Below are positions 1 to 64,000 of a DNA stretch of 64,000 nt, piece after piece. Both the position numbers and the translations under genes were made by a program. The stretch is from contig JAACJK010000165.1 of the NCBI GenBank assembly GCA_013368325.1, positions 372,001 to 436,000 on the forward strand, written 5' to 3'. The notes below the pieces were generated by a model that searched no databases, was not told the DNA's origin, and saw only the letters and a program-made list of their open reading frames with translations. Within the stretch, counting starts at the first letter, position 1, and every line of letters starts with the position of its first letter. This DNA is from Ephemerocybe angulata (taxonomy: Eukaryota; Basidiomycota; Agaricomycetes; Agaricales; Psathyrellaceae).

Positions 1-124
1 GCGCCCCGGACGACCATCATACGGCTCTCGAGTCAGATGGCCGAGCCCCTTCTCACTATATATCACGAAGAGATTGCGCGCAACTGCCCGCAACAAGTCT
101 TCATCCCCTGTTTACCCCACAGCC

Positions 125-2193
125 ATGACTAGTTTGGGGCCCCTAATCGTTACAGAAAAACCCGGGCACGGAAAAGACGTGAATTGGGTTCCTCCACCCA
201 AGCCCGGCGAGTATCGAGCGCTCTTTCCTAATGCACTTGTAGAAACTGGCTATGAAGGCGGTAGGTAAGTACATACCATGGTCTCGATTGCGGATATCAG
301 GTAGCTGACCTTGGACATCTCTAGCCTGGCGCTAATCACTCTGCGAGAATTGACGATGCTGAGGTTCATGAACGCCGTGACGGACAAGCCTGGCTGGACA
401 GACAAGGTAATGGCATCCTGATACACCCAGAACACGATGCACTTGACTTACTAGCTTACTCACAGGTTTTCGATGAAGAAATCATCAAGAGATGGAAGGG
501 CGAGACAGTCCTTAAAGAGTCATCCCTTGAAGAGGAGATGACGGAAGCTATGTTCAATTATTGCATCAAGGAACTACAGCACCGCGCAGAGAACTTCGAC
601 GATTCTCCACGAGGTGCTATCCAGGTTTTCCCTGGGGACGTACAGAAATCAGACACTGCAATCTCAGAGGAGACAAGGCTCTCACTTCTGAGATGCGTTC
701 GGCCCCTCGAGGACGTCCCAGAGCACAAGAAAGACTGGCACCCGGGCTCCAACGGCAAGGTGCTCGACCTTGTACACCCCAGCCTATTCCCTTTGATCTA
801 TGGTACGAGCAGGATCTTGCCTGTTGGAGCCGCAGCCACGACTCTAGAGGATTGCGCTCAGCACTGTGGCGAAGGCGAAGTAATCCCAGTCCCGAGTCTC
901 CCTCAATTACCCCCGCGAAACGGATGGCGGATGTACCAGCCCGCGGACCCGATTCCCTACAGCACGGATTTCCAATGGCTCCCTTGCGAAGTCGATATCT
1001 CAGGCGAGAAACCAAGGTGGGTTGCATTCTCTCTCCCTTCGTCCCCCACGTCAATGTCACTGAGACCTGCCAGAATCCTAACCTATATCAACAATTTGCA
1101 CCCCAAGCACCACCCTGATCTTTACACGGTAGTCGAGGACGTGATTGCGGCAGCTATACCCCTATGGGAGCTCACCCTTGCTCCTCTCCAGTCTGACAGT
1201 GGATCTTCCATCCCACGACGCATCCCGTACACCGCCGCGGAGTACGACCCAGATCCAGCAAATGATACCCCTCATCCCAAGCAAGAGGAGGACGAGGACG
1301 AAGATGTATACAACGCCCGCTGTGAAGCCTGGAGCCAGTGGTGTAAGGATACCAGGGAAGTCGTTCTCCCTGAGCCTGGAAAGTTCGAACCACTAGAAGA
1401 GCCAGATACGCTGAGTCTGAAGGAGCTGTGCGCTGAGCGACCGCTTCAGGTCATTGTGAAGCTGGCTAACATCGAGCTGACGCCTGAAAAGCCAGAGTAT
1501 GAGGGTGGTAGCTGGCATGTCGAGGGAAAGTTGGTGAGCAACTTGCTTCTCATTGCATGCTTGTAGCTCATATTCCTGATATGTCAATGATAGAACGAAA
1601 CCATCTGCGCCAGCGCAATCTACTACTACTCGTGCGAGAACATCTCGCCGTCGAGCCTCTCCTTCCGGCAACAGTCCCTCCGCCCTGACTATATGGACAT
1701 AGGCTACGAGCAGGACTACCACGAATGGCTCCCTGAAGTCTTCGGGATCGAAACGGAGACGGACTCCATCCAAGTACTCGGGAGTGTCGATACAAGGGAA
1801 GGTAGGATAATCACCTTCCCCAACATCCTCCAACACCAGGTCCAGCCATTCAAACTCGAAGACCCAACCAAACCTGGGCACAGGAAGATCATGGCGCTCT
1901 TCCTCGTGGACCCTCACACCAGCGTGATAAGTACGGCCGACGTTCCACCGCAGAGGCTCGATTGGTGGGCGGAAGAAGTCTCGTCGAAGGAAAGGGACGT
2001 TCGGAACGCGGATGCCCTGACGAAGCTGCCGAATGAACTGAAGGAGAGGATATTCGCTGGCGTCGAGGACTTCCCTATCGATATGGAGAAGGCGAAGGAG
2101 CACAGGGAGCAGCTAATGGCCGAGCGAAAGTCGTATGTCCTCGCCCATCAGAGGCAATTTGCCGCAACATCGATCTCGCTCTGCGAGCACTGA
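125..2193 (+). CDS. DUF4246 family protein, four exons
   Basis: The exons I infer are 125-264, 325-406, 466-1533 and 1594-2193, with three introns of about 60 bp having GT-AG ends. They give a 629-residue protein in one frame. The protein matches what I know of the fungal DUF4246 family: an N-terminal stretch with LRELTMLRFMN and a following FDEEI, a central LDLVHPSLFPLIYG, then YINNLHP, VIVKLANIELTPEKPEY, GGSWHVEG and, in the last exon, FPNILQHQVQPF and KIMALFLVDPH. The spaced WHVEG, QHQV and HRK residues resemble the metal and co-substrate pattern of 2-oxoglutarate/Fe(II) oxygenases, but that is my inference; the family has no function I can name with certainty. An upstream in-frame ATG lies at 74; I chose 125 because the extra 17 residues look unconserved. 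The gene is intact and is the only clearly non-mobile, non-repeated gene here. Confidence 0.85.
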
Positions 2194-2599
2194 TTTATAC
2201 GACTACAATTTATCTGAACCGTGTATACCTATCACTAATTTATGGTCGGGAATTAGGACGATTACCTGAGGGAATCCTTCGAGAAGATGAGTCCTTCAGC
2301 GCTCATCCGGTGTATTGGAGAAGGAGTGGATATCGTATTGAGCACTGGTTGCAATGGGACCCTAGTCTTAGAAGCCCGCCGCCTTACGCCCAGCTTGCAA
2401 CTTTCCTCAGGGAAAGGACTTGTGTAAGAGGACTTCAGGTTTCTATCGGGTTTCTGTTCTCAGTGTATCCAGAGGATACACTGGCATGAGTACCTCGAAC
2501 TTACGTCGGAGGAATTGGAGGATGACTCACGAATACTCTTCCCTCAGTCATGCTATCAATCTCCACCGCCGTCTGCTGCTATAATGAGAAGGTTAGAAT

Positions 2600-3350
2600 G
2601 CAAGAGTGTCGAATGCATCACGGGTAGAGGTGACGGTGAAGGAATCCCAAGGCGTGAGCTGCGCAGCGAGATGCGAGCGTCTGAGAGATCCGTTCGAAGC
2701 GTTGAGCAGGACACTAATGGATGTCGAAGGGGAGGAACAGAGCCGGAGGCCAAACGATTCGCAGGAAAACGGGGCGGTGGGGGATCCCCCGACGATCACA
2801 TTGAGCCTACAGCAAGGGGCGGAAGTTGGGAGCCATCTGTTTGAGAGCGCGCCGACGTTGTGGGTAAAAGTGTGCCCAGGCTGCTGAAGTCTGAGGGCGA
2901 GGGTGCGGTCGAAGCGATGTGGTATAAGGCTAGCCATCCGCACTGGGTTGTTTGGTATAGCAGCCATTCACATGACGGAGGCGGAGGCGAATCTAGGGAC
3001 CCAATGGCGGAGGTGTTGTCCGCGGCTGTTGAGCAGTCCAGTCAAGGCAGAGTAGTAGAGGATTAGCCCAATGGCGCTGAGAGTGAAGGCGTGTGTCGTT
3101 TTCAGTGCCCAGGTATGTGTGCTTTGCGCTTCACCGGGTGCGTGGAGATCCAGAACTTGCGCGAATGTCTCCACGGTCGTCCAATATGACTGAACCGTAG
3201 GGGTAGGAGACTGATATATCCGAACAGCGATGTACATCGGCTGGCCTGGAAGGGCAGCCACAGTGGTGAGGTTTCGCAGATTGGAGGCCTGGGATGGCCG
3301 GAGGAGATGAAGTACGAGTTCGGGTTGCTGGCTTTTGCCCGATGTACGCT
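2600..3350. repeat. Decayed repeat module E, copy 1
   Basis: This stretch resembles 40100-40860 in the same orientation. Both copies share blocks such as CGTTGAGCAGG / CATTGAGCAGG, GGGAGCCAT, GAGAGCGCGCC / GAGAGCCCGCC and GGCTAGCCAT in the same order. On the minus strand both read into related frames with 'DRTLAL' motifs, but stops and frameshifts interrupt them, so they look like remnants of one old gene or repeat family. The product is unknown. Confidence 0.5.
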
Positions 3351-3967
3351 GACGGGCCTGCGGGATGTACATATCAGCTGAGTCGTATAGATATCGAGAG
3401 ATTAGACACGCACCGTTGTATGAATGGGGTCACGATGCGTCTGAACTGCGCCCTGCCTGGTGGTTCGATCACTACTCCTCAAGGGTCTCTCTGCTCCTGC
3501 ATGCTGATGTGCACTTTCACTTTCAGGAATCTATAGTTCAGAATTCGGTGTTCAAAAGAAAGCATCGTGATTCCGATTTGAGGTCGCCACAGAGCCTCCA
3601 TCCTCAATCGCCATTGGCTATGTCCTTTTCCGAAGCGGGAACGGAACTGGGAAGCCTCGTTGTGCGCGGAGAGTGTATGGGGGAAGCAGAGGGCATGCAG
3701 AAAGGCTCCCTCCTGCCGTGGTAGTGAAGACAGACACCTGAAGGCGAATGCTAGATTGGGGAGTGCGAGTCGAGGCAATGAAACGGACCAGCTGTCTGTA
3801 CCACGCGCATATGGGCTGGCTCCAGGTCAGAACAGCGGCTGGGTGCTCATATCCACAACATTGCTGGTACTACGATCTAAGAGGCGGGTGGGCGTGGCCA
3901 GCAGCAGAGCGGCAGGAGGTGAGCTGAAACGGGATGGTGGTGGTTAGGAGGAAGAACGGAGAGCCCC

Positions 3968-4067
3968 TGTAGGCCCCTGTCACCGTTCGGCTACTGCCTC
4001 CGACCGAGCTCGGCGCTTGATTCCGAACCACCATGTTGTCGACAACAAGGACGATATCGACGGCCCA
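3968..4067 (+). promoter_or_regulatory. Recurring promoter/start block, copy 1 (degenerate)
   Basis: A degenerate GGCCCCTRTCNCCGGT-like block is followed by an ATG at 4033 whose next 30 bases closely match those after the ATG at 36610 (GTCGACA, then AGGACGA, then ATCGACGG). Four other copies exist near 36549, 39784, 42015 and 62786. It looks like the start region of an unknown gene family; the frame after 4033 does not look like a protein. Confidence 0.4.
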
Positions 4068-5642
4068 CCTCGCTAGTCCTCCTCAAGTCCTCGCCGTGTC
4101 TGAGCTACTCATTCTCATATATCCTCATCCAGTCTCAAGGCCTTGCGCGATCTTCTTGTACTTCACTTCAAAACCCGACCAACGTTGAAGAAGGAGCAAT
4201 TACCGGGAAGGATTTCGACTCTCCCGAGGGGTAACTTCCATATCGTCCGCTTCCATGGTCCTCGCTGTAAATGATTGTCAGAACGGGATTTGGGCTGTAG
4301 CTGGGTCACCCTTAAGCGATGATTTTCCGTAAGTAATTCACTGGCCAGGGACAATGAATATGTATCCTAACAGCTTGGAACATTTATGCGATAGCCCGGT
4401 CCTGACCAGGAGTAAGTAAGGACGAAGTGTCAATCCGCAGGAGCTAAGCCCGAGCCTCGAGGACTGACGAAGCGTGTATACCACTTTCATTGGTGGCACT
4501 GCTGCGCCCTGCAATCTCGACGCTGTCCCTCAAGATCCCGTCTCAATCCGCAGAATAAACAATGAATTGAACTCGGACACGCTTTACGGGTGAGGCTCGG
4601 CGTGCTACAGAAGGCTCGCTCTCTCTGAATGCGACCGGGGGAAGGACTGACCTGGCGGCGCAGCGGAGAACGATGGATTCCTACAGCCTTCAAGTTTCGC
4701 CTATGAGAAAGATAACTCTGAGCGCTGGGTAGGACGAGTCCTGGAGTCTGCGGTAGAGGATGCATCCACAGCGTTTGGCGTATCGGAACGTCTTAATTGG
4801 TGAGTTCTCCTGCTCCTGCTCCCTTCCGTCACTTTCCTCCTTCTCCCTTCGCACTGTACCTTTGAATTTGTGGTTCCGGACCTAGGGACTATTATTACGG
4901 ACTATGCTTCATGTCTGCCGCAGGGGCGCTGCGCGATGGTGGAAGCGCGAGGCTGGGACACGACCTGCTGGCGTCTGATTTAGGCGCCCATCGTGACGAT
5001 GGGTCTCTTGTCAATCTATTGCGCTAGTTTACATCACACACGGTTCCTCAGTCATTTACTCGACAGTTTATTGGTTCCTTCTCTATAGATTCTTCGCTTT
5101 TACCAATACTGACTCAAAATATCGGTTTAGACGGCGACTGGCTGCAGAGCCCCATGCTCTCGTCCTTCACAATCCTCTTCTCCGGTCAGACCACCTAAGT
5201 ACACGGTATGATTAACTGTATATATTCATTCCTACTGATTACTCCCTGTCCCACTAAAGTTATTAAAAAGATCCCCTGGCCGCTCTTTGCGCGATTGTCT
5301 GTCTGAGCTATGGTAGTGGTGAGGAACTGCTCGGCGGACTCCAGAGAAACGTGCCAGGAGTATGTTTGTTATGACGGGTCTTTCATTTGGCGGTCATTCG
5401 TGCCACAATTCGGAGGTTGCCTGACCCTTTGCGCGAGGCAGCTTAACGAATGGCCTCCTTCCGAATGCGCACATCACTCGGCGTCATTCGCCCTGCCAAG
5501 GGGCTTCATATGTTTTGGAGGACGCCTGGTACGCACGAGGACTTCTCCGGCTTGCATCCATATATCATAGGGACGCTCAGTTCGCTCCGGATGACCCACT
5601 CTTCTTCATCTCCCCCCGTTCTCATCTCGCGAATCGTCCACC

Positions 5643-8600
5643 ATGTGCCTTATCCCAGCGAATCCTGACATCGCGGGCATCGGAGTTCGTATTGCGATCT
5701 ACGCCCAGAACCTTCTCTGCTTCTTCCCAGCTTTCTGGGCACTCGTCGACGGCAAAGTGACCGAAACCGAATTGGAATCAGCCGAGACCCAGGCAACAAC
5801 CAACCTCGTCCTCGCATTCGCCATCCTTATCTCCTCCATGGTTCAGGCCACGACATTGGGATTGACTAGCTACCACGCCAGCATCGTCCTTAATATGTCG
5901 TGGATGAATAACACGAACGCATTCATCTACTTCCTGCTCTACGTCCAACACAAGAGTCAATCTATCTCGGGTTCCGGACACGTCGTGGAGCCCACCTTCC
6001 GTGCATGGGCGAGGCATATCAGATGCTCGTTCCTTCCCGGTACGCACCGTGCATGTAGTTCCATCGATTTTGTCTGACGAGGCTGTCTACATTAGGAACA
6101 AACACAGGGCAGGTAAACCATACCTCGGGTGAGGAATCCGGGCAGTCTGGCGGGCCCTCTGTGCAGGCCGCTGACAACGAGACTGGGATGCGTGAGTCAA
6201 AGCATCCTAAACCGTTCTTGTCGCCCTGAAACTGACCTCTCGATTATATCCCCAGACCGAGATGATACCCCAAGACTTGAGAACCAGGATGCACCAAGTG
6301 CTCCCCCCAATGAGGAGGTGGGAAATGGACGTCAAAAGGGTGGGTCACATATCTATCAAACTCTTTCACCTAGCTCATCAAGTGTATCAGAGGACATTCT
6401 AGATGCACGCATGGCTGCTAAGAATCTCGTCAAGCGCTACGTCTTGCCCTTGGGTTCACTACATCTGAGCCTTATGGCCGCGCTAGGACTGTGGCTTTGG
6501 AGCGACGTTCACGGTTTCGGGAACATGCGGGACACAGCGAACAACTGCGCAGCGGAGCATGCCCTCATATCGATTCTTGGTAGCCATATTCCATTTGCAT
6601 CGGGGGCCCTGCGGATCGTCTCCTTTGTCATCTACAGTCTATTTCTTGTTCCAGGGCTCAACCTCCTCCTTCCCATTGTGGTGTTTCTTGGGTTTCACTA
6701 TTGCGCTCGTGGTTTACCTCCAGACATCATGCCGGAGACAGAACGTCTCACATCAATGTCCTCCTGGCGAAAGACCTTGATCCGCCGCCTCCAGGAGTTC
6801 ATTCGGCAGTGGTGGGGTGTGTTGCCGCCTGTTCTCGGTTTGGTCTTCCTGTTGGCCATCAACCTGGTCTTCATCATTGACATCGAGCTCACGCTTAAGC
6901 AGAATGCACACCTCCAGGATCAGGACGAAGCCAAGTGGGGGTTTGGCCAAATCCTGGCAATCCTTTTGCTGTTCATGCCCCTCCGTGATCTTGCCGAGGC
7001 CCTTCTCGCCCGTAAGATGCAAAAAGAAATGAACCTGGGTCTCGAGAGCGCCGTCAACCAAAAGCAATGGGATGCGGTCCTCACCTTTGTTGCAAGGGGG
7101 GCAGACCCCAATATCGATATGCGAGGTGTGTCTCCACTCCATTCAAGACCACGCACGTTATTACGACTAAGCAAGAGACCGGCTTATCAGGAGAAACGAC
7201 CGCAATCCGAGCAGCATACCTTTCTGATAGAGTGGACGTCGTTAAGGCACTATTGGATGCAGGTTCAGATCCAAATATTGAACGTAGGTGCCGAAAACTG
7301 GTCTTGTATACGAAGACTCATCTTCATTTAACAGCCGGCCCAAAGAGGGACACGGAGATCATTCAGAGGGAGAATAAAGCCTGCCTCCAGCTCCTGCGAA
7401 GCTATGAAAATCATTTCCTGGGTTTGTCCTTCCCATAAATCTCACATTTGTCTCACATGACGGTGCTGATGCTTTTACCCATATAGATGGAACATCTGTG
7501 CTGAAGACGATGATTGATGAAAATATTATGCCGGGGCTAAGCTCCTCCTCGCCGCGCCTGGGATCGATGTCAACGCACGAAACACCGATGGGGGGACGCC
7601 CTTGAGTTTTGCGGCCAGTAACGGCCACGAAGCTATTGTCGACCTCCTCCTCGCCGCCCCTGGAATCGACGTCAACGCGGCAGACACCGATGGGAGGACA
7701 CCCTTGAGCTTTGCAGCAGAGCAGGGCCACGAAGCTGTTGTCAAGCTCCTTCTCACCGCGCCTGGGATCGACGTCAACGTGCCAGACGCCCGTGGGACAC
7801 CCTTGGGTTTTGCAGCCGAGAACGGCCATGAAGCTGTTGTCAAGCTCCTTCTCGTCGCGTCCGGAATCGACGTCAACGAGTCAGACAGCGATCGGAGGAC
7901 GCCCTTGAGCCTTGCAGCTGAGAACGGCCATGAAGCCGTTGTCAAGCTCCTTCTTGCCGTGCCTGGGATCGACGTCAACGCACCAGGCACCAATGGGTGG
8001 ACACCCTTGAGTTTTGCGGTTCAGCACGGCCACGAAGTCGTCGAGCTCCTTCTCGCCGCGCCTGGGATCGACGTCAATGCGCCAGCCACCAGCGGGGAGA
8101 CACCCATGATTTTTGCGGCCCTGGACGGCCGCGAAGCTGTTATTAAGCTCCTCCTTGCCGCGCCGGGGATTGACGTCAACGCTACAGACACCGACGGGTG
8201 GACACCCTTGATAGTTGCAGCAATGCATGGCAAGGAAGCTGTTGTCAAGCTCCTTCTCGCCGCGCCTGGGATTGAAGTCAACGCGCCAGACACCAAGGGG
8301 TGGACCCCCTTGATATCTGCGGTCTGGAGTAATGAAAGCGGTGTTGTCAAGCTCCTCCTCGCCGCGCCTGGGATCGACGTGAATGCGGCAGACACCAGTG
8401 GGTGGACGGCCTTGACTTGGGCGGCCTTCCAAGGCGAAGAAGCTATTATCCAGGACCTCTGCACAGTTCCCGAGATTACCGTCGATGTGGCGGACGTCAA
8501 GAGGCAGCTTGAAAATCCACCTGACGACTCCGGGTGGTGGGAGTGTCCTGCATCGAAGGATGAGCAGGACAAGTGTGTGCGGATATTGGAAGAGTTTGTG

Positions 8601-8675
8601 GATTCGAAAGGCGGCGGGGTCCAGGATGGATCAGAAGGAGTCGGACCTAGTGGAGGACAAAGGGACGACCCGTAG
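5643..8675 (+). CDS. Ankyrin gene A: seven-transmembrane ankyrin-repeat protein
   Basis: Exons read as 5643-6039, 6108-6191, 6256-7125, 7176-7283, 7335-7421 and 7487-8675. The N-terminal half has about seven hydrophobic helices: three in exon 1 (including IAIYAQNLLCFFPAFWAL) and four in exon 3 (including LFLVPGLNLLLPIVVFLGF and LGLVFLLAINLVFII). Short ankyrin-like exons follow, then nine nearly identical repeats of about 35 residues with the core KLLLAAPGIDVNA and TPLSFAA. The C-terminus (ADVKRQL, then DEQDKCVRILEEF) is shared with genes B and C. This predicts a membrane protein with a large cytoplasmic ankyrin domain, role unknown. Between 7487 and about 7538 the frame does not join the ankyrin frame: one base is missing or extra near 7519-7536. 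Genes B and C have an extra intron there, so the gene may be frameshifted or the splice model incomplete. Confidence 0.75.
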
Positions 8676-8739
8676 GCGAGGTGTATTATTAAGTTCGGAC
8701 TGTAACACCCGTCTCTATATCTTCCTATCACGACCAATA

Positions 8740-10426
8740 CTGCCGTATGGTCCGCTGTGTTTATTTTATCCCAATTTTCTGTAACCAAAGTTTGACGAAC
8801 CAACTCAGGGATTGTTGTTCACGGCTTCAAGCTCAGCTCCATTTCCCTCCAGCATTACACGTGGAGGTGCTGTCCCGCGCGAAGAATATATACATGCTTC
8901 GTGGCGCCCATTGCCCAACTTAAATGATATGATCCACCCCTACGCGTACGGCCTACCACAGCTTAACAGCCTCAGTCATCCATCTGTGCGCTTGTTTACC
9001 CTCTGACATACAGTTCAGGTACGATCCAAAGGCATGGGACGTGGAATCTCGCTGAATGGACGGTAAAGCTCGACGGGCGCTTAAATGAGCAGCACCAAGA
9101 ATATGCGTAATAAAGAACAACAAGCGAAGAAATAGGCGTAAATCTACTACGTAACCATGCACGAATGGGAGGGCAATACCCTTGTACGTCTCGCAGATAT
9201 ACTAAAATACCAGCCTTGTAATGTCTTTCTGGTCCGAGAGCTGCGTGCAGCACCTATCTTCGCCCGCCCAATTTCACAATAGAGAGTTTCTGTCTCCACC
9301 AAGAGTTTTTGTTGCCCTAAACAAAACTTATGTGGTTAGGTCAATTCTGCTTGGACCTGAAGCGAGATAGCTACTCCTACCTTGAAGCATGAACTCTCGA
9401 AACAACGCGATGCTATGTTCACGAGTGCAGCTGCAGACTCCGGGGGATCTAAAGGATTGTTGGCCCTCGAATGGGAGTGTGGATAGGGGTGTCAGTTACA
9501 CCCACCGGCAATACTCGATGGAGTGCATCGAGGACTGAGACGCGCTCCCGGAAGGTGGGCGCTAATACACCCCCGCGCTAATCTCCCGATGCTACAAGAG
9601 CTCCGCAGAAAGCGCGTTGGGACATGTGGAATGTTCAGCCACAGCTTCTTCACCCACCAATCCCCCCCCAGTGGTCCCAACAGCCGTCCATCTATGTTCA
9701 AACGAAGGAGTGGCATGCCGCGCATCTCCTCTCGACACTCGCCTCGTGGTTGCGACAGACCACCCTGCGATCCACACTTCCACCCTCGACTCTGATCTCT
9801 CCGACGCTCCAGAGTACTCGCTATCCGACGACTGCAACACACACACACACTGCAAGCTGTCGGTGCTACGGAAGGCCAGCCTCATGGAGTGGGCGGTCGC
9901 GCTGGCTTGTACCTACCACCCCATCGGCGCGGTACGATTTCCCGGCCTCCCGTACCCTCTTCGCACCCCTGGTGCATCCTCCCTGTGTTCCGCCATGTAC
10001 TTTCCCCGTTTTCCGTGCACTTCCTCTGGTGATTCCCCCCGTCTCCTGTTCGGCTTTGCCTGTTTCCTACATGAATCGTTCCTGGATCGTGACGTGGATG
10101 TGGTGGAGGGGTGAATCCGTGCACGATATCGACTGCGATGGCGAGGTGGTAGAAAATGAGGGCATGAAAACCTGTCGGAAGGTCTTAGGTCTATTTAAGA
10201 CGTTGAGGAGGGCGGCTGTCGGAAGGTCTTAGGTCTATTTAAGACGTTGAGGAGGGCGGCAAAGGTGCGTTGGAGCGGTGAAGGTGCAGAAGAGGCCGTC
10301 ACGGTATGCGCGGTGAGCGCGAGGACTCGGAGAGACATTTTTCAAGGGCGGAGGAGGGGTCGACGATGTCAGCGCCGGGTTCACAGATTCCGGGATGACA
10401 TTTGCAGAGTTGAGGGGAGTACAGAG
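8740..10426. repeat. Segmental module D1 downstream of gene A
   Basis: This stretch is homologous to 34.1-35.7 kb (D2) and 60.4-62.1 kb (D3). Shared blocks in the same order include GGGCGCTTAAA at 9075, AATACCAGCCTTGTAATGTC near 9206, CAATAGAGAGTTTCTGTCTC near 9279, and the purine-poor stretch around 10000. D1 and D3 are the closest pair. Several frames are open on both strands but none is conserved intact between copies. D1 stops abruptly at about 10426 after GAGGGGAGTACAGAGCAG, where sequence of gene B begins; D3 continues past the same point. No function can be assigned. Confidence 0.7.
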
Positions 10427-12479
10427 CAGCATCGTCCTCAATATGTCCTGGCTGAACAACACTAACGCGTTCATCTACTTCCTTCTTTACATCCAACACA
10501 AGAGCCAAGCAGGCGTTCGGGGGCGGGTTGTGCCTACCTGGCGTGCCTGGGTCCAGCATATCCGGGAATTGGCCGTCTCTATCCTTCACCGTGGTGAGTA
10601 CCGAATCAAATGTCTTCTCAATTCGATGGTGCTAACTCATCGACGACAGGTCCCCCAAGCTCAAGCCCGACAGATGTTGGCTCAAGCGCGGAACTCGGTC
10701 AGATGAAAGGCGGAGATGCTACCTCGATCCCGAGTGGTGCCGAGCGAACTCAGGCCGGTGAGTCGCGACTTTGCTTCGTAAATCGTTGTGAATACTCACG
10801 ACAGATGCAGAAGATCTGCAGGGCCATGGTGATTATGCACGCGCCGGCGCGAAGCTTCTGGTCAAGCGCTTCGTTTTGCTCTTGGGATCGTTACACCTCA
10901 GCCTCATGGCCGGTCTCGGGCTGTGGCTTTGGAGCAACATTCAAACATTTGGAGAAGGGCAGGATGCTGCGAACGACTGTGCGGCCACGCATGCGCTCCT
11001 CACGATCTTAGGAAAACATGTCCCGTTTGCTTCGGAGTCGCTCCGCATTGTCTCGTTGGCTATCTACGCAATATTTCTCGTCCCCGGAGTCAACCTCCTC
11101 CTCCCAATTGTATTGTTCCTCGGGTTCTATCATCTTCACCGTGTCGCTCCGACTCCGAAGATTGCTGGCTCGGGAGCGACAGCTGACTCCTATATTCGCC
11201 CTTCGAGCCTCCGCTTTTGGGTTCGCCGTGCCTACAATTCCATCGTGCAGCGTTGGAACATCCTTCCACCCTGTATCGGTCTACTCTTCCTGTTAGCCAT
11301 CAACCTCGTCTTCATCATCGACATTGAGCTTGCGCTGAAGCAAAATGCAGGCCTCCAGGGTGGGAACGAAGCCGAGTGGGGATTCGGTCAGATTTTGGCG
11401 ATGCTTTTGTTGTTCATGCCCCTCCGCGATCTCGCCGAAACGATTCTTGCTCGTAGGATGAAGCAGAGACAGAAGGACTTGGATATGGGCCTCATTGGTG
11501 CTATCAATTCAAAGGACCGGGGTATGGTTCTAACCTGGATTTCAAGAGGAGCAAGTCCGAATGCAAAACTTGAGGGTATGTCATTCATGGTTGACCTTGG
11601 CCGGTAACTGATCGACACATATAGGGGATATATCTCCAATGCACATCGCTTGCCATTTCGACGATTTGGACGTCATCAGAACACTATTAGAAGCAGGGGC
11701 AGATCCGAATATAAAAGGTATGCTCCAACGAGTGTAATTTGTGCATGTACTTATTGCGTATACAGATGGGCATAGGAGGGACACGTATATGGTCGACAGT
11801 GATAATACAAATTGTCTTCGGATCCTCAATAGAGTGGAGAAGGGGTCCATAGGTCTGAAAAGTGACATACTCTCAGTTATGTCCTGGCAAACTGATTCGC
11901 CTCTGTAGATGGGATTAAGGCTCTCGTTCAAGCAGCAGAGAATGGTTATGGAGCCGCAGTCAAGCTTCTTCTTCCGTCTCTAGAAATCAATCCTGAAGAC
12001 CGTCAGGTACATGCTCTTTGCTAATATTCTACACGGGTTTAGTTTAAAGTTGGATTGCAAATTATCTTTAACCTTTAAGACTCTCTTTGAGGCCCTCTCC
12101 GGTCTCAATGTCAACGCAAGGAACACCAGCGAGGCAACATCTTTACTTTCCGCACTCACCAAGGCCAAGGAATTTGAGGCCATCATCAAGTTCCTTCTCA
12201 CCACGCCTAGGATCGATGTCAATGCGGCAGACGCCAGTGGGAAAACACCCTTGTACCTTGCAGCAAAGAAAGGCCATGAAGCTATTGTCAAGCTCCTTCT
12301 TGCGGCGCCTGGGATCAATGTCAACACGCCAGACACCAGGGGGTGGACACCCTTGAGCTTTGCGGCCAGGGACGGCCACGAAGCAGTTGTCAAGCTTCTT
12401 CTCGCCGCGCCTGGGATAGACGCCAATGCGGCGGACACCAGTGGGTGGACACCCTTGATATTTGCGACCTGGTGCGGCC
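10395..12479 (+). pseudogene. Ankyrin gene B, 5' portion (N-terminally truncated, split by transposon)
   Basis: Exons read as 10395-10593, 10650-10757, 10805-11575, 11625-11717, 11766-11852, 11909-12006 and 12080-12479. Exons 2 and 4-6 have the same lengths as those of gene C (108, 93, 87 and 98 bp). Compared with A and C, the first roughly 80 residues and the first two membrane helices are missing. The reading starts in foreign sequence of module D1 (MTFAELRGVQS, ATG at 10395) and joins the family at SIVLNMSWLNNTNAF. The last exon enters the ankyrin repeats (IKFLLTTPRIDVNAA) and is cut at 12479 inside the codons for FATWCG. The continuation with matching frame lies at 32221-32537, beyond the 19.7-kb transposon. 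Joined, the exons would make 691 codons without a stop, so the insertion may be recent. Whether the truncated N-terminus is functional is unknown. Confidence 0.75.
12472..12479. repeat. Left target-site duplication of the KDZ transposon
   Basis: The 8 bases GTGCGGCC end the left part of ankyrin gene B. The same 8 bases at 32213-32220 begin the right part. Removing one copy and everything between restores an uninterrupted ankyrin reading frame. Confidence 0.85.
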
Positions 12480-12553
12480 CACCTGTACTTGTCTGAGTTG
12501 TGCAATAAAAGTCTGTAACGGATGTCCTCTCAGCAGTGCACAATCGACTTCAA
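12480..12553 (+). repeat. Left terminal inverted blocks of the KDZ transposon
   Basis: Two short conserved blocks, at 12489-12504 and 12536-12553, match in reverse complement the blocks at 32189-32204 (13 of 16) and 32141-32158 (17 of 18). Their distances from the two ends are nearly equal. The outermost 8-9 bp are not well conserved between the ends. Confidence 0.75.
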
Positions 12554-13618
12554 TGGTCCACTTTACACCCGGGATGCACCCTCCCGGGCTTGTACCATAG
12601 CGCATGCACCCGGAATTGGGGCATTCGTAATGTGGCAGTTGGCTCCTTTGGGAAGGCCGCCCACTACACGTGCAGCTCACCCTCCCGCCATCAATCGCGC
12701 TCCCCTTGCCAGTTTGGGAGGCCTATTTCAGGTACGGCTAAGAACTCTGATCTGGGCTGTCCCTCAGGGCTTTTTGGATTGTGGCGGGAATCTCGATAGA
12801 TCTCTCTCGACGAATCTGGCCTTTCAAGATGAATCGGGGCTGGCCGTATCCCGCGCGCCTCTCCTACCCTCCCCCGGTTCGCGCCTCCCCCGCTTTGGCC
12901 TAGCTTCTGTGCGTGAGCAGGGGTATCCATGAAATAGCTGAATGAAAAAGAAGGCATATACCCACCCCGATAGTGCTCTGTTACTATGCTCAATATAACA
13001 TAGACTTTCTATTCATATTCGAGGAATAACCGGCTGGGGCTCTGCGGCCCATTGGGCAACAACTGTACATGCAATGCACCTCACTCTTTACCCAAGCGTC
13101 AGAGCGTCCACATGCCGATTGGCCTATTCGGAAACCCAGACAATGATTGAACCCTCCAATGCACCTCCCCAGATCACCTTCCCTCCGTAATCAGGTCAAT
13201 GGTCATTGACCAGGCTGCACCTCGCTTAAATGTGCTCACTATCCAATGAATGACTGTACATCCCAATGCACATCACCCAGGTATTCATGTTCCTATTCGT
13301 AAACTACGACCGTAGATGGTGTAGCACCACGATCAATTAAAGGCTTGCTTATTCGGTTGCCGTGAAGGACTGTACACTTCGTTGCACCACCCTCGCCAGT
13401 TCTTCCGCTGAGAATTGTAGTCCATATACACCTCGGCGGAGGGGTGAGATGTTTAGGCTGATACTTACTCGGTACCTGGTCAAACGCCATACACCTGGAT
13501 GCACCTCGCGTACCCAGTCCCTCCACAAATTTGGCCAATGATTGTAGACCACCAAGCACCTGGGTAAATCCTCCGATGCACTGGCCCCCGTCCCGTGCAG
13601 ATACACCCCTGACGCACC

Positions 13619-13891
13619 ATGAAGAATTCCCGCCGGTTGGGTTGGGTTACACCCACGATGCACCCGTTCTCGATTCTTAGTCCTTTACACCATCAATACA
13701 CCATGAAGAATTTGACCCATCTTGTCCCTGTCTGGATCCCCCTTCGATGCCCCGACATGCGCATCAGTCCGGTGGGCGAAGATACACCTGCATTACACCG
13801 GTTCCTGGGTCGGGGATTGCCGTGGCCCCGATTGTACCTACCCCTGGGTTCGCCCCTTGGGCTGACCTCAGCGGACTGTGGTCATGCTTGA
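13619..13891 (+). other. Short open frame in left arm, mirrored in right arm
   Basis: A 90-codon frame contains LHRFLGRGLPWPRLYLPLG and SPLGLTSADCGHA. The minus-strand frame at 31301-31540 reads the same way (IHRFL, then LPRPRSYLPLGSPLGLTS, then GCSHA). The DNA is equally conserved, and both copies are followed by a TGAGCTAARCGCCCAAGACG block. I take the similarity as evidence for inverted arms, not for a protein. Confidence 0.45.
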
Positions 13892-14170
13892 GCTAAGCGC
13901 CCAAGACGGTGAGAGCCCCGCGCGCGTCTATCGCTCACCTAAGCGCCCGTTCCCCAGAACTTGTTTCTGAGCACCTCTCGTCGACGTATAAAATCAGATA
14001 AAATCATCTAAATTCTTAGAAATATAAATAACCCCTGAACCCACCTTCGCGAGAACCTGAGACCCCCTCGTTACGCGAAACCGCCCGTTTTCGGCCAGCT
14101 GAATACCGGGGAAACGGACACTCGCGCCAGACTAGTATCTAGATTAACCGTGGCAGTCGATTCCAAAGGC

Positions 14171-14240
14171 GCGCATGGCTAAGTGGTATTTGTGCGGATT
14201 CCGTTCTTCTAAGCGATGGAGGGTTCGAATCCCGGTTACT
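14171..14240 (+). other. tRNA-like segment with pol III A and B boxes, left arm
   Basis: TGGCTAAGTGG at 14176-14186 fits the internal A box, and GGGTTCGAATCCC at 14221-14233 is a perfect B box. CTTCTAA between them looks like a tRNA-Arg(TCT) anticodon loop. The acceptor and anticodon stems do not pair properly, so an intact tRNA is unlikely. A matching segment is in the right arm on the minus strand, and both are followed by TTTTATTCCTT. A tRNA-derived SINE head or decayed tRNA is the likely explanation. Confidence 0.55.
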
Positions 14241-14422
14241 TTTATTCCTTGACCTTTTTACTCTTTGCGATCCCCTCCGCTGCTCGACCGCTGGGATAAC
14301 CTCCCCAATGCCCTACCATAATGTTAGAATAATTTTAAATTTGCAAGTCATACTGCAGATTGAAGGGACTGCGCCATTGGTCCTTCAATGGGACTTCAGA
14401 TGCAGCAGGACACCCTCTCGAA

Positions 14423-14530
14423 AGCACCCGGGATGCCCCAGAGTCGCTTGATGCACCCGGGATGCCCCAGAGTCGCTTGATGCACTCGGGATGCCCCAGA
14501 GTCGCTTGATGCACCCGGGATGCCCCAGCA
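14423..14530. repeat. 29-bp minisatellite, almost four copies
   Basis: The unit GGATGCCCCAGAGTCGCTTG plus TGCACCCG-type ending starts at 14431, 14460, 14489 and 14518, an exact 29-bp period. Each unit carries one TGCACC-like motif (one copy has TGCACTC). Confidence 0.85.
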
Positions 14531-15135
14531 TATCGTAATACTCATAGCTCGTGTACTTAGCATACGGTAGATAATACGCCAGACCGACTGCTTACACCCG
14601 CCAAGCACCACCTATCGGTATTATTGGGTATCCTTTCTCTCGCCATAGAAAAGCAACTGGAATGCACCATCTGACCTTCCCCCAGTGTATCGCACCCTCC
14701 ATACATCAGATGCCGCAATGAGATGCCTATTTGCTTGCACGCGTCCCAGCTCCCAACCATTCCTCCCTCCGTCGGTGGATTCCATGCAATACGGTTTGTA
14801 TAATACCCATGTCGAGAGTCTGACGAATAGGTCTGAAACTCACCTAGCACCTCAACGTTCAATGAAATATCCAAGGCCGATACACCTTAGATACACCCTC
14901 TCTTACTCTAACTTGACGGAGATTCTTCTGAGCCACAACACCCGGCCGAAAGATGTATTGCACCTCTGATACACCGCCCACCGCTACACCCGGCCGAAAG
15001 ATTAAGGCCATTGCACCTCCTATGCACCATCCGCATAGACCAACGGTCCTAAGTCCATTTCACTTCTGTTGAACTACCCGGCTTACCCTTTGACGATTAT
15101 TCCTCCAAGTCCAAGGCACCATTGATGCACCGCCT

Positions 15136-15887
15136 GTCAAGTGTACACGCACATAATTTTTATATCAACGATGGGCGAGTACAGGTATATATCGGTATGT
15201 AAGAAATCACGAAGACAACGTGGAAGTGGAAGGAGAATGTCCATGGCTCGACCTAAGGTACGATCCAGATCATACGTAAGGTTAAAGCACGAATACCATT
15301 TATGTAATGAACGGGAGGGGAAATGGCCAATTGAGTGGGGGTGCTTGGGTGAGGGGGTAAGGAAGCCTTGTCCAATGTCCAAAATAAAGCAAAGAAATGG
15401 GGAGCTATGATGCAGACGGGCGCCACGAATCACAAGAACACGACGGCAAGATACACATATACAGGATGCCGCCTTGGGAAGGAGTGAGGAACAGAGGGAT
15501 GAAAAAGATAGCTGGAAACCAATATACAGGATGCTAAGAACTCGGGGTGGGGCAGGGGAAGGGTCGATGAACACACGCGCAGGATGGCAAGAAAATATGT
15601 ACAGGATGCCGAAGATGAGAAACGAAACCAGGAAACTTTGAGAGGTCTCGAAAAGGAGGGGAGAGAGAAAACTGTCCGAAAAGAATCATAAATAAGAATT
15701 GCGCTACCGGAGCGCGGGTATAAGTAAATAACGGGAGAGTGGTGAAGAGCGGAGATGGGCCATCAAATATAACATAGAGGGGGGATTGCGAAGGGCAGGG
15801 CATTGGGCTTCAAACACGCTTCAAACACGAGACCTGTAAGAGCCACAGCGCAGTTAGTGGCATTACCAATTTGAGCTCACGATTAAC
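15136..15887. other. Non-coding stretch 3' of the 1131-residue gene
   Basis: No gene is seen. The plus strand is purine-rich and only short frames occur. It probably contains the 3' untranslated region of the minus-strand gene ending near 15888. A possible last splice (donor after about 15892, acceptor near 15832) would change only the last few residues of that protein. Confidence 0.4.
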
Positions 15888-18800
15888 TCACCTTGTTCGC
15901 TTTGGGGAGGGTGCACCAGCGGGGTCATTCTCCTCAGCGCCACGCTTCAAGTTCTCGGGATAATAAGGGGCGGTGAAGATGAATGCGTCGAAAGTGTGGG
16001 AGATGTCGTCCAACAGAGCCTTCCAGGAGTCGCGCGAGTCCTCTCTAAACGGTTCTGGACCTGGTGCTGCGGCGCGACCCCACCACAGCATGAGCATGAT
16101 GAGTGAGAGTGTACCATTTGGCCCTGACCTCCGAAGCGGAGCCCAGAAATCTGTCTCAGCCGACTCGTCTTCGTATATGGGCAAGGGAAGGGAGGTATCG
16201 TCCGAGATGCGGAAAGCGGGCTGGATGGACTTCCACCACTTTGTGATGGCAATCCCGAACTCAGCTGGATCGTCGATGAATGGAGCTCGAGAGTGATTGC
16301 GTGCCCCGTGCGCGCCCTTGCTGGTCCATTTCGACCACTCCTCCGGGCGTTCTTTGACTGGCATGGAGCCCTATGTATCAGGGATGAACATCAGTGAGCG
16401 GTGAATGTCATAGATATGCTGCGTACCTTCACAACTCTTCCGTATCCAAGTGTTCGCTCGAGAGTAGCCCACTTACCTACCAAGCTAACCCACTCAGCAC
16501 CGAGCCCATCATCTTGGATGTCAGCCATCGCCGACGAAAACCAATCAGGGCATGTGAGTGGGGCAGCCTTACTGGGAGCCACCTTCGAAACAGTCGAGCG
16601 ATTTGTACCTATCTGCTGGAGACTCTCACGCTCTTTCGAGGGGACCGATCCTCGAAGAGATCGGCGAGGGTTGATGGGGGCTGCATCCGCATTCGTCGTC
16701 TTCTTTGGGAGATTAGTCGCCTTCTCTTGAGGAAGTGGGTTCGCGGGCACCACGGAAGCACCAGCCGCGGTGACAGAAGGTACCGAAGCAGGGTTAGGGG
16801 CATCGGGCTCAGGCGATGGCATTGGGATATCCCCAGGCTGAACAGGATTGGCTTGGGGTGGACGGTTCGGCACACCTAGTGGCTTTGGTTGTGGAATAGA
16901 AGGTGTTGGAACAGTGCCGGGTTGAGATAGGCTGGAGGTATCATGTTGAAGTGAAGATGCGCCGAGGTTGTGATCGGGAGTGACAATTTGGTTGGAAGAT
17001 GGAGAGTGCTGAGGTAAGGGTGCTTCTGCCGCAGAAGAGGCAACAGTGGGACCCTTGACAGGTACCGCCGGTGAAAGATATGACTCTTCCCCTCCGTGCA
17101 GCGCATGTAATGGACCTCCAGGTGGGGGGGCATAGCTAGGACGCGCTGGATAAAGTCGAACAGGACGAGGTGGCACGGGAGGAGGGGGAACGCTCGGGGC
17201 CGTGTCAGAGGGACGAGGGACGACGAGATCGGAAGACGGAGTTCGGGGTAAGGGTGCTTCTGCCGCATCTGAGGCAACTGTGGGACCCTTGACAGGTACT
17301 GCCGTTGAGAGATATAATTCTTCCCCTCCGCGCAGTGCATGTAATGGACCTCCAGGTGGGGGGGCATAGCTAGGACGCGCTGGATAAAGTCGAACAGGAC
17401 GAGGTGGCACGGGAGGAGGGGGAACGCTCGGGGCCGTGTCAGAGGGACGAGGGACGACGAGATTGGAGCACAGAGAAGGCTGAGAGAATCCTGCAGAAGA
17501 GCTCGATGAAGCTAGACCCGCCGTGGAAGTAGACTCATTCGAAGAACCCGAAGCCGAAGTTAAAGTCACAGTTCTGAGGAATGACGAACTTGATGTCAAC
17601 AAGTCGACCTCTGGGTTTAGCGGGCTTCGGCGGGGTGCTACGTATCCGGGAGGAACTAGGAGGCCACTTTGAGCTGGGGGATGTATGTCACGGTCAGAGT
17701 GTAAGGCAGAAGTGCCAAAGAACGTTGCGTTTAGGGTCGCCCAATCCGGGTTGGCAGGTACAGAGGGAGTGTAACCAGACGACGACGCTTTGGGTTCCAC
17801 TGGACGTGGTCCCAGAAGCCCATAATTCGTAAGACCATGCATACGCGGGAGAAGATCGTTATACGTTGCGGCAGGTGTCTCGAACATCGCTTTATTGAAC
17901 GACGCCGCATCATTATCAACGGCGAACTGGTTGTGGGAAGGTGCGGCCGTAGCGGATGGGCCCAAAGACTGGAATGACCCCGACGGTGAGGGGGAACTTG
18001 GCATTGACCCTGGGGTCATCCGGAGGAGATCTCCCTCTAGATCGAGATCGAAGTCGTCAAGGAGGTTGCCTGAGCTCAAATTTGAAAGGCCACCCAGACC
18101 ATTCCCGAAACCGTTCTGCAACGTCGAGTCCCATCCTATGACCAACGTCAGTACACGACCATTACAGTGCATGAATGAAGGGACTCACCATAATAGTTAG
18201 GCCAGGTTGGTAGAGGGCTCATAGAGGGAATTTTGCGAGGGGTCGAGAGGCGGAGAGCTGGACTGTCAGGAGGAGGAGAAGTCTCCCGCGAATGACTACC
18301 ATCGCGAAGTTCATTGGGGCTAGAAGGTGGACCTCCGGACAGTGTCGGTGCCACAGAGTTTGGATTAGGATCGGTCTCATCAGGACGGCGAGGACTCAGA
18401 TCGGAATTGACGGGCGATTCGGTGCCTTAGAACGCGAGATCAGCTTCGAGTCCCGACCTATTGAACGGAGAAGTACATACCTTGGGTCTCTGGACTTTTC
18501 TCCTCCATGACCCCGTCCTCAGAGTCCTCGGCAGGGACTTCCTTAGAGTGCTCGGCAGGGACTTCGGAATCTAGATCGAGAGTGATGATGAGCGTTAGCT
18601 TTGTCCCGAGATTGAGAAAACATACTAAAAACGTGTCGCTTTGCAAAACGAGCCACGGCTTCTACATAAACCCTGTCGTGGTCAACCCACGAGGACGAAA
18701 ACAGAGGTGTGTCGTCCTTGTCACCGAATTGAAGTCTGAAAATGAGATAAGTTCGAGTTCAAAATGAGGAGCGGGATTACGTACGTCCAAGCCGAAATTT

Positions 18801-19602
18801 TCCCACTCGCATCTGAAACTGGGCCGACGAGGGTAATGATTGCCATAAGCCCGGCCTTCCGAACAGGGGGCTCGACCACGCTCTTGAGAATTGCAGGGAG
18901 ATAGCTGATATAGCTGCAATCAAAATTAAAGGTCAGTCGTCGAAGAGATTAGATGAAGGCATACCGCTGGCGGTCTTTTGGGGTGGGGTCGTTGTCGTCC
19001 TCCTTCTCGTTCGTATACTTCTCAACGTGTTCGTCCACTGCCTTCAACTGCTCCTCTGTAGCCCTCGAATATAACTCTTTACAAACGGCATGCCACGCTC
19101 CAATCTTCCTTTTACCCCCCAGAGATTGCTCTTCACAACGTGCTTCATGGACTTCTGAGACCAATACGGGATTCAGCTTCGCGAATGCTTCGTATGCCTT
19201 GGGGCCACGGGTACGGGGAGTGTAGATTGATTTGAGGACTTTGGCGGGGACGGTAACGGCAACCTTCCTGCTCCGAGCATTGCATCGCCATCTAAACCAC
19301 TCCCGTAAGCGCTTTAATGATGTTAGTGTGCTGCTTCCGGGGCTAGGATACAGCTCATGACCACTCACATTCTGAAGCACTCCGAGAGCCTTTTGGTACT
19401 TGGTCATCTGCTCCGAGTCCAGGCTCTGAACTGTGAGACCAGGAAACAACGTGGCGATCAAAGGATATTCGTTGAGGTAGATTGAGTAGAGCTTCTTCCA
19501 GAATGGCTTATACTGGCGAGAGACTTGACATGATTCGTATTCCGGGATCAGTCCCGACAGGAGGGCCGTCTGCTGGGGGTTCGCCCACCCTGGTGGTGCC
19601 AT
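15888..19602 (-). CDS. 1131-residue Agaricomycete hypothetical protein (transposon passenger)
   Basis: Seven exons are read on the minus strand: 19602-18965, 18913-18785, 18735-18626, 18570-18481, 18425-18189, 18135-16427 and 16370-15888. All junctions keep frame and use GT-AG. The N-terminus (PGWANPQQTALLSGLIPEY, then FWKKLYSIYLNEYP, then REWFRWRCNARSR) and a later GDKDDTPLFSSSWVDHD match a large unnamed protein family I know from mushroom genomes. The C-terminal block does too (CPDWFSSAM, KWATLERTLGYG, RPEEWSKW, DPAEFGIAITKWWKSIQP, RRSGPNGTLSLIMLMLWWG). Between them is a long Ser/Pro-rich, low-complexity region holding a perfect-looking tandem duplication of 78 residues. Function is unknown. 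A TATA-like TATATA lies about 50 bp upstream of the ATG. It shares an intergenic region of 374 bp with the divergent viroplasmin gene. Confidence 0.75.
17014..17464. repeat. 234-bp in-frame tandem duplication inside the 1131-residue gene
   Basis: Anchors such as TGCTTCTGCCGCA (17021 and 17255) and CGTGTCAGAGGGACGAGGGA (17201 and 17435) are 234 bp apart. This is 78 codons, so the frame is kept. The two copies differ at only a few positions, which points to a recent duplication of a Pro-rich spacer. Confidence 0.85.
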
Positions 19603-19976
19603 AGAGGAGAGGGGGAAGATTCAATGGTTGTGATAAAGCACCACGGTCTGGTATATATTTCTACAACGGTTGGAGTCGTCGCTGAATTCTTAAGCAGGCA
19701 GTTCCTTGACCTATCTCGGTTTCAACCCGACTAAGCTGGCCCCGATAGCCACAGGAGACTACAGACAATCAAACAAAGAGGTTATCGGCCAGCTGGGACC
19801 CTCTATTCGCTTGGTCCACCCCTTCTAAATCCACTTGGTATACAATAGGGGTAGATCTGAGTACAAATAGTTCGCAAATAGCCGGCGGAGATCTATAAAG
19901 CAGTCCTTGCTCTTCGCAGAGCTGTCTAAATCTATCCGCCCTTTCTTCCACTCAACAACTCCACTTCTTCGAAACG
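19603..19976. promoter_or_regulatory. Divergent promoter region of the 1131-residue and viroplasmin genes
   Basis: The 374 bp between two divergent starts hold a TATATATT run near 19654-19661 suited to the minus-strand gene and a TATAAA at 19894-19899, 77 bp before the ATG of the plus-strand gene. No other sites were recognised. Confidence 0.5.
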
Positions 19977-21656
19977 ATGGCTTTTCAGTCTCACATGCAC
20001 CAGGAGGGTAGCGCCCCTCGCGGAACGACACTCTCCTGGGCTATGCGAGACTTACTGGCGTCTTTGATCCGTACTTTTGATACTCGTAAGTTTTCCTATT
20101 ATCCTCAAATGGCTCGGCTGGAATATGAACCCAACCACTTCGCCCAGGCCTCCACCTGATCAACGATGCAAAGAGGGGGGAGACTGAGTACCGTTAGTCA
20201 CTCAGAGCCGCATCACCATCGCCTTGTGCTGACCCTCTACCTCAGATCCCGACACCTGCTCCGTCTGTGACGGTGTAGGGTTTGTCATGGTACCCAACAC
20301 TCCGGGTAAGAGGGCTGACGTTCTAGAGCCCGAGAGCGAGGAGTACTACAGCAACTCTTCGCCTACTCCTTCGTGTACGTACATTCTCATCGATTTCTAT
20401 CACATCTCTTCTGACATCGCGGCCACTCAACCAGCTTCGCCCGAGCCAGGTGCTTCTGCTATCGCTCAAGCTGCCCCCGCCCAGGCTCCTGCCCCCGCCC
20501 AGGCTCCTGCCCCCGCCCAGGCTCCTGCCCCCGTTCAGGCTTCCGCCCCCGTCCAGGTCGTCCCGGCCCAAGCTGTGTCCATCCCGGCTCCTGCCTCTGT
20601 CCAGGGCCCTGGCCCGGTCACCGCTCCTGGCTCTGGGACCACGACGGCGGTCACCCCCGCTTCTGCCGCAGTCCCCGCCGCCACCGCACCTCCCCAGAAT
20701 GTCCTTGCATCCGCTCCTACCGCGCTTCTTATGCAGCCTCCCGCGACGACAACCGTCGCGAGCGTGTCTCCAGCCACCGTCACCGCCGCCACCACGACTG
20801 CGGCCTCCTTGCCTGCAGTCGCGCCTCTCGTTGCGGCGGGCACCTACCCCACCTACACCCTCTCGACGGTCATCCCCGGGTTCAACTCTCTCAGCCCCAA
20901 CAGCGCCAACCCTCAGCCCTGCCCGACCCCCGCGAACGCCGTCTTTGCTGGTCCCGGTAGACTGTCCAGGGTCCGGTTCGGTTCAGGTTCGGCCTATTTT
21001 GGCCTGAACCTGAACCTGAACCTGAGGTTCGGTTCGGGGACCAGCCCGAACCTGAACTTTTTCAAAATTTCCTAATTCGGCCAGTTTTAAATTTTAGGTG
21101 AAAATTTTTATATATTCTGAATCGTAATTCAAAACGCCATTCGAACGCAAAAAGAACGAAGCCAAACGGATAGATACACGCTGAGAAATGGGGCCCGTCA
21201 GATTGCCCAATGACTCGAGCGCCCAATAAGTGCCCGTAAAAAAGTTCAGGTTCGGCCAAATTCTGGATTTTTTCCGAACCTGGACCTGAACCTCAGGTTC
21301 GGTTCAGGTTCGGTTCAGGTTCGGAAAGTTCCGAACTTGACCGCGGACAGTCTAGGTCCCGGCGGTACGTCTAATTAGCTTCTTCCGCCGCTTCTTGACT
21401 TCTAATTCTCCGCCGCTCCACAAATAGAAGAGCGCTACTATGCTATCACCAGAGGTGTCCGTGTGGGTATTTTTGGAGGGTGGTAAGTCGGTTCCCGTCG
21501 ATTCTCAACAGTCTTCTAAGCTACCCGCACAGGCAGAACACCTCGCCCTACGTTACCTCGGTCGCCGCCGCCAGCTTCAGTCGCCACCGCACTCTGGAAG
21601 CCGCATTCCAGGCGTACGAGACCGCGTACCACCGAGGCTCTGTCTTCTACGTCTAG
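19977..21656 (+). pseudogene. Viroplasmin-like (RNase H1 N-terminal) domain gene, broken by a MITE
   Basis: The ATG at 19977 opens a first exon ending at about 20086. The second exon (from about 20247) codes for CSVCDGVGFVMVPN and, after a possible short intron, a long Ala/Pro/Gln linker. The linker ends FAGPG, where a 397-bp MITE (20958-21354) is inserted with duplication of GGTCCCGG. Downstream of the MITE, splicing 21364 to 21428 and 21482 to 21533 gives ERYYAITRGVRVGIFGG, WQNTSPYVTSV and AFQAYETAYHRGSV, then a stop at 21654-21656. That is the pattern of the viroplasmin/RNase H1 N-terminal domain, which in many mushroom proteins directly follows such a low-complexity linker. With the MITE in place, reading runs to a stop at 21073-21075 and the domain is lost, unless the MITE is spliced out. 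Confidence 0.7.
20958..21354. mobile_element. 397-bp hAT-like MITE
   Basis: The element starts TAGACTGTCC and ends GGACAGTCTA. The inverted repeat extends imperfectly to about 24 bp (20 of 24 matching). Both sides carry the 8-bp direct repeat GGTCCCGG (20950-20957 and 21355-21362). Both ends are rich in GGTTCGGTTCAGG-type repeats. There is no coding capacity. An 8-bp duplication and short TIRs fit the hAT superfamily; superfamily assignment is inference. Confidence 0.85.
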
Positions 21657-22919
21657 GATAGTCGGCTGTAGCGTTTCTGTTGCTCCCAATCTCTGTGACC
21701 TGCTCGCTATGTTTGTTCCCGTGTGTCTCGCGCCCTCACCTCTGTACATCTACATCTATATACCTTTTGTGCCTCTCCGACTTGGACTCCAATATATGCC
21801 GTCACTCCCTTGATATTTCCGCGTGAGGACTAGCATTTAAGATGGGCCTGAAATTCCAACTTAGCGCTTTGTACTGCTCGGCGCTTAAGAAGGCGCCCAC
21901 TGGCGCTTCTGTGAACGCCAAAAATAGAAATTGTGATCGCCGTCGGCAATGGCCGAGCGAGGACTTAGCGAATTTTTGGTGTGTCGTCGAGGTCGATAGT
22001 CATTTGGTCGGGCATTCTCACTACCCATTCCCTTGCAATTGCGTCAAAATAAATAAGGATGCTTGCCTGGTCGTTTATGGATGCGTAGAAATAGCGGGGG
22101 AGTGCGCAAATGCTCAAAATCACCGGCTTACAAGTCCAAATTTACGTTTGGGCGGGTAAAATGGACTTGACGGTGCACACATTGTCCTGATTGTCGATAC
22201 TGCATAGTCTATAGCTGTAGAACAATTCTAGAGTACTATCATTTCGCGTACTTATGATTTAGGACGTGCACAAGGCAGGTAGACCTGAAGCATTCGCCCG
22301 ATGCCGGCTCGACCTTCACGGAGTCCCCGTGTTTGGTCCACACTGCCCAGGGCTTACTATACCCTCAAATAGCCATGACATATTGTATTATAGTGTTCTT
22401 TGAGCTACATACATCGATTTAGGATGTTTGACAAAAAAACAGTGCAACGAGACTTGTGTTTGCTATGGAGAACTGGGCCAATATCTCGCATTACGCGTGC
22501 AAAAGGTAAATTTGTTCAAGTAACATATCAATATCCATCATACTACGAATATAGCCCTCCTTTCACAAATAGTACTCTCAAATTTCTTATCGAGTACATA
22601 TACAGCTCAGGATCGCATTATCTATGTCGTCGTGCAATCTAGCAGACCACTTTCCGCGCTGCGATTGGCTGATTGGATGTCCATATCGGGAAGGTCCAGA
22701 TCTCGGATCGGGATTCCATCGCGACCGTTACGGACAGGGGCTTCTTCTTCCGCTCACTTATATAAATCCGCCCTTCTCCAATGCTCGATTTTCTAGGACC
22801 TCTTTCAACCCAGCAGAACGCCCCCCCAACGCACCCCTGCACCCGTTTACACTTGGTATGTTGCCCCTCCCGCATTGCCGCTTTCGCCTGCTCACCGCGA
22901 CCAGATCTGAGCCGCTAAC
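21657..22919. other. Non-coding stretch upstream of the 148-residue gene
   Basis: No gene is supported. It contains CGGCGCTTAAGAAGGCGCC near 21876, an AT-rich part (22160-22620), and a TATATAAA at 22759-22766 that probably serves the gene starting at 22920. A GTATG donor-like site at about 22856 could start a leader intron ending just before the ATG. Confidence 0.4.
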
Positions 22920-23418
22920 ATGCCGAATACTTTCGCCGGCATGTTGACTGCTACGATGCTTTGTGACCTGTTCGTGGGCGCTATAGAGGTGACCGAGGTG
23001 GTTCTGGGAGGCGGGAACGGGGATCTTTACGCCAACTGGTTCTACGGGAGGCTTGTCACGAACCACGGCCTCCCGCCCGTCCCCCCAGGTCGAAACCGCC
23101 TTGCGCATTGGAGGCTCTATCGCACGGTGCGTCATGCTACCTTTTCAATAGAGACTAAAAGCTTAACTACCTTTGTAGTATATAATTGACCTCCTCCGCC
23201 GCATGGCACGTCGCCGACGCCGCGGCAGGCCCGCCGTCGTCGGCCCCAACGTTTACCGCGATCATCTTCGAGAGCTGCGCTCCCAGCTGCGCGCCCACCT
23301 CTTCTTCCAGCTCGACTTCGAGCGCTACATCAACCGCCCCCTCCCTCCTTGCTATTACCCGCTCTTTCACATCATATTCGGCCCCAACGGAAGCGATCGC
23401 ATCCTCCGTCGTCTGTGA
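22920..23418 (+). CDS. Small Arg-rich protein, 148 residues, unknown
   Basis: Two exons, 22920-23126 and 23179-23418, are joined by a 52-bp GT-AG intron and keep frame. The protein starts MPNTFAGMLTATMLCDLFVG, contains GGGNGDLYANWFYGRLV and then, after the junction, a basic stretch (RRMARRRRRGRP) and LRSQLRAHLFFQLDFERYINR. I do not recognise a family. The second half of exon 2 was duplicated in tandem right after the gene. A TATATAAA box lies 154 bp upstream. It lies inside the KDZ transposon and is a candidate passenger gene. Confidence 0.5.
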
Positions 23419-23611
23419 GCGCGTGAACAACGTTTACCGCGAGCATCTTCAAAAGCTGCGCTCCCAGCTGCGCGCCCACCTCTTCTTCCAGCTCGACTTC
23501 GAGGGCTACATCAACCGACCCATCTACCCTTGTTATTCCGCTCCTTCACATCCTCTTCGGCCCCAACAGGCGCGATCGCACCCTCTGTCGTCGATGAGCG
23601 CGTGAATGTCT
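23250..23611. repeat. 181-bp tandem duplication of the 3' half of the 148-residue gene
   Basis: CGTTTACCGCGATCATCTTC at 23250 recurs as CGTTTACCGCGAGCATCTTC at 23431, and the similarity continues to GTCGTCxGTGAGCGCGTGAA in both. The second copy is out of the gene and carries small differences, so it is a decayed extra exon. Confidence 0.8.
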
Positions 23612-24401
23612 CCATCTTGCTGTATATCTCGGGCGTGGCCCAAAGGACTTGTATTCTTGCCGAATGTGTAGCTAACGCGTGTCGATACCTTGTAGCTACA
23701 CATTCGCCCCTGCTGTGACTCTTACCCTCCCTTGCTTCCCCCTCCCTCTAAAATGACATTTCTTGTTGCTGTGTTCTTTCGTACTTGCGCGAAATGGTGA
23801 CTCGGAGGTAAGCTGGGGAGTTGGACGTGTCGTCGCGCGCGGATGACGCGTCCGACGCCGCAGAAGCACATTGGGACTTTCTCTTTAGACCTGGGTCTCA
23901 ACCGCTGCGAATAAGTCCCGACTTCAATCGAGAAGCGCGGATGCATCTCACAGGACCCGATTTGTGCGCGCAAGAGCAATATATCGATTGCTACCAATAA
24001 TAAGGACGAAACAGGGAAAGCCGCGCACTGAGAAGGCATTTCGTTGGTAAGATACCAATTTGAGAAACGTTATTACCGTTCGAGAGACTGGTATAGTCGC
24101 GTCCCGAGAAAGGTGAGTCAGGCAGGCGAAGTAGCCTATTTTTGCATAAGGCTACGACTAAGCCGTATTCTGCTGTGCCAGACATACTTACTGAGCTTAA
24201 CGGTCGTAATCCTATCTCTCGTTATCGGGGTGCAGCATATAAGATGTTTCTGCCGCTTCCACCAGCTACTCCCACCACCTTGCCATTGTTGCGCAATGCC
24301 GACGGAGGTATTGACTCCCTCAGACTGATCCGCGCAAAGACTGATGCGATCTGCATAAGGTTCACGGCTTTCGACGAGATTCGCTGCAGCTAATCACCAT
24401 C
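23612..24401. other. Non-coding stretch with a perfect 14-bp hairpin
   Basis: CGAATGTGTAGCTA (23661-23674) and its exact reverse complement (23693-23706) could form a 14-bp stem with an 18-nt loop. An open frame at 24142-24393 has no recognisable similarity and lacks clear gene signals. Otherwise nothing is seen. Confidence 0.55.
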
Positions 24402-24736
24402 ATGCAGAACGCTGACGACTTCGACGAAGCAATCAACCAAAATCAGGCGATACCGTGGCTGGAGAAGTTCTTTGACTATTGGTTCCAGCGGTGGCCCATA
24501 CGTATGAGGGATGCCAAAAAGCACGACGAACTCCTCGCGGCCGATAAGCTGGTGAGTACACGATTCTCGCTACCGGCCCCGTAGGGATTGGTGACCTACT
24601 ACTAATCCAGATTATCTACAAGGCACTCACTGCCTACACGACGGAGAATCTTCAATTGAGGGAAAGGGAACGACTTTTGGAGTGGGGCCGGCAGGTTGAC
24701 ACCGTATTTCAGGCATGGCTTTTGATGAATGAGTGA
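24402..24736 (+). CDS. Small protein, 91 residues, unknown
   Basis: Exons 24402-24551 and 24611-24736 are joined by a 59-bp intron with GTGAGT donor and CCAG acceptor. The product contains IPWLEKFFDYWFQRWPIRM and then an RERERLLEW helix. The aromatic FFDYWFQRWP stretch resembles the FW..L...W..RWPE motif of large Agaricomycete hypothetical proteins, such as the one at 15888-19602. A similar role in the element is possible but unproven. It is convergent with the minus-strand gene ending 33 bp downstream. Confidence 0.5.
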
Positions 24737-24768
24737 ATTGGGATCCCTATATATAGCTTCTATAGTAC

Positions 24769-25523
24769 CTATACACGCCCTAGGCCCCAAATTCTATCGC
24801 TGAGTACTCTTAGAAACACTGGGCGGCCGTCTGTAAATGCCCGCAAGTCCTCTGCCGCAAACACAGCAAGTCGCGCTACCCACAACAAATTAAAATATGC
24901 TATGGAGTCTGTTTGAGAGAATTGAAGGACGGGAACACCTTCAACTATCCTATAGAGGGCCTTGTATAGTTTCTGTAATCGTGAATATTCCCCCCAGAGT
25001 TCCTCCTTCACCTCGGTGTCCGTTGCGTTGTGAAATCGAGCCATCCTGGCAGTAAGTTCCTCCCTGTACTGTTTCTGCAGGTGGCCGTGTATTGCTGCTG
25101 AGATCGCGCCAGATATGTTCTCGAAAGTATCCATTGTGATTGCTGTGAGTGAACTTGGATAAGGGGGCAGTCCGACGAGTCCACTAATATCCTTCTCGTC
25201 TAGTTCAACTTCGTCAAGGATGAGCACATCTTCACCCTGGACGAAGCGTTTGTAAATGTGATGCGATTCCGCCCATGATATGGGCACGATGGCGTGCCGT
25301 GTTACCGAGTCAGGGACGATCGGGGGCGGCTTCCGGCGTAGGTACTGACGGCGATTCTCTGCCTTGCGGGCTATTGCGGCGCTGAGTATCCTCGATAAGT
25401 CCTTCCGAGCATTGTGGTAGGATGTAGGGGTACTTACCCCGGTTTGAGCTTCAAAACATTTCTCTGTGCCTTTCGGGCCTCATTCTTCGCTCTTATGGTG
25501 AGGTACTTCGCACTTCGACCCAT
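24769..25523 (-). CDS. Hypothetical protein, 235 residues, divergent from the KDZ transposase
   Basis: Exons read on the minus strand are 25523-25438 and 25390-24769, with a 47-bp GT-AG intron. The start MGRSAKYLTIRAKNEARKAQ and the following ENRRQYLRRK resemble basic N-termini of small proteins found in mushroom genomes. The rest is acidic and helical (VLILDEVELDEKDISGLVGLP, then EELWGEYSRLQKLYKALYRIV). An open frame extends upstream of 25523 but has no ATG, which is why I chose this start. The function is unknown. Its position head-to-head with the transposase, 234 bp apart, suggests co-regulation. Confidence 0.5.
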
Positions 25524-25757
25524 TTTAGCGCTTGAGTCGTGCTGTAGGTGAACAATGAGATCAGGATATCCAATGCGGTAAATTGGTAGTGCCAAGCGCC
25601 CAGGGCCTCGCTTACGTGAGCTGTCGTCCTTGAGCCACGCTGGGTCATCCCATCTTGACGGTCCCAACCATGTCAAATCTGGGGTAGTCAGCTCTACATC
25701 GGCCCAACCCAATTTATCGCATTTTCATTCTTTCCTCCTGCTATTCAGAACACAGCC
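25524..25757. promoter_or_regulatory. Shared promoter region between KDZ transposase and the 235-residue gene
   Basis: The 234 bp separate two divergent ATG codons. No clear TATA box is seen; a pyrimidine-rich CTTTCCTCCTG stretch lies just upstream of the transposase start. Confidence 0.45.
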
Positions 25758-28700
25758 ATGCCCAAGGACTCTGGGAAGCATGGGAAGAAGAAGAAAATCA
25801 AGGTATCCACGTACCAGCCGACTACTTTGGATGCCCCTCTCCCCCGTCCCGACACCGGCCAGGCATCGAGCTCTCGGACGCTACAGACTACGAAACTGAA
25901 AACCTTCGCCAGCGGGGTGTTCAAAGTCGAGGTACTGGCCAGCGCACCATCCGGGGTGTGCGCTCCAAATGTCAAAGTAAATGATTCTCGGACGACGGAG
26001 GACATTCTGGCCTCGTGGATCGATGCTAGTGAAGATAACGGTTGGGATCCTGCATACGTTGACAGTTTCCTTGAGAAGGACCTTCCACCACCGACAGAGG
26101 ACCCGGAGGAGGAGGAGGAGGAGGGCACAAAAGAATCAAAGCGACCTAAGGGCCAGGGAGTACGTTCAAGTTGTCATTTTTAACTTGCGTGGACGTCGTT
26201 GAACTTTTTCACACTTAGGATACAGCAAAGCATGAATGGACAAAACATATTGACTCGTATCTACGGGCTCTAATAACTCTCGAAGGTCGTGGAAGAGATC
26301 CCCCGAGTACTTGCCCAAGGTGCAGGTCCGATCGCTCAGCCCAGTATCGGTGCATGGAGTGCGACAACTTGGGGCTTCTCTGCGGGGTGTGCATTGCAGG
26401 TTGCCATTCCCCAACCCCACTACACAGAATTCAGGTTGGTTTGATTCTTCACCTATCGAGGGGCTCCCTTCACTAACCTACGCCTCTTTAGATGTGGAAC
26501 GGGTATTTCTTCCAGAAGGTCTCCCTCAAGTCGCTTGGGCTACGCATACAGCTGGGACATGCCCCTGGAGAGAAATGCCCCAAACCAGATACCGCATGGG
26601 GAGACGACTTCGTTATCATCGACACGCAAAGTGTTCACACCCTTGGTGTGGATTACTGCTCATGCGGGGCGTCGACGAAAAGCCAGGTCGACCAGCTTCT
26701 CGAAAGAAGGCTCTACCCCGCCACGACGATCAATCCGAAGTCTGCAGCAACATTCCGTGTTCTTGAGGTGTTCGAAATTCTACAGTACGAGTCCAAAGTC
26801 TCCCCGTATGAGCTCTTCAACGCCATATCCCGCCTCACTGACAATACCGGTCTTACTGGCGTGAAGGTACGTGGTTTATGGGCCGTAATTTATTTCTACC
26901 ATATACTAACATTGGCGTAGGATCGATATCCAAGCTTCCTCCGAATGGTGCACGAATGGCGCCATCTCAAGCTGCTAAAGCGACACAGGAGAGGTCACGA
27001 CCCGGTCCGCTCGGCGGCTGAGACGAAGGAAGGCGAATGTGCACTCTTATGTCCTCCTTGTCCGCATCCCGAGATCAATATGCCTCTTGGCTGGGAGGAT
27101 GAGCCAGAAGACACAAGGTAATATCAAGTCGCTTCTCCCATACAAACATATAATTGACCATCTGATAGATATATTCATGCTCTCAACCTAGCTCTCGACG
27201 CTTGCTTCCGTCTAAAGCGCAAGGACGTCTCCTCAGAGAAGGCCGATCCCGGTCTTAGCGACGGCTACTCCTACTTTGTTAAAAATCCCAAGTTCGTCGA
27301 ATTCCTCGAAACACACAAGGACGAGGTAGAGCCGAAGAGCACTTGCTCCCGCCACGATGCTGTTAACCTCGCCGACGTTAGCCCTGGACAGGGTTACGCA
27401 GCCACTGGTGTGGCCACGGTGGAGTGTGCCAGGCACAATATGAAGCGTCCGTCAGCCGTTTGTGACTTGCAGAAGGGCGAAAGGTGTGTACCCTTTCATT
27501 TACAGCACATGTTCTCACTGAATGAATAACAGATATTGTAATATGGATTTCATTCTCCACTGGAGCCTCGTTGTGTTAGCTCTCGGCGTTCTTCACACGT
27601 TTTACATCTCCTACGACATTGCGTGTCAATGGTCGAAATATCTGATGGAGCGGCTCAAGGCCATCGATCCGACAGGCCCTCTGCTCAAGGACAAGTCTAA
27701 GGCTCGCTTCCTCGTCCCTAAATTCCATCTCCCGGCGCACATCGCATCTTGTCAAACTAAGTTCGCGTTTATGTTTACGCCGGGTGCCGGTCTTGGTGAC
27801 GGTGAGGCTCCGGAGAGGGGATGGGGCGAGGCGAATCCTCTCGCCCCCAGTACGCGGGAAATGGGGCCGGGAACGCGACGTGATACTCTAGACTACAACT
27901 TCGGGGATTACAATTGGCGTAAGATAATCGATCTAGGTGCAGTGTTATTCTTTCTCCAGCGTCGTACTCAAGCATTAACCAATACAATTTGCCAGGTTCT
28001 TCGCTGATGAAGAAGATGGATACCGCATTGTCGAAGGTCGCCGAGAATACCATTGCCCACGCGGAGCTCGAAGAGACGATCGACCCTGCAGTGCTTGATC
28101 AGTGGACAGCCGATATGGTTTCATGGGAACAAAATCCAGCGGAGAGTAAGAACCCATTCGAAATGACTGTGTCAACGCCAACGCAGGTGGCAGTTCGACG
28201 TGCCCTCGCCGATGAGGAAGCCGCAGCACTCGCCGCTGGGAAAGATGTGTCCCTCAATCCGGACATTCCTCCCAGTGTCTTAATATCTCGCGGGATTGAC
28301 CTAGAGGCTGATCAGTCAGTATATCTTCAATCTGTTTCATATTCCGATATATACTGACAAGTCACGACGTAGGCGCACCCTGAAGTCCGAGATGAAGAAA
28401 ACGTGGACTCATTCAAGAGATCGGGAACTCACTCGAATTCAACTCCGTTCCAACGCCCTCGTTCGGCGGATCGACGCTTGGTATCAAGTACTCCAGCTCT
28501 ACATTCCAGCTTCAATCCTCCTTCGCCAGAAAGCAACTGGTCCCAAGACAGTCCCCCCCTACGAGCTCGCGCTATGGTTACCCTCCCAAATCGGAATGCA
28601 GGCACCCGTCGACCAACGTCTAATCGGAATCGAGTATCAACTTCGAGAGGCCCAAGCGCAGGAAGCATTGACGACCTTGCGAAGATGTCTACAGCGCCGT

Positions 28701-29517
28701 GTAACAGTCTACGATCTCAAGAAGCGGTGGCTCCGAGGACAAGGGGCCAATACTAAGGCTCTCAACCTGCTTGGCAACATCGAAGCTCAAATTGCCGCAG
28801 CGAAAGACGAATACAGGGACGCTCGCGTGGCTCTTCTTTCACTAGGGAAGATGATGGGGAAAGTCGGGCTTGAAAGTTTCTACTTGCCCCTAGAGGATGC
28901 CGACGTTCGGGCGATGGCAGCTCCCGCTCTAGATCCGAATGAGAAAGAGCCAGTGACGTCAAAGCAGAAACAGAAGGAGAAACGGAAGACGAGGGAGACG
29001 ACGCGAACGATATCTTGGATTTGGAGGCACGCGTCTGCTGCAGAAGACAATCATACTGAGTACGAAGCTGAAAGTGAGTAACTCGCCTTCTTGAGGGATC
29101 CGGATCACCTTCAACTTGTATTTTTCCGTAGCTATTAAGGTAGAATGGGCCAAATCGAGGGCGAGGGCCGCTCGCTACCATGAAGAGATCAAGATTGTCA
29201 AAGAAGAGATGGCTCGCACAAGAAGGTTTTTCGTGTGGAAGGAGAATACCTGGTACGAGGCCTCCCATGCAAAACAGGACGCCAGGGAAGTTGAGGCAGA
29301 CTATAGCGAGGGACTTCAAGCGTACGCGAAGAGGCAAGCTTCCATATGTGTTAGCCTTCGCAGGAAGTTCGACCATATGTGGAAGGGGCTTGATGAACAA
29401 ATTGAAGTTGCGATGGCTGAGATACATGACCCCGCCCTATTCTACGCAAGGCGCGCGAAGGAGGAGAATCCGACTGATCCTGTCCCAAGCCCCTCCATTC
29501 TTATGGACACATCTTAG
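25758..29517 (+). CDS. KDZ (Kyakuja-Dileera-Zisupton) transposase with CxC2-like cysteine cluster
   Basis: Nine exons (25758-26159, 26219-26434, 26492-26866, 26921-27117, 27169-27483, 27533-27936, 27996-28314, 28373-29073, 29132-29517) join in frame to 1104 residues. After an acidic N-terminus comes a cysteine cluster (C166, C169, C179, C182, C189, C192, C196-H197) followed by HRIQMWNGYFF, the CxC2-like KDZ-associated zinc finger. The catalytic domain shows RYCNMD (D507), SYDIACQW (D530), LVPKFHLPAHI and DGEAPERGWGEANPLA (E596), all familiar KDZ blocks. The C-terminal third is rich in basic and helical coiled segments. No stop or frameshift is present, so it may be active. It should act in the nucleus, cutting and joining the element ends. 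It lies near the right arm of the 19.7-kb element. Confidence 0.85.
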
Positions 29518-30319
29518 TGTATTTCGTTTTCTGTTGTATGGTAGTCGTATAATTACAAGAAGACCTTATTGGGAAGTTATGGGAACCTCGGGGTGCTCAA
29601 GTTTCGGAACCTCGGCGTCGTGGTGTATTGCGGGGTACAATGGACCTCTCTGCGCGTAGGGTGTATGGATTGTGCATCCAGCCTGTGGGGTGCCGAATAG
29701 AATCTCATTACCCGTTGACGTGTGGTGCATCAGAGTCAACGGTGTGTGTAAGTCTCTGTGTGTCATGGAGGGTGGAAATAGAATGGAGCGTACTACACTA
29801 TAGGTTGGCGCGTGAGGTGCATTATACTCAACGACCGTCGATATACAGGGGAAGCAGAATATCCCCGAGCTATCCTGCACAGAGGTCTCATTTCTCTCTC
29901 AAGCGGACCAATTTTAATAGTCGATGCACCGGGCGCTTATTAATAGCCGCCGACTCGTTCACTAGCTCAGGTGCATCATCCTCAACAATAATTGAGATGT
30001 ACCTTAGCGGAAGGGACTGCTCGTAAGTACCACTGCGGGTATGAACCCCAAGAGTCTCTATATTAGATGCAGGGACTAAGGTGCAGGCTTTCCTGCCCAA
30101 ATCATACGTATTACGAACCCCAGTCGCGCCCTGCTGGCAAGTAAGCTATCCGCACCCGATTTTCAATCCGTTTGGCGACATATCTAGCCTTTGTGTCGCG
30201 CACAAACCAAGAGCCATATAATCTGACAGGCAGACGGGACGGCATTGGAGGGGCATGAAATGGTATGGCCAGTGACTCTTGCGCCAAGCACCAAACTTGA
30301 ACCCACGCTCGAGGAGATC

Positions 30320-31040
30320 AGGAAGCCGTGGTCATTGGTGATTACGGTCGTTCAGCGGGTTCCGAGTACAAAGTGCTGATTGGCCGACGTACCCGGTGTT
30401 CTACAGCTTGAGGTGCATCCAGGTGAATGAGTGTTGACTGGGGAGCGAATAAGCGCCAGGCATTTCAGGAGAACAGGACGCCATGGTGCATTGGACATTA
30501 CGGTCATTCAGCGGGTTCCGAGTACAAAGCGCTGGTTGGCCGACGTACCCGGTGTTCTACAGCTTGAGGTGCATCCAGGTGAGTGAGCGTTGACTGGGTA
30601 GCGAATAAGCGCCAGGCACTCCAGGAGAACGGGAAGCCGTGGTGCATTGGTGATTACGGTCATTCAGCGGGTTCCGAGTACAAAGCGCTGATTGGCCGAC
30701 GTACCCGGTGTTCTACAGCTTGAGGTGCATCCAGGTGAATGAGTGTTGACTGGGTAGCGAATAAGCGCCAGGCACTCCAGGAGAATAGGGAGCCGTGGTG
30801 CATTGGTGATTACGGTCGTTCAGCGGGTTCCGAGTACAAAGCGCTGGTTGGCCGACGTACCCGGTGTTCTACAGCTTGAGGTGCATCCAGGTGAGTGAGC
30901 GTTGACTGGGTAGCGAATAAGCGCCAGGCACTCCAGGTACAAAGCGCTGGTTGGCCGACGTACCCGGTGTTCTACAGCTTGAGGTGCATCCAGGTGAGTG
31001 AGCGTTGACTGGGTAGCGAATAAGGGCCAGGCGTTGGCAC
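30320..31040. repeat. 156-bp tandem repeat array
   Basis: CAGCGGGTTCCGAGTACAAAG starts at 30353, 30509, 30665 and 30821, an exact 156-bp period. A fifth copy is shortened by about 50 bp (GTACAAAGCGCTGG recurs near 30938). Each unit has GAGGTGCATCCAGG and AATAAGCGCCAGG. Copies differ by a few substitutions. The array lies wholly inside the right arm. Confidence 0.9.
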
Positions 31041-31149
31041 CCGATACCCCCGGCGAAGTGGGGACTACAATCAATGTTAAAGGATTGCGGTAGAGCTGGC
31101 AACTGTAGGCGAAGGGCGCAGAGCAGCAAAAAAGGGAAGGAATAAAATT

Positions 31150-31222
31150 CACCGGGATTCGAACCCTCGATCGATTAGAAGAGTGCGGTCTGCACCGAAG
31201 CCACTGAGCCATACCGGCCGTC
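31150..31222 (-). other. tRNA-like segment with pol III A and B boxes, right arm
   Basis: On the minus strand TGGCTCAGTGG (31211-31201) fits an A box and GGGTTCGAATCCC (31166-31154) is a perfect B box, with CTTCTAA between them. The stems are not those of a proper tRNA. It mirrors the segment at 14171-14240, including the TTTTATTCCTT tail. Confidence 0.55.
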
Positions 31223-31300
31223 AAGGTCAGCCAACCACTGTTAATGTGGACACGACCTGGCGCGATTATCCGTTTTCCCTCACCGTCTTGGGCGTTTAGC

Positions 31301-31540
31301 TCAAGCATGACTGCAGCCTCCGGAGGTCAGCCCAAGGGGTGAACCCAAGGGGAGGTACGATCGGGGCCGCGGCAATTTCTGTCGCAGGAAACGGTGTATC
31401 GCAGGTGCATCATTGGCGCAGAATGAGCATGTCGGGTGCATCGAAGGTACATCCACACAAGGGGAGACAAGGTGGGTCAAATTCGACACGGTGCATTGAT
31501 GGTGTAAATGACTAACTATCGAAATACGGATCGGGTGCAT
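31301..31540 (-). other. Short open frame in right arm, mirrored in left arm
   Basis: A 79-codon minus-strand frame contains AIHRFL, then RPRSYLPLGSPLGLTS and GCSHA, and is collinear with the plus-strand frame at 13619-13891. I regard it as a marker of the inverted arms; coding status is doubtful. Confidence 0.45.
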
Positions 31541-32140
31541 CGTGGGTGTAACTCAACCCAACCGGCGGGAATTTTAATGGTGCATCAAAGGTGTATCTGG
31601 AAGGGACGGGGGCCAATTCTCGAACCACGGCGTCATCCAGCAGGTGCATCAAGGGTGGATATACATGGAACGTACACGCTTCGCCGCGAGTGCATCAAGG
31701 GTGTATCTGGACCGGGGCCTGGGGTTCCCAATGGTGCATCGCGGGTGTATCTGCGCGGGACGGGGGCCATTTCTCAGATACGCAGCGGGTGCATCAAGGG
31801 TGCATTGCGTGGAGGCCGGGCGAGTGCAAGCCTAAAGGTGCTTCAAAGGTGCTTGATGGAGCCGCACACCTCCGTACACGCGCTCCTCCTCGAAGGCCCG
31901 ATTTGGGCTACTCTTATCGCGATCCCTACCGATCCCATCTTGAATCTGGGCTTCCCTGCCAGATGAAACTACCCCCTTCAGGATGGATCCGCGAGAAGGA
32001 CATGGGATCAACGAGAGGGCGGGAGGGCGCACGAAGTACCAACAAATCGCGCCCTCCAGTCGAGACCGCGATAAACGGAACAAGGAAATGGTGGGAGATG
32101 GGGCATGCACCCTGTATGCACCCTGTAAAATCCTCAACGT

Positions 32141-32212
32141 TTGAAGCCGATTGTGCACCACAAAGTCGTTTACAATCAAAGCACTTGGTGCATTACTCTG
32201 ACAACATCGGCT
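32141..32212 (-). repeat. Right terminal inverted blocks of the KDZ transposon
   Basis: Blocks at 32141-32158 and 32189-32204 are the reverse-complement partners of 12536-12553 and 12489-12504, at nearly equal distances from the element end. Confidence 0.75.
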
Positions 32213-32220
32213 GTGCGGCC
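32213..32220. repeat. Right target-site duplication of the KDZ transposon
   Basis: GTGCGGCC repeats the 8 bases at 12472-12479. The ankyrin frame resumes directly after it with ACGAAGCT. Confidence 0.85.
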
Positions 32221-32537
32221 ACGAAGCTGCTGTCAAGGTCCTCCTCGCCGCTCCTGGCATCAACGTCAATGCGGTAGACACCAGTGGGTGGACGGCCTTG
32301 ACTTGGGCAGCCTTCAATGGCAGAGAAGATATTGTCCAGAACCTCTGCGCAGTTCCCGAGATTATCGTCGATGTGGCGGACGTCAAGCGGCGGTTTGAAG
32401 ATCCACCTGAAGGTTGGCGGTGGGGTTCTCCTGCATCGAAGGATGTGCAGGACAAGTGTGTTCGGATATTGGAAGAATTTGTGGAGTCGAAAGGGGGCAG
32501 GGCGAAGGGTGGAACAGAGCAGTCTAGTGGAGGATGA
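32213..32537 (+). pseudogene. Ankyrin gene B, 3' portion
   Basis: Reading resumes in frame with the part ending at 12479: HEAAVKVLLAAPGINVNAV, DTSGWTALTWAAF, VADVKRRFEDPPEG and QDKCVRILEEFVESKGG, with a stop at 32535-32537. This equals the C-terminus of genes A and C. It has no start of its own and is the displaced end of gene B, 19.7 kb from the rest. Confidence 0.85.
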
Positions 32538-34119
32538 AGGCGCGACTTGTAGGCAAGGGGCATTATTTAGGGCGCACTGTAATGTGGACTGTCTCTATAC
32601 CTAGTCTCGTGAACCAGCCTCTATGTGAGAAGAAGATCGTTCTCACTTGATATAGAGTCTGGTCGATAACTCGGGTCTTGGCAACACCATGAGGGCATCG
32701 GATCGACTGGGGAGTCCGTGCGTCCGCGGCCCGACCGCCGACCGCCGACCGCCGTTCGTGCGCCATGAGTTGAAGACAGTAGCTAGGGTAGGTGAGCGTC
32801 TAAGTTGTGAATTCATGTTTTTGACTACCTCGGAGGGGGAGAAGGGGGGAAATGTCAATGGGGCGCAGACCATAATTTGGTGCCCTAAGTTTAGATACCT
32901 GGCAAATTGACTATGTAGCGTGCAACGGGGCTGTAAGGACAGGCTATATCACTGTGACATGGTACAGAATCCGGGGCTGCAGGTCTTAGAGAACGGGTAG
33001 AACAACAGGGAGAAAGTGGGTGTGTTTAACGAGCGTAAGGATTACCGAGAAGAGCGCTGCAAAAAACAGGGGCATACCGAGCCGCCTTGAAAAAGCAAGA
33101 CCAGGACATTGAAATAGGTCGCGACTCGTAAGTCACATATAGTACATGTGTCTACATCTGACATAGTATATTATAGACCGATATTGTGTTACCGCAATGA
33201 CCGAGGCCTTCTACGCTGAACCATATAGGGGCCATTCTGCCCTTTTTGGCTTGTATCCCAAATAAGAGTTCCCCTGCCATCCCTGCCTTCCCTGCCTTCC
33301 CTGCCGCTCTTCTCGTGGTATAAGGCAATGAAATAGCTAGGATGGAGGATGCCCTGCCATTTTCATAGCTCAATTTGGCACAGCGGTCTTGCGAACCGCG
33401 GTCTGCGGACGGCGAACCCCGGACGGCGGTCGCGGTCCCCAGTCGATCCGACTTTCTGAACACCATGGGACGGAGTTCGAATAAACTGATTTTGTCAGCA
33501 TGCCGGACGGCCCGGGACGGGATCAAGGCTTGATCGCTGTAGATAGGGGTCAATAGATCGTGCTCAATACACCGTTCCCCCATCTCCCTCTCATCTCTAG
33601 GCATGGATCCGCCTCAGGAGACAGCAGAGCGTGAAGATGGGATACCATCACGCAGGGGAGCATGCATTTCACCAATATATCGCCGGTTCTCCCTTGAACA
33701 GGTCGACACCCGAAAGGTCGGCCTCGCGAAGCGTGGCTTCGGTAACGGACACGGCGTTGAGTCCTACATCCTTCGATGTTTTCTCCTGTGAGTTGTTGAG
33801 ACTCAGTTGGCCCGAGTAAAGGCTTAAGAAAGCACATACCATTTGTTGAGCGAGAGCCTTTATTGGCAGAGTGTTTGACTAAGTCATTGCTCGAATTCTT
33901 CGTCGGAAGTTTCGGGAGAGGTCATATATTTAAGAGATATGGAGAGTATTCATATGTATAAAAGAATTGAAAATAGTTGGAAAGAGGTGTAGGAGGTAGA
34001 GACGAGGGCTGCTCGCGACGCGCACACCATCAAATAAAATTGACCGTGTTCCTGGTCGATGCCGCCTGGCCGACCAGTATTCTCCAAGGCCTGCTTCCCT
34101 CTGAACACCGCGTCGACTC
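32538..34119. other. Inserted or diverged stretch between gene B and module D2
   Basis: Behind genes A and C the downstream module follows within about 100 bp; here about 1.5 kb lies between. Within it, TCGGATCGACTGGGGA at 32698-32713 and its exact reverse complement at about 33440-33455 bracket some 760 bp, with GC-rich ACCGCCG repeats inside both ends. This looks like a small inverted-repeat element, but I could not find a duplication at its ends. No gene is convincing except a possible terminal exon on the minus strand at 33669-33785. Confidence 0.4.
33669..33785 (-). CDS. Possible terminal exon of an unknown gene
   Basis: After an acceptor CTCACAG, 39 codons read EKTSKDVGLNAVSVTEATLR, then EADLSGVDLFKGEPAIYW and a stop. 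Composition looks protein-like. A donor GTATGT lies about 50 bp upstream, after a short frame ending ALAQQM. No longer gene could be built and no family was recognised. Confidence 0.25.
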   Translation of the reverse strand, partial: EKTSKDVGLNAVSVTEATLREADLSGVDLFKGEPAIYW

Positions 34120-36540
34120 TATGTCTGATACGCCATTTTGAGCCACCTTGTGTTTCGTTCTGTGCCTATTTTATCACCATTTCCTGTAACATACGGACCT
34201 CGAGACTTGTTGTTTTACAACTTCGAGCTTGCTTCGAGCCCCACACAAATCCCTCGAGTCATACATGCGGAGGTACTGTCCCGCGCCGAGATAACATACA
34301 TGCTTCGTGATCCCCGGTGCCCGATGAGCCACCCTCCAGGTGCACCGTGCAAGCTTCTCAATACTCCGATTTTGAAACCCGTTCTGGCATACCATGGCCT
34401 ACCCCAGCTTAGCAGCCTTGCTGATCCACCCCGTCTGCTAGACTATCCCTAAGCCCGGTATAGCCTCTCGGACATGCGCCTCTGGTGCGAAGTCCTAAAG
34501 GCGTGGAATGTGGAATCTCTCTGATTGGATGTCAACTCTCGACGGGCGCTTAAATCGGCAGCATCAAGAACATTGATAATAAGAAGCAATAATCGAAGAA
34601 AAGGCCGCAGAGTCTATACCTTTAGACGCACCACACGGAGGAGATACACGTACACGTCTCACGGATATGCAAATTCCAGCCGTGCAGTATGTCCGGTCAG
34701 AAGGTTGCGTCGCCGCCGATCCTTGCCACCCCAATCCCCCAATAGAGAATGTCTGTCTTCATTCGGAGCTCTTGCTGCCCTAAATCAAACCCTTCCGGTT
34801 AGCCTAATTCTGCTTGGGCCCGAAGCTAGATAACGAACGACCTCGAAGCCTGAAGGCTCAAAAATAACGCGAGATTGTGCTAACGAACGCATCTGCAGAC
34901 CCAAGAGACCAAGAGAACTGTTAGCCCGGATATAGGATCATAAATAGGAATGTAGTTTACACCTACCGAGGATACTCGAGTGTGGCATCGAGAGCCAAGA
35001 CGCTCCCCGGGGCGCGGGCGCCTATGCATTCTCCGGCGCTTATCTCCCAATGCTACGAGAGCTCCGCAGAGCGCGCATTGAGATACGTAGACCGTTCCAC
35101 CAACCTGCTACCCACCACTCCTCCCCCATCAGTCCCACCAACCGCCCATCTACGTTCCAATGAAGGGGTGGCCATGCGGTGTGCTCCCTCTCGGCGCTCG
35201 CCTCGCGGTTCCCTGATCGACAGCCTTGCGATCCACACCTCCATCCTCGACTCTGGTTTTTCCAACGCTGTAGGTTGGTTGCTACGCAAGACCAGCCCCT
35301 GCAGAGTGAATGGCCGTGCTGGCTTGTGCCTACCGCCCCGTCGGCGCGGTACAATTTCCCGGCCTCTCGTATCCCCTTCGCACCCCTTGTGCATCCTCCC
35401 TGTGTTCCGCCATGTATTTTCCCCGTTTTCCGTGCACTTCCTCTGGTGATTCCCCCTTCTCCTGTTCGGCTTTGCCGGTTTCCTACATGAATCGTTCCTG
35501 GATCGTGACGTGGATGTGGTGGAGGGGATCCGTGCACGATGTGGACTGCGATGGCGCGGTGGTAGAAAAGGAGGGCATGGAAACCTGTCGGAAGATCTAT
35601 TCGAGACGTTGTGCAGGGCGGCGTAGGTGCGAGGAGAACCTGTATGCGAGATGACCGGGAGGAGAGAAATCGTTGAAGGGCGGAGCACCGTAGATCAACG
35701 GTAGATTGGATTGAGGTCGGGCGGTCGAGGATCCGACAAGCCCTCTGGTACAGAGTTAGCGAGAGAGAACCTTCTCCAGATGGCTGTTGGGATGGAATTG
35801 AGCCTTTAGGTAAACTGAGAGCCGCTCGCTAGTGAGCGCCGCGACCGTGTCTTCGGCGTCGTCGACAGGCCCAAGGGCGCAACGGTGTTGAATGTTGAGG
35901 AGATGCGGTGAGAGACGATGTATCCGTGAAGGCAAGACTCCCAGACGCGCTGTCGGGGGCGAAGGCGAGGTCGTGGTGGACGGTCCTCCCTCAGACTGAT
36001 ATCGTTGTCAGCGTTTTCGAACGCGGTCTGGAGGAGTCGAGGGTGCTGAAGGCGGTGAGAGAAAGGGACGCACAAGAGCCATAAGTCGGTGGCCGGAAAG
36101 AGACGCGGTGATGCAGGGCAGGACGTTGAGTACGGGAAGGCGGAGAGGAAAAAGAGCGACTGGAGCTCAAGCGCTCAATCACGAAGCGGGCGTAGAGGCG
36201 TGGCTTGGATCCCTGGCATGGCAGAGAAGGTGGGTATCTGGTGGTGGGAGTCAGCTTAAGAAAATATGAAGAGACGTCGAGAAGGACTTACCACAGATTG
36301 AACGTGGAGAGGATAGCGGGTCGTGGTTGGAGACAGACAGGCGCGAGCAGCGTCTAATTCGCCGGGCTCCGCTTTCGGACAGGGTCGCACGGCCTCGGAA
36401 CGGAACTCTACACCCTCCCGTTGGTTGCAGGTCGATGCGAGCTCAGCTAAATGCTCAGGCCTCACTGCAGTGTGCAGGAATTCGACTGTACAGGCATACC
36501 GACGCAGACGGGGACGACGAGGAGGAGGTCGGCTGAACGG
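34120..36540. repeat. Segmental module D2 downstream of gene B
   Basis: Homologous to D1 (from 8.74 kb) and D3 (from 60.4 kb): shared GGGCGCTTAAA (34544), CAATAGAGAATGTCTGTCTTC, AGTTTACACCTACCG, and the stretch ending with CGCTGTCGGGGGCGAAGGCGAG (about 35950). On the minus strand 36465-35800 there are remains of a gene with a GTAAGT donor near 36292 and fragments such as RLLQTAFENADNDI that parallel D3 (RLLKSAFGGADGEI), but frames are broken. The product was not recognised. Confidence 0.65.
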
Positions 36541-36548
36541 GAAGTTTT

Positions 36549-36660
36549 GCCCCTATCCCGGTGATGTCCCCGTTTGATTCGGCGACCCCATTGCTTTCTT
36601 CCAACCACGATGTTCGTCGACAGCGAGGACGACATCGACGGCTCTGAGGCTTGGTGAGTT
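36549..36660 (+). promoter_or_regulatory. Recurring promoter/start block, copy 2
   Basis: GCCCCTATCCCGGTGAT at 36549-36565 lies about 45 bp before an ATG at 36610. It is one of five such blocks in the window (also near 3968, 39784, 42015 and 62786). Here the following codons (MFVDSEDDIDGSEAW) run into a good GTGAGT donor. Confidence 0.5.
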
Positions 36661-37611
36661 CATTCTTCTGGATTTTTATACCTCTCTCTCATGGTTCTCT
36701 GTCCTCCGTCCAGTGCTGGTAAGGCGCGGTGACAGTCGAGTGGCTCGCCGTTCCCTGCTCGGCATACCTATGGCTGGTAGTCGTAGCAGTGATATGGATG
36801 GTAGCTCGGTGAACTCTTCTATTCAGCGGGACTGAAACTGATAACCCATCCGCCCTATCTAGCCCCTACGTGATCACCTTATCTACGTCACGACCCGCCA
36901 CCAGCATGGACTGCGAAGCGCTTGCTCTCAGAAACTACCGTCGTGAGCTTGCTCTGTCCGATTCTGCTGGAATTTCGCTTATACCCCGCTTGACTTCTCC
37001 TTGACCTCTCCAGCCCGCCCCGTTTCGCGACGTGGCCCCGAGGCTCTGAGGGAGAGGCCACTACTGTCCGAAGGATCGTTCAAGATGAGGCGTAAGATAT
37101 AGCCCGCCGGTCTCTTTCTTATATACCAACGGCTGTACCTCCAGTCGTCGTGGTCGAGACTCGAGAGAAAGCTCGACACCCTCGGCCGAGGGATTCAGCA
37201 TTCTAGTCGTCAGAAGTACGTATCCGTGAAGTACAGCCATGGATTCTTACGACGTACTTATCGACAGAGACCCCAAAATAACCCAGTGCCCATACCTCAC
37301 CATCGCTGCCATCCGTGAACAGACCAGTTTGCCACCGTTCAAGTTCGTCTTCTTGCGCCCCCTGACTGGGCTTCAACTTTCGATAATCTCGCCCCATGCC
37401 AGCATTGCTACGACTCTTGTGGACCAGAAACTTATGCTCATGCAACGGTGACGGCGAAGGAGGATCGACACTCGCCCCCACGAAGGGCGCTTAAGTCTAC
37501 CTTCGACGACGCGAACGCAGTCTGTCTGACGGACGAGGACGCCCCGTACAGCACCCAGTGGGGTGTGTTGTGGCACTCCGATATCGAACGTAGAGTCTGA
37601 GTCGACGACGA
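36610..37611 (+). CDS. Possible multi-exon gene of unknown function
   Basis: A short acidic first exon from 36610 ends at a GTGAGT donor near 36652. Later stretches look exonic. One reads PPRFATWPRGSEGEATTVRR (about 37017-37089). After an intron ending CCAG, another reads RRGRDSRESSTPSAEGFSIL (about 37144-37210). Further on are MDSYDVLIDRDPKITQCPYL (37239-37451) and STFDDANAVCLTDEDAPYST (about 37495-37610). I could not connect them all in one frame, so the gene may be decayed. No domain was recognised. Confidence 0.25.
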
Positions 37612-40000
37612 CGGAGGAGGAGAGGAGGAATCGTACCGCATGCGCTCGCTGCCTCCCCTTCACTCAGAGAGCTCTGAGCTGTGCATGTATAGTCATGCAT
37701 ATGCTTGAGTGGGTGAATTTCATCCTGCTCCTGACAGGCACTGACGTGCCTGCATCTGATTCAGCGACGATAGGCTATAGGCTTACGTCCCCGAGATTGT
37801 CCGGCGCGAGGGCAGTGGATATCGTCGAAGATGAGGGCAGTTCCCTACATATGATCGTGTATGCGAGGACAGTGACCATTGGTGATACTGCGATGGTGAA
37901 GGCAACGTTTGGGGCTCTGCTTCAATGTACTTATACTTTACTAGAGTACATACTCGATCCCACTTCAAGGGACTTACAGTTACGCATACTCTTGTCGTCT
38001 GGGATGATTTCGAACTCGGTTCTGGTTCTGCCTGAGGAAAACGATTTTTCTAAGCATTAAAATGTGCTTTCCATGTTTCCTGGTCGGATGAGGGTTCAGC
38101 ACCGCAGCGTGGCTTCCCAGAGACCGACATGAGGCGGTGAAACATTGGCCTGTGCACGGGCGCTTAATTCGCTCTGGCACATACGGTGGAATCGGGGCTT
38201 GCGTTTCATTCTGACACATCGTTGTACTCTCTTAATTGACTTCTTAATGTTTACTTTCGTCCCCCGGCGCACTCTTCACATCCACGAGGCGCGCAGACCC
38301 AATGACCTGTATAGGAGGTGTGCCCAATTTGACTCTCTTTCGGCTAGTGCGCTCGATTGAGCAGCTAGAACAGTCCATCCAGATTCAGGGATACCTCAAG
38401 GTCAGTCCTAAAGAATGGAGGGCTATGTGTGGAGCCCGAGGGGGCGAAGCAGGCGGATGTCGCGCGATTTAAACGTGTTGCGCACATGGGCGCTTAATAT
38501 TGTATTATCGCACTCGACGAAACTATAGGCGTGCTGTAAGTTAAAAAACTTAGGGAAAAGACATGTACTCTAGAGCCACATACTGGCAAAAGACATGAAG
38601 CCGCTCCCATATCATTACCAGTTGTCCTTTTAAAGGACCCCTCGACTGAGCCCTGGCCCCTGTGCCGGTCTTCCTCAGTCGTGTTACGTGTCTTCACGAT
38701 CTTGAATTCTCATGGCACTGTCCTGATGATATTGTAAATGTACGCCCTGACGTCCCCTCCAGAAATGTTGGACATACGCCAAGCGTACGTGCAGTACGGA
38801 AGTCGATGCCCGTACCCGTATACCCCCCGCGTCCCGCGATACCCTTTCCCCACTCCCCGTACCATCTCTGGTTCACATCTCTCTCGTCCAGCCCATTTCG
38901 CCCGTTTCTGCCATAAATCCTCAAAGGTAGTGGTGAAGGTGCGTATCCGTGCGTGTTTTTGAACGGTATCGAGGGAATGTAGAGGGCGAGAGGTCGTATT
39001 GGATGGAAGATCGTTGGGCAGGGTGGGCATTGTCGAGAGTGAGCCAATCCTCGCGGTGAGTGCAATGGCGGTATTACAGCGTTGAGCGATCGCAAACGTT
39101 GCGGTACGTGCAGAGATGGCGGGCTTGGGTGCACCGTCTGTGCAGTGGGCCAGGCTTGGGTGGCGAAGGCATATCCCAACGTCGTCGTGGTGAATGAGGA
39201 GACGGAGGAGAGCCTGAGTGCATTCATCCGTCAGGAAGGGCGCGGAGAGTCGGCGAGGTGAGCGAAGACTCCAGATGGCAGCGGAAGTCACTGAGAGAGT
39301 CGCGTCCCGCTGTTGATGAGCGTTGAGCTCGAGATCTGGGTCGCGCTGTTGAATGTGGGAGGGTGAGACTACTTTCACTCCCCGTCAGACTCTGCGGTCA
39401 CGACCAGGCAAATCGAATGGAGATTGAGTGAGTCGCGACTGATTCAATGCTGGTGAGTGAGGCGGAGGAACAAGCGGTGGCGAGGCTGCCTAGATTTCTG
39501 GCATTTCGACAAATGTGTGAGACTAGAATATGATGTTAACCTCCGAAGGCTACCAGAGGCGCAGAGATGGGCGTACCAGGGCGGAAGAGAAAGGGAAACA
39601 ACAGGGTCCGTCACGTCTCATTCGCTCGCGCCGCTGGCAAGCGGTCGCACGGCAGGGCCTCTGCAGTGTGGTACAGATAGCGTCAAGCCAGTGAGGGTTG
39701 TGAGGGAGCTCAACGAACGCGAAAGCGGCGGATGGCGTCCAGGCGGAAATTCACAGATGAAGGGCGAGAGGCAAGACGGCGTTGGCCCCTATCCCGGTGG
39801 CCGATTTCGGCGATCACATCTGGCCCCGGAAGCTGAGGCAAATTACCTCCGGCCTTGTTGCTTGGACTGGACCGCCATGTCGTCCAACACTGGGGACGCT
39901 GAACATTTTAACAACTCGTTGACCTGTATACCTGGACTGAAGACGTCATGCTGAGAGGGCTCATACATACGAGGTACGGCTCCTACACCTATGATCTTTA
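37612..40000. other. Gene-poor stretch
   Basis: Nothing is firmly supported. Two GGGCGCTTAA decamers occur (38158-38167 and 38488-38497). A minus-strand frame at 38710-39378 (222 codons, with TTFEDLWQKRAKWAGRERC) has protein-like parts but no recognised family. A promoter/start block copy is at 39784-39880, followed by MSSNTGDAEHFNNS and an early stop. Confidence 0.4.
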
Positions 40001-40099
40001 AACTCATGGAAGAAAAGCGAGGAGGAGGGTGAGGCCTCGGTCCGAAAGGGATGTGCTCGAATGTCGCATCGAGATGTGGACGGGCGCTAATTTCATAAG

Positions 40100-40860
40100 A
40101 GCACCCGCGCCGATAAGTACAAGTAAGATACGCCAGTTCTTCCACGACGCTTCGTACCGTAGAAGTAAAGATAGCCCAGGACCTCCTCGTACCCCTTCAG
40201 TCGTCCGAAACACCCCAAAGTCCGATCCGCGTCCGGGTGTGCATCGCTCTGGCCCTCTTTTGCAGCGTGTTTTGCAGGAATGGGCGCAGCGTGCAGTCCA
40301 TGAACAGGAATGTAGCATAGTGATGAGGGGACCCCAACGTTGAACGGCCGGCTAGATGCAAGCGTCTGAGAGATCCGCCCAAAACATTGAGCAGGCCAGA
40401 AGACGGACGTCTGTGGAGAGAAGCACATGTGGAGGCCAAGCAGTTTGTAGTGTGTGGTGGAGGATCCATGGGCGAGGGTATCGAGCTAGGTAGTAAGGAT
40501 GGAGATAGGGAGCCATACATTCGAGAGCCCGCCGTCCTTGTGGTGGGGAGAGCACTCGGTCTGCTGAGGGCAAGGGTACGATCGAGTCGAAGTGGTACAC
40601 GGCTAGCCATAGTACGCGCTGATTGGAGGAGCCACTATCATACTGGAGGCGGATGCTGGCTCGATCAGGGGGCCCACTGGCGGAGATGCTGCCCGCAGTC
40701 ATTGCACAGTTCGGTCAAGTCGTGGTGGAGGGTAATCCGATGTTGCGTGGTGGGCTGTGCTCGTCGTCCGATTCAGTAACACCTTACGTCGCGCCAGATG
40801 CACGCTGAGGAGCCTACACCGTGCACGCATCAGTTGAGAAGTTGATACTTATCGAGGAAA
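40100..40860. repeat. Decayed repeat module E, copy 2
   Basis: Collinear with 2600-3350. On the minus strand it reads stretches such as VLWLAVYHFDSIVPLP and YLARYPRPWILHHTLQTAW that look like remains of a protein of unknown family; copy 1 has stops at the matching places. Confidence 0.5.
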
Positions 40861-43482
40861 TAGCCACGTACCATGTATGACGGGACATAAGGCGACTCGA
40901 CTGCACCCTGGCCTGGTTGTACAACCCCTTCCCGTTGAATTTCCGTCATCGACCACTCTGCTTCTCCCCTCCGATGACCCTTCTCCACTTTCCCGTCCTC
41001 AGTGCATCCCGCGTTTAGCCCGGCTGCCCAGTTCTTCCAAAGATATTCGGAGGTATGTGACTATGGTTGAGGGGTGCACAGGAGAGTGAGATGTCGTCAC
41101 ATTGGAGGAGATGTTGAGCGGAATAGCGAGGATATTGGCTGTTTTGAGAGCATTTCCCTGCGGTGAGGACATTGAGGCAGATACATCGTTGTGGTATTCG
41201 ATGAGATGGTGAGCTTGCGACGGAGTGGTGGTGGCGAAGTCTTCTGGAGAGTCCCAGTTACGAGATTGACGGGCGTGTGGGTCATCGAGGCATGCTGGTC
41301 AATGCTCGTGAGTCGTCCGAGCGGGATTGGATCTTCGGACCCGTTATTGAGGGCTCACTGGTCCTGGCTGAGTGCGAGGACATCGTCTAACGTTGAAGTG
41401 AGGCGGTGTGAGTCATCGTTGTGGGCCGAGGCCAAAGTACTCCTAGTCGCGCTGTGGATTTGCAGAGGGCCAACTGGCAACTATTGAGCGGTGGGCGCCG
41501 GGGTTGACGTTGGCGAGCTGTACGAGGACACCGGAGCGGTGATAGATTGGTCGGAGGGAGGAGCGGCGAGGCACATAGCTCGTCGAGGGCGGTGCTAAGG
41601 CATAGAGGTGGAGGGCATGGAGAACGGTGAGATGTCGATCATCGTAGCAGGCGCCAAAGCGTCACCCGGATCTCCGACATGGTGATGAGAGCGCGACGCT
41701 GACGACTCGTGTTGACTCAGAAAGACGAGAGGAGCCGCTAAGATGGATTACTGGGGCATTTGGGACTAAGTATGTAAAGCTCGTTGTGGTTGGAAGGAGA
41801 GGGTCACGATGTTCCCCCAAGCGCCGCTGGCCAGTGGCGGTGTCCGCTTTCAGGTGGTGTCGCACGAGCGGCTCTCTTCGTTGGGCTCGGACGGTGGTGA
41901 GTTCGACCAAGCACCAGGTGAATCAAAGTCCTTTCTGCGATAACCTCAGTCCTCCATTGTCCAGGCACGAATCCGTTGGAGTACTCAGTAGGTTGCGGGT
42001 TAAGCGAGCCCGTCGGCCCCTATCCCGGTGATGCCATCCCCTCCGCCCTTGTGCATGAACCGCCATGTTGTTCTCGACATTGACTCTTGAGGGCGACGTC
42101 GGATGAATCTCAAGACTTGGCGCGGGCGGCCTATGTTCTCTGCCGATGGTACTCTGAGGCGCTGTGTACGCTAGGTACGGTCAAAATTCTGGCAGTTTGG
42201 TCTCTGTCTTGTTGGGTCTGGCGATCCGTCGGCGTGCCCATAGATTGAGCATGCGATATAGCGCAATGCGATGGCTGATAGGTGAGTTTCTCTTTTTCAT
42301 ATCTCATCTTCTGGGCTTGCTTACCGACTTAGCCAATCAGACTCGACTCGATTCAATAGCTTCTCACCCGCACGACAACGGAAGTAGAACTAGTACTGAA
42401 AACCGCTGCGAAGCGCCAACCGGCGACGGGCTATCATTGAAGCAACCTGACCGCGACGTCCGCAGGTTCCATAAGTACGGGGGATTCATTGCTGAATCCG
42501 AACAGAGCGCGGAGAGTGGGCATTCTGCTGCTGAATCCAACGCAATTCGGGAGGCGGTCGGTCCAGGGTTTGGGAAAGAACGCAGTCGAGAGAGATGAGA
42601 GGGTGGCGTGAGTACTATCCATTTCACCTTCTTCGATGGACAACCACCCTTCACGCCCACCTTCATCACACTGACGCGGACTGAAGGTCTTGTGCAACGC
42701 GGGAATTGTGCTTTTCCCCGACTCTTTCGCGTGTGGAGCTCACTCAACTTGCATCGGCGCATCGACATCGTCGGCTCCCACCATCTCAAGCGCCATATCC
42801 ACGGCGGCTTCTGTAGAATCTGTACAGCTTAGAAGGGGTGTACCAAGATTCGTGGGTTTCCGACAGCGTCTGGCTATGAAGTCATTATGATCCCCCTTGG
42901 TGAGTGTTCTTGCAAGGTTTCCATCGTTTCTTTCCTTCAGCTACACCGTTTTCCCGCCCCCTGTTGCGTTAGGGATCTTCGTGGCTTCTGCATGGCTTCT
43001 AAAATGTCTGGGGAATTGCTATGCCTATCGCTCGAGCCTCGAGGGCCTCGTGCGGCGTAGCGGCAGGACGCAATGTGGCGTGCTGCTAATTAGGCGCCCT
43101 TGAATGTGACCGTGTTTGGATTGAGAACCCACCGTCTCTGCTGAGTCCCAAGCTAACTGAATGCTAACACGAATTATTTCTTGCTTTCAGGAACCTATCA
43201 GCCTTGCCTATTACCTATGATTGAACACTCCGAATACACGCCTGCGTGTGTGTCTATAGGAGAGTTATCTTAATAGCCTTGTGCTCCTGCATTCCGCATG
43301 TTCATTTCGCTTTTCAACTGTTTCACTCACGATCATTCATCTCGATGTAAGTATGGCGTGCACAACTTTTACTCGCCTCATGTCGGCCGGTATATCACGG
43401 GGACATCCGTCTGCGCCTCGAGACTATTCTTCTTCCTCATTTGCCCATCCCTCGCTTCACTCTTGGCATTTGTCCGTCCACT
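40861..43482. other. Gene-poor stretch upstream of ankyrin gene C
   Basis: No gene is supported. GGCCCCTATCCCGGTGATG (42015-42033) with an ATG at 42065 is another promoter/start block. GATAGGTGAGT near 42278 resembles 63088. The last several hundred bases are pyrimidine-rich and probably hold the promoter and leader of gene C. Confidence 0.4.
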
Positions 43483-46121
43483 ATGTCGACGGGCGATTGC
43501 ATCCCTGGAAATCCAGACATTGCCGGGGTCGGCGTTCGTATTGCTATCTACGTCCAAACCCTCTTGTGCTTTTTCCCGGCTTTTTGGGCGCTCCTCGATG
43601 GGAAGGTTTCGCAGGGCGAATTGGACGCCGCCGAGAATCAGGCCACGACCAACCTTGTCCTCGCTTTCGCAATACTTATCTCCTCCATCGTCCAGGCTCA
43701 GACACTCGGTTTAACGAACTACCACGCCAGCATCGTCCTCAATATGTCCTGGCTAAATAATACCAACGCGTTCCTCTATTTCCTCCTCTACATCCAACAC
43801 AAGAGTCAAGCAGGCGTTCGGGGGCGGGTTTCCCCTACCTGGCGTGCGTGGGCTCAACATGTTCGGGAATTGGTCGTCTCTGTCGTTTACCGCGGTGAGT
43901 ACCGATGTTTTTCGTCTTTCAGTTGAAGAATCTAAACCGCTTCGTGTCAGGTACTGCAAGCTCAAATCCGACAGGTGTTGGTCCAGACCCAGAGCTCGGT
44001 CAGATAAAAGGCGCAGATGCTACCTCGATTCGGAGTGGTGCCGAGCGAACTCAGACAGGTGCGTCGCGACTTTGCTTCGTAAATTGTTGTGAATACTCAC
44101 GAAACAGATGCAGAAGATCTGCAGGGCCATGACGACTATGCACGGGCGGGCGCGAAGCTTCTCGTCAAGCGCTTCGTTTTGCTCTTGGGCTCGCTTCACC
44201 TCAGTCTCATGGCCGGCCTCGGGCTGTGGCTTTGGAGCAACATTCGGACGTTCGGAAAAGGGCAGGATGCTGCGAACGACTGTGCGGCCAAGCACGCGCT
44301 CCTCGCGATCTTGGGACAGCATGTCCCGTTTGCCTCAGAGGTGCTGCGGATCATCTCTTTGGCTATCTACGCGGTATTCCTCGTCCCCGGAGTCAACCTC
44401 CTTCTCCCGATCATCGTGTTCCTTGGGTTTTATCATCTTCACCAAGTCGTCCCAATTCCAAAGGTCGCAGGCTCTGAAAGGACACCCGACTCCTACATTC
44501 GCCGTTCAAGGTTCTGGTTCTGGATTCGGCGTGCGTCCAACACCATCGTGCAACGTTGGGCCATCCTTCCACCATGTATCGGTCTACTCTTCCTGTTAGC
44601 CATCAACCTCGTCTTCATCATCGACATTGAGCTGGCGCTGAAGCAAAATGCAGGCCTCCAGGGGGGAACGAAGCCGAGTGGGGATTCGGTCAGATTTTGG
44701 CGATGCTCTTGTTGTTCATGCCCCTCCGCGACCTCGCCGAAACGATTCTTGCTCGTAGGATGAAGCAACGACAGAAGGACTTGGATATGGGTCTCGGGGG
44801 TGCTATCAAAGCAAAAGATTCTACCATGGTCCAGGCAATGATTACGAGAGGGGCGAGTCCAAATGCAAAGGTTGAGGGTATGTCAATCCATGATTAACGT
44901 TTAACTTTAGCCGGTAACTGATCAATGCATATAGGGGATATATCTGCAATGCGCATGGCTTGCAATCATGAAGATCTGAACGTCATCAGAATCCTCTTAG
45001 AAGCAGGAGCAGATCCAAACATTGAAGGTAGGCTCTAATGAGTGTGGCCGGCGCGTGCACTCACCATATATATAGATGGAAATAGGAGAGATCCCTATAA
45101 AATTGACGCTGATAATAAAGATTGTCTTCGACTTCTCAATCAAGTCGAGAACGGGTCTCTAGGTCTGTCAACTTTCAAGTAGCAGAATAGCAGATACATG
45201 ACACTCATATTCATCTATAGATACAGTACAAGCACTCGTCCAGGCAGCAAGGAATGGATATGGAGCTGCAGTCAAGATCGTTCTTGGGTTTCTGGAAATT
45301 AAGCTTGGCGAAAAAGAGGTATGTACTAAAAGCCTGCCCCAATATGAATCGAAAACAAAATTGTTTTCAAGAGTTTCCTTGGGGCTCTCTCTGGGACCGG
45401 AATCAATGTCAATGCCGGAAACACTGACGGGATAGCCTCACCTGCCGCGGCAGTCACCAAGGCCCAGGAATTTGAAACTGTCATCTTGAAGCTCCTTCTC
45501 GCCGTGCCTGGGATCGACGTCAATGCTCCAGGCGACTATGGGAGGACATCTTTGAGTTTTGCAGCCGAGAAGGGCCATGAAGCTGTTGTCAAGCTCCTTC
45601 TCGCCGTGCCTGGGATCAACGTCAACGTGCTAGACTGCAAGGGGTGGACACCCTTGCGTTTTGCGGCTGAGAACGGCCACGAAGCTGTTGTCAAGCTCCT
45701 TCTCGCCGCGCCTGGGATCGACGTCAACGCGCCAGACACCGGCGGGCGGACACCATTACGTTTTGCGGCCAGTAACGGCCACGAAGCTATTGTCAAGCTC
45801 CTTCTCGCCGCGCCTGGGATTGACGTCAATGCGCCAGGTGACACCGAGGGGTGCACACCCTTGGGCTTTGCGGCTGCGGGCGGCCACAAAGCTGTCGTCA
45901 AGCTCCTTCTCGCCGCCCCGGGGATTGATGTCAACGCGGCAAACACCAGTGGGTGGACGGCGTTGACTTGGGGGGCCTTCAGAGGCAGAGAAGCTATTGT
46001 CCAGGACCTCTGCGCAAATCCCGACATTATCGTCAATGTGGCGGACGTCAAGCGGCAGCTTAAAAATCCACCCAGTGAAGGCTTGCGGTGGTTGGCTGGA
46101 TCGAAGGATAAGCAGGACAAG
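43483..46121 (+). pseudogene. Ankyrin gene C, main portion (split by retrotransposon, one frameshift)
   Basis: Exons read as 43483-43894, 43951-44058, 44108-44877, 44935-45027, 45076-45162, 45221-45318 and 45372-46121; the last resumes at 60232-60312. The full family N-terminus is present (MSTGDCIPGNPDIAGVGVRI), with helices as in gene A, then about six ankyrin repeats (KLLLAVPGIDVNAP and similar) and the C-terminal ADVKRQL and KDKQDKC. Exon 3 is 770 bp against 771 in gene B. A run of six G at 44661-44666 replaces GGGTGGG, so one base is missing and the frame shifts before the last membrane helix. The run could be a sequencing error. The last exon is cut at 46121 by the Ty3/Gypsy insertion, with ACAAG duplicated. 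Without the two defects the gene would code for about 799 residues. Confidence 0.75.
46117..46121. repeat. Left target-site duplication of the outer Ty3/Gypsy element
   Basis: ACAAG precedes the left LTR and recurs at 60227-60231 after the right LTR. Joining across one copy restores the gene C frame (GAC AAG TGT). Confidence 0.9.
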
Positions 46122-46302
46122 TGTTACGATACCTCCCGTCTCGTCAGCCTCTCGGCTCACTTCCCATATATACCTTCTGTCATACACTCGGACTACTCTA
46201 CTGTCGTCCTCTTGTACCTCCATACGTATACACGTCTTTGTCTCTTTCCCTCGCCTGTGCCTCGATCGTCGCCCGCACCTCCGACCGTGTCCGTTCCTGA
46301 CA
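46122..46302 (+). repeat. 5' LTR of the outer Ty3/Gypsy element
   Basis: A 181-bp repeat, TG...CA, with no difference seen from 60046-60226. It contains a TATATA box at 46167-46172, 31 bp before the likely transcript start. Confidence 0.92.
46167..46210 (+). promoter_or_regulatory. TATA box and self-primer sequence in the outer LTR
   Basis: TATATA at 46167-46172 is followed 31 nt after its first base by CTACTGTCGTCCT (46198-46210). This 13-mer is the exact reverse complement of 46305-46317, directly behind the LTR. In Tf1 and related elements the transcript start folds back on the primer-binding site, so this probably marks the RNA 5' end. Confidence 0.7.
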
Positions 46303-46320
46303 TTAGGACGACAGTAGTTT
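46303..46320 (+). promoter_or_regulatory. Self-priming primer-binding site of the outer element
   Basis: AGGACGACAGTAG (46305-46317) begins 2 nt behind the LTR and pairs perfectly with 46198-46210 in the LTR. No tRNA 3' end was recognised in it. Confidence 0.7.
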
Positions 46321-46368
46321 CTGGAAGGAAGTTTTGTGGAACGGATACGCGCCAGTAGCGATACGCCA

Positions 46369-48390
46369 ATGGACTCCCCAAATCACAATCACCATATGAG
46401 TTCTCCCCAAATACCAGACCGTGACCAATCCATGCTACAGAACGTTCAATTCCCCTCCTCACCTCATTCTTTCAGTCACTCGTCATCAGACTATGGTCAC
46501 GATCCCGCTATCATGCGATTTATCCCCTCTGCCGTACAAATCCCCATCCGACCTCATACGTCCCCTCACCCAGACGTCTCTGTCAACCACTCCATCCTCT
46601 CTTATGTGTCAGCCCAAGGCCAGCCACTCGCATACCCTAACTCCCCAACCAACGTCCCATTACCCTCTTCGACCATGACCACTAGACACAATACTCCTGC
46701 CAATATTCCTTTACCAGCGTCGAGAGGAAACTCAATGCGCAATACTCCCATCCCCATTCCAACCCCACCCTGGAATGAAAGAGACGCGCGCGCGCCTATC
46801 AATCATGACGTCACCCACAACGGCGATCCCAACAGAGCGCCCATCCATAACCCTATCCCCACTGCTTGGAATACACTCGTCAACCAACACCCTTCTCAAC
46901 ACATACAGCAAGTTGCACATCACCAAATGGATCAACGCCAAGCCGCCGAACAGGGGCAACAGGAGCAGCAGTATACCTATGACCCAAACCAGAACGTCAA
47001 CCAGAACGTCAACCACCAGAACTTGAACCACCATCCTTCGTATCATCCTAGCCAACAGTTCTACCAAGACGTCAACCCCGGCTATCACGGAGGAAACCCA
47101 CAGTATCAACCTGGAGTCACACACAATACCAACGCACCTGTCAACCCCACATACAACGCCGTTCCCATCATCAACAACTTCGTACCCCCTGCCCAGAACC
47201 TTCTACCCGCCCAGCAGCAAGATGACTGGAACGATGATACTGCAGAGCATATCGCAGCTCTGAACGAACGGATCCATTATCTGGAGAGTCAGCGCGCTGC
47301 ATCTGCCGCGGCCTATGCTTCTCGAAGTGACGAGCAGGCAGTTGCGTACGCCAGGTTGATGGAACGCTTGGATATACTGGAAAGTCGAAACTTCTCAGAC
47401 CGTCTTCAGCGCCGCCGCTCTACGTCACCCGTAGACGATCCACCTCGGACTCGTGGGCTACGATGCGTCGAAGCAGAGGAGTATGACGGTTCCGCAGCAG
47501 AACTGGAATCTTGGCTAAACCAACTCAGTCTGATGTGGGTATCGGATCCGTCGAAGTGGAAGGACCACGAGGTCAGAATCCGCTACGCATTCTCTCGCAT
47601 GAGGAAATTGTCTGCAAAATCTTGGGTCGACACCGTTATGCCTGACTTTCTGAAAGGCGTCGTCACTTGGGCTTCTTGGGACGACTTTGTCGACACCCTA
47701 CGCGCAGCTTTCCCTAGCGAGAACCGCAAGTTCAAGGCTCTGAACGCTATTCGGACTATTAGGATGGACGGACGAAGGCCGGTCCAAGACTTCTTCATCG
47801 AATGGGAATCTCACGCGAGGCACACCGGTATCAACTACGACGGACTCCTCCTCTTCCTCCTCGATGCCATAACCACAGGTCTACGAGCTGGCATAGGCGC
47901 ACGCTACGACCTAGCCTCCCTAGACACCTACCAGAAGTTTAAAGAAGCAGCTATCTCGGTCGACCAGAACTTCAGAACCACCCAGCAGATCAATGCTCGC
48001 CTCAACCCTCTCGGATTCCGCTCTCGAGCAGATGTTGCTTCGTCCTGGAGGAACCCAGCTGACAAGCTGAAAGGCAGAAGTACCACCACCCCCTCCGACA
48101 CAGGAAAAAAGACAGCTACGCCGACGAACGCTACAGCAAGCACTAGTACAACCGCAGACCTACCTACGGAAGCCGACAAGCTGAAACGAGGATGCTACAA
48201 CTGCGGTTCAACTGCTCATAAGATCAGGGACTGTCCCGCACCGCCGAAGAAAGCTCATCATACCGTTCGAAACATTCTCCTGGACATGTCAGAAGAGCAA
48301 ATCGCACAGCTAAGCGAAGACATGCAGGACGAATCTTTCCTCGACAAGGAATGCACGCATTTTTACAACGACTCGGAGGAGACGGTCTAA
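46369..48390 (+). CDS. gag: gag of the outer Ty3/Gypsy element
   Basis: The first ATG at 46369 gives 673 residues; the frame is open from 46336. Residues 1 to about 280 are disordered, rich in Pro, Asn, His and Gln (repeated NQNVN). A short helical segment follows (EHIAALNERIHYLESQRAA). The retrotransposon gag domain comes next (YDGSAAELESWLNQLSLMW, then WDDFVDTLRAAFP, then RRPVQDFFIEWESHARHTG). A single zinc knuckle CYNCGSTAHKIRDC (C-x2-C-x4-H-x4-C) sits near the C-terminus. Pol overlaps in the -1 frame from 48222. I found no canonical XXXYYYZ slippery site in the overlap, so the mode of pol expression is open. Confidence 0.85.
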   Translation: MDSPNHNHHMSSPQIPDRDQSMLQNVQFPSSPHSFSHSSSDYGHDPAIMRFIPSAVQIPIRPHTSPHPDVSVNHSILSYVSAQGQPLAYPNSPTNVPLPSSTMTTRHNTPANIPLPASRGNSMRNTPIPIPTPPWNERDARAPINHDVTHNGDPNRAPIHNPIPTAWNTLVNQHPSQHIQQVAHHQMDQRQAAEQGQQEQQYTYDPNQNVNQNVNHQNLNHHPSYHPSQQFYQDVNPGYHGGNPQYQPGVTHNTNAPVNPTYNAVPIINNFVPPAQNLLPAQQQDDWNDDTAEHIAALNERIHYLESQRAASAAAYASRSDEQAVAYARLMERLDILESRNFSDRLQRRRSTSPVDDPPRTRGLRCVEAEEYDGSAAELESWLNQLSLMWVSDPSKWKDHEVRIRYAFSRMRKLSAKSWVDTVMPDFLKGVVTWASWDDFVDTLRAAFPSENRKFKALNAIRTIRMDGRRPVQDFFIEWESHARHTGINYDGLLLFLLDAITTGLRAGIGARYDLASLDTYQKFKEAAISVDQNFRTTQQINARLNPLGFRSRADVASSWRNPADKLKGRSTTTPSDTGKKTATPTNATASTSTTADLPTEADKLKRGCYNCGSTAHKIRDCPAPPKKAHHTVRNILLDMSEEQIAQLSEDMQDESFLDKECTHFYNDSEETV

Positions 48391-48846
48391 GCTCCGAGTC
48401 ACTCACGCCGACCAACCCTAGGTTCACCTGCGAAGAAATCCATGATCACTCTACCTGTCACGTCGGCACACCTCTACCCTTCGATCATCCATACCTACTA
48501 TGCCTCGCAGACGACCTAGACCCTACAAAGCACCCGCCTCTATCTCAAACAGAGGAACATGTAATAAACAACCTCTCCCATCCCGAAATCTCCGCTGCAC
48601 TACACAATCACGACAACCCAGAGATGCCAGAACTCGCGAATATCGAAGACGAAGATGAAGAGGATCCCCACGTTATAAAGCCACACATTCCGACGGCGGA
48701 AGACTTCTCTTTAGGAATTCGCGGGAAGCTAGCCCGACTGCGCGAAGCGTCTCCTCGAACAGCAACAGGGATGATCCATAGATATGTACACCCCACGAGA
48801 GCGAGCGAAGTCACACCCGCACTGGTGGAAGCCCTAAGAACCAAAC
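48222..48846 (+). pseudogene. pol: Outer element pol, N-terminal segment (cut by nested element)
   Basis: The -1 frame is open from 48222. It codes for an acidic, poorly characterised pol N-terminus (NIEDEDEEDPHVIKPHIP, then LGIRGKLARLREASPRT). At 48846 the nested element begins. After skipping the insertion and one CAAAC, the frame continues at 55635 without a stop. Confidence 0.75.
48842..48846. repeat. Left target-site duplication of the nested element
   Basis: CAAAC precedes the left LTR of the nested element and recurs at 55630-55634. Confidence 0.9.
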
Positions 48847-49396
48847 TGTGGCGAAGACGCCGGCTGATGTCGGACGAGCGACGAGCAGAGAGCAGAGAGC
48901 AGAGGAGCAGAGGTCGGACGAGCGACGAGCAGCGATGCAGATACAAGAGCTGTATAGTCAAAGGTAAATAGGATACAGGGAATAGGAGCAAAGCGACTAT
49001 GTACCTGTATAGTCAAAGAGATCAAGTGGGGAATAATGAACGAGTAGCTACGAGTATATATGTGTCCAGATGATCTCGAACGAAAATAGAACAATAGAAT
49101 GATCCAAAGAACAATAGAGTCCATATGAGTCGATATGACTAAAAGGCAGCGCGCGGGCAGTGCGCCTGAGAACAAAGGTGTGAACAAGGTGTGAACGTGC
49201 TGTGCACGAGAATAAGAAGCACAAACGTGCTGTGCATGAAGTGAGGGGAAGGCTCAGAAGAGCGAAGGCAGTGTGAAGGTGTGCAAGGGTGTGCAAAGGT
49301 GTGCAAGAGTGTGCAGGAATGCGCACGAATGAATAGTAAAGGAAGAAATGAAAGGAAAAGAAGAGAAAATAGGTAGGCTGACCGGTGTTCACGACA
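48847..49396 (-). repeat. 3' LTR of the nested element
   Basis: 550 bp, matching 55080-55629 throughout as far as read. It holds short GGTGTGCAAG-type repeats near 49270-49320 and a TATATAT run near 49055. Confidence 0.93.
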
Positions 49397-49430
49397 TTAC
49401 CCCCCTCCTAGAACTCATCGTCCTCGATGA

Positions 49431-52400
49431 CTATGGTCGGGGTGCCGTGGGGTGTCGAAGGTGGAACTCCGTAACGGCTTCAGCTGCGTTCCCAAGGTTG
49501 GTAAGGGGTTCCCAAGAGTTCTCGCTGTCGTTGTAGCCCTTCCAGCTGATGAGGTATTCGACCCAGCGCTTTCGTCCACGCTTGACCTCCCTACTGTCCA
49601 GCACGTCCTGAACTTCAAACTCTGTCCCGTCCTCGAGTTCAACAGGCTCTGGTGGGGGAGGTAGGATGCCGTTGGTGTCGTTCCCTTTCCAGGGACTAAG
49701 CTTGTCGACGTGGAAGACAGGATGGAGGCGGGATAGAGACTGAGGGAGTGCGAGACGGTAGTCAAGGTCGCCGACCTTCTCAATGACCTTGTAGGGGCCG
49801 AGCTGGAAGTCCCCAAGCTTTCGAGTGGGCACCTTGATGTTGATGTTCTTGGCGCTGAGCCAGACGTAGTCGTCCACGGCGAAGGTGTGTGCTGTCCGTT
49901 TCCCAGCTTCAAAGGTCGTCTTCTGGCGGGCTTTCTCCATTCGTAAGGCCGCTTCAACGTCTTTCCGGGTGTCTAGAAGGTCCTGGATGCGTTCGTCGAC
50001 ACCGCGGACCCCGGTGGTAGCGCCGATGGGAATGTTGAAGTGGGGGGAGTAGCCGTAGATAACCTCGAAGGGGGAGCGGTTATGAGCAGAGTGGATGCGG
50101 GAGTTGATAACGAACTCAGCCATAGGGAGGTGCTGGTCCCAATCGTCCTGTCGTCGACTGACATAGAAGCGAAGGTGCTTCTCGACTTCCTGGTTTGCAC
50201 GCTCAGTCTGGCCATTGGCCTGAGGGTGGTAGGCCGTTGTGAGGTTGGATCCAATCCCGAGGCGTTGGAGGAGAGTGCGCATGACGTTAGAGGCGAACTG
50301 GGGCCCTCGGTCGCTGATGAAACGAAGGGGCAAACCGTGGAGGCGGAAGATCTCTCGGTAGTAGATGTCGACGACACCTTCAGTCGAGATGGTGGAGGAG
50401 CAGGGGAGTGCGTGGATCTGCTTGGTGAAGAAGTCGGTGAAGACGATGACTGCATCGAAGCCATGGGCGGGTGGTAGCTGTGTGATGAGGTCAACTCCAA
50501 CAGCCTCCCAAGGGCCTTCGGGGACGTCCATGGGCTGGGTGAGGGCACGAGGGTGCTGGGCATGCTTGCGTCTAGCACAGAGATCGCAGCCTTCGACGTA
50601 CTTCTTCACAAAAGCGCGCATCGTGGGCCACCAGTACAACCGCTCGACTCGTTCGAGGGTTGCATGGTTCCCGGGATGGCCTGAAGTGGGGTCATCGTGG
50701 CACTGCTTCATCACCTCTCGCCGGAGTTCATCATCTGCTGGGACGTATACCTTGCCTCTGAACCGTACTAACCCGTTCTCCTCTGTCCACTCTGTCAACC
50801 CGTTGACGAGTTTCTGGGGTCCAAACTTGCGCAGCTTCTCTAGCCCTCCCAAGACCACAGATTCGCGTGCACTCGCACGACGAATTCGGTCTTCTAGGGG
50901 GTTGGTAAACTGGGAAGCAGCTGCGAGTTTGGCGAAGTGTTCAGGGCGGAGGACAGTGCGCTGGGTGTTGTCGTCAGAGTCCGAGACATGATGGTGGGGC
51001 ATGCGCGAGAGGGGGTCAGCTTGGGTGTTAGCGGCACCCGGGCGGTGTTCGAGACGGAAGTCGAAGCGGGAGAGGTACAGAGCCCATCTCGCCTGTCGTC
51101 GTGCCAGATCTTGGGCCGTGCGCCAGTACTTCAGGTTAGCATGATCGGTTACGATCCCGAAGGTGTCAGGGAGACCTTCCAGGAACGGGCGCCAATCTTT
51201 GAGGGCTTCGATGATGGCTAGCATCTCTCGGTCGTAGATCTCGTAGTTTCGCTGAGCTGGGTCCATAGACGCTGATCGGAAGGCGACAGGATGCCAGGCG
51301 CCATCAGCAGCTTGCTGGAGAAGGGCACCTCCGGTGGCGAAGCCAGAGGCATCGACTTCGATGCGAGTAGGGCGGTCAGGATCCCAGAGAGCGAGGACGG
51401 GGGCCGAGATAAAGGCGTCACGGAGGGTTTCGAAGGCTTGTTGGCGCTTGTCAGTCCATTCGAACAGGGTGTTCTTCTTGGTGAGGTCATGGAGGGGGCG
51501 GGCGACTTTGGAGAAGTCCTTGATGAAGCGGCGGTAGAAGTTGGCAAAGCCCAGGAATCCTCGGACTTCGCGGACGTTGCGCGGTACGGGCCAGCCACGG
51601 ACGGCTTGGACCTTGGCAGGGTCCATGCTCACCTCTCCCTCTCGGATAACCATACCCAAATACTCAATCTCCTCCTTCTCGAACTCACACTTCTCAGGAC
51701 GTAGGTAGAGGTCATGCTGTCGCAGGCGACGGAGGACTTCGTGGGTGATGCGGCGGTGTTCTTCCAGGTCCATGGTGAAGATGAGGATGTCGTCGAGGTA
51801 GACCGCCACCTTGCCGGAGGCGACCAGATCTGAGAAGATCGAGTTCATGAGGCCCTGGAATGTGGCAGGTGAGTTGGTTAGACCGAAAAACATGACTTTG
51901 GGTTCGAAGAGGCCTCGACTGGTGGCGAACGCAGCTTTCCACTCATCTCCCTCCTTTATCCGGACGTTGTTGTATCCCCAGCGGACATCAAACTTGGTGA
52001 AGTACTTGGCACCTCGGAGACGGCTGATGATATCGGCGACGAGAGGGAGCGGGTAGCGGTTCTTGATGGTGTACTCGTTGAGACGGCGGTAGTCCTGGAT
52101 GAAGCGGAGAGTTCCGTCCTTCTTCTTGATGAAGAAAACAGGGGAGGAGATGGGCGACTTGGAGGGCTGGATGTATCCTTTGGCGAGGTTCTCCTGGAGG
52201 AATGTATCGAGCACGGCTTGTTCATCTAGGGACATGGGGTAGATTTTGGTGCGGATGTTGGCTGGAGCGCCGGGTGTGAGCTCGATGGCATGATCCCAGT
52301 CCTTGTGGCTTGGAAGTCGAGTAGACTCTTGCTCAGAAAAGACGGCGGCGTGTTCTCGGTAGTGGGCAGGGATGATCTCCTCAAGCGTTCTCTCCGGTTT

Positions 52401-53351
52401 ACCTTTCTTCGCGTCCTCAGCGATCTTCTGGGAGTAGGTGAAGCCAGCCGAACACCACAGTTCCTCATCTGTGCGCTCGATGATACCGGCTCGAAGCCAG
52501 CGGCGTCGAGTGGTTCGGTTAGCACGGATTCGGCAGAAGGGGGTTTCGGGCTTCTCTTCCACAGGAGGGGGCGACGACGGTGGGGCAGGTTCGGGAGTTG
52601 GAGAGCTGGGGAGCGTGGGCCAAGAGGCGTAGATCTCCTCCAGAATCGCTCCGTCAGAGGGTTCCCCTAAGTCCAAACACGGATGTCTTTCCTCCGGCAC
52701 CTCCTCTACCGAGGCGCGGGGATGACGGCGTGAGGGTAGGAGCTCTGGAACAGATGCGATGGGGTCCGGGGGTGCGCTCGAGGCATAGATCTCTTCCAGG
52801 ACAGATCCGTTGGACGGTTCCCCCAGAGCATAGCTCGGGTTCGGGTCCTCAGGAACGTCCTCGATGGTGGCTCGGGGGTTGATGCGCACAATACCCTTTG
52901 TCCAGTCGATCTCTGGGTTAACCTGGCGAAGCCAGGGGAGCCCCAGGATGATGTTCTCACCTCCTAGGTCGGTGACAAGAAAGTCTGTCCAGCGGTTGTG
53001 GGGTCCGACCGTGAGGTGAAGACGCACGAAGTGGGTGATGTCCCCGGCAGTGTTTGGGGAGCCATCAATGTTGCGAAGGAGGATGGGGTGACGGAGCGGG
53101 AAGATTGTGATGTGATGCTTTAGGACAAAAGGGTGGTCAAGAAAGAGGGCGGTGGCCCCACAATCTATCATGGCTGCTGAGCTAGTGCTCCTGTTGCGAC
53201 CTCTCAACGTTGTTCGTACTCGGAAATGGTCTGAAGTAGGATCAATTTCACGAATAGAACTAATAGTACACGATGAGATGGAGTCATAGGAGGAAGTGGA
53301 ACACATAGCGATGGGTACGCGTGCGGCAGCACGGACGGGCACCCGCTTCAA
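49431..53351 (-). CDS. pol: pol polyprotein of the nested Ty3/Gypsy element
   Basis: A frame of 1306 codons lies in -1 relative to gag. Order: protease with IDCGATALFLD (Cys instead of the usual Ser after the catalytic Asp, about residue 64); RT with YRRLNEYTIKNRYPLPL and YLDD (about 517-520); RNase H (IEVDASGFATGGALL, DREMLAIIEALKDW); integrase with HHCC zinc motif (GHPGNHATLERV, CDLCARRKH) and D, D, E at about 954, 1014 and 1050; the GPYKVIEKVGDLDYRL module; and a C-terminal chromodomain (YLISWKGYNDSENSWEPL). There is no ATG at the start; expression should follow -1 slippage at GGGTTTT before the gag stop (53357-53351). No stop or frameshift was seen, so it may be functional. Confidence 0.93.
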   Translation of the reverse strand: MKRVPVRAAARVPIAMCSTSSYDSISSCTISSIREIDPTSDHFRVRTTLRGRNRSTSSAAMIDCGATALFLDHPFVLKHHITIFPLRHPILLRNIDGSPNTAGDITHFVRLHLTVGPHNRWTDFLVTDLGGENIILGLPWLRQVNPEIDWTKGIVRINPRATIEDVPEDPNPSYALGEPSNGSVLEEIYASSAPPDPIASVPELLPSRRHPRASVEEVPEERHPCLDLGEPSDGAILEEIYASWPTLPSSPTPEPAPPSSPPPVEEKPETPFCRIRANRTTRRRWLRAGIIERTDEELWCSAGFTYSQKIAEDAKKGKPERTLEEIIPAHYREHAAVFSEQESTRLPSHKDWDHAIELTPGAPANIRTKIYPMSLDEQAVLDTFLQENLAKGYIQPSKSPISSPVFFIKKKDGTLRFIQDYRRLNEYTIKNRYPLPLVADIISRLRGAKYFTKFDVRWGYNNVRIKEGDEWKAAFATSRGLFEPKVMFFGLTNSPATFQGLMNSIFSDLVASGKVAVYLDDILIFTMDLEEHRRITHEVLRRLRQHDLYLRPEKCEFEKEEIEYLGMVIREGEVSMDPAKVQAVRGWPVPRNVREVRGFLGFANFYRRFIKDFSKVARPLHDLTKKNTLFEWTDKRQQAFETLRDAFISAPVLALWDPDRPTRIEVDASGFATGGALLQQAADGAWHPVAFRSASMDPAQRNYEIYDREMLAIIEALKDWRPFLEGLPDTFGIVTDHANLKYWRTAQDLARRQARWALYLSRFDFRLEHRPGAANTQADPLSRMPHHHVSDSDDNTQRTVLRPEHFAKLAAASQFTNPLEDRIRRASARESVVLGGLEKLRKFGPQKLVNGLTEWTEENGLVRFRGKVYVPADDELRREVMKQCHDDPTSGHPGNHATLERVERLYWWPTMRAFVKKYVEGCDLCARRKHAQHPRALTQPMDVPEGPWEAVGVDLITQLPPAHGFDAVIVFTDFFTKQIHALPCSSTISTEGVVDIYYREIFRLHGLPLRFISDRGPQFASNVMRTLLQRLGIGSNLTTAYHPQANGQTERANQEVEKHLRFYVSRRQDDWDQHLPMAEFVINSRIHSAHNRSPFEVIYGYSPHFNIPIGATTGVRGVDERIQDLLDTRKDVEAALRMEKARQKTTFEAGKRTAHTFAVDDYVWLSAKNINIKVPTRKLGDFQLGPYKVIEKVGDLDYRLALPQSLSRLHPVFHVDKLSPWKGNDTNGILPPPPEPVELEDGTEFEVQDVLDSREVKRGRKRWVEYLISWKGYNDSENSWEPLTNLGNAAEAVTEFHLRHPTAPRP

Positions 53352-53360
53352 AAACCCGGC
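53348..53360 (-). promoter_or_regulatory. Probable -1 ribosomal frameshift site of the nested element
   Basis: On the minus strand the gag codons CCG GGT TTT TGA contain GGGTTTT in the phase X XXY YYZ, ending directly at the stop. A -1 shift continues as TTG AAG CGG into the open pol frame. A downstream RNA structure was not evaluated. Confidence 0.65.
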
Positions 53361-54631
53361 TTGTCATTGGCGAGGAGCCCAAAGAGACGGTTCTGCTCGG
53401 CGAGGGCAGCCTCTAGGCGTGTGAACCTAGGGTCCTCGGGCGTCGTCGAAGGGGCAGGGGACAAGACGTTGGGGGCAGAGGTCTCGCCTGGGAAGAGGGT
53501 GAAGGGGGTGTCGCTGGTCGTGGCAGCTGCCTTCTGGGAGCGTCGGGCTCCTCGGCCTTTCTCGTTGCCTAGATACTTGTCCTGGCAGACGGCCTCGATG
53601 TGCCCGATGCGGGCGCAGTATCCACACTTGGTGGCCTCGTGTCCTCCTGCCGACTTCAGGTGGGCCTTGGAGCCGCACCCGTAGCAGCGACCTCGCATGA
53701 GCTTGGTGAAGTCTTCGCGGGTGCGAGCCGTCGAGCTTCGACTAGCGTCGACATCCATGGCGTAGGGGTCGCGAGCGGCAGTGGGAGGGGAGTAGGCGGT
53801 GGAACCCTTGGTACGAGGGCCTTCCGCCATGCTGTCGCGCATGTGGAAGTCAACCTTGACAGCGAGCTGGACAAGCTCCTCGAAGGTGGCGGGTGCTTTG
53901 GCGAAGGAGGCCATGGTCAACCAGGCACGGGCGTCCTTGGAGAGGCCCTGTTTGAAGCGATGGCCGAGGTCCGACTCGGAGTAGTCCGTGCGTCCGGAGA
54001 CCTCCTGGAAGCGCGCTGCGTACTGCGCAACCGTCTTGTTGCCCTGGGTGATAGACTCGAGTTCCCTCTGGGCTTCGGCGTTGTCGTCCGAGGCCATGAA
54101 GCGGGCCTTGAAGGCCTTGACGAACTCGTCCCACGATCCACTGAAGGGGAAGGGGGTGATGGGGACAGCGGTCTGGTTGGCTGCGGTAGCGGCTGCAGCG
54201 GCGGCTTGGGTGGTGGCATGGGCCTCGATGTCTTGGAGGTAGCGGACGGCCCATATCGCGGCTTCCCCCTGCAGGAGCGAGAGGGCGTGGATGATCCACT
54301 GCTCGGGAGCGATCTCATGGAAGCCGGTGGTAGTGTTGAGCTTGTTGAGGGGAGCTTCCTTCGATCGGGCCCACATGGTGTAGTACTGGAGGAATCGCCG
54401 GGCGTCGGCGGAACCTCCCTTGAAAGGCTCCGGGCGAGCCATACTGGAGCCGGTGGACACGTTGACAGCCCCAACCTGGGTGGTAGTAGAGGTTGGAGCG
54501 GGCGCAGGTGGGGCTACGGCAGAGGCAGCTTGGGTTTGAGCAGTAGCCAGTTTGGTTAGCTGCTCGTTGGTCTTCGTCTGGGCTTCTATGAGCCTCGTGA
54601 AGAGGGCTTCGAGACGCGCGTTGTCAGCCAT
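53348..54631 (-). CDS. gag: gag of the nested Ty3/Gypsy element
   Basis: 427 residues from an ATG at 54631. A helical N-terminus (MADNARLEALFTRLIEAQTK) leads to an Ala/Pro/Thr linker and a gag domain (SWDEFVKAFKARFMASDD, then ITQGNKTVAQYAARFQEVS, then HRFKQGLSKDARAWL). Two cysteine motifs follow: a stretched CYGCGSKAHL with a distant Cys, and a canonical CGYCARIGHIEAVC zinc knuckle. It ends KPGF followed by TGA. The last codons carry the heptamer G GGT TTT in the right phase for -1 slippage into pol. Confidence 0.92.
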   Translation of the reverse strand: MADNARLEALFTRLIEAQTKTNEQLTKLATAQTQAASAVAPPAPAPTSTTTQVGAVNVSTGSSMARPEPFKGGSADARRFLQYYTMWARSKEAPLNKLNTTTGFHEIAPEQWIIHALSLLQGEAAIWAVRYLQDIEAHATTQAAAAAATAANQTAVPITPFPFSGSWDEFVKAFKARFMASDDNAEAQRELESITQGNKTVAQYAARFQEVSGRTDYSESDLGHRFKQGLSKDARAWLTMASFAKAPATFEELVQLAVKVDFHMRDSMAEGPRTKGSTAYSPPTAARDPYAMDVDASRSSTARTREDFTKLMRGRCYGCGSKAHLKSAGGHEATKCGYCARIGHIEAVCQDKYLGNEKGRGARRSQKAAATTSDTPFTLFPGETSAPNVLSPAPSTTPEDPRFTRLEAALAEQNRLFGLLANDKPGF

Positions 54632-55079
54632 GGTAGGAGGTGGACTTGGGTAGTCGGGGAGCTTCGGAGAGTACGGCGGCGGTGGTGACGATGGGGGTGG
54701 GACGCGACTAGGCGGGCTGGTAGGGTGCAGGTACTGTGGGACTAGTGGTAGGACTAGTTCTCCACGAAGGCCAGAGAGGTAGAAGCCTGGGATAGAATCC
54801 TGGGTTTCCTTAGCGTGGGGGCAGGGTTGTTCTGTGCAGTCGGTGTAGACAGTTAAGCCGTTCCGGTCGATGTACCAGTAGACTGAGGACCAGACTGGAT
54901 CAGTGGTGGATCGGAGGTAGGCGGAGTCGATCTGTAGGCCGTGAAGGTACGGTGCACAGCTGTCCGGTTGAGAGCCGTCAGAGGTTGCAGGTGAGGGGGA
55001 GCGGGTGGGCGCGATGGTGCCGGCTAGCAGGGGCTGCGAGGACGATGAACGTCGGCGCAGTTGGGAGGACTTGATCTAA
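54632..55079 (-). other. Leader and primer-binding site of the nested element
   Basis: The 448 nt between LTR and gag hold no gene. Directly behind the LTR the minus strand reads TTAGATCAAGTCC; its AGATCAAGT (55077-55069) is complementary to ACTTGATCT of the LTR transcript. Confidence 0.65.
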
Positions 55080-55629
55080 TGTGGCGAAGACGCCGGCTGA
55101 TGTCGGACGAGCGACGAGCAGAGAGCAGAGAGCAGAGGAGCAGAGGTCGGACGAGCGACGAGCAGCGATGCAGATACAAGAGCTGTATAGTCAAAGGTAA
55201 ATAGGATACAGGGAATAGGAGCAAAGCGACTATGTACCTGTATAGTCAAAGAGATCAAGTGGGGAATAATGAACGAGTAGCTACGAGTATATATGTGTCC
55301 AGATGATCTCGAACGAAAATAGAACAATAGAATGATCCAAAGAACAATAGAGTCCATATGAGTCGATATGACTAAAAGGCAGCGCGCGGGCAGTGCGCCT
55401 GAGAACAAAGGTGTGAACAAGGTGTGAACGTGCTGTGCACGAGAATAAGAAGCACAAACGTGCTGTGCATGAAGTGAGGGGAAGGCTCAGAAGAGCGAAG
55501 GCAGTGTGAAGGTGTGCAAGGGTGTGCAAAGGTGTGCAAGAGTGTGCAGGAATGCGCACGAATGAATAGTAAAGGAAGAAATGAAAGGAAAAGAAGAGAA
55601 AATAGGTAGGCTGACCGGTGTTCACGACA
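55080..55629 (-). repeat. 5' LTR of the nested element
   Basis: 550 bp, TG...CA on the minus strand (TGTCGTGAACACC to CTTCGCCACA), equal to 48847-49396. Confidence 0.93.
55252..55294 (-). promoter_or_regulatory. TATA box and self-primer sequence in the nested LTR
   Basis: On the minus strand ATATATA (55294-55288) is followed about 30 nt later by ACTTGATCT (55260-55252), which pairs over 9 nt with the primer-binding site behind the LTR. The spacing equals that in the outer element. Confidence 0.6.
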
Positions 55630-55634
55630 CAAAC

Positions 55635-56722
55635 CCATAATCGAATCCTTAGAGCTGTTGGAAGATCTACATCGCAAGAAACACATCGTGGCGAACATCG
55701 TGAAAGACTCCAGCAACCCAGACGTAACGGTTCCCAAGCCTCTCTCACAACTCCTACTCCCAACAACCTTTCAAACGCTCAACAACGATATTTCCTTCGA
55801 AACACGTTCTCTCCTAGACTCAGGCGCCTCTGAAAGCTACATAGACCGGGAGTACGCGCTGTCAATCGGCTTGCAATTGAATCCACTGGCCCACCCTGTC
55901 CCTGCCTACAACGCCGATGGAACAGTGAACTCATCAGGCTGCATCGACGCAACAACCTCAGTGCGAATGCGTGTCGGTCACCATATCGAAAACGTAAAAC
56001 TATTCGTGACAACAATCAGCCATCCCGTCATTATAGGTTACTCCTGGTTGCGACGCCATAACCCAAGCATTGACTGGAGGACAGGAACAGTGACGTTCAC
56101 GAGATGTCCTTCCTACTGTAGCAACCCAAAACCATGGAAAGAAGACCCTATCTCGAACCTAATGAACCCAGAATTCCCCTTCGACCACCGAGAAACGCTA
56201 CGACACCTGGGATTGGAACCCGACGACACCCTTCTTGCTGTTCGTTTCATGGCCTCAGAACTAGGCGAAGAGGAAGAGGGAGACGAACCAGAGCCAAGCG
56301 ATGATCCACTCGCCGGACTACCCCCAGACATAAAGGCAAAATTCGAGACGGTCTTTTCCCAAAACGAGTTCGACAAACTACCGGAACGAAGAATCTGGGA
56401 TCACCCTATCGAACTCACACCAGACGCGAAGGGGTTCGTTTCCAAGATATATCCCCTTTCGCCAGCAGAACAAATCGAGCTCGACAAATTCCTAAAGGAG
56501 CACCTAGAATCAGGGCGCATCAGACCTTCTCGTTCGCCTATCGGTTCCCCGTTTTTCTTCGTTAAGAAGAAGGACGGCTCTTTAAGACCAGTACAAGATT
56601 ATCGTCGACTCAATTCGTTCACGGTCCGCAATCGTTACCCACTCCCCCTCATCTCAGAAATCATGCATAAACTCAAGGGTGCACGGTACTTCACAAAGCT
56701 CGACATTCGCTGGGGCTTTTAA
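55635..56722 (+). pseudogene. pol: Outer element pol: protease and start of reverse transcriptase
   Basis: Continues the segment ending at 48846. It has a protease with SLLDSGASESYIDREYALSI and HPVIIGYSWLRRHNPSIDW, then RT with KIYPLSPAEQIELDKFL, SPIGSPFFFVKKKDGSLRPV, DYRRLNSFTVRNRYPLPL and YFTKLDIRWGF. It stops at 56720-56722 because a run of four T (56717-56720) replaces the three expected from the nested element and from the family; the RT continues in the next frame. Confidence 0.85.
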
Positions 56723-59700
56723 CAACGTCAGGATCAAAGAAGGGGATGAATGGAAGGCCGCATTCGTAACCAACCGCGGCCTCTTCGAACCCTTAGTTAT
56801 GTACTTCGGACTCACCAATTCACCAGCCACGTTTCAATCCATGATGGACAACATCTTTATCAAGCAAATCGGAGAAGGATGGCTCGTGATCTATATGGAT
56901 GACCTTCTCATTTTCTCCGACGACCTCGACAAGTTGAAGAGCTACGAACACGAAGTTCTTTCCCTCATGTCCGCCAACGGTCTTTGCGCGAAGCCACAGA
57001 AATGCGAATTCCGGCAGGAACGAGTGGAATACCTTGGACTCGTTATATCCGCGAACGGCATCGAGATGGATAAAGCCAAGTCAGATGCCATCGTCAACTG
57101 GCCTACTCCGTCGTGTAAGAAGGATCTCCAACAATTCTTGGGCTTAGCAAACTACTACCGGAAGTTCATGCCGTCCTTCGCCCATATCGCTTCCCCACTC
57201 CACCACCTTACGGGAAACCAAGCGTGGAACTGGACCTCTACCGAAGATGAAGCCTTTCGAGCACTGAAAACCCTCCTCGTCTCACCAACCGTTCTCGCTT
57301 TCCCAACCGACAACGACCCCTTCCGACTCGAAACGGACTCCTCTGGCTACGCAACCGGAGCAGTCTTACATCAACTCCAGAACGGAATCTGGCGCACCAT
57401 CGCATATTACTCCAAGACCCTAAACAGCGTCGAGCGTAACTACGACGTTCACGACAGGGAATTGCTAGGGATCATGCGAGGCCTCGCTGAATGGCGACAC
57501 CTTCTCCACGGTACCCCTCACACTTTCGAAATTCATACAGATCACAAGAATTTGGAGCACTTCATGGTGGCGAAGAAACTTAACCGCCGACAAGCCAGAT
57601 GGTCTCAAGAGCTCACGATGTATGATTTCACGCTACACCATAAACCAGGTCCGACCCTCATCGTCGCCGACGCACTATCCCGGAGGCCAGACTACGACAA
57701 AGGCTCTGGTGACAACGACCTGATCCAAGTCCTCTCCCCCCAGCACATTCGCCGTGTTCACGTCGTACTCCAAGACGACTTCGAAGCTCTCTTACCTGCG
57801 ATTGTCGAAGCAACAGAGAAGGACACGGACAAGACCTTCCTTCAGAAAGCGAGGAAGAAGCAAGACTCCTTCGCTCTCGAAGACGGCCTCATCACTTGCG
57901 ACGGACGAATCTACGTCCCAAACTATGGCAACCTCCGAGAGAAACTCATTCGCCTGCACCACGAATCACCCACTGCCGGCCATGGCGGACGCTTCCGCAC
58001 GTCAGAACTCATACTGCGGAACTACTGGTGGCCACGTTTGCAAATCGACACTAGAAACTTCGTGACGAAATGCGACCTCTGTCAAAGGACGAAACCAGAC
58101 AGGTCAAAACCACGCGGCCTACTTCACCCAAACGCAATACCAACTCGTCCCTTCGAATCTATATCATTGGACCTCATAACAGACCTTCCTAAAAGCGACG
58201 GACACGACTCAATCCTGGTCATCGTTGATCGTTTCTCTAAGTATACGAAGCTTATACCCACCAACAAGACGTTGGACTCCGAACAGCTCGCTAGACTATT
58301 CCGCGACCATTTCTGGAGAACTTTCGGCTTACCGGATATCATCACTTCCGATAGAGGATCCATATTCGTCTCGGACTTCACCTCCTCACTCAACAAATCC
58401 CTCGGCATAAACGTCAACGTTTCTACCGCCTACCACCCACAGACAGATGGACAGACCGAACGCGTGAACCAGGAGGTTGAACAATTCTTGAGGCTATACA
58501 CAAACGAAGCGCAAGACGATTGGTCCGAATGGCTCCCCATCGCAGAATTCTCACACAACAACTCCATTCATGCATCGACGCACTCGTCACCATTTCAACT
58601 CGTTTTTGGCACGAACAGACGGTTAACCTTCCAACCCCGGCGAAGCGCCCACATCTCAGACTTCACCGAAGAACTACACAAGCAACACGACGAAGCGAAT
58701 GCCTGCCTCGAGAGAGCGGCGCGCGACATGAAGAAATTCTACGACCGCTCACATGTCGATATATCCTACCAACCCGACGACCTCGTCCTCCTCGACGGAT
58801 CAAATATCACCACTCGCCGACCCTCACGGAAACTAGGACATAAACGATACGGACCTTTCACCATCATAGAACGTATCGGCCTACGAGCGTATCGCCTAGA
58901 CATCCCGAAGTCGTGGCATATCCATCCTGTTTTCCACGTCTCGAAACTCGTGCCCTACCACGATGAACCTGGACGCGTTCTACCACCAGCACCCGAGATC
59001 GTGAACGGAGAGGAGCAGGCAATCGTAGAACGCATCGTAGCAGAGAAATGGGATGCTGAAATCGACGCACCAGTTTACTTCGTCAAGTGGGTCGGCTACG
59101 ACGCCCAAGAAGGCAACTGGCTTTCCGAATCCGACCTCGCCAACGCCAAAGATATCCTCGACGACTGGAAGAAATCCCATAAACCAGCGGCAAGGCCAAG
59201 ACTTCTTATCCGGATCCCAGCACGAGCCCACAACCCCTTAACCAGAAGAAGCTCTGGCGATCGCAACATGTCATCTCCCACGGCGATCGCTCTTATAACT
59301 CGCCACCCCGCCAGATCGACCTCTCCCCATCTTAAACTCGAACCATGTACTACGAGCGAACCGCCCCAGTCGAAAGCATCCCCGCCAACACCAGTATTCC
59401 CCCTAGACGAGAATACGCTAAAGGCGATTGGGTCTCCATCCTCAACGAGAACGGCGAGTCTATCGGCCCTTTCAAGATCACTCTGCGCCTCGACGCCCAC
59501 CACTACTGGATCCGGGTTCCAGAGCTCGACGCCTCTGACTGCGTCTACGCAGAGGCTTCCCTACGTCCCTTCGTCTCCGACTTCGCAGGCATGCCCCTCG
59601 GAACATACTTCAACAGGGACAACTGGCCCATCACGAAGATCACCTCTATCGTTAAGGATCACACCACGGGCGACTACGTCTACCAAGCCCTGCTTGAAGG

Positions 59701-59798
59701 TCTCAGCAACACCGTCCCCTACGACGTCTCCGCCGAACACGCCCGAAAGTACCCACACCTTATTGAAGAATGGCGCAACCATGGACGCTCGCTCCTAG
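56723..59798 (+). pseudogene. pol: Outer element pol: rest of RT, RNase H, integrase, chromodomain
   Basis: The frame is open from 56679. Counted from 56679, it has RT with GLTNSPATFQSMM and YMDD (about 73-76), RNase H (RLETDSSGYATGAVL, DRELLGIMRGLAEW), an HHCC motif (HHESPTAGHGG, CDLCQRTK, about 427-472), integrase D498, D558 and E594, the module RYGPFTIIERIGLRAYRLD, and a chromodomain YFVKWVGYDAQEGNWL ending near residue 835. The last 200 residues are Ser/Thr/Pro-rich and overlap another ORF from 59345. That tail may be only the shadow of the other ORF. The single T insertion at 56717-56720 separates this part from the protease. Confidence 0.88.
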
Positions 59799-59878
59799 AC
59801 AGAATCGCCGTCAACGACCACAACAACGGCAACGTTACCTTCTCTACCAACAGCAACGGCTACGCCGACTATTATTAG
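59345..59878 (+). CDS. Extra ORF (ORF3) after the chromodomain of the outer element
   Basis: An ATG-started frame of 177 codons overlaps the pol tail by 454 nt in another frame and ends 167 nt before the 3' LTR. Its composition is that of a folded protein: YAKGDWVSILNENGESIGPF, HHYWIRVPELDASDC, YAEASLRPF and PHLIEEWRNHGRSLLDRIAV. The overlapping pol tail is low-complexity. The spacing GDWV...GPFKI...YWIRVP recalls the SH3-like GPY/F module of the integrase in the same element; a shared fold is a guess. It is not an envelope: no signal peptide or membrane helix is seen. The function is unknown. Confidence 0.6.
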   Translation: MYYERTAPVESIPANTSIPPRREYAKGDWVSILNENGESIGPFKITLRLDAHHYWIRVPELDASDCVYAEASLRPFVSDFAGMPLGTYFNRDNWPITKITSIVKDHTTGDYVYQALLEGLSNTVPYDVSAEHARKYPHLIEEWRNHGRSLLDRIAVNDHNNGNVTFSTNSNGYADYY

Positions 59879-60045
59879 TCTCCTACAGACGCCTTTCTCA
59901 AGCTCACCTTCCTACCTAATTCCCAGAATCACACCATGGACACTTTTACTTTGTTTATTTTTCTTATTCGCTTGTAAACCTTTTTTCTCCTTTCTCCTTT
60001 TCTCTTTAGACGCCCCTTCCAGCGCCGTCCTTAAGGAGGGGGTAC
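59879..60045 (+). other. 3' untranslated stretch and polypurine tract of the outer element
   Basis: Pyrimidine-rich sequence (TTTTTTCTCCTTTCTCC) precedes AAGGAGGGGGTAC, the polypurine tract next to the 3' LTR at 60046. Confidence 0.75.
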
Positions 60046-60226
60046 TGTTACGATACCTCCCGTCTCGTCAGCCTCTCGGCTCACTTCCCATATATACCTT
60101 CTGTCATACACTCGGACTACTCTACTGTCGTCCTCTTGTACCTCCATACGTATACACGTCTTTGTCTCTTTCCCTCGCCTGTGCCTCGATCGTCGCCCGC
60201 ACCTCCGACCGTGTCCGTTCCTGACA
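60046..60226 (+). repeat. 3' LTR of the outer Ty3/Gypsy element
   Basis: 181 bp, the same as 46122-46302 as far as read, followed by the duplicated ACAAG (60227-60231). Confidence 0.92.
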
Positions 60227-60231
60227 ACAAG

Positions 60232-60312
60232 TGTATGCGGATGTTGAAACAGTTTGGGGAATCGAAAGGTGGTGGGTCCCAGGATGGATCAGAAGGACCT
60301 AGTGGAGGATGA
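60232..60312 (+). pseudogene. Ankyrin gene C, C-terminal codons
   Basis: The frame continues from 46121 across the retrotransposon: CMRMLKQFGESKGGGSQDGS, then EGPSGG and a stop at 60310-60312. It parallels the end of gene A (CVRILEEFVDSKGGG, QDGSEG). Confidence 0.85.
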
Positions 60313-60379
60313 AGGGACTACTCGTAGGCAAGGTGTATCATTAAGTTTGGACTGTAATGTGGACCTGTCTCTATACCGT

Positions 60380-62750
60380 ACTCTTATGACCAGTACACAC
60401 GAAGCTTTGCACACTTCTGCATTTGTCTTAACAATAGTTCCTGTAACAAACGGGCTGATAACACAGCTTCGCGAGCTCGGCTTAACTTCCCTCAAGCGTC
60501 ACCCGCAGAGGTGCCTAACCGCATGAAGAATGAAGAATATGTATGAATTTCGTGAATTTCGTGGCGCCAGGTGCCCGATGACTCATGAGCTACCCTCTAG
60601 GTGCACGAGTCTCAATACTCAGATTTTAAGAACCTGTTAAAAGTGTTAGGGCATCCCACGGCCTACCACAATTTAATAGCCTCATTGATCCATCCCGTGC
60701 GCTGGTGTACCCTCAAGTCTGTGTATAGCCTTTGCATCTAGCCTGGTGAGACATACCGTTCAGGTACGAAAATCTAAAGGCATGGGATGTGGAATCCCGC
60801 TGATTGGACGGTAACGCTCAACGGGCGCTTAAATTATCAGCACCAAGAACATGCATTGTAAAGAACAACATGCAAAGAAAAAGCCATAAATCTGATACCT
60901 AACCATGTAGGAATGGGGGGGCAAAAACCTTGCATATCTCGCAGATGTACTAAAATACCAGCCTTGTAATGTCTTTCTGGTCCGAAGGCTGCGTCCAGCA
61001 CCTATCTTCGCCCGCCCAATTTCACAATAGAGAGTTTCTGTCTCCGCCAAGAGTTTTTGTTGCCCTGAACAAAACTTATGTGGTTAGGTCAATTCTGCTT
61101 GGACCTGAAGCGAGATAGCTACTCCTACTTTGAAGCCTGAAGGCTAGAATAGAAATCAACGCGAAACTATGCTCATGAGTGCAGCTGCAGACCCAGGGGG
61201 ATCTAGAGGATTGTTAGCCCTGGAATGAGCTCGTAGATAGGAGTGTCAGTTACACCCACCGGCAATATTCGATGGAGTGCATCGAGAGCTGAGACAAACT
61301 CCCGGCGCTAATCTCCCGGTGCTACTAGAGCTCCACAGAATCCGTGCTGCGATACGTAGACTATTCAGCCAATCTACTCAAAATCGTCACCCGCCACCCC
61401 TCGCCAATCGGTCCCGCCAACCATCCATAGACGTTCAGAAGAAGGGGCGGCCATGCCGCGCGCTCCCTTTCGGCGCTCGCCTCGTGACAACCTCGCGTTC
61501 CACCCTTCCACCCTCGACTCTGATTTCTCCGACACTCCAGAGTGCTCGCTGGATCCAACGCCTGTATGTAGCTGTTGGTTGGTGCGCAATGCCAGCCCCT
61601 GGAGGGGACGGAGGTGCTGGCTTACCACCCCATCGGCTCAGTACGAACACAATTTCCCTGCCTCTCGTATCCTCCTCGCGCCGCTGGTGCATTCCCCGTG
61701 GGTTCCACCATGAGTTTCGCCCATTTTCTGTGCACTTCCTCCAGCGATCCCTCCCTTCTCCTGGTCGCTTTTCCGGTTTCCTACACGAATCGGTTGTGGA
61801 TCGTGGTGGATGTGGTGGAGGGGTGGATCCGTCGAGGATCCGTGAACGACATCGACTGCAATAGCGAGTGGATAGAAAAGGAGGGCATAAAAAACTGTCG
61901 GAAGATCTATTCGAGACGTTGTGCAAGGCGGCGGGGGCGCCTTGGGTAAGTGGGATTGGAGGAGCAGCCGTATGCGGGGGTTGAGCGCGAGGAGAGACAT
62001 TGTTGAAGGGCGGAGGAGGCGTCGACTATGATAGCGCCAGATTTACAGATGGCGGGACTCTGTTTGCAGAGTTGAGGGGAGTATAGAGCAGTAGGAGGGT
62101 TGAGACCGATCGGGGTGTAGGGGTCGTTGTCGAGGAAGAGGCGAAGACAAGGCGAAGAGTGAAGTGGCGCCGTTGATTATCCTTTGGGGTAAGGTGGTTG
62201 AGGACGAGGCTTCCGGGGCAAATGTAGCGAGGAATAGCCTCCTTGATATGGCTGACGGGATGCTGGTGAGCCTTTAGGCGAACTCAGAGTCGCTCGCTTG
62301 TGAACGACCGTGTCATCAGCGTAGGCGACCAAGAGCGCGACAGTGTTGAACGTTGTGGGGAGGCGGTGGAAAACGATGCATCCGTGATCGTGATGGAGGG
62401 ACCGGGGGCAAGGCTCCTGGACGCGCTGTCGGGGGCGAAGGCGAGCTTGTGGTGGACGGCTCCCTCAGGCTGGATATCTCGCCGTCAGCGCCTCCGAACG
62501 CGGACTTGAGGAGTCGGAGGCGGTGAGCGAGAGAGAGGCACGGATAGATAAGATAGCTGCCGGAGAGAGCGGTGGTGATGCAGGGCAGGTCGTTGAGCAC
62601 GGAGGCGAAGGCGTAGAGAGGAAGGAGGGAGACGTGTGCGGGAGTGGGATTCACCGAAGCGGGCACAAACAATCCTTGCTGACGGTTAAAGTCAGCTTGA
62701 GAAGATGAGAAGAGACACCAATCTAACTTACCAGTGCTCGTGGTTGGAGA
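60380..62750. repeat. Segmental module D3 downstream of gene C
   Basis: The closest relative of D1: long shared stretches from 60660 (GGCCTACCACA) through 60823 (GGGCGCTTAAA), 60955-61110 and 61245-61330. It continues past the point where D1 is cut (GGGAGTATAGAGCAG near 62085). From about 62230 it parallels D2. A minus-strand frame at 62316-62672 with VLNDLPCITTALSG and RLLKSAFGGADGEI is the best preserved piece of the decayed gene in this module; the family was not recognised. Confidence 0.7.
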
Positions 62751-64000
62751 GAGACAAGCGTTGGGCTCGAGGCTCGGCGCTCGTTGGCCCCTATCTCGGT
62801 GATCGCATCAGGCGCCGGAAGCCCTTGGCAATTACCTCCGGGCTCGGTGCTTGACCTGGACCTCCATGTCGTCCAACATCGAAGACAACGCCGAAGGTTC
62901 TAACAACTCGTTCCCATCTATACTTGCGCTGAAGGAGTCAAATTGAGAGGGTTCATGCATTCGAGGTTCGGTTCCAGCATTATTGTTTACTGGTCGGGGC
63001 GAGTTGCGCTTGGAGTGGGGTGCGCCATCGTCCGACCTTGGCTGGGATCGTTGTAGTGCCCGAGAGACGGCAAGGAGCGATGCATGATAGGTGAGTATTA
63101 TTTCTTTTACGCTTACGCTTGCTTACTTGGCCTGTACAGACTCGGTGGGATCGATTTCGAGTCTAGAAACGCAAGCCGAATCCCAATGGCCTAATGGCCG
63201 GTTAAGCTGGTCATCGTGCCTGCGCACCACTACCTCCCTGGAAATGGTATCTCTACGATCCATATCTGGCTATCAGTCACGAATATGAGGTGAACAACGC
63301 GACTGTGCACTTTGTGACTTCGTCGGCGCTCAAGCAGATGACATGAGCTTCCTCGCCGCTCATAAGGTCTCAAGGGGCGAACGTCTGCTGCTGAATATTT
63401 TCTGAACTCGAAGTTCCCCAAAGAACCGGCCGTCTGAATGGTGTCGAGAGAAATCTAGTCTCCTGTAGGTAACGGTTGCAGCCAGCCTGACGAGATTCGC
63501 GTGGCTCGCGAGGTGAGCACCATTCTTCCTGAATGGCCTGTAACTCATGCAGATGCCCAGAATTGAGCCCGTCCTCACCCTCGCAAATACCTGTCCTTAC
63601 GGCTGCCCACACCAAGGGCTAGGCCAGCGACGCAGCACGGGAAGCTACGCGTAACGAACTCAAAGTGCACAACGCTCGGTGGAATGGCGCTTAGCAGGGA
63701 GGAATCCCACTCCAGCTCGAGACGAGCTCGAACACCAGTTTGGAGCTATGCACGGCCTCTGACAGTACATTCAAACTCGACCTAGCAGATAGAATACGTA
63801 TTGTTTCTCTTCGCGTGGCTCAGGTAGGCGATCTTCGTTCTTCTAAGCTCTTCGCGGTGCTCACCTGCTCATAGAAATTCGCCAGCAATGCACCCTTCGA
63901 TCTAGACGGATTGTCCGTGCAGGACGTCAAGCAATGTGCTCGCCCATGAATCGACGAGGGGGATACCCTGATGTCGGTGCCCTTCGTCACCTCTTCCGAT
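62751..64000. other. Promoter/start block copy 5 and unassigned right end
   Basis: GGCCCCTATCTCGGTGATCGC at 62786 with ATG at 62866 (MSSNIEDNAEGSNNS) is the fifth start block; the frame ends after 26 codons. At 63088 GATAGGTGAGT resembles 42278. The remaining sequence to 64000 has only short frames and no recognised feature; a gene could continue beyond the window. Confidence 0.4.

Follow-up and report, generated by a model that had tools for sequence, protein, structure and literature searches.

KDZ elements are common in mushrooms, Marasmius oreades being one example (PMC8290104). The described system closest to the element reported here is Kyakuja, a member of the KDZ group from Agaricomycetes that has a 7-bp target site duplication (TSD), 5'-CA..TG-3' termini and no terminal inverted repeats (Kojima 2025, PMC12730594). 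In Zisupton the TSD is 8 bp, and the known extra gene of KDZ elements is TET/JBP (PMC12730594). Cryptococcus KDZ1-3 are described as elements of 9-11 kb with inverted repeats of 139-241 bp, CxC1, and TSDs of 8 bp (KDZ1) or 4-8 bp (KDZ2 and KDZ3; PMC12810828). Among elements with an unrelated transposase, EnSpm has CAC..GTG termini and a 3-bp TSD (PMC12730594), and a 20.5-kb soybean element provides a large example of CACTA/En-Spm (PMC2613891).

The window analysed here, the whole 64,000-nucleotide stretch of Ephemerocybe angulata DNA, contains a KDZ element inserted in an ankyrin gene, an observation that is confirmed by the window sequence and by comparison with other copies. The structure of the locus shows insertion into this gene with a 7-bp duplication. 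The element occupies positions 12480..32213 on the forward strand (19,734 bp), as defined by its 7-bp TSD, its CA..TG ends and the termini that it has in common with other copies, and it separates a left part of the ankyrin gene (12011..12479, +) from a right part (32221..32539, +). The original prediction had placed the element at 12480..32212, flanked by an 8-bp duplication, GTGCGGCC. The left edge stands, and these 8 bp are present at both edges (12472-12479 and 32213-32220), but other copies show that the G preceding the duplication on the right still belongs to the element, as its final base, so that the true duplication is the 7-bp TGCGGCC (12473..12479 and 32214..32220, unstranded) and the element is one base longer, with its right edge at 32213. 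As predicted, the reading frame is continuous across the join between the two gene parts. A 219-bp query built from the two flanks found ankyrin paralogues: of 148 match rows, 20, counted by eye, span query positions 1-219 over exactly 219 bases, the best with 86% identity; as ankyrin repeats are tandem, what these matches show is that the repeat register continues regularly across the join. The proposal of a single KDZ transposon with both of its ends within one ankyrin gene is supported. We consider it very probable that the locus harbours a TET-free KDZ DNA transposon, complete and with several genes, which duplicated 7 bp of the ankyrin gene and whose accessory genes belong to its core.

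The transposase gene, G5 (25758..29517, +), consists of nine exons, is open throughout and encodes a CxC2-KDZ protein of 1104 amino acids. The spliced model matches the KDZ profile PF18758 (E 3e-59) over profile positions 3-217 of 217, and the catalytic domain is preceded by CxC2 (PF18803, E 3.6e-37), which bears out the earlier description of a spliced KDZ protein with a CxC2-like zinc cluster. Over its last 720 amino acids, G5 has three differences from a protein annotated in E. angulata. Like Cryptococcus KDZ1-3 (PMC12810828), this is a large mobile KDZ element that generates target duplications and lands in genes, but it has CxC2 where those have CxC1, a 7-bp TSD and a length of 19,734 bp.

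Further copies with the same ends at different flanks, which had been proposed as a test of the original prediction, were found in the genome. Both ends were located in seven elements including the window copy (7 of the 37 loci that carry accessory gene G1), and an exact 7-bp duplication is present in all seven. These elements are 17.3-27.6 kb in size, and two of the longer ones contain nested retrotransposon genes. The window element ends in 5'-CA..TG-3'. Its left terminus (CACCTGTACTTGTCTGAGTTGTGCA, 12480..12504, +) is of the B type, which in other elements lies on the side of the KDZ gene, and its right terminus (CAGCCGATGTTGTCAGAGTAATGCAC, 32188..32213, -) is of the A type, which in other elements lies on the side of G1. 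For C16, C98 and C152:470056, sequence matches and patterns yielded both ends, with the flanks compared only afterwards; for C125, C16b and C11, the TSD helped to locate the B end. The A-type pattern, with up to three mismatches, has 14 matches in the genome, including the one in the window copy, and the reversed control pattern has none. The two ends of the window copy agree at 17 of 25 positions, as compared with 7.7 +/- 2.0 in shuffles; across elements, the A and B ends agree at 12-17 of 25 positions (7.7 +/- 2.0 when shuffled), with just 12 in C125, and form short, imperfect repeats.

These elements have a KDZ-group transposase in common with Zisupton, but the Zisupton-type 8-bp duplication of the original prediction gave way to 7 bp in all seven elements. 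A Zisupton assignment was rejected because an 8-bp duplication cannot be read in four of the seven (C125, C98, C152:470056 and C11), whichever way the boundary is shifted; nor does any one shift suit the whole set of seven. The likeness to Kyakuja extends to the KDZ transposase, the 7-bp TSD (7/7 elements), the 5'-CA..TG-3' termini and the mushroom host, whereas the short imperfect inverted repeats may set this family apart from Kyakuja, which is reported to lack them. A further difference from Kyakuja is that four other conserved genes are present and TET/JBP is absent.

Besides the transposase gene, the comparison supports four genes rather than the predicted "at least five". G1 ("P1"; 15888..19602, -) is a multi-exon gene for about 1,030 amino acids, with approximate boundaries of the middle exons; its product has a conserved N-terminal region, a Pro/Ser-rich middle and a conserved Trp-rich C-terminus. 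G2 (19899..21656, +; start provisional) encodes a Pro/Ala-rich protein with an RNase H1 hybrid-binding domain at its C-terminus (RNase H1 N-terminal, Cauli_VI). G3 (22911..24733, +; gene model approximate) contains conserved pieces at ~22911-23186 and ~24345-24733, and G4 ("P2"; 24769..25523, -; intron 25382-25437) encodes a protein of 232 amino acids that is predicted to be all-helical. No known Pfam domain was matched in G1, G3 or G4. At E <= 0.01, a protein search returned no relatives for G4, and Foldseek matched its structure model (pLDDT 87.7) to no solved structure at E <= 0.001; the structure model of G1 is poor (pLDDT 60.9).

Starships have a tyrosine-recombinase captain and carry variable cargo. 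The window element resembles them in being a large fungal mobile element with several genes, but its transposase is of the KDZ type and its gene set is fixed, and no Pfam match to a tyrosine recombinase captain was seen in the 20 reading-frame pieces and seven sequences scanned. G4 is present at all 37 G1 loci, on the same strand and in the same order, and KDZ is found at 33 of them on the opposite strand; likewise, all 18 other G3 matches lie within 1 kb of G4. Gene content was read inside five elements only (the window copy, C125, C16, C16b and C11), each of which has the full set of five genes, with a weak G3 match in C11 (E 0.004 and 7.6e-4). Since the set and its fixed order recur across the family, the four accessory genes look like core element parts rather than loose cargo, and the "passenger genes" of the original prediction are not passengers in the Starship sense; variable host-derived cargo of the Starship type was rejected because the same five genes occur in 5/5 elements compared. 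It could still be argued that the extra genes were captured from the host and that the element is a one-off composite, as three of them match no known domain and the element is large next to the 9-11 kb Cryptococcus elements (PMC12810828). This is very unlikely, given that the same gene order is found at 37 loci where G1 has diverged to 27-62% and G4 to 29-54% identity to the window copy; such recurrence with divergence indicates that the accessory genes have long travelled with the element. The unequal rates of change, with KDZ core pieces 84-91% identical between the window copy and C125/C16 but G4 only 41-44%, might instead point to a KDZ transposon with another element, comprising G1-G4, nested beside it. 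We regard this as highly improbable, because a single pair of ends and a single 7-bp TSD enclose G1, G4 and KDZ in all seven elements and because a search for A- and B-type ends revealed no further one inside the elements. The best reading is a TET-free, five-gene type of KDZ element with Kyakuja-like ends, which is neither Zisupton nor Starship-like.

The mirrored terminal blocks noted originally correspond to the 17/25 match of the ends and to larger subterminal inverted blocks that are 73-96% alike. The main subterminal inverted repeat has its arms at 13582..13913 (+) and 31279..31615 (-; 81% identity), and the second at 14108..14269 (+) and 31117..31279 (-; 73%), both arms of the latter containing a similar tRNA-like stretch. 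A tandem array with mainly 156-bp spacing and GGTGCATC motifs (30333..31032, unstranded) lies within the subterminal motif array. Counted inward from each end (left, then right), the word TGCACC occurs 8 and 17 times in the window copy, 12 and 22 times in C125, and 10 and 29 times in C16b, as opposed to 0 and 4, 4 and 2, and 2 and 3 for the reverse word; in the middle of the elements, the two words together occur 0.64-1.31 times per 1.8 kb, and it is against this middle, not shuffles, that the enrichment of these words, picked post hoc, was judged. The arrays are cleanly mirrored in three of five copies. The left end of C16 opposes the mirrored pattern (TGCACC 3, GGTGCA 9), and C11 has few TGCACC words (4 and 0 at its ends) and is enriched in others instead, its ends being rich in TGCATTA.

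Plant CACTA/En-Spm elements have an accessory protein and subterminal repeat arrays, and TNPA of the Spm/CACTA system brings the element ends together. The present element resembles them in outline, being large and having an accessory protein and subterminal repeat arrays, but its KDZ domain and 7-bp TSD contrast with their unrelated transposase, other termini and shorter TSD. The arrays are suggestive of a CACTA/Spm-like machinery made up of several proteins. Cleavage at the CA..TG ends is probably the work of the KDZ transposase, which would also insert the element at a target cut staggered by 7 bp. At least one accessory protein, G1 and G4 being candidates, would probably bind to the subterminal arrays at either end and, like TNPA, draw the ends together. 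More speculatively, G2, whose domain is of a type that binds RNA-DNA hybrids or dsRNA, may shield transcripts or act against silencing.

In contrast to TET-containing KDZ elements, the window element has no TET/JBP gene and has four other conserved genes. In a comparison confined to the 25 TET/JBP matches of the genome above the Pfam cut-off (five more scored below it), and made with a profile that PE-type TET may escape, none has G1 or G4 less than 15 kb away. In the typed list, a KDZ match lies no more than 6 kb from 18 of the 25, and most of the TET/JBP genes neighbour a KDZ lineage other than that of the window element; G5 shares 26 and 31% identity with two KDZ domains found beside TET/JBP genes in the same genome. 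We tentatively propose, as a possibility that is rather less than even, a separate Psathyrellaceae KDZ lineage in which five proteins make up the machinery for movement, accessory proteins that bind DNA coevolve with the arrays, a G2-type protein is the alternative to TET/JBP and the gene block can flip. The arrays would then be subfamily-specific, and an RNase H1 hybrid-binding protein would stand in place of the TET/JBP anti-silencing enzyme. Few KDZ elements have defined ends; this family has them, together with 37 loci, four accessory genes, near-identical copies and a clean separation from TET/JBP genes, and it allows one to ask why such a eukaryotic DNA transposon employs five proteins and how silencing is escaped without TET. 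No such element is described in the part of the literature that was searched, which did not extend to Iyer 2014, Repbase or the supplements of PMC12730594.

The gene block of the window copy is reversed relative to its ends. As read by eye, the end nearer G1 is the A end at all 13 A-end places outside the window copy, and the end nearer KDZ is the B end at all nine other places with an assigned B end; the window copy shows the opposite in both respects. Recombination between the subterminal inverted repeats of the window copy would most simply account for the flip. An assembly error across these repeats, the true element being in the ordinary order, is a possible but less favoured explanation: of the 14 A-end places none but that of the window copy is flipped, and this copy alone of the five elements compared has detectable subterminal inverted repeats, where assemblers can fail, but the arms are just 73-96% alike and long reads should distinguish them.

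Several copies elsewhere in the genome are nearly identical, C11 matching C105, C106 and C107 at 98-100% identity over 2.1-4 kb, and three groups have identical 70-bp ends at different flanks; both observations indicate recent movement of the family.

The KDZ transposon that occupies positions 12480-32213, inside an ankyrin gene, presents a strong structural case for a real and complete type of KDZ transposon that has its own four accessory genes. Both sides of the insertion are bordered by GTGCGGCC, and the ankyrin frame is open once the element is removed together with one of the two duplicates; the two parts of the gene do, as originally predicted, join in frame. A 219-bp query representing the joined flanks gave 148 matches in the Ephemerocybe angulata genome (58.7 Mb in 232 contigs, with the window at 372001-436000 of contig C152), 20 of which, counted by eye, span positions 1-219 across exactly 219 bases, with a top identity of 86%. 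Because ankyrin repeats are tandem, these matches show that the join restores a regular repeat register. Most of the 148 matches lie on C152, where a big cluster of ankyrin-repeat genes occupies about 77-763 kb and, within the window, includes 7602-8672, 12011-12479 and 45486-46355. At least three loci of the transposon family lie inside this stretch of C152, at 384480, at 470056 and, as a set of KDZ and accessory genes G1 and G4, at 612-627 kb.

The right terminal 40-72 bp of the element were matched on two other contigs, and both alignments ended precisely at the proposed edge. Since a C precedes the edge at all three places, the two terminus types begin with CAGCCGATG (A end) and CACCTG (B end). 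The A-end pattern, with up to three mismatches, was found at 14 places in the genome including the window copy, as opposed to none for the reversed control. The B-end pattern, found at 20 places versus 14 for its reversed control, is weak by itself; eight of these places could be linked to elements through adjoining KDZ genes. Both ends were located in seven elements, each with a different target site duplication (TSD) that is exact across 7 bp: the window copy (19,734 bp, TGCGGCC), C125:118275-143698 (25,424 bp, GAATAGC), C16:686493-714043 (27,551 bp, GGCGTGC), C98:380786-406802 (26,017 bp, ACACCAC), C152:470056-496250 (26,195 bp, CCCCTAC), a second element on C16, C16b (A end at 500355; 17,330 bp, CTCCCAA), and the C11 element (from 152380; 17,427 bp, GTAGATA). 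The expected further copies with the same ends and other flanks are thus present. For C16, C98 and C152:470056, matches and patterns located both ends first, and only then were the flanks compared; for C125, C16b and C11 the B end was located partly with the help of the duplication. A chance neighbouring base permits an 8-bp reading, as originally predicted, in the window copy and C16 with one shift and in C16b with the other, but C125, C98, C152:470056 and C11 exclude it in either shift, and judging from these flanks we take the target duplication to be 7 bp. The A and B ends form imperfect inverted repeats of about 25 bp, with 12-17 of 25 positions alike across the seven elements (lowest in C125, 12), compared to a mean of 7.7 (sd 2.0) for shuffled ends, and both share a second GGTGCA near position 54-60.

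Pfam searches detected CxC2 and KDZ domains in the window, and joining at splice sites yielded an open transposase model (G5) of 1104 aa, in agreement with the predicted spliced KDZ protein with a CxC2-like zinc cluster. The model is supported over its last 720 residues by an annotated E. angulata protein with three differences. This DFP72DRAFT protein (P0041), encoded on a contig of 556,349 bases, may represent this very element, or else a recent copy of it, in another strain. A CxC2 region is described ahead of intact KDZ genes in oyster mushroom (PMC7641404).

Besides the transposase, four conserved genes, rather than at least five, were found by ORF comparison with C125 and C16 and by tblastn against C16b and C11. 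G1 (minus strand, approximately 1,030 aa) had no Pfam or PDB match and a poor structure model; among public proteins its relatives comprise 12 from E. angulata (984-1438 aa) and one from Candolleomyces aberdarensis (772 aa). By eye, seven of these 13 listed relatives lie on contigs that match in length a contig encoding a KDZ relative, judged from the 120 of 2095 KDZ relatives listed in the protein search. G2 (plus strand) carries a C-terminal RNase H1 N-terminal domain (PF01693), over the cut-off in all four copies tested. G3 (plus strand) gives a weak match in C11, and G4 (minus strand) is predicted with good confidence to be all-helical (pLDDT 87.7), with no convincing structural match found for the model.

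The 53 genome matches of the G1 query correspond to 37 loci, and the 43 of the G4 query to 40. Every one of the 37 G1 loci is accompanied by G4, matched on the same strand and in the same direction less than 22 kb away, mostly 5-6 kb off (the outliers are C107:25255, 9.3 kb, and C190, 19.6 kb), and at least 33 have an opposite-strand KDZ match beyond G4. Those lacking one in the KDZ list used are C104, C107:25255, C115 and C208; in C115 and C208, G4 lies less than 2 kb from the contig start. Likewise, all 18 other G3 matches are within 1 kb of an opposite-strand G4 match. Such conservation in a fixed order at 37 loci argues that G1-G4, originally regarded as passengers, are genes of the element. 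Retrotransposon frames sit within the KDZ gene of C125 and C16 and explain, at least in part, their extra length; C16b and C11 lack such an insert and measure 17.3-17.4 kb. Four other KDZ loci (L032, L034, L035 and L036) encode proteins 50-59% identical to ours over a C-terminal part of the domain, had no nearby G1 match, and are possible sister elements.

Inspected by eye, the A end is on the G1 side at all 13 other A-end places and the B end on the KDZ side at all nine other assigned B-end places, whereas the window copy has its A end at the KDZ side and its B end at the G1 side. Among five elements compared, subterminal inverted repeats (81% and 73%) were detectable in the window copy only. 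The gene block lies between these repeats and would be inverted if they recombined with each other. Alternatively, the apparent flip may stem from an assembly error.

Arrays of short words are located inward of the A and B ends. In raw counts, TGCACC occurs inward of the two ends 8 and 17 times in the window copy, 12 and 22 times in C125, and 10 and 29 times in C16b; in these three the reverse word is rare. In C16, one end fits (10 vs 3), the other is reversed (3 vs 9), and CATACAC-like words are enriched; C11 has little TGCACC and, in its place, TGCATTA-like words (also raw counts). We read the words as putative protein binding sites that diverged along with the subfamily. Both subterminal arms contain a tRNA-like stretch with a B-box-like GGTTCGAATCCCGG (14168-14262 and 31125-31219), which was not called by ARAGORN or Rfam and may be what remains of a pol III promoter.

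The KDZ group was reportedly named by Iyer in 2014. The KDZ domains of nine family members are 77-88% identical to that of the window copy and form one clade with it. Of 30 TET/JBP matches in the genome, 25 exceeded the cut-off; 18 of these lie less than 6 kb from a match in the typed KDZ list. Neither G1 nor G4 had any of the 25 within 15 kb. Two TET-linked KDZ domains are 26 and 31% identical to the window transposase over about 100 residues. Because of this distance, we do not classify the element as Kyakuja, despite termini similar to those reported for that group. Kyakuja elements are described with 7-bp TSDs, CA..TG termini and no TIRs, and Zisupton with 8-bp TSDs (PMC12730594). Cryptococcus KDZ1-3 are described as 9-11 kb long with TIRs of 139-241 bp (PMC12810828), and KDZ-type elements of about 11 kb are termed large mobile elements in PMC12510652.

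The C11 element is 98-100% identical across 2.1-4 kb to C105, C106 and C107, and identical 70-bp ends with different flanks are found in C11/C107, C117/C139/C190 and C18/C69/C157. Recent movement would be the simplest reading of these identities; the element, whose mechanism we infer, is probably recently mobile.

Elsewhere, the window contains two LTR-type retrotransposons with open frames, 49434-54631 (minus) and 55658-59795 (plus), both encoding reverse transcriptase, integrase and a chromodomain, the former also gag, as well as a DUF4246 open frame at 538-1563 (plus; E 1.9e-84).
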